The position numbers and the translations under genes are program-made. A stretch of 28,670 nucleotides of DNA from a virus. Where the stretch lies: positions 1-28,670 of the IMG/VR virus record IMGVR_UViG_3300032073_002450; one strand, 5' to 3'. Each line of letters opens with the position of its first letter. Within the stretch, counting starts at the first letter, position 1. This document shows, piece by piece, positions 1-28,670 of this stretch. A model generated the notes under the pieces. That model did no database searches. It was not told the DNA's origin and saw only the letters and a list, made by a program, of their open reading frames with translations.

Positions 1-59
1 TTACTATTGCGAAAGCGAGAACTAACTAACCGTAAATATTTCTTATCAACCCAAAACAT
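1..59 (-). CDS. 61: Probable DNA primase (gp61-like), N-terminus only
   Basis: Only the first 19 codons are in the window; the frame runs open off base 1. The peptide starts MFWVDKKYL and continues LVSSRFRNS, which from memory resembles the start of T4-type primases, before their zinc-binding region. A primase would work with the DnaB-type helicase encoded at 18216-19601. The ATG lies about 8 bases downstream of the predicted start of transcription from the promoter at 73-100 and has no Shine-Dalgarno. The assignment rests on a short match recalled from memory, so it is tentative. Confidence 0.45.
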   Translation of the reverse strand, partial: MFWVDKKYLRLVSSRFRNS

Positions 60-72
60 AATCTATATATCT

Positions 73-100
73 ATTATACTACAAAACGCAGATTTGTCAA
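73..100 (-). promoter_or_regulatory. Sigma70-type promoter for the primase (class A)
   Basis: On the minus strand, TTGACA (95-100) and TATAAT (73-78) are separated by 16 bases. The -10 box is preceded by TAG and followed by AGATATAT, as in the promoters at 20779 and 23791. Transcription should start near base 66, seven bases before the ATG at 59. Confidence 0.8.
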
Positions 101-104
101 TGCC

Positions 105-1232
105 TCACTTCTGATATAATGAACCATTTCTTTGATTGAATAATACAAGTTTATTTAAATCATGCATACTCTCTACTTGTGGTATAGCACCATACAATAC
201 AAAGTTCTGTATGTCTTTAGTTTTACCACCAAATATCACTTGTTGAAAATCATTGAGTATTTCGTTCTTTCTATACCAGAACTTTGTTACTCTATTTTCC
301 CAAGTTGAACCCGGATTACCACCCAATATTCCACCATGAATTATCAGTCTTACTTCTTCATTGGGATATTGTGATGCTTCTTGTATGGCTTCAACAACAT
401 TGCTTCTCACCATATCATAACTCTTTACAATATATCTAACTTTGTTGGGTATATTGATAAGTTTTGCATCATGAATCCATTTATTGGCTTCTATATTATT
501 CAAGGGAACTATTTCTTCACCAGCATATCCATCTGCTCTGTTCATTATAGTTGCTACACAATAACTTACTTTAGATTCAGATAATTGTATTGCAAATGTT
601 GACCTTGCTATTTTCTTTTTGATTTGATCAAATGCAGTCGGACTATTTACATCAATAACATTAGCGTTACAAACTGCTAGTCCGTATTGTATTACATCTT
701 CCATAGAAGCTGGTTCTGACGGGTCCTCAGCTGGGTTTAGAACCACTGATAATTCTCTTTTATCTAGTTCTATACCTTTAGTATTAGTTTTTGATTTTCC
801 TTCATAGACATAGGCTATTATATTAGTAAAATTGAACTGTTCTAATACCCAATATCTTGTATTACCTGTAATGATCTCATAAGTTCCGTCAGGGTTCTTA
901 TATAGAACCGGCATTTCTTTATTGAGTTTATACCCTTGTTCTTGAATACTTCGCTTCACATCATTTATACTAGGGTTTCTCTTAGAAGCTCTGTATTCTT
1001 GAATGTTCTTTTCAGTATCAAAATTGATTAGGTTAGTGTTCACCAACTCAGGATTCTTTTTACTGAGTTTTATGAATTCAAAATCATCATTAAGAACTCC
1101 GTTAGCCCATGAGTTTCTTAATGACTCAAATGCTTTTGAAGCGATCTTTAAATGATCTTCGGTGAATGAATTTGTGATAGAATTATCACTTTGTGCTTTA
1201 CGATTAAAATCGTTTATATTTTCGTTTGACAT
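105..1232 (-). CDS. ParB/Srx-like N-terminal domain protein
   Basis: A 375-residue protein. At about residues 92-145 it has a ParB/sulfiredoxin-like pattern: a segment with VKRSIQEQGY, then IITGNTRYWVLEQF and a short beta strand, matching the G-x-x-R-hydrophobic core of ParB N-terminal domains. The rest is unrecognised and no helix-turn-helix is obvious. The start at 1232 is chosen because a GGAGGA Shine-Dalgarno lies about 7 bases upstream; an in-frame ATG at 1265 would place that site inside the gene. It lies just upstream of the primase and has its own promoter at 1330-1358. The fold is moderately supported. A role in DNA binding, CTP/ATP hydrolysis or host takeover cannot be chosen from sequence. 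Confidence 0.6.
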   Translation of the reverse strand: MSNENINDFNRKAQSDNSITNSFTEDHLKIASKAFESLRNSWANGVLNDDFEFIKLSKKNPELVNTNLINFDTEKNIQEYRASKRNPSINDVKRSIQEQGYKLNKEMPVLYKNPDGTYEIITGNTRYWVLEQFNFTNIIAYVYEGKSKTNTKGIELDKRELSVVLNPAEDPSEPASMEDVIQYGLAVCNANVIDVNSPTAFDQIKKKIARSTFAIQLSESKVSYCVATIMNRADGYAGEEIVPLNNIEANKWIHDAKLINIPNKVRYIVKSYDMVRSNVVEAIQEASQYPNEEVRLIIHGGILGGNPGSTWENRVTKFWYRKNEILNDFQQVIFGGKTKDIQNFVLYGAIPQVESMHDLNKLVLFNQRNGSLYQK

Positions 1233-1329
1233 TTTACTGTCCTCCTTCTTTATTGTTATCTGCAATTACGCAGTGTTAAAATTATAGTTAAAATAAAGGT
1301 TTTAAGTTTATTTAACTACTCTATTATAT

Positions 1330-1358
1330 AGTATACTACGGATTTGTAAATCCGTCAA
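1330..1358 (-). promoter_or_regulatory. Sigma70-type promoter with a dyad in its spacer
   Basis: TTGACG (1353-1358) and TATACT (1330-1335) are separated by 17 bases, with TAG before the -10 box. A perfect inverted repeat, ACGGATTT-GT-AAATCCGT, covers 1338-1355, that is the spacer and the edge of the -35 box, so it is a candidate operator. The predicted transcript has a leader of about 90 bases before the ParB-like gene. Confidence 0.7.
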
Positions 1359-1368
1359 GCTTTTAAAT

Positions 1369-1926
1369 TTAGTCTTTGATAACTTTGGCCCCAACAGCGT
1401 CTTTATCACCTTTGGGTGTTTTGATTGTGACATTACGATAATAGACAATTACTTCTTGAACTTCTCTTATATATCTTCTAAGTTCTTGCATGTTATAAGC
1501 CATGAGTTCATAGTCTTCAACTGATATTGCAAAGAATACAACATCTCCATTATTTTTCTTTTTAACATCATCTAAAAATTTATCTAGATAAGTATAGCCT
1601 TCTGGCCAATCAGGATTCTCTTTGCCTAATGCACATACTCTAACAGGTTTACCATTTTCTTTCAATAAACCATCAGGGTGATCCATCTTAGGTCTTTTAC
1701 CTTCTGTATCTTTTACACAAGGATTGGTTATTTTAGCAGTTGATACTACATGCCATTTAGGATCTTTAAGATCAATATTTCTAGGCATTGCTGGTTGAAT
1801 GATATCAATCTCAATTGGTTTACTAGAAACCTCAATCTGTTTTGTTCCCATCAGGGAACAACCACTAATTATTAGGGTTAATATCGGCGCTAGGATCGTC
1901 CAGCGAATCGAGCTCTTTACTGTCAT
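1369..1926 (-). CDS. Outer-membrane spanin lipoprotein (o-spanin, Rz1-like)
   Basis: A 185-residue protein with a signal-peptide hydrophobic stretch at residues 9-22 ending in a lipobox (L-I-I-S-G-C, lipidated Cys at about 23). The mature part is soluble and proline-rich near its start, and ends with a helix holding ELRRYIREVQE and VVYYRNVT-type strands. The start lies inside the 3' end of the i-spanin gene in another frame, overlapping by 62 bases, the usual Rz/Rz1 layout. It would sit in the inner leaflet of the outer membrane and bind the i-spanin across the periplasm to fuse the membranes at lysis. It is longer than typical Rz1 proteins, but similar long forms occur in marine T4-like phages (from memory). 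The lysozyme is encoded far away at 24418-24891. Confidence 0.7.
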   Translation of the reverse strand: MTVKSSIRWTILAPILTLIISGCSLMGTKQIEVSSKPIEIDIIQPAMPRNIDLKDPKWHVVSTAKITNPCVKDTEGKRPKMDHPDGLLKENGKPVRVCALGKENPDWPEGYTYLDKFLDDVKKKNNGDVVFFAISVEDYELMAYNMQELRRYIREVQEVIVYYRNVTIKTPKGDKDAVGAKVIKD

Positions 1927-2260
1927 TTTCTATACTCTCAAATACGGCCTTTGTTTGATCATTGGCCCTTGTTTCTATCATACCTGGTTTAGCTATTGCT
2001 AATTTATTCAAATTATGTCTTCTGAATATGTCTAAGTATCCATTCATCTCAGCTTCAATCTGAGCGTTTTTAGATGTTAATTGATTTAAGGCTTTACCCT
2101 GTTTCTCATAACTTTCTTTCATTACGGCTATAGCTTCTTCTTGTTGTTTAATAGAATTTTCTAATTGCATGTTGTTCATTGTTAGAACTTGATTCTCTGA
2201 ATACAACCACCAGGATGCAATTCCTAGAATTACTATTATCGCTATAAAGAACTGTTGCAC
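1865..2260 (-). CDS. Inner-membrane spanin (i-spanin, Rz-like)
   Basis: A 131-residue protein with one N-terminal transmembrane helix (about residues 4-20, then WWLYSENQ) and a heptad-rich coiled coil at about 28-75. This is the N-in, C-out architecture of i-spanins. The start is a GTG at 2260 that shares its first base with the TAG stop of the acyl carrier protein gene, and a GAGGA site lies about 10 bases upstream. A later ATG would remove the membrane helix, so GTG is preferred. The C-terminal 20 codons overlap the o-spanin gene in another frame. Confidence 0.7.
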   Translation of the reverse strand: MQQFFIAIIVILGIASWWLYSENQVLTMNNMQLENSIKQQEEAIAVMKESYEKQGKALNQLTSKNAQIEAEMNGYLDIFRRHNLNKLAIAKPGMIETRANDQTKAVFESIENDSKELDSLDDPSADINPNN

Positions 2261-2475
2261 TATGAATTGTCCTCAATATACTGTTTCAGTTCACCTACAG
2301 TATGTAATGTTTCAGCATCTTCATCAGGAATTTCGATATCGTATTCCTCTTCGATTGCCATTACTACTTCTACAATGTTTAATGAATCTGCACCTAGATC
2401 ATTGACAAAATTTGATTCATCTTTGATCATTCCTTGATCAATACCTAAACTCTCTGCTATTATTTTTTCAACCAT
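2260..2475 (-). CDS. acpP: Acyl carrier protein
   Basis: A 71-residue acidic four-helix protein with the ACP signature [13 protein letters not shown]. Ser31 in the DSL motif is the expected 4'-phosphopantetheine attachment site. Helix II and the acidic helix III region ([12 protein letters not shown]) are intact, so it should be modifiable by the host holo-ACP synthase and enter fatty acid or lipid A metabolism. The length is slightly short for AcpP (about 77 residues). No other fatty-acid gene is present. The gene is translationally linked to the i-spanin downstream (one-base overlap), so both are probably made late. It is a host-derived accessory gene; its role, whether membrane lipid remodelling or sequestering acyl groups, is inference. 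Confidence 0.9.
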
Positions 2476-2484
2476 GATATTCTC

Positions 2485-2808
2485 CTACTCAAATGTTTTA
2501 ACTTCACCAACTATAGTTTCTGTCATATAGTCCATCGGTGTTGCTGTTTTTAGTTCAACTAATGTTCCGTCATAAGTTTTAAACTTTATATGTTTATTTG
2601 TGCACTTATAAAACTTTCTTACTGTAAAACTCTTAATTAATGTTTCTACGACTGCACCTTCAGAATCATACTTAGTGTGAGTCACATGAAGATATTTATG
2701 GTCTTCAAAAAACCTCATAAATCTGAGATACAACCAGACGAAGAATTTTGATATTAGATTCCAGACTTTCTTTAAAATAGATTTAAATTTTCCCCACAGT
2801 TTTTTCAT
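2485..2808 (-). CDS. Hypothetical protein with amphipathic/hydrophobic N-terminus
   Basis: A 107-residue protein not recognised as any family. Residues 1-35 form a basic, aromatic-rich amphipathic helix (KKVWNLISKFFVWLYLRF) that may associate with membranes. The rest looks like a small beta-rich domain with repeated short strands. The ATG at 2808 is preferred over an in-frame GTG at 2817, because it overlaps the stop of the upstream HNH gene as ATGA, a typical coupling junction. Membrane attachment fits its place beside the spanins but is inferred. Confidence 0.6.
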   Translation of the reverse strand: MKKLWGKFKSILKKVWNLISKFFVWLYLRFMRFFEDHKYLHVTHTKYDSEGAVVETLIKSFTVRKFYKCTNKHIKFKTYDGTLVELKTATPMDYMTETIVGEVKTFE

Positions 2809-3380
2809 TTCTTCCACTGTCTAGCTAATTCTTTAATTCTATCTTTTAATAGTTGTTTTTGTCTCCTTTGAACAGCAGCGTTCTTCTTTTTACGAACTAT
2901 TACTGTGGATGAATCATCACCTGTGCCTGCTATATGAGGACCTGTGACTGTTCCCATATCCTCTTCAACTGCAGCTCTCTCAGCTTCTCGTTCTTTCTCA
3001 GCAGCCTCTCGTTCTTTATCTCTAGCCTCTCGTTCTTTAGCAATTTCATCTCTATGTTTTGCTCTTAAATCAGCTATCTCTTGAGCTCTACTTGCTGCGT
3101 CTTCTTTCCTGAGTTTCAATTTCTTCTCCCTCAATCTAGGTTCTTTTCTATTATAATGTTGAGTTACTAAAGAAAGATTGTCTTTATCATTATTCAATGG
3201 ATTGTTATCTTTATGATGAACATCTTTACCATCACCAGGTTTTGCTTTACCCTCTTTTTCCATCTGTCTACGAGCTCTCTTACGAGCAGCGTTTCTTAAC
3301 ATCTGTTCTGGTCTTGAATGATAGTTTTCTCTTTCTTTCTTATAATTTCTCATAAACATTTTCTGGTGTTGAATTGACAT
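2805..3380 (-). CDS. HNH-motif protein with long charged helix
   Basis: About 191 residues. The N-terminal third is basic and carries an HNH-like core: GKDVHHKDNNPLNND followed by NLSLVTQHYNR, matching the His-His, Asn and final His/Asn positions. The middle is a highly charged helix with Arg/Lys/Glu heptads, and the C-terminus is basic. A start at 3380 is chosen because GGAGAA lies 7 bases upstream; it overlaps the end of the peroxiredoxin gene by 41 bases. Later ATGs at 3359 and 3353 are possible. HNH proteins in phages range from homing endonucleases to packaging nickases. The long helix is unusual for a homing enzyme, so the role is open. Confidence 0.6.
   Translation of the reverse strand: MSIQHQKMFMRNYKKERENYHSRPEQMLRNAARKRARRQMEKEGKAKPGDGKDVHHKDNNPLNNDKDNLSLVTQHYNRKEPRLREKKLKLRKEDAASRAQEIADLRAKHRDEIAKEREARDKEREAAEKEREAERAAVEEDMGTVTGPHIAGTGDDSSTVIVRKKKNAAVQRRQKQLLKDRIKELARQWKK
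2983..3038 (-). repeat. Three 14-base repeats at a 21-base period inside the HNH gene
   Basis: On the plus strand, gcttctcgttcttt (2983-2996) recurs as gcctctcgttcttt at 3004-3017 and 3025-3038. The 21-base period equals seven codons and encodes KERE-type heptads, so the charged helix seems to have grown by in-frame duplication. Confidence 0.85.
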
Positions 3381-3813
3381 ATGGATCTTCTCCATGATTG
3401 TCTTCAATACCGTCCTCGGCGAACATTGTTTCTACTATACCATTATTTATAACAGCAGCGTATCTCCAACTCCTCATTCCGAATCCCAAATTGTTCTTTT
3501 CAACTAACATACCCATTCTTCTAGTAAAGTCACCATTTCCGTCTGCTATACATTGAACTTTAGTTCCACAAGTGTGTTCTTTAGCCCATGCTCTCATAAC
3601 AAATCCGTCATTGACTGAAACACAATATATTTCATCAATTCCTTTTTCTCTGAATTGATCATACATTTCTTCAAATCCTGGTAATTGTTTAGTTGAACAA
3701 GTTGGTGTAAATGCACCAGGTAATCCGAATACAATTACTCTCTTATCTTGAAATAATTCTTGTCCAATTTTTGGTTCTAATGGTTGGTTTAATGTGAGGT
3801 TTAATAGATTCAT
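3340..3813 (-). CDS. Peroxiredoxin (Prx5/AhpC-TSA superfamily)
   Basis: A 157-residue protein with the Prx5-type active site GLPGAFTPTCS; Cys39 is the peroxidatic cysteine, with Thr36 and a later Arg (in MRSWRYA) supporting it. LPGF and VNDGFVMRAWA segments also fit Prx5. Further cysteines at 64, 82 and 88 could resolve the disulfide. It would reduce hydrogen peroxide or organic peroxides using host thiols, glutathione or thioredoxin. The start has a good AAAGGAG site. The length is typical of the family and all key residues are present, so it is probably active. Protecting the infected cell from oxidative damage in sunlit water is inference. Confidence 0.9.
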   Translation of the reverse strand: MNLLNLTLNQPLEPKIGQELFQDKRVIVFGLPGAFTPTCSTKQLPGFEEMYDQFREKGIDEIYCVSVNDGFVMRAWAKEHTCGTKVQCIADGNGDFTRRMGMLVEKNNLGFGMRSWRYAAVINNGIVETMFAEDGIEDNHGEDPYVNSTPENVYEKL

Positions 3814-3829
3814 AATATACTCCTTTTAT

Positions 3830-4399
3830 CTATCTTAGATCATGACCTGAACAGATCATCATCTGATTTTTATCAATGTTATACATGCGAAAGAGACTCA
3901 CTCCATACACTTTTCCAACAGGCTTTGCACCTGAATTGATTAATGTATCGCCTCTTTCACCGTCTATTTCTTCATCTATGATCATGTTTCGTCTTAGATG
4001 AAATGTTTTTTCAGCTTCTAATTTATTAATAGGTGAAAATTCTTCTAAAAGATTATCAGGTAAAAAATCACCTTCCTTTAGATACTTGAAAACTTCTTTG
4101 TCTAATTGTGTGCCTTTGAGATTACAATGTTCTTTGATAAGAAACAATGCTGCTGCGTATGATGCTAATCTAGTCTTACCCAATGGTAATATTTCAATTA
4201 GTCTTTTTAGATTGAATACTAGTCTATGAAGGAATGTATAAGATTTTTTAAGTTCTGTAGTATTTACTTTAACTGACTTGATTCTCTTACCTTTATCATC
4301 AATGATACCTGCTTTAAAGGCTTCTTGATCTTCCCATTTTGTAGTTAAGAGTTTTAATACTCTAAATGTGATTACCGTGTCTATAGCTCTGCTTGCCAT
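3830..4399 (-). CDS. Conserved hypothetical protein
   Basis: A 189-residue protein without a recognised domain. The N-terminus (MASRAIDTVITFRVLKLLTT) and a helical core (KTRLASYAAALFLIKEH) look familiar from marine T4-like phages, where they carry no function that I can name. It appears mostly helical in the first 120 residues and more mixed after. Its ATG immediately follows the TAA of the upstream gene with no gap, so the two are translated together. It could be a virion component. Confidence 0.7.
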   Translation of the reverse strand: MASRAIDTVITFRVLKLLTTKWEDQEAFKAGIIDDKGKRIKSVKVNTTELKKSYTFLHRLVFNLKRLIEILPLGKTRLASYAAALFLIKEHCNLKGTQLDKEVFKYLKEGDFLPDNLLEEFSPINKLEAEKTFHLRRNMIIDEEIDGERGDTLINSGAKPVGKVYGVSLFRMYNIDKNQMMICSGHDLR

Positions 4400-4771
4400 T
4401 TATAATTCTCTCATTCTTTTTGTTACTTCTTCGTCTAATGGAATTTCTTGTTTCCAATCTTCATCAATATATCCTAAGTATAAAAGACAAGTCTTTAATA
4501 TCGGCCAGAATTCTTCTTCTAACTTGAATTCTAACATTCTTGTGGTGTTATCTACACCAAACAAATTATTCAACACAATAAGATGGTTGAGAATCAATCG
4601 TTCTCTCAACTCACCTGTCTTTTGATATCGCCTTAATAATCTTTTCAGATACCTGAACCGTCTAATGTCTTCATAGAATTCCTCTGTAGAAGTACATTGT
4701 GGGTTATCGTAATGTCTGATTGCAAATAGAGTAAAATTCTCGTCATTGAGCTCTTCAAATATATTCATCAT
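4400..4771 (-). CDS. Conserved hypothetical protein
   Basis: A 123-residue helical protein, unrecognised by function. Features: an acidic N-terminus, an Arg-rich helix (RRFRYLKRLLRRYQ), then a hydrophobic segment with RLILNHLIVLNNLFG and TRMLEFKLEEEFW. The pattern resembles small conserved proteins of T4-like marine phages. The start (two consecutive ATGs) directly follows a short hairpin at 4772-4790 and has no clear Shine-Dalgarno. Its stop abuts the next gene's ATG. Confidence 0.7.
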   Translation of the reverse strand: MMNIFEELNDENFTLFAIRHYDNPQCTSTEEFYEDIRRFRYLKRLLRRYQKTGELRERLILNHLIVLNNLFGVDNTTRMLEFKLEEEFWPILKTCLLYLGYIDEDWKQEIPLDEEVTKRMREL

Positions 4772-4790
4772 GTAAGTATATATGACTTAC
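4772..4790 (-). promoter_or_regulatory. Short hairpin in front of a start codon
   Basis: GTAAGT and ACTTAC (6-base arms, 7-base loop) form an inverted repeat ending at the base before the first ATG (4771). It is not followed by a T run, so it is not a terminator. It may affect initiation, but arms this short can arise by chance. Confidence 0.35.
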
Positions 4791-4795
4791 AGAAA

Positions 4796-5188
4796 CTAGT
4801 TCAATTTAGCTTTGATCCTAAAACTACCTTGGCCACTTGTCATATATTCAATATTCATTGACAAGTCTTCTGGTATAGTTGGAACTAAAACATGAGTTTC
4901 AGCTGGATCTAATTTCTCTCCAAATTGTGATACTGGTAATGATAAACTACCCGATTCACCTGTTGTTTCTGGTCTATCAAATGTTAGTCCTAATTGTTGA
5001 ACTTTACCTGCTAATTGAGTTAAAGCGGCTTCAACACTCATAAATTCTTGATTAGAACATCCTTCTAACCATGCATTCACTCTAGTCTTAACATCTTCTT
5101 GATCGAGCATATGAAAATCAGCTGGGATATCAGATGATATCCCGTGTGATCCATGACTCTCTTTTACAAATGTTCTAAAAGATTTCAT
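4796..5188 (-). CDS. Hypothetical virion-type protein with capsid-targeting-like N-terminus
   Basis: A 130-residue protein beginning MKSFRTFVKES. This resembles the T4 internal-protein targeting peptide (MKTYQEFIAE followed by gp21 cleavage), with Glu10 as the candidate cut site. The remainder is unrecognised: residues 30-60 are helical, and 75-130 beta-rich and acidic. It lies at the downstream end of the virion-type cassette. Packaging in the head is inferred from the N-terminus; no enzymatic motif was seen. Confidence 0.65.
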   Translation of the reverse strand: MKSFRTFVKESHGSHGISSDIPADFHMLDQEDVKTRVNAWLEGCSNQEFMSVEAALTQLAGKVQQLGLTFDRPETTGESGSLSLPVSQFGEKLDPAETHVLVPTIPEDLSMNIEYMTSGQGSFRIKAKLN

Positions 5189-5200
5189 AATTTTATCCTA

Positions 5201-5794
5201 TTACGCTGATACTGTTATTGAACCAGCCGCTGTTCCAATCGCTGAACTATTAGTAATTGTTGAATTACTTGATGTTCCGGCATCTTTAATTGTACCAGAG
5301 TTCAAGTTCATAGCGTTAGTTCCAACAGTTAGAACATCACTTGCGTTTGTAGCTGCGTTACCTGCTGCTATCGCTAGTGTGAATACTAACTCATTACTTC
5401 CTGTTCCAGAAGCGTATGGTAAGTTGTGTGGTCCTCTACCTGAACCAGAACCTTCGTTTCCGTTAGTAATAGCTAAGTAAGGTACTCCACTTCCTGTATC
5501 GACATCAACTGCTTCGTTAAATCTGGCTCTTACTGAAAGTGAGAATCCATCTGATTTATCAGCGGCTGTTGTGATCCATTCGATTTCTGTTATGTCTGCT
5601 GTGCCAAGTGATGTTGTTAGTGAACCAATAGCCACTAAAATCTCTGGAGTAGCACTTGTGTTACTATTTCCAGTCATTGTAGAACCTGCTTCAACTGTCC
5701 ATCCACCTGCTGCTGCGTAGACTTCTTTCTTTTGTGCAGTAGTCAAGTGTTTAGGTTTTGACTCGTCTGCGTCTGTTGCTCCCCATAGTGGCAT
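5201..5794 (-). CDS. Virion structural-type protein with bacterial Ig-like domain
   Basis: A 197-residue protein. The N-terminus MPLWGATDADESKPKHL is a recurring start in structural proteins of marine T4-like phages (from memory). From about residue 80 there is a pattern typical of SWM-type Ig-like repeats of bacterial adhesins: VRARFNEAVDVDTGSGVPYL, then LPYASGTGSNELVFTLAI and LNSGTIKDA. Composition is rich in Ser, Thr, Gly and Ala, as expected for a capsid-surface or tail decoration. A late promoter (5836-5843) lies just upstream, and the start has a GAGGAA site. Confidence 0.7.
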   Translation of the reverse strand: MPLWGATDADESKPKHLTTAQKKEVYAAAGGWTVEAGSTMTGNSNTSATPEILVAIGSLTTSLGTADITEIEWITTAADKSDGFSLSVRARFNEAVDVDTGSGVPYLAITNGNEGSGSGRGPHNLPYASGTGSNELVFTLAIAAGNAATNASDVLTVGTNAMNLNSGTIKDAGTSSNSTITNSSAIGTAAGSITVSA

Positions 5795-5835
5795 TTTATT
5801 TTCCTCGTTATTTAAAAATAATTAAATTCTATATG

Positions 5836-5843
5836 TATTTATA
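5836..5843 (-). promoter_or_regulatory. T4-type late promoter TATAAATA
   Basis: A perfect TATAAATA on the minus strand, overlapping the last codons of the upstream gene. It would start a transcript about 36 bases before the Ig-like protein at 5794. T4 late promoters need only this -10-like element, recognised by the phage late sigma and clamp. Confidence 0.7.
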
Positions 5844-6294
5844 CATTTAGAATTTTTACATACTTATCAAAAGTCTTTTTATCCTTCTGCATGGCCTTTT
5901 GAACTTGTCCACGCTGAGCGGGTTTGACTTTCTCTAAGTTTTTGAGCACTCGTTCAGCATCTTTTTTAGATAGCTTAACTTTACTCTTATCATCTAATTT
6001 AATTTCACTGCCTCCCGCGAGGTCTGCAGCACCCTTAATTTGAACATACACATTTCTATCAGCTGTTCCCTGTTGACCTTTATTACCTTTATTATTAAAG
6101 GCGTCAACAGCAGCTCTAGTGATTAGTTCATCCTTAGCATCTTTGTATTTACCACCCAATTTGAGTGCTAACTTATCAATCATACTAAGTAAATCTTTTT
6201 CCGTTTTAGCTTTTTGAACTAAAGCGTATAGTAAATTATTACCTGCTTGTGAAGGCATTCCCAAATCTGGTGCTCTTCTGCCTTCATCAATCAT
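5839..6294 (-). CDS. Hypothetical lysine-rich protein
   Basis: A 151-residue basic, helical protein with no recognised family. It has a short N-terminal stretch (MIDEGRRAPDLGMPSQ), a helical region to about 70, a Gly/Asn/Gln linker (NNKGNKGQQG) and a Lys-rich C-terminal helical region. Its ATG follows the stop of the 932-codon gene by one base, so the two are made together. Its composition resembles the 932-residue protein, and it may be a related internal head component; this is inference. Confidence 0.65.
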   Translation of the reverse strand: MIDEGRRAPDLGMPSQAGNNLLYALVQKAKTEKDLLSMIDKLALKLGGKYKDAKDELITRAAVDAFNNKGNKGQQGTADRNVYVQIKGAADLAGGSEIKLDDKSKVKLSKKDAERVLKNLEKVKPAQRGQVQKAMQKDKKTFDKYVKILNV

Positions 6295-6295
6295 T

Positions 6296-6982
6296 TTATC
6301 TGACCTTGATATATCCTAACTTTCTCATCTTTTCACGAAAGTTAGTTCTTCTACCATCAATCTTATAAGATTTATGCATATCAACATCTTCACGATTTGG
6401 TTCAGCTCTAACTTCAATATCTCTCTTATAATTAGTTTTAGCTAACTGTTGTTCAGCTTTCCTTACATCTTTTTTGTCAACATAAAGAATATTTTTCATT
6501 TGAATACGAACAAGATCATGTTTAACTTTTACTTTCTTTTTAACATCGGCCTTCATTTTTTGTATTTGTTTTAATGACGGTTGATTTTTAATCAGTGGAG
6601 AAGCTTCGTCTACTTCTTCATGATCAGCTTTCCAATTCTTATCAATATAGTCATAGAATTCTTTCTCTTTCTCACCTGATAATTCAGATGGAGAACTGAT
6701 ACCAAATTTCTTCATTGCTTTATTGAAGAATGCTTGGTATGCTGCTTTATCATCTTCTGATAGTGCATTGAAGAATGGACTCTGAAAGGATTCGTTGGCC
6801 AATCTTAATGCGTTACTTACAGCTGGGTCGTCTGATAGACCTTTCTTTAATTTCTCTATAGCGTTAATAGCTCCAGTCATGTTTCCACCTGCGTATCGTT
6901 TATCCCAAACAATACCCATGGCCTGTCTAACTAGTTTCTTTGGAAATTTTGCTTCAGATATAATCTGTTTAAATGTTTTCAC
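6296..6982 (-). CDS. Possible internally initiated product of the 932-codon gene
   Basis: In the frame of the large gene, a GTG at 6982 has GAGGAAG five bases upstream, one of the stronger Shine-Dalgarno sites in the window. Translation from it would give a 228-residue protein starting MKTFKQIISEA, the form expected of a free-standing capsid-targeted protein. No TATAAATA precedes it. It may be a working internal start or a relic of gene fusion. Confidence 0.4.
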   Translation of the reverse strand: MKTFKQIISEAKFPKKLVRQAMGIVWDKRYAGGNMTGAINAIEKLKKGLSDDPAVSNALRLANESFQSPFFNALSEDDKAAYQAFFNKAMKKFGISSPSELSGEKEKEFYDYIDKNWKADHEEVDEASPLIKNQPSLKQIQKMKADVKKKVKVKHDLVRIQMKNILYVDKKDVRKAEQQLAKTNYKRDIEVRAEPNREDVDMHKSYKIDGRRTNFREKMRKLGYIKVR

Positions 6983-9094
6983 TTTTTCTTCCTCTATATA
7001 TTTAAATGTGAATGACTTACCTGTATGTTTATCTTTAACATTGTAAGTGTTCTCACACATTTTTAGAATAGGACCAACGGCTTTCATTCCGTCTGGTTTT
7101 ACAAATTCTATTTCTGATTCTGTTTCTAACGCTTCGTCTATCTGAGCTCTAGAATATTCTACTGTATCTAAAGGCTCTTCTGTTGTTACTGATTCTAATG
7201 CTAAAATCATTCTTTGTGTTTCTCTATCGTCAAATATATCATTTAATTCTAATATATTATATGTCAAGAAACCAGATTTACCAAGTGTTTTTCGTAATTG
7301 TTCTATTTGTAACTCTTGTTCAGTAATCATACCGAATGAATCACATGCTTCAACTAAATCATCTCTAGTCGCGTGTCTAGTGCCATATCCTTCTGTATCT
7401 ATACCAACAGCTCTTGGATATGCTTGTGATTTCAGTTTGAATGGTGATTTATTTGCCTCTTTCATCTTCATAGATTTTGAAATTTTCTTTCTTCTATTCT
7501 TTAAATACTTATCTGAATCGTCTGAATCACCGTCATTGTCGATATCATCATCACCTTTACCAACAGGGTCAAGAGCTTCAAGACCCATTCTTTTCATGTG
7601 TTTCTTAATTACTTCTCTTGCATCACCATTTGGATTCTTTTTACCAGCAACATACAAGTCATCAAACAATTCATCATCACCAATAAGATGATACAATTTA
7701 TCAGATGCGTCATCACCATCTTTACCAAGTTTAATTGGTTTTTTCATTAAATTTTGTAATTCTTTCTTTTGTTTAGAAGATTTTGGAAGTGCCCATGTTC
7801 CTTCTTTGATTTTACCTTTAACTAAATCGTCAAGGTTGTTATCTAACCACTGGTCAAACTCGTCTGGGTCATCTGTTCTAATTTCACCAGAGTTCAATGC
7901 CCATGTCATTAAATCATCTTCTGCTTTCTTTGATAATTCAAGATTATTTGACTTTGAAACTTTCTTTAATTCTCTACCATGTTTTCTCATAACATCTTTA
8001 AGTTTCGTTCCTTCTTGAATATCTTCTATCCACCGACTTTTCATCATAGCAGAAGGTAATTGTTGGCTGCTTTTATAAACAGCAGTTAAGTCTACTTCTT
8101 TAAACCTTTTACCTTTCTCATTAGCTGCAACAACTACCCAAGCTTGATAACCTAGTTCTTTTGCTTCAGGATCATAATCAATATTATGAACAAAAATCTC
8201 TGTTGATGAACTCATACCTGTTAGACCCATTTCATCATCTTTTATTGCCTGGAACTTAAATCTATTTTTCTTTGCATAAGTTTGTGCGAATTTTACTATT
8301 TTTAGAGCATCTTTAGTAGAGCATCTGATTTCAAATTCTCTCATTTTATACTTTGATGGAATAACATCACTAAATCTTTCTTGAACATCTTCGGCTTGAG
8401 CTCTAAGCTTTTTTGATCCATAATAGTCTTTAAGGAAATTCTTAGCTACAGCTAATGGTATTTTGTAATCTTTGGCTAACTCTTGAGCTGTAGCACCTTG
8501 TTGAATATCAATAAGAAGATCACCCATTTTACTTTCTTCAATTTCTTCTCTTACTTTTAGTGAGACTAATTTATCTTTCTTCTTAGAAACAACTTTCTTC
8601 CCTTTTTTAAGACCTTTGTATTTTCTTTTATCTTTCTCTGCAACTCGTCTTCTTGTTCCGTCCGATGCAATCCATTCATCTATTGTTTCGTTAAATGGAA
8701 AACCTTTTAAGGGTTCTTTATCAAACTCATGAGATGCATTTAATCCCATAACTTTTTGTGCTAGTTTAACTAATGTATTGACATTAGCCTTTTCCATCTT
8801 TTTCTTATTTTCATCACTAACTTTATCATACGCTTGTGTAATAACACTAGCAGTAAACATATCAATCATTACACCACTGACTTTCTTAGCACCTTTAGTC
8901 TTAACTATATTTTGAAAATCTGGCATTAAATTCTTTTCGTTGAGTTTTTGTTCAGCTACAACAGATTTGTCTTTTGTATAACCCATCTTCTCTGCTTGTT
9001 GAGAGTATCGTGATTGAGCGGGTTGTTTCTTTGTTACTTCTTCGATTGCCTTTCTAAGGTCTTTGAAGTCATTAATGACTGTTGTATTTTTCAT
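6296..9094 (-). CDS. Large modular virion-type protein (932 residues)
   Basis: A 932-residue Lys/Glu-rich protein without a catalytic domain that I can name. Recognisable pieces: a helical N-terminal module (to about 125) with a YDKV...NKK...LVKLAQKVMG pattern; a putative helix-turn-helix near residue 200 (QGATAQELAKDYKIP); a mixed module around 250-350; an Asp-rich EF-hand-like loop at about 520-535 (DDDIDNDGDSDDSDKY); and, at 705-714, VKTFKQIISEA, which resembles a capsid-targeting peptide with a gp21-type site (I-S-E, then A). A good internal start lies at that point (see 6296-6982). It looks like a fused precursor of head-internal proteins, processed on assembly; this is inference. Confidence 0.7.
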   Translation of the reverse strand: MKNTTVINDFKDLRKAIEEVTKKQPAQSRYSQQAEKMGYTKDKSVVAEQKLNEKNLMPDFQNIVKTKGAKKVSGVMIDMFTASVITQAYDKVSDENKKKMEKANVNTLVKLAQKVMGLNASHEFDKEPLKGFPFNETIDEWIASDGTRRRVAEKDKRKYKGLKKGKKVVSKKKDKLVSLKVREEIEESKMGDLLIDIQQGATAQELAKDYKIPLAVAKNFLKDYYGSKKLRAQAEDVQERFSDVIPSKYKMREFEIRCSTKDALKIVKFAQTYAKKNRFKFQAIKDDEMGLTGMSSSTEIFVHNIDYDPEAKELGYQAWVVVAANEKGKRFKEVDLTAVYKSSQQLPSAMMKSRWIEDIQEGTKLKDVMRKHGRELKKVSKSNNLELSKKAEDDLMTWALNSGEIRTDDPDEFDQWLDNNLDDLVKGKIKEGTWALPKSSKQKKELQNLMKKPIKLGKDGDDASDKLYHLIGDDELFDDLYVAGKKNPNGDAREVIKKHMKRMGLEALDPVGKGDDDIDNDGDSDDSDKYLKNRRKKISKSMKMKEANKSPFKLKSQAYPRAVGIDTEGYGTRHATRDDLVEACDSFGMITEQELQIEQLRKTLGKSGFLTYNILELNDIFDDRETQRMILALESVTTEEPLDTVEYSRAQIDEALETESEIEFVKPDGMKAVGPILKMCENTYNVKDKHTGKSFTFKYIEEEKVKTFKQIISEAKFPKKLVRQAMGIVWDKRYAGGNMTGAINAIEKLKKGLSDDPAVSNALRLANESFQSPFFNALSEDDKAAYQAFFNKAMKKFGISSPSELSGEKEKEFYDYIDKNWKADHEEVDEASPLIKNQPSLKQIQKMKADVKKKVKVKHDLVRIQMKNILYVDKKDVRKAEQQLAKTNYKRDIEVRAEPNREDVDMHKSYKIDGRRTNFREKMRKLGYIKVR

Positions 9095-9098
9095 ATCG

Positions 9099-9377
9099 TT
9101 AGTTTGAATTGATTGCTATACCGACAGCCATTACAGCTGCATTAGCTGCAAACAATTGGTCCGAAGGATCTTTTTGAATGATGGCTTCTTTTTGGCCATC
9201 AAGTGTGAATGTTCCTATATCTGTTCCACCAGATTCTTCTAGTGTTACTAAATATTCTGTGCCGACAGCTGCTGTATTGAACAGTCTAACATATCTGCTA
9301 GAACCAACATTTGATGCTGCTCCGGTAGATGTGCCTAAAGCGGCTTCAGTTGTAATTGGTTTCCATGGGGATGACAT
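9099..9377 (-). CDS. Small virion-type protein
   Basis: A 92-residue beta-rich protein starting MSSPWKPITTEAA, with SSRYVRLFNTA and GTFTLDGQKEAIIQKDPSDQLFA segments and an Ala-rich end. It resembles small structural proteins common in marine phages but no function is established. Two late promoter elements lie upstream, and the start has AAGGAG 11 bases away. Strong late signals and composition suggest an abundant capsid or tail component. Confidence 0.7.
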   Translation of the reverse strand: MSSPWKPITTEAALGTSTGAASNVGSSRYVRLFNTAAVGTEYLVTLEESGGTDIGTFTLDGQKEAIIQKDPSDQLFAANAAVMAVGIAINSN

Positions 9378-9402
9378 TGTAATTTTTCTCCTTGTTATAT
9401 TC

Positions 9403-9426
9403 TATTTATATATATCTATATTTATA
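9403..9426 (-). promoter_or_regulatory. Tandem T4-type late promoters
   Basis: Two perfect TATAAATA elements (9403-9410 and 9419-9426), 16 bases apart, lie between the stop at 9437 and the start at 9377. The proximal one would give a leader of about 20 bases containing the AAGGAG site. Confidence 0.7.
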
Positions 9427-9436
9427 AAGTAAAATC

Positions 9437-9817
9437 TTAGTTGATATATTTGTTAAATAATGCGTCTCTTGTATTAGTATATTCTGTATCGTCTTCTAAT
9501 TTCATCTTTATTAAATCTAATTTATGTTCAAAATCTCCAGTTCTTTCTGGAGTTGTTCCACTTCTATCAACAGGTTGTGCTGTTGTTTTTAATTCATTTG
9601 GAATAGTCCAAATAAATGTATCTGTTTCTTCTGGTGTTTGTGATGAATAATCATCAGCTTCAAGAGCTGTAAAATCTGAATCTTGATCTGGTGTTGTTCT
9701 TGTGTAGATAGTTTTCTTTGGTATAACTCCTTTATAGACGCCTACTGTAATTGTAATTGAATGAGTTTCACCACCACTAGTTCTCTGAAAATCGTATGTT
9801 GTATGAGTGCTTAACAT
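9437..9817 (-). CDS. Hypothetical virion-type protein
   Basis: A 126-residue acidic, Thr-rich protein with an N-terminal beta-rich half (HSITITVGVYKGVIPKK) and a helical C-terminal segment (HKLDLIKMKLEDD). It is unrecognised. The start overlaps the end of the upstream gene by seven bases. Neighbours on both sides look structural, so it may be a minor tail or capsid protein. Confidence 0.6.
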   Translation of the reverse strand: MLSTHTTYDFQRTSGGETHSITITVGVYKGVIPKKTIYTRTTPDQDSDFTALEADDYSSQTPEETDTFIWTIPNELKTTAQPVDRSGTTPERTGDFEHKLDLIKMKLEDDTEYTNTRDALFNKYIN

Positions 9818-10686
9818 GATTGGAATCCTGACCCATGATCAGCATATGCTAATTGGTGTAACCAGACTTCAACACTAGCTGTGCCTGATACTCCAGATAT
9901 TCCCCCAAAACCAAACTTAAATCCATTTTGGTATGTAGCATATCCAGATGTTCCGGGTCCAGCTTCTGATACTCCACCACATTGAACTCTATAACCTATT
10001 TTTGTTGAACCCAAGTTATTAGTGCTAATAGCTCCACCTGAAACTGTTGTCGTTGAACCACCACCAAGATAACCACCACCAGTTGTATTAGTTCCAGGCG
10101 TTACAGTCACAGAACAAGTTGTTGGAAGTGATTGACCTGTCCCTGCAGTTATTCTTGCTACCTCTGTTGCTCCAGAAAAAGCAGTTGTGGAATTACCATG
10201 ATCATATCCAAATGAATCACCAATCCAAATACCACTAGTAACTTCTGCAACATAAATTCTAATTGAACTGCCCACTTTTTGACAATATATATCATTACCA
10301 CATCCACTTACTACAAAACAACCCGTATTGACTACACTTCTTGTAGTTCTAACTGCTGGCCATGTATTATCACCTAAGTTTACCTGTCCGTCTGTTCCGG
10401 GATCAAATCCTACCCACTCACTCATTGAATGTGGTGCTGCGTTTAATCCATTTACACCTTGACCTTGTGCTGATGTAACTGTAGACCCACTTCTTCCATC
10501 TAAATCACTACCGTAATAGGCTGTTAGATCAAAAGTTCCATACTCTGAACTAGTTGAACTTGAATCAGTAGGGAAAGGTAATTTCATCTGTGCACCAGCT
10601 AAAGTTGATAAAGATAAATTACTATTACCTATTCCTTTCTCGGCTGCTATGGTTGAAAAACCTACATTAGTTGATGCGATTGTCAT
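9811..10686 (-). CDS. Probable tail/structural protein
   Basis: A 291-residue protein rich in Gly, Ser and Thr, with an N-terminal pattern (LSLSTLAGAQMKLPFP, then PHSMSEWVGF) that recurs in phage tail-associated proteins. The rest is beta-rich with glycine-rich runs (GGGYLGGGSTTT), as in fibres or receptor-binding tips. Six or more cysteines (such as CFVVSGCGNDIYC) are unusual for a cytoplasmically assembled protein. Its ATG overlaps the stop of the kinase gene by one base (TAATG). Receptor binding is inference. Confidence 0.6.
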   Translation of the reverse strand: MTIASTNVGFSTIAAEKGIGNSNLSLSTLAGAQMKLPFPTDSSSTSSEYGTFDLTAYYGSDLDGRSGSTVTSAQGQGVNGLNAAPHSMSEWVGFDPGTDGQVNLGDNTWPAVRTTRSVVNTGCFVVSGCGNDIYCQKVGSSIRIYVAEVTSGIWIGDSFGYDHGNSTTAFSGATEVARITAGTGQSLPTTCSVTVTPGTNTTGGGYLGGGSTTTVSGGAISTNNLGSTKIGYRVQCGGVSEAGPGTSGYATYQNGFKFGFGGISGVSGTASVEVWLHQLAYADHGSGFQSC

Positions 10687-11045
10687 TACTTACCTCTTAA
10701 TTTACCTATTCTATCTCGTTCAGCTTTCTTTGCACCTGGTAATAATTTCTTAGTTAATTTAGCAATTGCGGCTTTCTTCTTGTCTAATTTTTTACCTAAC
10801 TGAACTTTTTGTGAAATTGTTAATTGACTCAAAGGTATCCCTCCAGACAATTTCATAGCTACTTTATTTCTAGCCATCATACCTGCTTTCTTTAACATAT
10901 CATCAGGTCCTTTCATTCTCATTGCCTTTTTCTTTGCTGATCGTGCTCTTTTCTTAGCAGTCCTTTTAGCAACTCTACCTCTTGCTAGTCTCTGTTGCAT
11001 GTTTAATGCTTCTTGCATTTCAATGTATTCTTTAAATGAGTCCAT
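10686..11045 (-). CDS. Possible nested gene: basic 119-residue internal protein
   Basis: Inside the kinase gene and in its frame, an ATG at 11045 follows a perfect TATAAATA (11054-11061) by eight bases. The product would be MDSFKEYIEMQEA followed by the basic domain. The same layout, an ATAAATAC element just before ATG and a (M)xSF peptide, occurs at the start of the 820-residue protein (16570). It may be a functional nested gene or a relic of fusion. Confidence 0.5.
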   Translation of the reverse strand: MDSFKEYIEMQEALNMQQRLARGRVAKRTAKKRARSAKKKAMRMKGPDDMLKKAGMMARNKVAMKLSGGIPLSQLTISQKVQLGKKLDKKKAAIAKLTKKLLPGAKKAERDRIGKLRGK

Positions 11046-11753
11046 TATACTAGTATTTATATCCTCTTTTACTGACGAATCCATACCTCTTTTAACAGCT
11101 GCTATCCACTCTAGAGCTGATGCATTAGGTTTTTTAGACCATGTTGTCAACTTACCCGCCACACTAATATCTATCGAACCACCATTATTTACTATCTCAT
11201 GATAATCTCTACCCATTTTTTTCTGTAATAACTTTTTAACAGTCTGTGCGGATTTATGTGATTGTTCTACTACTCTTGGTGGTATAGTTCTAGCTCTTTC
11301 ATTGTTTCTCTGTAATGCTACATCTAAATCTGTTTGTATGAATATAGATTTTACATCATATCCAGCTGATTTTAATTCTCTATACATTCTAAATGTTTTA
11401 CCTTGATCACCTGATGTTGAATCAATTATAATACCCATTCTTGCATCAATCAATGACTTGTATCGTTTATCAGTTAAACCCTTAGCAGCCATTCTGGCCA
11501 CTTCTCTATCTTCTGTTTCGTTCTCTGGCATCTTTAATGATAGACCTTTTCGTTTCATCAACAGTTCAAAATACTGATCTGAATTAACAACTACTAATCC
11601 AAGAGTTTTAAGTCCTAGTTTCTTTGCAACATAAGATTTACCACTACCTGGTCCACCTGCTAAAATAATAGCTTTGAATATTCCGGGATCATTTACACCC
11701 TCGTCTAAGTCTAATACTAAGTCTTCTTCCTTATAATTAAGAATCGATTCCAT
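10686..11753 (-). CDS. P-loop kinase fused to a basic virion-type domain
   Basis: A 355-residue protein. Residues 28-190 are a P-loop kinase of the Zeta-toxin/polynucleotide-kinase-like type: Walker A GGPGSGKS (33-40), VVVNSDQYFE, IIIDSTSG and an R-rich lid (ERARTIPPR). Residues 237-355 are very basic (VAKRTAKKRARSAKKK) and begin MDSFKEYIEMQEA, resembling a capsid-targeting peptide. The start at 11753 has AGAGGAA six bases upstream; a start at 11813 would overlap the previous gene by 77 bases. It overlaps that gene by 17 bases. The kinase substrate (nucleic acid end, nucleotide or sugar) cannot be told. The basic domain may bind DNA in the head. Confidence 0.75.
   Translation of the reverse strand: MESILNYKEEDLVLDLDEGVNDPGIFKAIILAGGPGSGKSYVAKKLGLKTLGLVVVNSDQYFELLMKRKGLSLKMPENETEDREVARMAAKGLTDKRYKSLIDARMGIIIDSTSGDQGKTFRMYRELKSAGYDVKSIFIQTDLDVALQRNNERARTIPPRVVEQSHKSAQTVKKLLQKKMGRDYHEIVNNGGSIDISVAGKLTTWSKKPNASALEWIAAVKRGMDSSVKEDINTSIMDSFKEYIEMQEALNMQQRLARGRVAKRTAKKRARSAKKKAMRMKGPDDMLKKAGMMARNKVAMKLSGGIPLSQLTISQKVQLGKKLDKKKAAIAKLTKKLLPGAKKAERDRIGKLRGK
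11054..11061 (-). promoter_or_regulatory. Internal T4-type late promoter
   Basis: A perfect TATAAATA inside the kinase coding region. With T4 spacing, transcription would begin near 11048, about three bases before the internal ATG at 11045, giving a nearly leaderless message. Confidence 0.5.
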
Positions 11754-12906
11754 ATTTCCTCTTTGCCATTTGCATTGCTGTTCCGTGCATGATTGAATCA
11801 GCCTTGTCACCATATTGTTTTATAAAATTTTCTCGTTCTTTTTTAAGTTCTTTATACATCTTTTCTTTATATTTTAAAACTTCTTTTGGTAAGTCTTCTG
11901 CTTCTTTAACTGAGTTCTTTACCCACTTAACAATGGGTTCATAAGGAGTAGATATCTGTGCATACTCTCTACCTTCGTCTGTCCCCCACTCATGTTTAGA
12001 AGTATCATATATCTCATACATAAAGTCTGGAAAATCTTCTGTTATTCCCATACCTTTTTGAACAGCTTTGTATAATTGTTTACCAAGTCTATATCTTTTT
12101 GGTAATGCATCAATAAATTCTTTTTCTTGACTTAGACTTGCCATTTGTCTCATTTTAGAGGCTGACATACCTACATCACCTTCTGCATCTGGATCTCTTT
12201 CTCCAGCAGATATAACACTAATACTTTTGAAATTATAATATCCATGTCTCGCTTTAACACCATTATATTTCTTTAACAAATTATCAAATTCTCTAATTCT
12301 ATCTGAACCAACAACCATTTGTATCATTCTATATCCATCATCATATAAATCTACAACTACATCAAAAACTGTTCTTGCAGTAGTTGAAGATACATTGATA
12401 CCTCTTGGTAACATAGGATTCATAAACTTACGAATCTGTGCGTTTGTTAAAGGATTCTTTGTCTTATCTGTTGTATGAGAAGTGTATATTTTTACATCAT
12501 GTCCTTTAGAAATTGCTTTCATCTTTGCGGCTAACTTCATGTGTCCAACAGTTGGTGGATTGAATCTACCAAAACTAAATGTAACTCCTTTATCTGTTCC
12601 TTCTGTTATTTGATTGAATGATTTTAATTCAAGTTCTTCGAATTTGAAATCTAACATCTTCTCTATAGTCTTGTCTTTTTGTTTAGTATACCAAGCAAGT
12701 TCACCTGCTAATACTAATTTATCTGGATATGTTAAAGTATCAAACCATTTTTTAAAATCTTTATAACCTCTCTTAGCAAATATACGAGCTCTTTTGGCTA
12801 ACTTAAACAAATCTATATCGTTAAGTTTATTAACATCTTTTATCATGTTGTCAAAACCTTTGACAGCTAATTTTAAAAAGTTATCTCTATCTTTTTTTAT
12901 ACTCAT
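11737..12906 (-). CDS. NMNAT-like nucleotidyltransferase with N-terminal extension
   Basis: A 389-residue protein. Residues 108-270 form a cytidylyltransferase/NMNAT-type fold: FGRFNPPTVGH (113-122, the T/HxGH nucleotide-binding motif), MVVGSDRIREF and GMSASKMRQ, equivalent to the ISSTxxR motif. It would transfer AMP or CMP from a nucleotide triphosphate, possibly making NAD. Residues 1-93 are an extra helical domain, followed by LKSFNQITEG (94-103), which resembles a capsid-targeting peptide with a gp21-type cut after Glu102. The C-terminal 50 residues (FIKQYGDKADSIMHGTA) are a short helical motif seen in related phage proteins (from memory). The ATG at 12906 overlaps the upstream stop by one base and is preferred over a TTG at 12918. 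Confidence 0.75.
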   Translation of the reverse strand: MSIKKDRDNFLKLAVKGFDNMIKDVNKLNDIDLFKLAKRARIFAKRGYKDFKKWFDTLTYPDKLVLAGELAWYTKQKDKTIEKMLDFKFEELELKSFNQITEGTDKGVTFSFGRFNPPTVGHMKLAAKMKAISKGHDVKIYTSHTTDKTKNPLTNAQIRKFMNPMLPRGINVSSTTARTVFDVVVDLYDDGYRMIQMVVGSDRIREFDNLLKKYNGVKARHGYYNFKSISVISAGERDPDAEGDVGMSASKMRQMASLSQEKEFIDALPKRYRLGKQLYKAVQKGMGITEDFPDFMYEIYDTSKHEWGTDEGREYAQISTPYEPIVKWVKNSVKEAEDLPKEVLKYKEKMYKELKKERENFIKQYGDKADSIMHGTAMQMAKRKYGIDS

Positions 12907-14108
12907 TACTTGTCCCAATTCTTAGCTACAGTAAAGTTATTAAAACTAAACTCTAACTTATCTACTATTTTAACAGCTCCACCTGATTTATCAATAGCCA
13001 CATATCCTTCAGGATTAACAACTTTAAGGCCGTTAGGAGTCTTAACAAAAGTCTTCGCTAAACCCTTAGCTGAATCAAGTTGATTTAATAACATTAATTT
13101 GGCCTCTATCATATACTTAATGAAGTCAACTACTTCTTTTAATGTTGATGTCGCCTTTCTTATCTCTGCCAAATGCATTTTTAAATTCTGTTTAGATGTC
13201 GGTGTATCACCTTTATTCTTTATCCACCAGTCATTAAAATGTTTAAAATACATCTGAACTACATTACCCGAAGCTGGTAGTGATTTACCTGCTCTTGTAT
13301 ATGTATTTAGATAAGTTTTAAACCCAGCTCCAGGTGGAATTTTATCTTGCCATCTAAGAAATGCATTGAACTTTCCTGAATTTATTTTTCCGAATTTCTT
13401 GCCTGCGTTAGACAATACTTTAGTTACTGCAATTGTATCTTTTGCTGTAAAGGTTGCTCTTCCGGATACATCTTTAAATGTTGCATCATCTTGCCATACA
13501 TTAGATGAACTACCTGGTATCTTAGCACCAAAAGTTGCTTTTAAATTTTCTATTGAATCACCCTTATATGTTGTATGCCATACAACACCAATATTAGCAC
13601 TATTAATTTCTCTACCGATCTTTGAATCTACAGGGACAGCATACATAATCGTATTTGGTTGAAATGTATAATGTGATACACCATCAATGTCTGTAGTATC
13701 TACATCATCTGTAAACATTAAATCACCTTGAAGTATTTCTTTCATACCAAGTTTACTAAACTCTGCTAATGATACTTTAAGTTTTGCTGCTAGTTCACCA
13801 CTCTTATCATTATCAATATCTTCATCTGTATGATAATATGCCGTGTCTGCTTTCCTTTTCCTGAATAAACTTTTTGTGGCTACAAAGAATTTTCCTGTTT
13901 CAGGGTGTGGTCCGGCGAATACAGCTGGAGCTCCATCCCATTTGACTGTAACATTTAATTTTTTCTTTGAACTACTAGCGAACATATCTCTTAATGCTCT
14001 AAGAAAGTTTATAGAACTACGACCACCAGCAATACCAAAATTTAGAATCTCGTCTTCTAAATGTTCTAAGTGTAAATTTTTACCGGCTGCTTCTGTTAAA
14101 AATTCCAT
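12906..14108 (-). CDS. Ligase-type covalent nucleotidyltransferase family protein
   Basis: A 400-residue protein with features of the DNA/RNA ligase and capping superfamily. VKWDGAPAVF (motif I KxDG, Lys56) is followed by FFVATKSLF, a motif III-like ILQGDLMF, NPEGYVAI (motif IV, Glu367) and VKIVDKLEF (motif V). From memory it matches a family of unknown function (DUF6267) in marine T4-like phages. The start MEFLTEAAGK gives an L-T-E/A site after Glu6 that fits gp21 cleavage. Lys56 would carry AMP or GMP. No C-terminal OB-fold is obvious, so sealing activity is uncertain. Start and stop overlap the neighbours by one base each (TAATG). Confidence 0.7.
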   Translation of the reverse strand: MEFLTEAAGKNLHLEHLEDEILNFGIAGGRSSINFLRALRDMFASSSKKKLNVTVKWDGAPAVFAGPHPETGKFFVATKSLFRKRKADTAYYHTDEDIDNDKSGELAAKLKVSLAEFSKLGMKEILQGDLMFTDDVDTTDIDGVSHYTFQPNTIMYAVPVDSKIGREINSANIGVVWHTTYKGDSIENLKATFGAKIPGSSSNVWQDDATFKDVSGRATFTAKDTIAVTKVLSNAGKKFGKINSGKFNAFLRWQDKIPPGAGFKTYLNTYTRAGKSLPASGNVVQMYFKHFNDWWIKNKGDTPTSKQNLKMHLAEIRKATSTLKEVVDFIKYMIEAKLMLLNQLDSAKGLAKTFVKTPNGLKVVNPEGYVAIDKSGGAVKIVDKLEFSFNNFTVAKNWDK

Positions 14109-16570
14109 TATCCTTTATAACCCTTTCTTTGTGTATTTACTTCAACGGCAGTAGAGAATTTAGATCCTGATTTAGAATTAAATCCTGATGAACCGTATAT
14201 TGGTGTAACATTCTTTCCATCTATTTCTATGTTTTCAAGTAAAAATATAGTTATTGCATTATGTAATGCTCCTGTTTTACCTACTCGATTGATTTTGATT
14301 TCCATGATTGGCCAGTTAGCTTCGTAAACTTCTTCTCTCTTTAGTTTAGTGGCCACATCAGCTGAATAATTATCTCTTTTTCCTAAATGATCTATAACAC
14401 CTCCACCTTTAACAATTACAAGTGGTAACGCTGTATTGCCAAACTTAGCTTCTGCACTAACATCTCCAGACATACTTAATACAGCATCTGACAATCCATA
14501 TTCTAAATTTTCATAACTATCCATTTTCTCTTTAACTTGTTTTAGTATGTTATTAAGATAAACATATCCTATCCAATTAGAAGTAACATTAAGAACTACC
14601 CAAAACATTGAATACAACTCTGAATCTAATGTAATTTCATCACCTTTTTCGGGTTTTGGTAACTTAAATAATTTATCTAATTGTTTTAAATCATCTGCCA
14701 TCTGTAGAGCTTCTTTCCCTTCATTGTATATTATAGGATTAAACTTTCTGACTTTAGACTTATTTAATAAATCTACATTTGTTTGAATCTGTTTAAAAGT
14801 TCTTTCAATTTCACCTAAACTATCTTTAAAATCTTGAACATGACCGTATAAGTTATTATTGTATACTAACGGTTTACCTTTTCTAGCAGCTCTGAAAATA
14901 AATTCATTTAACATTTCTTCTTTTAATGGCATCTTCAATGAAGCCATTTCTTTAACAAGACCCTGTGCTGCTTTAACTTTTTTATCTTTCTTTATGATAG
15001 CGTCTGTTAATTTTTTAGCTTTAGAGGTAATAAACTTTACAATTTTCTTAAATACTGTTTTTACTTTTTTTACAAACCCACCAACTTTATCTTTAATTTT
15101 ATCTATGAGATTACCGAACATACCTTCTTCTAGAAATTCAGAAGGATCATAAGTGAATGTAGGGTTAATAATTTCACCTATAGTTTGCTGTGCAGCTGCG
15201 ACTGTTCTCAATTTACCTGGCATCCCTGTTCTGTCTAAATCTTTACCTGCTAGTTGAGTCCATTTACCCGCTCGTGCTTCACCAGGTGCTGCGTCTTTTT
15301 TCAATGATACTTGATAGAATATAATCTCACCATCAAGTGTTATTTTTGAACCATCTGAGACTGTTCTTTTAACTTGTTCTTCTTCTGATAATTTCTTTAA
15401 TTCTTTCAATTTTGATATTAGTGTTTTCGGTGTGCCCTTTGTTATGATAACACAATCAGCAGTATTCTTTTTACCAGCTACTGGTACTTGCCAAGTTTTA
15501 GGTGCAGCTGCATAATAATCTTCTATTGAATCCCAAATAAATTTACTAGATGAACTAACACCGTCTAGATTAGTTATATGTCCACCCAACTTGTTGCAGA
15601 AGTTATTCCAAATATCTGGATCACCACCTATATCTAAATATGCTTCTTGATACCATTGACCCATTGTTGTTATTGAAAGATCATTATATTTAACGGCTTT
15701 TCCTTTCTTACCCATTGGCGCGTTCTTCCATTCTGATTCACTTATTATGTTACTACCAACCATTCCCCATAGAGCGGCACCTTCAAAAATAGCGGTTCTA
15801 GCAGTATTTTCATTTGAAGGTGGAAGATAATCATCAATAGTCATTTGAACTTCTTCTTCTTCTTTAAGTATTGATTCTAATTTTAAATCAGGTTCCATAC
15901 TTGATTTTGAGTAATTATATAATGCTTTAGCTAAACGAACACCAAACGCTGTATCAGTTGGATAATGTGCTCCGGCGATTTGTCTACTCTCACCAATTCT
16001 TTTACCAATATCTAAAATATCTTTTCTGTATTCTAATGGAGCTTCATCAGCAACTAATAATGATATTAGTGTTCCTTGTGTTGCGTGGCCTGATGGATAT
16101 GAAGGTGAACCCGCTGTTTTTAATGGAAAGTTATCTAATGGTAATCCCAATTTTTCAGCTAGTTCTTTTGGTCTAGGTCTATTGTAGTGTCTTTTAAGTG
16201 ATAGGATTATAGGATCTGAATGTTCTTTCATTCTTTTTATTCTATCCCAATCAATATCGTCAATATTATGGCTTGATAGATAATCTTTAAATGGTTGAAT
16301 AACTTTAATATCATACATTATCATTTCATTTTGCCAATCAGTTCTAAATTGACCTAAAGAAATCAAATGTTGTATTTCTTTTTTAGTTTCCTCAGAAGAA
16401 TTTCTAGGGAAAGGAAATTGTAGCCAATCTTCTAAATCAAAGTATTCATATTCACTAGAATCTCCTTTAAGCATCGCCAATTTCTTAGAAGATAACTTAA
16501 CACTATGGCCAAGTTTATCTAATTTGTCTTCTACTGATTCTTCTTGGATTGTTTGTAAGAATGATTTCAT
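14108..16570 (-). CDS. PAP2 phosphatase fused to nuclease-like and other modules (820 residues)
   Basis: Residues 1-12 (MKSFLQTIQEES) resemble the T4 capsid-targeting peptide. Residues 40-222 are a complete PAP2/acid phosphatase domain: K126-x6-RP, PSGH (159-162) and SR-x5-H-x3-D (195-206), with His162 and His202 catalytic. Residues 255-465 are a second module with TADCVI and a distant FYQVSLKK, reminiscent of a PD-(D/E)xK nuclease core (weak). Residues 480-545 are a basic amphipathic helix region (FGNLIDKIKDKVGGFV), and 555-820 are unrecognised. Gp21-like sites stand between modules: IFEGA (about 261) and FLEEG (about 479). PAP2 enzymes dephosphorylate lipids or nucleotides, usually at membranes, but no transmembrane segments are seen here. 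Start context: a CATAAATA element just upstream. Confidence 0.75.
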   Translation of the reverse strand: MKSFLQTIQEESVEDKLDKLGHSVKLSSKKLAMLKGDSSEYEYFDLEDWLQFPFPRNSSEETKKEIQHLISLGQFRTDWQNEMIMYDIKVIQPFKDYLSSHNIDDIDWDRIKRMKEHSDPIILSLKRHYNRPRPKELAEKLGLPLDNFPLKTAGSPSYPSGHATQGTLISLLVADEAPLEYRKDILDIGKRIGESRQIAGAHYPTDTAFGVRLAKALYNYSKSSMEPDLKLESILKEEEEVQMTIDDYLPPSNENTARTAIFEGAALWGMVGSNIISESEWKNAPMGKKGKAVKYNDLSITTMGQWYQEAYLDIGGDPDIWNNFCNKLGGHITNLDGVSSSSKFIWDSIEDYYAAAPKTWQVPVAGKKNTADCVIITKGTPKTLISKLKELKKLSEEEQVKRTVSDGSKITLDGEIIFYQVSLKKDAAPGEARAGKWTQLAGKDLDRTGMPGKLRTVAAAQQTIGEIINPTFTYDPSEFLEEGMFGNLIDKIKDKVGGFVKKVKTVFKKIVKFITSKAKKLTDAIIKKDKKVKAAQGLVKEMASLKMPLKEEMLNEFIFRAARKGKPLVYNNNLYGHVQDFKDSLGEIERTFKQIQTNVDLLNKSKVRKFNPIIYNEGKEALQMADDLKQLDKLFKLPKPEKGDEITLDSELYSMFWVVLNVTSNWIGYVYLNNILKQVKEKMDSYENLEYGLSDAVLSMSGDVSAEAKFGNTALPLVIVKGGGVIDHLGKRDNYSADVATKLKREEVYEANWPIMEIKINRVGKTGALHNAITIFLLENIEIDGKNVTPIYGSSGFNSKSGSKFSTAVEVNTQRKGYKG

Positions 16571-16576
16571 AAACAG

Positions 16577-16584
16577 TATTTATG
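16577..16584 (-). promoter_or_regulatory. Late promoter variant (CATAAATA)
   Basis: One mismatch to TATAAATA, placed so that transcription would begin one or two bases before the ATG of the 820-residue protein at 16570. The spacing matches that of the internal element at 11054-11061. Confidence 0.5.
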
Positions 16585-16590
16585 TTAATA

Positions 16591-16788
16591 CTATTTTTGA
16601 ATTTTGTGCTTACTGAGAAATTCATCAATCATTGCGATTGATTCTACTAATAGTTCTTGTTTCTTTGGTTGTTCTTTCTGTTTCTTTAGGCGAATAAGTT
16701 CTTTCTTCAATTCAACCTTTTTGTTGAGAAGATCGACTAGGGATTTACTTTTAATAACACCCTTATCTTTATTCTGCGATAAGTTCAT
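16591..16788 (-). CDS. Small coiled-coil protein
   Basis: A 65-residue, Lys/Glu/Leu-rich protein predicted to be one long helix (VELKKELIRLKKQKEQPKK). It is not recognised. The start overlaps the end of the HAD gene by 20 bases in another frame and has no clear Shine-Dalgarno, so it probably depends on translation of the upstream gene. Confidence 0.55.
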   Translation of the reverse strand: MNLSQNKDKGVIKSKSLVDLLNKKVELKKELIRLKKQKEQPKKQELLVESIAMIDEFLSKHKIQK

Positions 16789-17275
16789 TTAACTGTTTAA
16801 TTGTATTGTCTGCAGTAGTATGTAGTATTCCGATACCACCAGCATCTACCCAACAATCAATATTTTTATCTCTATCGTCAATCAATACTGCTTTTTTGTG
16901 AGCAAACGCCGCTTTTTGACTACCTTTGAATGTGGGTATAACTGTCCAATAGGGGTTTATATGTTCTCTAATCCATTCAATTTTATCTCTAACAACAAGT
17001 TCTCTATTAACAGTTCCTGCTGCAGTTAATATTTCAGTATGAATACCAGAATTTATACACCAATCAGTTAATTTCCATGCATCTGGTAAAGGGTCCATCT
17101 TTCTAAACATATGCTTAGATGTTAACTCCCTTTTATGAGCGTCATAAACTGCATGACCTGCATCAGTATTCCAAACTTTTTCACCTAACATTTCTGTTAT
17201 TTTTGACTCAAAATCAGTCAAAACACCGTCCATGTCTAAGAATATTTGTCTTATTTTCATATCTTTTTTCATCAT
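16769..17275 (-). CDS. HAD-family phosphatase, 5'-nucleotidase-like
   Basis: About 168 residues with HAD motif I LDMDGVLTDF (Asp14 nucleophile, Asp16 acid), a Thr-containing motif II (ILTAAGT), Lys in QKAAFAHKK and motif IV VLIDDRDKNID. This set and the length resemble (deoxy)ribonucleotidases of phages, which could trim host nucleotide pools. The start at 17275 (or 17272, or 17260) lies just downstream of a strong promoter whose -10 box is at 17282-17287. The ATG at 17275 coincides with the predicted first transcribed base. A longer open frame from 17344 would encode the promoter as protein, so it is rejected. Confidence 0.75.
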   Translation of the reverse strand: MMKKDMKIRQIFLDMDGVLTDFESKITEMLGEKVWNTDAGHAVYDAHKRELTSKHMFRKMDPLPDAWKLTDWCINSGIHTEILTAAGTVNRELVVRDKIEWIREHINPYWTVIPTFKGSQKAAFAHKKAVLIDDRDKNIDCWVDAGGIGILHTTADNTIKQLNELIAE

Positions 17276-17281
17276 ATTACT

Positions 17282-17311
17282 ATTATAACAAAAGTGTTCC
17301 TGCGGTTTCAA
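17282..17311 (-). promoter_or_regulatory. Sigma70-type promoter with conserved spacer (class B)
   Basis: TTGAAA (17306-17311), 18 bases, TATAAT (17282-17287). The spacer holds GGAACACTTTTG, identical or nearly so in the promoters at 27126-27155 and 27340-27369. It lies between the Mom-like gene's stop and the HAD gene. Confidence 0.8.
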
Positions 17312-17346
17312 GTCTGGCATTTTTAAATGTCTAAATTCCCACATGA

Positions 17347-18135
17347 TTAATTAAAAAAAGTATTTAAATTTGATTCACTTTTATAAGACTGAATATTCTT
17401 TTTGTTATATTCCATATCTTTTGTTAAATCAAATGGCATCTTTTTAGTTTGTGTATAATCTTTTTTGCCTGGTAGTTTTATTTTCCACTCTAAATCAGAA
17501 TGTTTAGGGTGATTCAAATCCCATTTAACTGTTGATTTTTTCAAATACTTTCTATCTTTTTTCGACATAGGATAAATGTATCTGAATTGTTTACCTTTAA
17601 CTCTACTCAATTTAAGTTCTACTAATTGTTGAGGATTAGGTCTATGTCCATACTTTAAACCATCTTCATTTGGTAATATACCTTGTATAGTTCTTGGGTG
17701 TATTTTCTCTCCATTCTCTGATACATAAGTATCTGTCATAGAGAAGCCACCATAAAGAAAGTTAGCTGCTTGATAAACATAACCAGGTTTTCCTACTAAT
17801 CCGTCAGCCCATGTAAAAAGATATTTAATATCTGTATTTTCTCTTAACCATTTAATAGATAAAGAAAGTAATTGTGATTCAGAATTTTTAGGCATTGAAT
17901 CGTCCATACACATTTTTCCTATTTCAAAATAATCTTTAGTGTCTAGTTCAGGAAATAACTTTTGTATTGTATGTTTGGGTCTTGTTCCCCAACCAAAAGT
18001 AATAGCACCTACTAATTCATCATCTTGATAACAACCCATAAAATGTTTTGTTAATCTTGGCATCACAGCTGAATAATGTCTTTCACTTATAAATTCAGAA
18101 CAAGTTATTTTATGAATCGGTTTAAGAGATAACAT
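17347..18135 (-). CDS. Mom-like (GNAT-fold) DNA modification protein
   Basis: A 262-residue protein resembling phage Mom-family proteins. It has an early HYSAVMPRLTKHFMGCY segment, a GNAT-like strand (LVGAITFGWG), MCMDDSMPKNSESQLLS and the characteristic TWADGLVGKPGYVYQAANF, followed by FRYIYPM. Mom of phage Mu hypermodifies adenine in DNA to evade restriction. The C-terminal 70 residues are basic and Lys-rich. The ATG at 18135 is only six bases past the CCA end of the tRNA-Gly. A frame extending to 18174 would run into the tRNA, so it is rejected. The family call rests on motif pattern; another GNAT-like activity is possible. Confidence 0.6.
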   Translation of the reverse strand: MLSLKPIHKITCSEFISERHYSAVMPRLTKHFMGCYQDDELVGAITFGWGTRPKHTIQKLFPELDTKDYFEIGKMCMDDSMPKNSESQLLSLSIKWLRENTDIKYLFTWADGLVGKPGYVYQAANFLYGGFSMTDTYVSENGEKIHPRTIQGILPNEDGLKYGHRPNPQQLVELKLSRVKGKQFRYIYPMSKKDRKYLKKSTVKWDLNHPKHSDLEWKIKLPGKKDYTQTKKMPFDLTKDMEYNKKNIQSYKSESNLNTFFN

Positions 18136-18141
18136 AATAAA

Positions 18142-18215
18142 TGGAGCGGGTTGAGAGAATCGAACTCCCTTCAAAAGATTGGAAACCTTTTATAATACCA
18201 TTATACCAAACCCGC
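18142..18215 (-). tRNA. tRNA-Gly (anticodon UCC)
   Basis: Cloverleaf on the minus strand: acceptor GCGGGTT pairs with AACCCGC, then discriminator T and an encoded CCA. The D-arm contains GGTATAATGG. The anticodon stem AAAGG/TCTTT encloses loop TTTCCAA (anticodon TCC, reading GGA and GGG). The T-arm is GGGAG-TTCGATT-CTCTC. The 74-base gene begins on the base after the helicase stop codon, so it must be cut out of the replication mRNA. GGA-type glycine codons suit an AT-rich genome. Confidence 0.92.
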
Positions 18216-19601
18216 TTAGTCATACTTTAAATTGTCTGCCTTTTCACTACTAATTCTTTTACCTGTTTCTGTCTGATCCATTACAGGTCCAATATCAACT
18301 AATTCATCTTGTGCTGATTGTTCACAATCATACAGTCTCATTTTAGCTCTGTCAACACCCAATACAAATCTTTTATGATATGTTGGATCATTATATCTAT
18401 TCTTTAACTGTTTAACCATTACTTGATCAAGTTCTTGCATGTCTTCTGTTGATATCAACGCGAACATAAAATCAGCTGTAGCGGGTAATCCGAATGATTC
18501 AGAAGTATCTTCAAGTCCAACATCTGTAGATACAAATCCTGTTCTATTTGTTTGTGTTGCTGACATAATTGGAACATCAAATTCAACTGCTAATCCTCTG
18601 AGTTCTTCTGCAATAGACTTGATATATGAATAAGTATTCACATTACTACCCGGTCTAATTCTAAATGAACTACAAATATTCAGATAATCGATATAAATCA
18701 TATCAGGTTGAAACTCTCTTTTTAAATCCAATTCTTGTAATAGATGTCTAAAATGACCACTATGTGCAGTCGCTGTAGGATATTCTTTAATGATTAATTT
18801 ACCTTTAGTCTTCTCTCTGACTCTTGTAATTTTCTTCTCATACATCATCTTAGGTAAATCTTGTAATTCATTTAATGATATATCTAATAGATTGGCGTCT
18901 ATTCTTTCAGCAATCTTTTCTTCGGCCATTTCCATTGTAATGTATAATACATTCTTACCTTGAAGTAAAGATGATGAAGCACAATGACACATGAATAGAG
19001 ATTTACCAACACCCGTTCCTGCCATACAGATATTCAATGTCTTATTCGGTAAACCACCTTTTGTGATTTTATTCATAAGTTCTAAATCAAAAGGTATTCT
19101 TTCTTCTTCTCTATGCATGAAGTCATATCGATCATTCCAATCTTCAATGAAATCATGACCAATATTACTATCAAAAGAAACAGATAATGCTTCTCTGAGT
19201 ATGTCAGGTATCTCTCCTGTATTCCCTTGTTTGTCTTGAATGATCTCAATAGAGTTCATTACACCATTGTATACTGCTCTATCTTTACACCACTTCTCTG
19301 TTGAATCAACCAACCATTCATCAGGTGTGTTTGTTGTATCTTGTTTGATCTCTCGAATTAAGACTGCCGTGTCTGATACTAATTGTTGATCCACATCAGT
19401 CTTTTCATCTATATCAATGATAAGAGCCTCTGGTGTAGGTGATGTTTGATACTTTAAGAAATACTCTCGAATTTGTTTAAATAGAAATTCTTCGTCCCTT
19501 TCACTAAAAAATTCTGATTTTATGTAAGGTAAAGTCTTTCTAATAAATTCTTCATTCTGTATCAGATTCTTGAGAATCGTCTGTTCTAATCGCGTTGCCA
19601 T
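18216..19601 (-). CDS. 41: Replicative DNA helicase (gp41/DnaB-like)
   Basis: A 461-residue hexameric-helicase-type protein. Its N-terminal helical domain (about 1-150) starts like T4-type helicases ([14 protein letters not shown]). The RecA-like domain has Walker A GTGVGKS (195-201), Walker [20 protein letters not shown] as the sensor motif and an Arg in the C-terminal region (KNRYNDP). It unwinds the fork 5'-3' and pairs with the primase that begins at the window's left edge. The gene overlaps uvsX by 50 bases, and its stop abuts the tRNA-Gly. The length matches T4 gp41 (475). Confidence 0.93.
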
Positions 19602-20595
19602 ATAAAAATTCTTGTTTCGCTACTTCGTTAATTTGATCAAGTATTTCTGGTGTGAAATACTTCTCTGGATTGTTATTAATAGTTTTACCAAATTGTGTTG
19701 TTCCATCAGGTAATTCTATTCTTGTTGATGCTTGTTTAAAGATATCATACTTGACTGCTAAGTCTAATAGACCGTAATAACGATCTAGTCCAGAGTCATA
19801 TTTGAGTATAACATCTACCATCTTATTCTCCATAGTAAGTCTTGATTTCTCATTCTTACAATGAATAATATTTCCTATAACATCTTTTCCGTCTTTCTCT
19901 TTTTTCTTAGACAAAAATATAATTGATGATGCAGCGTATTTAAGACCACTACCACCACCCATTACTTTCTTCGCGAATAATCCCATTTCATCATAAGTAT
20001 GATTCGTTACAATTAATGGAACTCCTGCTTTACCTAATTTAAGAGTTAATACTCTAAAAGCACCTTTAACTAACTGTGCTCTCGTCATATCTTTTGTTTC
20101 AGAACCTGATGCTGTATCTTCAATCTCTTTAGTTGTTGATAACATACCAAGAGAATCTAAAACAAATAACATTTTCATATCTGTTTGATCTTTTATATAT
20201 TGATCAAGTATTTTAATTGATTGAGTTCTAAACTCTTGAACTGTTGTAACGGGAACAATGACGATTCTAGAGGAATCAATTCCCCTTTCTTCAATCATGT
20301 TTTTTGTAATAGCACTTTCAGATTCAAAGTAGATAACCGCTGAATCGGGATTATCATCTAAGAATTGTTTACACATTCCAAGTGCAAAGAATGTTTTACC
20401 TGTTGCAGATTCACCAGCAAGAGCTGTAATCTTATTATTAGGTAATCCATCATATATGGAACCAGATAACAACGCGTTAAAAATATAAGAACCTGTATCA
20501 ATATAACCACTGACATCAGCAGCTGCTACACCTTCTTCTACTATAGACGCGAATTCATTACCTGTAGTTTTGATTAAGTTTTTCAAATAACTCAT
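19552..20595 (-). CDS. uvsX: UvsX recombinase (RecA-like)
   Basis: A 347-residue RecA/RAD51-superfamily protein. Walker A is GESATGKT (61-68), Walker [11 protein letters not shown] (near 145-153), with a RecA-like [10 protein letters not shown] and [10 protein letters not shown] region for DNA binding. The C-terminal tail is acidic (DDSQESDTE), as in T4 UvsX. It forms filaments on single-stranded DNA for recombination-dependent replication and repair. The start has GGAGA about seven bases upstream. It shares an operon with the helicase and lies behind the promoter at 20779-20806. Confidence 0.95.
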
Positions 20596-20607
20596 AATAT
20601 CTCCAAT

Positions 20608-20772
20608 TTATCTTTTCGCTTTTATTTCTTTTCTTTTTTTCCTTAAAGTTGAATCATAATCTATATGTAATCTAACTTCTCTCTTAAAAGAATTTAGTTC
20701 AACTAAGACTATAATTAAGAACACCCAAGTTATTAGATGTAAACATAAAAAAATATAAGAAATTTCATTCAT
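20608..20772 (-). CDS. Small membrane protein (54 residues)
   Basis: The frame starts MNEISYIFL and ends RKEIKAKR, with one hydrophobic segment at about residues 5-26 (ISYIFLCLHLITWVFLIIVL) and a basic, probably cytoplasmic tail. The ATG at 20772 coincides with the predicted transcription start of the promoter at 20779-20806, so the message would be leaderless. It fills the gap between the nuclease and uvsX. Unrecognised; small single-helix proteins of this kind in phages often act on host membranes, but that is inference. Confidence 0.55.
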   Translation of the reverse strand: MNEISYIFLCLHLITWVFLIIVLVELNSFKREVRLHIDYDSTLRKKRKEIKAKR

Positions 20773-20778
20773 ATATCT

Positions 20779-20806
20779 ATTATACTACTGAACTCGTATT
20801 TGTCAA
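20779..20806 (-). promoter_or_regulatory. Sigma70-type promoter (class A)
   Basis: TTGACA (20801-20806), 16 bases, TATAAT (20779-20784), preceded by TAG and followed by AGATATAT. Its -35 box lies inside the last codons of the nuclease gene. It would drive the 54-residue peptide, uvsX, the helicase and the tRNA. Confidence 0.8.
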
Positions 20807-21259
20807 GCCCGCTTCTTCATAAGACATTTCTATAAGTCCTTCATCAATTAATCTTTTACGATTAACCATATGAGCGGATTTTATATCTTCTTTAGAGCCA
20901 CCATAATAATCTACGGCGTGTCCATCTTCAATCAAGGCATCAACAACACTTATACTCTCACCATGTCTATCAACAATAAAGTCACCAAGAATTCTTCCGA
21001 ATTTACCTTTCATGTCTTCACCGTCTCTATTAATTTGTGTTTTCAAAATTGATGTTTTACCTAACATATCTAGTAAAGCTTGTTTAGCAGCTTTACCAAA
21101 AACTTTTTCTACTTTATCTCTAGTTCTAGATTCTGGTGTGTCGATACCCATGATTCTAACTCTCTCGTCTGTAAGAGTTACACCGAACCCCAAATCAATA
21201 TCAACATCTACTGTATCACCATCTATCACTTTGATAATTTTTACTCTATATTCGTACAT
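20780..21259 (-). CDS. Staphylococcal-nuclease-like thermonuclease
   Basis: A 159-residue protein with the SNase fold. VIDGDTVDV (calcium ligand Asp15), RVRIMGIDTPES (Arg35, Asp40, Glu43) and FGRILGDF (Arg89) match the catalytic Asp21/Arg35/Asp40/Glu43/Arg87 set of the Staphylococcus enzyme. IEDGHAVDYYGG is also typical. No signal peptide is seen, so it acts in the cytoplasm, perhaps degrading host DNA or processing phage DNA. Nearly all family positions are intact. A hairpin at 21262-21279 lies directly before the start codon and includes its only Shine-Dalgarno-like bases (AAGGGG). Confidence 0.88.
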   Translation of the reverse strand: MYEYRVKIIKVIDGDTVDVDIDLGFGVTLTDERVRIMGIDTPESRTRDKVEKVFGKAAKQALLDMLGKTSILKTQINRDGEDMKGKFGRILGDFIVDRHGESISVVDALIEDGHAVDYYGGSKEDIKSAHMVNRKRLIDEGLIEMSYEEAGLTNTSSVV

Positions 21260-21261
21260 TA

Positions 21262-21279
21262 ATTACCCCTTTGGGTAAT
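21262..21279 (-). promoter_or_regulatory. Hairpin over the ribosome binding site of the SNase gene
   Basis: ATTACCC and GGGTAAT form a perfect 7-base stem with a 4-base loop, ending two bases before the ATG at 21259. The G-rich arm is the only Shine-Dalgarno-like sequence. It is not followed by T residues, so it is more likely a translational control element than a terminator. Confidence 0.45.
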
Positions 21280-21285
21280 CAACTT

Positions 21286-23781
21286 CTACCCAAAAAATGA
21301 ATCAAGTGTGCTAACTGGTTCAGTTGTCCACCCGATCTTATTTAATATTACACCTAAAGGTTCAACGAATGACTTTTGAAATTGAGTATCATAATCAATA
21401 TAAGGTTCAAGTTCAAATTCTTTAGGCAGTGCTGAGACAAATGATATCACATTCTCATTCATAATATTAGGTAATTTCATATAACAAAATTTAACTTTCT
21501 CTCCATTCTGTATTACAGGATATTTCTTGTCTATATTGTATTTATATAAAAAGTTATTGTAAAGTAAAGAACCACGAACATGAATAGGTGTTCCTTTATT
21601 ATAAATTGATGCTGCGTTGTAATATTTCTTAACATTCTGCACACCTCTAGGGAATGATATTTCTTCTATTGGTAATTTATTAAACTCATTTCTAGCATCA
21701 GTAATAAACTCCCATACATCACTCTCTGTTCCTGTCATTAATGTTCTAATACCTTCTTCAAGTTTCTTTCTACACCACATTGGTGTTGAAGACTTGGCTG
21801 TCTCGATTCCCATCATTTTTAATTTGGGTTTTTTAAATCTAACACCTTCCGAATCATGAACATTAAGAATATATCTTTTCTTCGCTGTCCATATACCTTT
21901 ATCGGCTATCACTTCTCTACCCATTTCCATTTTGTTTTGATAAGCGTTCATATAAGAGGCTAGTTCTTCATATGAATTAGTAATATATGGTTCAAGTTTT
22001 TCTTTGGCTATTGTGTCTAAAAATTCTACAGGATTTTTCGGATTAACTCTATCAACTAAAGTTTCAAATGTTACATAAATTGAATCTGTATCAATCGCGA
22101 CAACATAATCTATATCAGTCTCTAATAATTTATTAAGATAATCATTAACAGCCTTCTCAACCCACTTGATACTTAACTGACCAGCTGTTGTAATTCCTTC
22201 GGCTATCTCTCTATTGAAATATCTGAAATATTGATTCCCCAAAGCACCATAACAACTGTTAAGTGAAATCTTTCTCACCATTTGATTATTATGATTCTTA
22301 ACAATATCATATTCAAGTTCTTTTCTTTTAACTAAATTATCTTTCGGAGTATTTTCAAGTTCCTGTTGAGATTGAATCATCTTTCTTTTGAACAAAACTC
22401 TTTGATCATACATTTCTTCTAATAGTTCAGGAAGAAATCCTTGTTTATCTGTTCTGAAAAGGGCACCATTGGGCGTCACAGTATTTGAGGTCAACATACT
22501 TAAATCAACTTCACCATTTAACAGTTTCTTCACATTAATTTCTTGACTGAATATTTTTCTTTGATAAGTATCTGGACTCATATTATATTGCATAATTAAA
22601 TGAGGATATAGACTATTCAAATCAAATGACATTACCCATTTATGTTGTCCCACTTGAGGTTCTTTTACATACGCACCGACTATTCTAGAATCTTGAGCCA
22701 TCTTCTTGGGTGGTGGAACCATTCCTCGTTTCTTTAAGAAGTTGTAGATAATCAAATCCCAATATCGAACAGAACCAAATACATCTTCAAAATTACACTT
22801 AGCTTGATAAGCCATTGTTATAACTAATTCCATAAGTTGTAACTTATTATCTAATTCTTCAACTAGTTCTGTATCTCTTACATTATAATCTAAAAACTTT
22901 TGATAATCATTCCTATAGAATAAATGCATAGCTCCAAACTCTGAGTAATCAATTTTCTTCTTACCCAATTCTATCTCTGCGATATGATCTAAACGATATG
23001 TCTCTCTAGTAATGTATGTAAACTTCTTATACATTTCTAAATAATCTAAAATAGCTATACCAGCAATGTTATATGAGACCATCTTCTTTTGTCCCATGTA
23101 TAACCACTCTCTTGATGTAACTAATTCATGAGGAGACAATTTCCTAACTGTATCCCAATCAAATAATTTCCAAATACGATTAACTAGATAAGCGATATCA
23201 AAAGTTTCAACATTCCAACCTGTGATAATATCAGGTTCTAAATCGTCCCACACTTTCATAAAGGTTGTTAATAACTCTTTCTCATGATGACATCTATGAT
23301 AAATTAGATTAGGATCATCAGATTTATAATCAAAGTTATCAACACCAATAACATGAGTTTCTTTATGACCAAAGAGTTTCATAGTTATCGCGTTAACTCT
23401 TTCTTCGGCTTCTGTTGGTTCTGGAAAACCATTTTCACATTCACACTCAATATCAATATTAAGTATGTTTATATTCTTAATATCAAAGTCTATATCACTT
23501 GGAAACGATTCTGATAGATAAGTATATTCCCATTGTTCTAAACCATGAATATCAATACCTGTATTATCGTATTGTTTCTTCCAATGTCTTGCGTCACTTG
23601 GAGATTTAAATTTCTTTGGTTGTAAATACTCACCAGATATTGATTTATTGGCAGTAGGTTTGTTTGTAGGTATATAAAGAGTAGGTTCATACTTTAATCT
23701 CTTAATATACTTCTCACCATTCTTTACACCTCGTGCAAGAATGAAGTCTTTGTATCTTTTTACATTTGTATAGTAGTGCAT
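21286..23781 (-). CDS. 43: Family B DNA polymerase (gp43-like)
   Basis: An 831-residue replicative polymerase. The 3'-5' exonuclease motifs are present: ILNIDIECE (Asp110, Glu112), GWNVETFDI (about 188-196) and a YNVRDTELV-type motif. Polymerase motifs A (DLNSLYP), B (KISLNSCYGALG) and C (IDTDSIYV) are intact. The C-terminus TLDSFFG looks like a sliding-clamp binding peptide. It is somewhat shorter than T4 gp43 (898). The ATG is only about four bases from the predicted transcription start, with no Shine-Dalgarno. The gene is followed after 26 bases by the SNase gene. Confidence 0.97.
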   Translation of the reverse strand: MHYYTNVKRYKDFILARGVKNGEKYIKRLKYEPTLYIPTNKPTANKSISGEYLQPKKFKSPSDARHWKKQYDNTGIDIHGLEQWEYTYLSESFPSDIDFDIKNINILNIDIECECENGFPEPTEAEERVNAITMKLFGHKETHVIGVDNFDYKSDDPNLIYHRCHHEKELLTTFMKVWDDLEPDIITGWNVETFDIAYLVNRIWKLFDWDTVRKLSPHELVTSREWLYMGQKKMVSYNIAGIAILDYLEMYKKFTYITRETYRLDHIAEIELGKKKIDYSEFGAMHLFYRNDYQKFLDYNVRDTELVEELDNKLQLMELVITMAYQAKCNFEDVFGSVRYWDLIIYNFLKKRGMVPPPKKMAQDSRIVGAYVKEPQVGQHKWVMSFDLNSLYPHLIMQYNMSPDTYQRKIFSQEINVKKLLNGEVDLSMLTSNTVTPNGALFRTDKQGFLPELLEEMYDQRVLFKRKMIQSQQELENTPKDNLVKRKELEYDIVKNHNNQMVRKISLNSCYGALGNQYFRYFNREIAEGITTAGQLSIKWVEKAVNDYLNKLLETDIDYVVAIDTDSIYVTFETLVDRVNPKNPVEFLDTIAKEKLEPYITNSYEELASYMNAYQNKMEMGREVIADKGIWTAKKRYILNVHDSEGVRFKKPKLKMMGIETAKSSTPMWCRKKLEEGIRTLMTGTESDVWEFITDARNEFNKLPIEEISFPRGVQNVKKYYNAASIYNKGTPIHVRGSLLYNNFLYKYNIDKKYPVIQNGEKVKFCYMKLPNIMNENVISFVSALPKEFELEPYIDYDTQFQKSFVEPLGVILNKIGWTTEPVSTLDSFFG

Positions 23782-23790
23782 AATATATCT

Positions 23791-23819
23791 ATTATACTAT
23801 AGAAACGCCATAGTGTCTA
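23791..23819 (-). promoter_or_regulatory. Sigma70-type promoter for DNA polymerase (class A)
   Basis: TAGACA (23814-23819), 17 bases, TATAAT (23791-23796), with TAG before and AGATATAT after the -10 box. It lies within the 3' end of denV. Predicted start is near 23784, three bases before the polymerase ATG. Confidence 0.75.
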
Positions 23820-24202
23820 TACCATTCTGGTTTCTGTAGTATCCTTTCTTCAATTCGTTGTCGAATTATCTTTTGATCTTCGACTGTTGGTTTCCAATCA
23901 TTAAAATATTCTATTGGAAATTGTGAGGTTTTGAAATGTCTATGATCATCTAATTTGAAATTTCTTTTCTTGAGTTCTTCTCTGATTTCGTCATATCTTT
24001 TAAATAGATATTTACCTTTATCATAAAAAAACAATACATGACCTTTATTTAAAGTAAAGTTCTTGGGTATTCTTTTAATATCCCAATTTTTTGAGTTGAG
24101 TGATCTCTGTAATGAAGAACCGATCATGAATATCTCACGATACTCCGCCATTAGGTGTTGATCGGTTAGTTCTTCAACAGGTATTATATTAATTCTGGTC
24201 AA
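23792..24202 (-). CDS. denV: Endonuclease V / pyrimidine dimer DNA glycosylase
   Basis: A 136-residue protein close to T4 DenV: MTRINIIPVEELTDQHLMAE at the start, GHVLFFYDKGKYLFKR in the middle and PEWYRHYG at the end. Thr2 (nucleophile after Met removal) and Glu23 (catalytic) are both conserved. It removes UV-induced cyclobutane dimers and nicks the strand, useful for a phage in sunlit water. The start overlaps the previous gene's stop by four bases (ATGA). The length agrees with T4 (138). Confidence 0.95.
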   Translation of the reverse strand: MTRINIIPVEELTDQHLMAEYREIFMIGSSLQRSLNSKNWDIKRIPKNFTLNKGHVLFFYDKGKYLFKRYDEIREELKKRNFKLDDHRHFKTSQFPIEYFNDWKPTVEDQKIIRQRIEERILQKPEWYRHYGVSIV

Positions 24203-24414
24203 ATTACTCTTTCAGGTATAAAATGATTTTTTACACAAAGTAATTTTTCTTCGGCATGTGCCATCTTTTCTACTTGAGAATCTATGGCAGCGACAACATC
24301 AGGATGCTCTCCAATACCTACAGGATTCTTCATGTATACTGAAATGTTAGCCTTCGCTTCAGCAATCTCACCTTCATATTTGATTATGAGTGCTTCTCTC
24401 AATATTTTTTCCAT
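24199..24414 (-). CDS. Small conserved hypothetical protein
   Basis: A 71-residue helical protein with the pattern LREALIIKYEGEIAEAKANI, then NPVGIGEHPDVVAAIDSQ and a closing helix. The NPVGIGEHPD segment resembles small proteins found widely in marine T4-like phages, without assigned function. It is translated together with denV (ATGA overlap) and begins four bases after the lysozyme stop. Confidence 0.7.
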   Translation of the reverse strand: MEKILREALIIKYEGEIAEAKANISVYMKNPVGIGEHPDVVAAIDSQVEKMAHAEEKLLCVKNHFIPERVI

Positions 24415-24417
24415 AAT

Positions 24418-24891
24418 TTATTTATCCGTTGTGTCTATATCCCTAAGACGATTCATCAATCGTTTGGCTCGATTATAGACTTGTTTTGCCCATTTACTGT
24501 CTAGACCTTCCTCTGAAGCTGTTTTATAATCACCTTCATTCAAAGCTTCAAACATTTTTTTGAATTTTACTAATCTAGTTAGTCCTAGATTGAAAGCCAT
24601 GTTAGCTATAATTAACTTAACTTCTTCTGGCCAATCTCTCCAGTTGTTGTGAAATCTATCTTCACATTCTTTTAGAACAGTATTTAAATCTTGAAATAAT
24701 AGTTCATCACATCTAGTTTGTGTTATAGGTGTTCCAACACCCATACCATATTCTTCATCAGATTCTAGAATTAAATGTCCTACTCCAACAGTTGGATATC
24801 CTAAATGATCTTTGTATACTTCTAATACTTGACCTTCATCAGATGTTATTTCTTTTTTAAGTCTTACTCTAAACTCTTTACTATATTCCAT
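24418..24891 (-). CDS. e: T4-type lysozyme (endolysin, GH24)
   Basis: A 157-residue muramidase with the T4 catalytic arrangement: Glu19 (TSDEG), Asp28 (YKDHLGYPT) and Thr34 (PTVGVGHLI), equivalent to Glu11/Asp20/Thr26 of T4. The C-terminal lobe includes NMAFNLGLTRLVKFKKM and WAKQVYNRAKRL, as in the family. It has no signal peptide, so it needs a holin; none was recognised in the window. The spanin pair that completes lysis is far away at 1369-2260. The start overlaps the upstream gene by 11 bases, with GAGGAA at good spacing. Confidence 0.93.
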   Translation of the reverse strand: MEYSKEFRVRLKKEITSDEGQVLEVYKDHLGYPTVGVGHLILESDEEYGMGVGTPITQTRCDELLFQDLNTVLKECEDRFHNNWRDWPEEVKLIIANMAFNLGLTRLVKFKKMFEALNEGDYKTASEEGLDSKWAKQVYNRAKRLMNRLRDIDTTDK

Positions 24892-25210
24892 TTTTTAGTT
24901 CCTCTAGCCCTTGATTGGCTAGTAATTCTATGAGAATATTTCCCATAAGTTGATTAAATTCCTCGTCCTCTGATATTGTGTTTAACAATTCTTCTGGACA
25001 GGATCGAACAGCTCTTTCAAAATCTATAGTAGGTATTTCCTTTTCTTCTCTAGGTATAAAATTTATTTTACCATATTGATAAATTATATCTTTATATTTA
25101 CCTGTTAAGATTTTAATAGCCTTTTCACCATTCTGATGAACAACTTCTGTATAAAGTCCATCATCAAATAATGGATAATGAGTATTTATAGTATTATCTG
25201 CCTTGGCCAC
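24881..25210 (-). CDS. Conserved hypothetical protein
   Basis: A 109-residue acidic protein, unrecognised. The middle reads KILTGKYKDIIYQYGKINF, a small beta-rich region, followed by a helical acidic C-terminus. It starts at a GTG (25210) inside the last codons of the 52-residue basic gene. A perfect TATAAATA at 25183-25190 lies in its fourth to seventh codons and could serve the lysozyme, but it may be chance. Confidence 0.6.
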   Translation of the reverse strand: MAKADNTINTHYPLFDDGLYTEVVHQNGEKAIKILTGKYKDIIYQYGKINFIPREEKEIPTIDFERAVRSCPEELLNTISEDEEFNQLMGNILIELLANQGLEELKNGI

Positions 25211-25352
25211 GATATCTTTTTAAAGACCTTTTCTTAGCCTTGTTCATAGTTGAAGTTCCGATTTTAACTCGTCTACCTCTACCACCAACTCCAATAGAAC
25301 TAGTTTTTGAACCTTTAGAATCTCGAAGCGATTTACGATAAAGACTCGCCAT
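25194..25352 (-). CDS. Small basic protein (52 residues)
   Basis: The frame starts MASLYRKSLRDSKGSK, then GVGGRGRRVKIGT, and ends KRYRGQGR. It is strongly basic, with Gly/Arg runs, and may bind nucleic acid. Its ATG overlaps the stop of the AT-hook gene by one base (TAATG), and its end overlaps the next gene by 17 bases, so it belongs to a tight operon. No family is recognised. Confidence 0.65.
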   Translation of the reverse strand: MASLYRKSLRDSKGSKTSSIGVGGRGRRVKIGTSTMNKAKKRSLKRYRGQGR

Positions 25353-25573
25353 TATTTTTTAGGTTTGTTTTTTGAACCTTTAGGTCTTCCACGACCTCTC
25401 TTGGCTGGCGCTTTCGCTTTAGTTCTTTTCTTAGGGGTTCTTCCATCAGTATATGCTTCGTTAGTATCTGCAGTAGATTTATCATCAGCGACATATCTAC
25501 CTTTATTATCACGAGCTCTTTCACCGCTAGGTTCACCAATTAGAAAAGTCACAAATTTATTCCATATTCCCAT
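25352..25573 (-). CDS. Small AT-hook-like protein
   Basis: A 73-residue protein with a hydrophobic first 12 residues (MGIWNKFVTFLI), an acidic middle and a basic C-terminus with the AT-hook core GRGRPKGSKNK, preceded by AKAPAKR. AT-hooks bind the minor groove of A/T-rich DNA, which suits this genome. The start has GGAGAAG upstream. It follows the promoter at 25635-25662, with a leader of about 55 bases. A DNA-binding role is inferred. Confidence 0.7.
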   Translation of the reverse strand: MGIWNKFVTFLIGEPSGERARDNKGRYVADDKSTADTNEAYTDGRTPKKRTKAKAPAKRGRGRPKGSKNKPKK

Positions 25574-25634
25574 TTTCTTCTCCGATTGTTTATATTAAAT
25601 AAATGTTTATTTTTTTATTTTTAAACATACTACT

Positions 25635-25662
25635 ATTATACTATGGATTCCTCAGGTGTCAA
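25635..25662 (-). promoter_or_regulatory. Sigma70-type promoter (class A)
   Basis: Consensus TTGACA (25657-25662), 16 bases, TATAAT (25635-25640), with TAG before the -10 box. The -35 region is covered by the dyad at 25651-25678. Confidence 0.8.
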
Positions 25663-25678
25663 GTTTTTAACACCTGAG
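25651..25678 (-). promoter_or_regulatory. Inverted repeat over a -35 box (candidate operator)
   Basis: CTCAGGTGT and ACACCTGAG form perfect 9-base arms around a 10-base loop. One arm overlaps the -35 box. It follows the hsp20 stop by 14 bases, but the next bases are GAATCC rather than a T run, so a terminator is unlikely. Confidence 0.6.
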
Positions 25679-25691
25679 TATCCAAATTTAT

Positions 25692-26147
25692 TTATTCAGA
25701 CAAGAATACTTTCTTATCTGACTTTTTAAGACTACCAATCTCAATAGTTCTAGCTTTCTTTTCTTCTGGAACTATTCTTTCAGCATAAATGGTTAGAATA
25801 CCATTTGAAAGATCGGAACCTTTAACCACAACATCATCTGCTAGAACAAAATTTCTAGAGAATTTTCTTTGTGAGATTCCTTGATGAACAAACCCAATAT
25901 CTTTCTCTCCAATATCACCGGCTACAGTAAGATTATTTTCTTTAACAGTAATTGTTAAATCTTCTGAACCGAAACCAGCTACTGCTAGTTCAATTAAGAA
26001 TGTATCCTCTGTAGAACCTTTACGGATATTGTAAGGTGGATAGTTAGTTTGTGGTAATGATCGGACTCTATCTAATTGTGTAAACACATTATCAAAGCCG
26101 ATTGTGAATGGAGATAAGTCTCTCCAGATTGCTTCATTTATAGTCAT
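25692..26147 (-). CDS. hsp20: Small heat shock protein (Hsp20/IbpA-like)
   Basis: A 151-residue protein with an alpha-crystallin domain at about 37-135: PPYNIRK, the core FLIELAVAGFGSEDLTITV, VAGDIG, and GILTIYAERIVPEE near its end. A variable N-terminus and short charged tail are as in IbpA. It is an ATP-independent holdase that keeps aggregating proteins soluble; Hsp20 genes are common in T4-like marine phages, where a role in virion assembly has been proposed. The start follows GAGGAGG, a very strong Shine-Dalgarno. A late promoter and a hairpin lie upstream. Confidence 0.95.
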   Translation of the reverse strand: MTINEAIWRDLSPFTIGFDNVFTQLDRVRSLPQTNYPPYNIRKGSTEDTFLIELAVAGFGSEDLTITVKENNLTVAGDIGEKDIGFVHQGISQRKFSRNFVLADDVVVKGSDLSNGILTIYAERIVPEEKKARTIEIGSLKKSDKKVFLSE

Positions 26148-26177
26148 ATTGACCTCCTCTTCTTAAGCAAGGTTATT

Positions 26178-26205
26178 AAAAAAAGTAATCCCTTTCGGCG
26201 ATTAC
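26178..26205 (-). terminator. Hairpin with T run (intrinsic terminator)
   Basis: GTAATC...GATTAC (arms 26200-26205 and 26185-26190), with an inner CC/GG pair, one bulged G and a GAAA tetraloop, followed by seven T residues (26184-26178). It is well placed to end transcription of the operon that finishes at 26227. Confidence 0.75.
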
Positions 26206-26211
26206 ATTATA

Positions 26212-26219
26212 TATTTATA
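26212..26219 (-). promoter_or_regulatory. T4-type late promoter upstream of hsp20
   Basis: A perfect TATAAATA. With T4 spacing, the transcript would begin near 26206, immediately before the hairpin at 26178-26205, so the hsp20 late message would carry this hairpin at its 5' end. Confidence 0.55.
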
Positions 26220-26226
26220 ACAGTTA

Positions 26227-26373
26227 TTATTTCTGTTCTAAATAAACTTTCATTAATTCATCTTTTTTTGATTCCCAAAGTTCTTTCATTTCAGGATTCT
26301 GAGCTCTTTCTTCTGCTCTTTTTAAGAAAAATATTCGTCTTGTTAAAGACTTTTTTAAAAAATTATTCTTCAT
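26227..26373 (-). CDS. Small basic helical protein (48 residues)
   Basis: The frame starts MKNNFLKKSLTRRIFFLK and continues RAEERAQNPEMKELWESKK to a TAA at 26229. It is a charged, mostly helical peptide. The start overlaps the end of the upstream gene by 11 bases in another frame, so it is probably coupled to it. It ends 8 bases before the late promoter at 26212-26219. No family is recognised. Confidence 0.55.
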   Translation of the reverse strand: MKNNFLKKSLTRRIFFLKRAEERAQNPEMKELWESKKDELMKVYLEQK

Positions 26374-26911
26374 TATTTTTATTACCAAGATATTTATTAT
26401 ACTTGATTCTATTTAAAACTGTTTGTTTGAATTTATTTGTTGGGTCAAATGCATTAATCGAATGTCTATTGACTGTCGCTCTACAAGTGAAACAATCACC
26501 ATCTACTAACTTATGTTCTTGACCTAAGTAAATTCGTTGACTATCAGCGAAACACATTAATGAATTACCATGTTTATCTACAAATTGGTGTATGTAGAAC
26601 CCTCGACTTGTAGCAGACCAAGAAATATATTTCAATGTCATATCGTATCTTTGTTTTTCTTTACCTACATAAGAACCTGAGGGAGTATCATCTTTATGAT
26701 CTTCTCTAAGTTGTTCTCTTTCTTGTTTCTTCTGATGATATAACATAGAATTTTGAACACCATTAATCTGTTTAATAGAGATTTCTCTCTTTTTTATAAG
26801 GTGTGACCAAACATCTTGTAAAAAATGATTTCCTTCTCTTAATTCATTATCTTGTAAAAAGATATAAACATCTTCATAAGATTCGTGAAATTCTTTAATA
26901 TTTATTTTCAT
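26363..26911 (-). CDS. Conserved hypothetical protein
   Basis: A 182-residue protein, unrecognised by function. The N-terminal half is helical and charged (QKKQEREQLREDHKDD). The C-terminal half is beta-rich with MTLKYISWSATSRGFYIHQFVD, then DGDCFTCRATVNRHSI and TVLNRIKYNKYL, a pattern resembling conserved phage proteins possibly with an OB-like fold. Two close cysteines (CFTC) are not a full zinc site. The ATG overlaps the upstream stop as ATGA. Confidence 0.65.
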   Translation of the reverse strand: MKINIKEFHESYEDVYIFLQDNELREGNHFLQDVWSHLIKKREISIKQINGVQNSMLYHQKKQEREQLREDHKDDTPSGSYVGKEKQRYDMTLKYISWSATSRGFYIHQFVDKHGNSLMCFADSQRIYLGQEHKLVDGDCFTCRATVNRHSINAFDPTNKFKQTVLNRIKYNKYLGNKNNEE

Positions 26912-27096
26912 TCAACTTGAGGGGATTCATCAAATCGTTTTTCTGTCAATGCATCTACTAATGAATCATAGTCATTCAGATCAAATGTTTTTACATAATC
27001 TGTTCCTCCTAATTCTTCAATCATATCTGCTTCAGACATGCCTAAAATACCCATCATGATATTTTCTTTTACTGCTTCATTGTGGTGACAACTCAT
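26908..27096 (-). CDS. Small acidic hypothetical protein
   Basis: A 62-residue acidic protein starting MSCHHNEAVKENIMMG. The start has AGGAG six bases upstream and sits about 23 bases after the predicted start from the promoter at 27126-27155. It heads a three-gene operon with the genes at 26363 and 26227. Unrecognised. Confidence 0.65.
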   Translation of the reverse strand: MSCHHNEAVKENIMMGILGMSEADMIEELGGTDYVKTFDLNDYDSLVDALTEKRFDESPQVE

Positions 27097-27125
27097 TTAT
27101 TCTCCTGATTTTTCATTATATACAT

Positions 27126-27155
27126 ATTATAACAAAAGTGTTCCCGCGGTATCAA
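27126..27155 (-). promoter_or_regulatory. Sigma70-type promoter with conserved spacer (class B)
   Basis: TTGATA (27150-27155), 18 bases, TATAAT (27126-27131); the spacer holds GGAACACTTTTG. It is one of three near-identical copies in the window (see 17282 and 27340). Confidence 0.85.
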
Positions 27156-27294
27156 GTTTTAATTCATGGGAGTCTTCAAACTGTAACCCATTTTCATCTC
27201 TCAGCTTTTTTAATGTCGTAAGGCCTCGACGCGAAGTTGTGTTCACTCTTTCCCAACCAGACCGCGGGTCCAGCATTTCCAGTTTCGTTTTCAT
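27127..27294 (-). CDS. Possible small protein (55 residues), uncertain frame
   Basis: The frame starts MKTKLEMLDPRSGWERV, continues TSRRGLTTLKKLRDENG and ends inside the promoter at 27126-27155, so its last residues encode promoter DNA. The ATG comes two bases after the stop of an 11-codon reading frame (27297-27332), compatible with reinitiation. The region is richer in G+C than its neighbours, and a second frame stays open for about 40 codons, so which frame is coding is unsure. A GTG at 27312 is another possible start. Confidence 0.4.
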   Translation of the reverse strand: MKTKLEMLDPRSGWERVNTTSRRGLTTLKKLRDENGLQFEDSHELKLDTAGTLLL

Positions 27295-27296
27295 CT

Positions 27297-27332
27297 TCAA
27301 CCAACCAACCACTTTTCAAGATTCAACTTCAT
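27297..27332 (-). other. Short leader reading frame with tetranucleotide repeat
   Basis: ATG at 27332 lies at about +2 of the promoter at 27340-27369 and opens an 11-codon frame (MKLNLEKWLVG). Its end passes through three TTGG units (plus-strand 27298-27310). Gain or loss of one unit would join it to another open frame. Confidence 0.35.
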
Positions 27333-27339
27333 TATGTAT

Positions 27340-27369
27340 ATTATACAAAAAGTGTTCCTGTGGTATCAA
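27340..27369 (-). promoter_or_regulatory. Sigma70-type promoter with conserved spacer (class B)
   Basis: TTGATA (27364-27369), 18 bases, TATAAT (27340-27345); spacer with GGAACACTTTTTG. The -35 box contains the TGA stop codon of the cyclase gene. Confidence 0.85.
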
Positions 27370-28670
27370 GTTTTTGGGGAATATATTTCTATTGGTTCGT
27401 CTTTGCCTTTGACTTTAATAGTTCCGATACTGTGACATGGATAATCTTTAGATAGTTGCTCCATTGTAAAAGATGATATAATAGTCTTATAATCTACATA
27501 CTCATGTCTAGCTGCAGTTGCTTCTAACCTAGCGGCAAGGTTGACTGCATCTCCAATAACCGAATAGTCAAATCTGGTTTCACTACCCATGTTACCAACA
27601 ATACAAGTTCCGGTATTGATACCAGTGCCAACATTGATATCAGGAAGATTCCTGTCTTTGTAGATTCTTTTAAGTTCAAGTGTTTTTTTCTCTATTTCTA
27701 TTGCTGATTTAACTGCCATCTCTGCATGATTTTCACATGGTAATGGAGCATTCCAAAATGCCATTATACAGTCGCCCATATATTTATCTATAGTTCCACC
27801 ATTATTTAGTATTATCTTAGTCATAGCATCAAGAAATTCGTTAACTAAATCAACTAATCCTTCTGGATCATCATTCTCTTTATAATGTTCGCTTATGGGA
27901 GTAAACCCGCATATGTCCATAAAGAGAAATGTCATTTCTTTTCTATCACCACCTAGTCTCATTAATGAAGGATCTTCAACTAACATATCTACCATGTCTG
28001 GAGATAAGTAAGTTCCGAACTGTCCTTTAATTTGTTGTTTTAATTTGAACTGAACATAGAAGTTGTTAAAGCTAGAATGACTAAATATAAGTATCAACAA
28101 GATAAGGGGATATGAAAAATCAATCAAGACTCCAGAAGCGAAGACTTCAAACCCAGCGAAGACAACGCCGAATACACTCCCACCGAAAACTAAAGCAGAT
28201 AACCATATCGGTAAATGATATACCGATAGGAGAAGTATCAATCCCACAAAAAACATTAGACTTACCTCACCCAGCAGAGCCCATTGAGGCCTGGTAATCT
28301 GCTTACCGCCTGTAAGAGTATGAATTACTGAAGCTTGAATTTCGTGAGGATATTTAAGTCCGTCTGGTGTTGTAACTAGAGGTGATATTCCTTCTGCTGT
28401 TACTCCAATAATAACTGTCTTACCTTGTAAATCAGGTAACTGTTCTCCATATTCATATCTCTCAAAAGTATTAGTCCAATCTACATATATTGAACCTGTA
28501 TAATCAGTAACTACAGGTTCGTATGGTGGTATTCTCATATTCTCAATACCTGTTTCTTCTACTTTCATTGTGTAAGATTTTTTATCAGCCATTACACGAA
28601 CAACTTCCATTCCAAAACTTGGATATAATTTGTCTTCTACTGAGATGACTAAAGGTATTCTTCGAACTGA
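27366..28670 (-). CDS. CHASE2-domain class III adenylate cyclase, 5' end outside window
   Basis: The frame is open to base 28670, so the N-terminus is missing (434 codons visible); the first in-window ATG at 28610 is not the true start. Counting from that ATG: residues before about 108 are the end of a CHASE2 sensor domain (RRIPLVISVEDKLYPSF, GKTVIIGVTAEG, HEIQASVI). Three transmembrane segments follow at about 112-178, then a class III cyclase domain at 225-414. Metal-binding Asp232 (FMDICGF) and Asp280 (KYMGD), Lys276, Ser350 in the second base-selecting position, and transition-state Asn357 and Arg361 (VNLAARLE) are all present. Lys with Ser/Thr is typical of bacterial class IIIb adenylate cyclases. 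It should sit in the inner membrane with CHASE2 outside. A complete catalytic set argues against decay. Confidence 0.92.
   Translation of the reverse strand, partial: SVRRIPLVISVEDKLYPSFGMEVVRVMADKKSYTMKVEETGIENMRIPPYEPVVTDYTGSIYVDWTNTFERYEYGEQLPDLQGKTVIIGVTAEGISPLVTTPDGLKYPHEIQASVIHTLTGGKQITRPQWALLGEVSLMFFVGLILLLSVYHLPIWLSALVFGGSVFGVVFAGFEVFASGVLIDFSYPLILLILIFSHSSFNNFYVQFKLKQQIKGQFGTYLSPDMVDMLVEDPSLMRLGGDRKEMTFLFMDICGFTPISEHYKENDDPEGLVDLVNEFLDAMTKIILNNGGTIDKYMGDCIMAFWNAPLPCENHAEMAVKSAIEIEKKTLELKRIYKDRNLPDINVGTGINTGTCIVGNMGSETRFDYSVIGDAVNLAARLEATAARHEYVDYKTIISSFTMEQLSKDYPCHSIGTIKVKGKDEPIEIYSPKT

Follow-up and report, generated by a model that had tools for sequence, protein, structure and literature searches.

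Capsid-targeting-like peptides on unrelated enzymes of a marine T4-like virus point to enzyme packaging in the phage head

We find that a block of genes in a marine T4-like virus encodes proteins bearing one recurrent type of peptide, and we consider it likely that a T4-type capsid-targeting and prohead-protease system has here been extended to enzymes; two junctions are probably of the polyprotein type. Our window is positions 1 to 28,670 of IMG/VR record IMGVR_UViG_3300032073_002450. A preliminary description of this DNA had listed such peptides at the start of and inside enzyme genes, and had proposed a set of polyproteins packaged in the head, cut there and injected. The peptides are real: all of those listed were located in the window, in the genes named for them (Table 1). 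From the larger proposal we retain packaging, on the grounds of tag conservation across families, the prohead protease of relatives and virion mass spectrometry of orthologues, whereas the polyprotein part holds partly, for the NMNAT and kinase ORFs and weakly for the 932-residue ORF.

Table 1. The tagged gene block and its peptides in the window (a slash marks a cut site).
Feature	Position	Strand	Remark
130-residue protein, N-terminal tag MKSFRTFVKE (5159-5188)	4796..5188	-	conservation among 18 sequences
197-residue protein (phrog_11617)	5201..5794	-	in tagged block, without tag
932-residue multi-module protein	6296..9094	-	
Internal KTFKQIISE, residues 706-714 of 932-residue protein	6953..6979	-	ahead of DKRYAGGN module
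P-loop kinase (Zeta_toxin/AAA_33) with basic C-terminal module	10686..11813	-	likely start ATG 11753
Junction peptide MDSFKEYIE, residues 257-265 of kinase ORF	11019..11045	-	precedes basic module
NMNAT/cytidylyltransferase-like protein, N-terminal helical extension of ~95 residues	11737..12918	-	PHROG cytidyltransferase 2e-50
Internal tag KSFNQITE, residues 99-106 of 393-codon ORF	12601..12624	-	low-confidence linker 95-108
DUF6267 protein, partial tag MEFLTEA with L-T-E/A site	12906..14108	-	Pfam PF19782 1.8e-93
820-residue protein with N-terminal tag, PAP2 phosphatase domain at residues 124-214 and a large C-terminal part	14108..16570	-	
Capsid-targeting-like N-terminal peptide MKSFLQTIQE	16541..16570	-	predicted cut after E10
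Replicative helicase (gp41-like)	18216..19601	-	synteny anchor of tagged block

The N-terminal peptides are far beyond chance. On DUF6267-linked contigs, 68 of the 643 distinct N-termini carry K-x-[FY]-x(2,3)-[ILVFM]-x-E close to the start. Permuting the order of residues within families gives 1.0 on average and 10 at most (500 permutations). In 6 of 79 families at least half of the N-termini are positive, where this null predicts 0.07. A strict pattern with two hydrophobic positions leaves just 3 of 48 families at least half positive (null 0.1), since the tags of many NMNATs and PAP2 proteins are shorter by one residue or have no second aromatic. The pattern derived from T4 IPII and IPIII is found at 3 N-termini in S-CREM2 (0.10 expected) and at 3 in S-SZBM1 (0.17 expected). 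The consensus of the tags is M-K-[ST]-F-x(2,3)-[ILV]-x-E. Judged by T4-type criteria (aromatic residues at 4 and 7, I or L at 8, E at 10), MKSFRTFVKE fits with V at 8 and many relatives fit; MKSFLQTIQE has no aromatic at 7, MEFLTEA is without the K-x-F part, and KSFNQITE, an internal copy, is short by one residue. MDSFKEYIE is no strict fit to L/I-x-E, and MEFLTEA is a partial match. Candidate packaging peptides of the set are MKSFRTFVKES, MKSFLQTIQEES and the NMNAT linker.

Counting was dropped as evidence for the internal copies. The motif occurs inside proteins at background rate (138 per 233,923 positions) and also matches three other, unrelated window proteins, so we make no claim for these copies from counts. 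For two of the three internal copies, those of the NMNAT and the kinase, the homologous peptide in stand-alone relatives is a true N-terminus. In the NMNAT-like protein, the cut-site comparison among relatives that had been proposed as a check finds E106 in all 26 Melnitz-type sequences, with or without the N-terminal extension and hence whether the tag is internal or N-terminal. A hidden translation start at KSFNQITE is ruled out, the preceding codon being TTA. All 24 NMNATs of the S-SCSM1 type start with the tag; three cyanophage orthologue starts (MRFRQFIIEA, MKSFLQFLKEA and MKNFSSFLTEA) resemble MKTYQEFIAEA of T4 IPII and IPIII, and the HTVC008M start, MKTLKELLRKK, has no glutamate. In L042, L070 and Melnitz the basic module of the kinase is a protein of its own that starts with a tag; stand-alone kinase-tail starts read MKSFIEIFKE, MKTFREFLED or MKKFSELTSELIE, and the stand-alone Melnitz kinase starts with MKTFAELQEG. 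Because the tag of the NMNAT and kinase ORFs sits between two modules, one precursor would yield two proteins. For KTFKQIISE, comparable relatives number only two, and a GTG at 6982 with AGAGGAAG upstream could be an alternative internal start of the 932-residue protein. Residues 479-543 of that protein match the virion protein S-SCSM1_92 (54% identity over 69 positions, E 5e-10).

The tagged families (PAP2 phosphatase, NMNAT-like enzyme, kinase tail and 130-residue protein) are mutually unrelated. As to cargo, the phosphatase, NMNAT-like enzyme and kinase named at the outset are found again. The PAP2 domain scores 28.3 bits in Pfam, over its cut-off; relatives of the 820-residue protein, all on IMG/VR contigs, nearly all start with M[KQ]-[STP]-F, and tblastn against named phages gave no match. 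In the 130-residue family K2 and F4 are kept in 18 of 18 sequences and E10 in 17. The NMNAT-like protein has the nucleotidyltransferase fold with its (H/T)xGH motif, GRFNPPT-GH being invariant in the 26 Melnitz-type sequences, and since the catalytic motifs are invariant, sequence suggests activity. Foldseek of its AlphaFold model ranks nicotinate nucleotide adenylyltransferase (NadD) best (2.6e-4); PPAT and cytidylyltransferase score near NadD, which leaves the identity of the substrate unsettled, and PDB sequence searches with the protein and its profile gave no match, a negative that carries no weight. The supposed ligase-type enzyme, the 400-residue DUF6267 protein, looks RNA-ligase-like in structural comparison: RNA ligases take up much of its list of structural neighbours (Z 5-7) and K56-W-D-G is invariant. 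Its best Foldseek match (E 0.06) is not a ligase, a PDB sequence search with its profile found no match, the tag on its family is inconsistent, and the proteins reported from S-SZBM1 virions (PMC9146016) do not include it. The 197-residue protein is 43% identical to its Melnitz counterpart (L001 19824-20366). Sites resembling T4 late promoter boxes lie ahead of the genes starting at 9377 and 5794 (TATAAATA) and at 16570 (CATAAATA); their total number in the window shows no excess over shuffles.

Virion mass spectrometry, another check proposed, can be addressed for presence in virions, at orthologue level, from published work. In four reports, NMNAT orthologues were detected in virions of the cyanophages S-SM1 (PMC3037559), S-SZBM1 (PMC9146016), S-SCSM1 (PMC9602691, and GenBank notes) and S-CREM2 (PMC10665884). 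In the syntenic stretch ORF89-98 of S-SCSM1, 7 of 10 genes encode virion proteins (p = 1e-4), or 7 of 17 if the borders are widened (p = 0.007), and several of the block proteins detected there have no tag. Strict-pattern proteins of S-CREM2 (SAM lyase, kinase, NMNAT) number 3 among 52 detected and 0 among 167 undetected proteins (p = 0.013). One of four pattern-matching proteins of S-SZBM1 was detected, and the strict-pattern association pooled over S-CREM2 and S-SZBM1 is not significant (p = 0.08).

The machinery for processing is found in relatives. Peptidase_S77, the T4-type prohead protease, scores above 100 bits in each of Melnitz, HTVC008M and S-CREM2, and prohead core proteins are present by annotation. 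Melnitz, S-CREM2 and S-SZBM1 match the T4 gp23 site LTE/A with LTE/A or LSE/A in their major capsid proteins. A Peptidase_S77 search of the 28,670-nt fragment gave no match, but neither did the control set, which makes this negative uninformative, and head genes lie outside the fragment.

The capsid targeting sequence of T4 internal proteins IPI, IPII and IPIII was reportedly described by Mullaney and Black in 1996. As in that system, since reviewed (PMC9026906), a 10-residue N-terminal peptide, M-K-[ST]-[FY]-x-x-F-I-x-E, is shared by unrelated proteins, and a gp21-type protease and core protein are present, here in relatives. Unlike the T4 internal proteins, those here include recognisable enzymes; many of the tags are shortened by one residue (F-x-x-I-x-E), and module junctions inside proteins bear tags as well. 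A further difference is that the gene block adjoins the replicative helicase. T4 Alt, an ADP-ribosyltransferase, is a head-packaged enzyme processed by the prohead protease (PMC9026906); we liken it by description rather than by Alt sequence, and the enzyme classes here differ. In the giant phage SPN3US, gp53 and gp54 carry propeptides of ~100 N-terminal residues cut after glutamate, and diverged head proteins share identical propeptide starts (PMC5694885), whereas here not every NMNAT has the 95-residue extension, and a short T4-type tag comes after it. The closest likeness in cargo is T4-GC190, the NMNAT/cytidylyltransferase detected in virions of the four cyanophages, which is orthologous, and our block is syntenic with those of S-SZBM1 and S-SCSM1; the window version differs in its extension and internal tag. 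The accessible parts of the cyanophage virion papers do not remark on a targeting peptide, and a literature search for capsid targeting sequences in cyanophages found only a T4 head review.

In the mechanism we propose, the block downstream of the helicase would make products destined for the head. The tags would bind the prohead core, as T4 capsid-targeting sequences do, and a gp21-type protease would cut after the tag glutamate during maturation; the freed NMNAT-like enzyme, PAP2 phosphatase, kinase tail and others would remain with the DNA, enter the host together with it and give a benefit early in infection. Support is good for head packaging by a targeting peptide of T4 type, with virion presence at orthologue level, and cleavage after the glutamate is likely, the conserved glutamate and capsid-protein site bearing on it indirectly; injection we infer by analogy with T4. 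The same kind of tag is on unrelated enzymes and relatives of one of them are in virions; it is therefore probable that the DNA this virus delivers is accompanied by ready-made enzymes.

The junctions could be read otherwise: the N-terminal tags may be genuine and the internal copies uncut relics of gene fusion, the fused enzymes remaining whole. The background counts, the departure of MDSFKEYIE from L/I-x-E and the existence of closely related fused and unfused NMNATs, which makes some fusions possibly recent, all speak for this. Yet all 14 fused NMNATs keep F and E, in a linker that the AlphaFold model predicts to be disordered (pLDDT < 50), even though the tree implies at least 4 gains or losses of the extension, and a tag-like junction ahead of the kinase tail is recognisable in 7 fused members listed. 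We regard relics as possible but doubtful.

It is unlikely, in our view, that the peptides are head-targeting and processing signals on internal core or scaffold parts rather than on injected enzymes. Core proteins of T4 are substrates of the same protease (PMC9026906), and the 130-residue protein and kinase tail have no recognised enzyme domain; the invariant NMNAT motifs, which suggest activity, and the diverse, enzymatic tagged cargo of S-CREM2 argue the other way. The S-SCSM1 and S-CREM2 authors raise a further possibility, that abundant intracellular enzymes co-purify with virions, and were unable to separate packaging from contamination (PMC9602691, PMC10665884). Cytoplasmic metabolic enzymes with an ordinary amphipathic N-terminus are nevertheless a very improbable source of our pattern, given repeated NMNAT detection in four phages by four studies, one motif enriched on unrelated folds, block-level enrichment of virion proteins in S-SCSM1 and an invariant glutamate within the NMNAT linker.

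Returning to packaged enzymes, a bolder version, which we think quite improbable as it stands, is that Kyanoviridae heads come stocked with NAD- and RNA-repair-type enzymes, partly made as polyproteins cut at tags, that would counter NAD depletion or tRNA cleavage before phage gene expression. The kit of that version comprises the NMNAT-like, polynucleotide-kinase-like and RNA-ligase-like enzymes and the phosphatase. More generally, NMNAT and kinases recur in virions of T4-like cyanophages, and a recognisable tag would tell cargo from contamination. The tag reading is directly testable on existing virion spectra. With such a tag one could predict packaged proteins from the sequences of an abundant group of marine viruses, and the use of phage heads for protein delivery would gain natural parts to draw on.

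We place the virus of the window, a record of 28,670 bases that is probably a fragment, near Methylophilales phage Melnitz and Pelagibacter phage HTVC008M among the T4-like Kyanoviridae, judging from its best protein matches and a gene content that includes a DNA polymerase, a UvsX-like recombinase and a gp41-like helicase. A counterpart of the block beside this helicase adjoins the helicase in Melnitz, HTVC008M, S-SZBM1, S-SCSM1 and S-CRM01. In the window it encodes an 820-residue protein whose PAP2 phosphatase domain scores above the Pfam cut-off, a 400-residue DUF6267 protein, a cytidylyl/nicotinamide-nucleotide adenylyltransferase (NMNAT; 393 codons), a Zeta_toxin/AAA_33 P-loop kinase (375 codons) that weakly matches shikimate kinases and T4 polynucleotide kinase, and proteins of 932 and 130 residues. 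In the predicted NMNAT structure, residues 2-89 form a helical domain and residues 95-108 are modelled with low confidence; the nucleotidyltransferase domain follows. Of the PDB entries that this model matches, a nicotinate nucleotide adenylyltransferase ranks first (E 2.6e-4), and PPAT and glycerol-3-phosphate cytidylyltransferase are among the others listed. The DUF6267 model matches many RNA ligases at Z 5-7 (Naegleria, fungal tRNA ligase, T4 Rnl1, Rnl2, REL1) and K-W-D-G is invariant in DUF6267 proteins, which does no more than suggest an RNA-ligase-like protein. The NMNAT and kinase genes are separate and overlap in the window; in many relatives (ORFs of contigs L041-L086) they form a single ~430-residue protein whose domain order recalls NadR.

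Other window genes include an acyl-carrier-protein-like ORF, with a similar ORF between the PAP2 and DUF6267 genes of contig L016; a peroxiredoxin (Redoxin, 8.6e-27), with a peroxiredoxin-like gene directly 3' of the kinase gene in contig L011; and, close to the fragment end, a cyclase-like protein, annotated cyclases adjoining curli genes in Melnitz and HTVC008M.

The preliminary description held that peptides like the T4 capsid-targeting tag begin the block's enzymes, and at N-termini this is borne out. Counting K-x-[FY]-x(2,3)-[ILVFM]-x-E in 643 distinct N-termini from 80 related contigs and the window, we find 68 matches, against a mean of 1.0 and a maximum of 10 over 500 rounds in which residue order was permuted inside each family; in six of 79 families at least half of the N-termini match, where the null gives 0.07 such families and at most 2. 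Positive N-termini make up 17/17 of the 130-residue family, 4/4 and 5/7 of two PAP2 groups, 4/4 of a 66-residue family, 2/2 stand-alone kinase tails and 12/20 NMNAT-kinase fusions. At identities to the window protein down to 27%, the 130-residue family keeps K2 and F4 invariant and E10 in 17 of 18. A pattern derived from T4 IPII/IPIII finds three N-termini each in S-CREM2 (0.10 expected) and S-SZBM1 (0.17), counts reached in 0 of 2,000 shuffles. The Melnitz RimK-like ATP-grasp ligase has a tag-like start, MTQKFSQFITEE, which makes it a candidate packaged protein-modifying enzyme.

The claim of head packaging holds up well. Published virion studies record NMNAT orthologues in S-SM1 (cytidylyltransferase T4-GC190; PMC3037559), S-SZBM1 (PMC9146016), S-SCSM1 (PMC9602691) and S-CREM2 (PMC10665884). 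T4-GC190 is the S-PM2 gene at the corresponding place. The orthologues of S-SZBM1, S-SCSM1 and S-CREM2 begin MRFRQFIIEA, MKSFLQFLKEA and MKNFSSFLTEA. The window NMNAT matches three virion proteins directly, at 36-44% identity, and the 932-residue protein matches virion protein S-SCSM1_92 (54% over 69 positions). Tag-type peptides also occur in the S-CREM2 virion proteins SAM lyase (MKDFDSFLEE), APH-like kinase (VKRFDAFLTEE), gp13 (MKDLHSFLTE), gp136 (MQTFSMFFSED) and, near residue 17, Cas9-like gp12 (LRFASFMAEA). PMC10665884 cites a report by other authors of a protein kinase in S-CRM01 virions; the kinase of the S-CRM01 block begins MISFDQFLSEKK. In S-SCSM1, 7/10 proteins of the syntenic stretch ORF89-98 (ORF89, 90, 91, 92, 93, 95, 97) are annotated virion proteins, against 45 genome-wide. 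The association of tag with virion detection is not uniform between phages: p = 0.013 (strict) and 0.003 (relaxed) in S-CREM2, p = 0.45 in S-SZBM1 (1/4 matching proteins detected) and p = 0.08 pooled (strict).

Several unrelated cyanophage virion proteins, among them NMNAT, the Cas9-like protein and the APH-like kinase, share a second module after the tag, approximately AxxLGLxSDGHGxWxDxxGxxV, which might serve to bind the core or DNA. Tagged proteins also lie between terminase subunit genes: S-SZBM1 gp191 (MKSFKSFLSES) and gp192 (MKTFKQYITEA), and the detected gp136. The 69-residue virion protein ORF93 of S-SCSM1 carries the motif at its end (KKRTFKEFLEYIE), which raises the possibility of a C-terminal tag.

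Coordinates of features named in the text, or of the loci that carry them
Genome	Positions	Feature
Window	2260-2475	acyl-carrier-protein-like ORF
Window	3340-3813	peroxiredoxin
Window	6953-6979	KTFKQIISE, 932-residue protein
Window	11019-11045	MDSFKEYIE, kinase
Window	12601-12624	KSFNQITE, NMNAT
Window	18216-19601	gp41-like helicase, one border of the block (other border ~4.8 kb)
Window	27366-28610	adenylate/guanylate-cyclase-like protein
Melnitz (L001)	82-1131	RimK-like ligase
L016	5557-5767	ORF similar to the acyl-carrier-protein-like ORF
S-CREM2 (L088)	7704-10313, 10579-12846	gp12, gp14 (second module)
S-CREM2 (L090)	8802-9515	gp136
S-SZBM1 (L093)	12311-13125	gp191, gp192
S-SCSM1 (L098)	28820-30049	second module
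S-SCSM1 (L098)	31627-31836	ORF93
L148	4678-7143, 7399-7950	second module

The gp21-type protease invoked for release is present in relatives, Peptidase_S77 being encoded by Melnitz, HTVC008M and S-CREM2 (each >100 bits). T4 gp23 is cleaved at FLTE/A, and the corresponding N-terminal region of the major capsid protein reads FLSE/A in Melnitz, LLTE/A in S-CREM2, ILTE/A in S-SZBM1 and FLGE/I in HTVC008M; the tag sites FLTE/A, FLSE/A and FLKE/A look just like these.

Internal tags had been claimed as well, and here the outcome is divided: by count, internal copies stand at background with no excess, but the NMNAT and kinase copies are real by homology. KSFNQITE aligns with the N-termini of unfused NMNAT relatives (MKNFKEITE, MKTFKTITE, MKSFKDIVE; more distantly MKSFNKFLTEAK), and across 26 aligned NMNATs the predicted cut-site glutamate is invariant and the phenylalanine present in 24. 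The 95-residue extension before the tag is scattered over the tree, with 6 changes of which well-supported branches force at least 4, yet F and E are kept in 14/14 fused NMNATs. In the kinase, MDSFKEYIE stands N-terminal of a basic module; this module occurs as an independent protein with a tag of its own in L042 (MKSFIEIFKE), in L070 (MKTFREFLED) and, as gene 17 (MKKFSELTSELIE), in Melnitz.

Such peptides could instead mark internal starts. For NMNAT this is ruled out in the window by the preceding codon, TTA, and in L018, L019 and L022 the preceding residue is glutamate, so the peptide is no start site there either. In the 932-residue protein, KTFKQIISE stands before a module common to Melnitz gene 21 and L037 (preceded there by ELDE and KTFKEVLNE); GTG with a Shine-Dalgarno-like AGAGGAAG lies directly upstream, so an internal start is allowed as an alternative reading.

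In T4, targeting is governed by tag positions 4 and 7 and cleavage by positions 8 and 10 (PMC9026906). If these act alike here, the prohead would trap tagged enzymes, the protease would free them, and they would leave the head with the DNA on ejection; two modules joined via a tag would yield two proteins from a single precursor. The system is a variant of T4 capsid targeting, a newly described form rather than a separate kind, and the case is strong for packaging but weaker in its details. NMNAT activity, if real, would raise NAD, and the kinase and RNA-ligase-like protein would fit a possible role in RNA repair.
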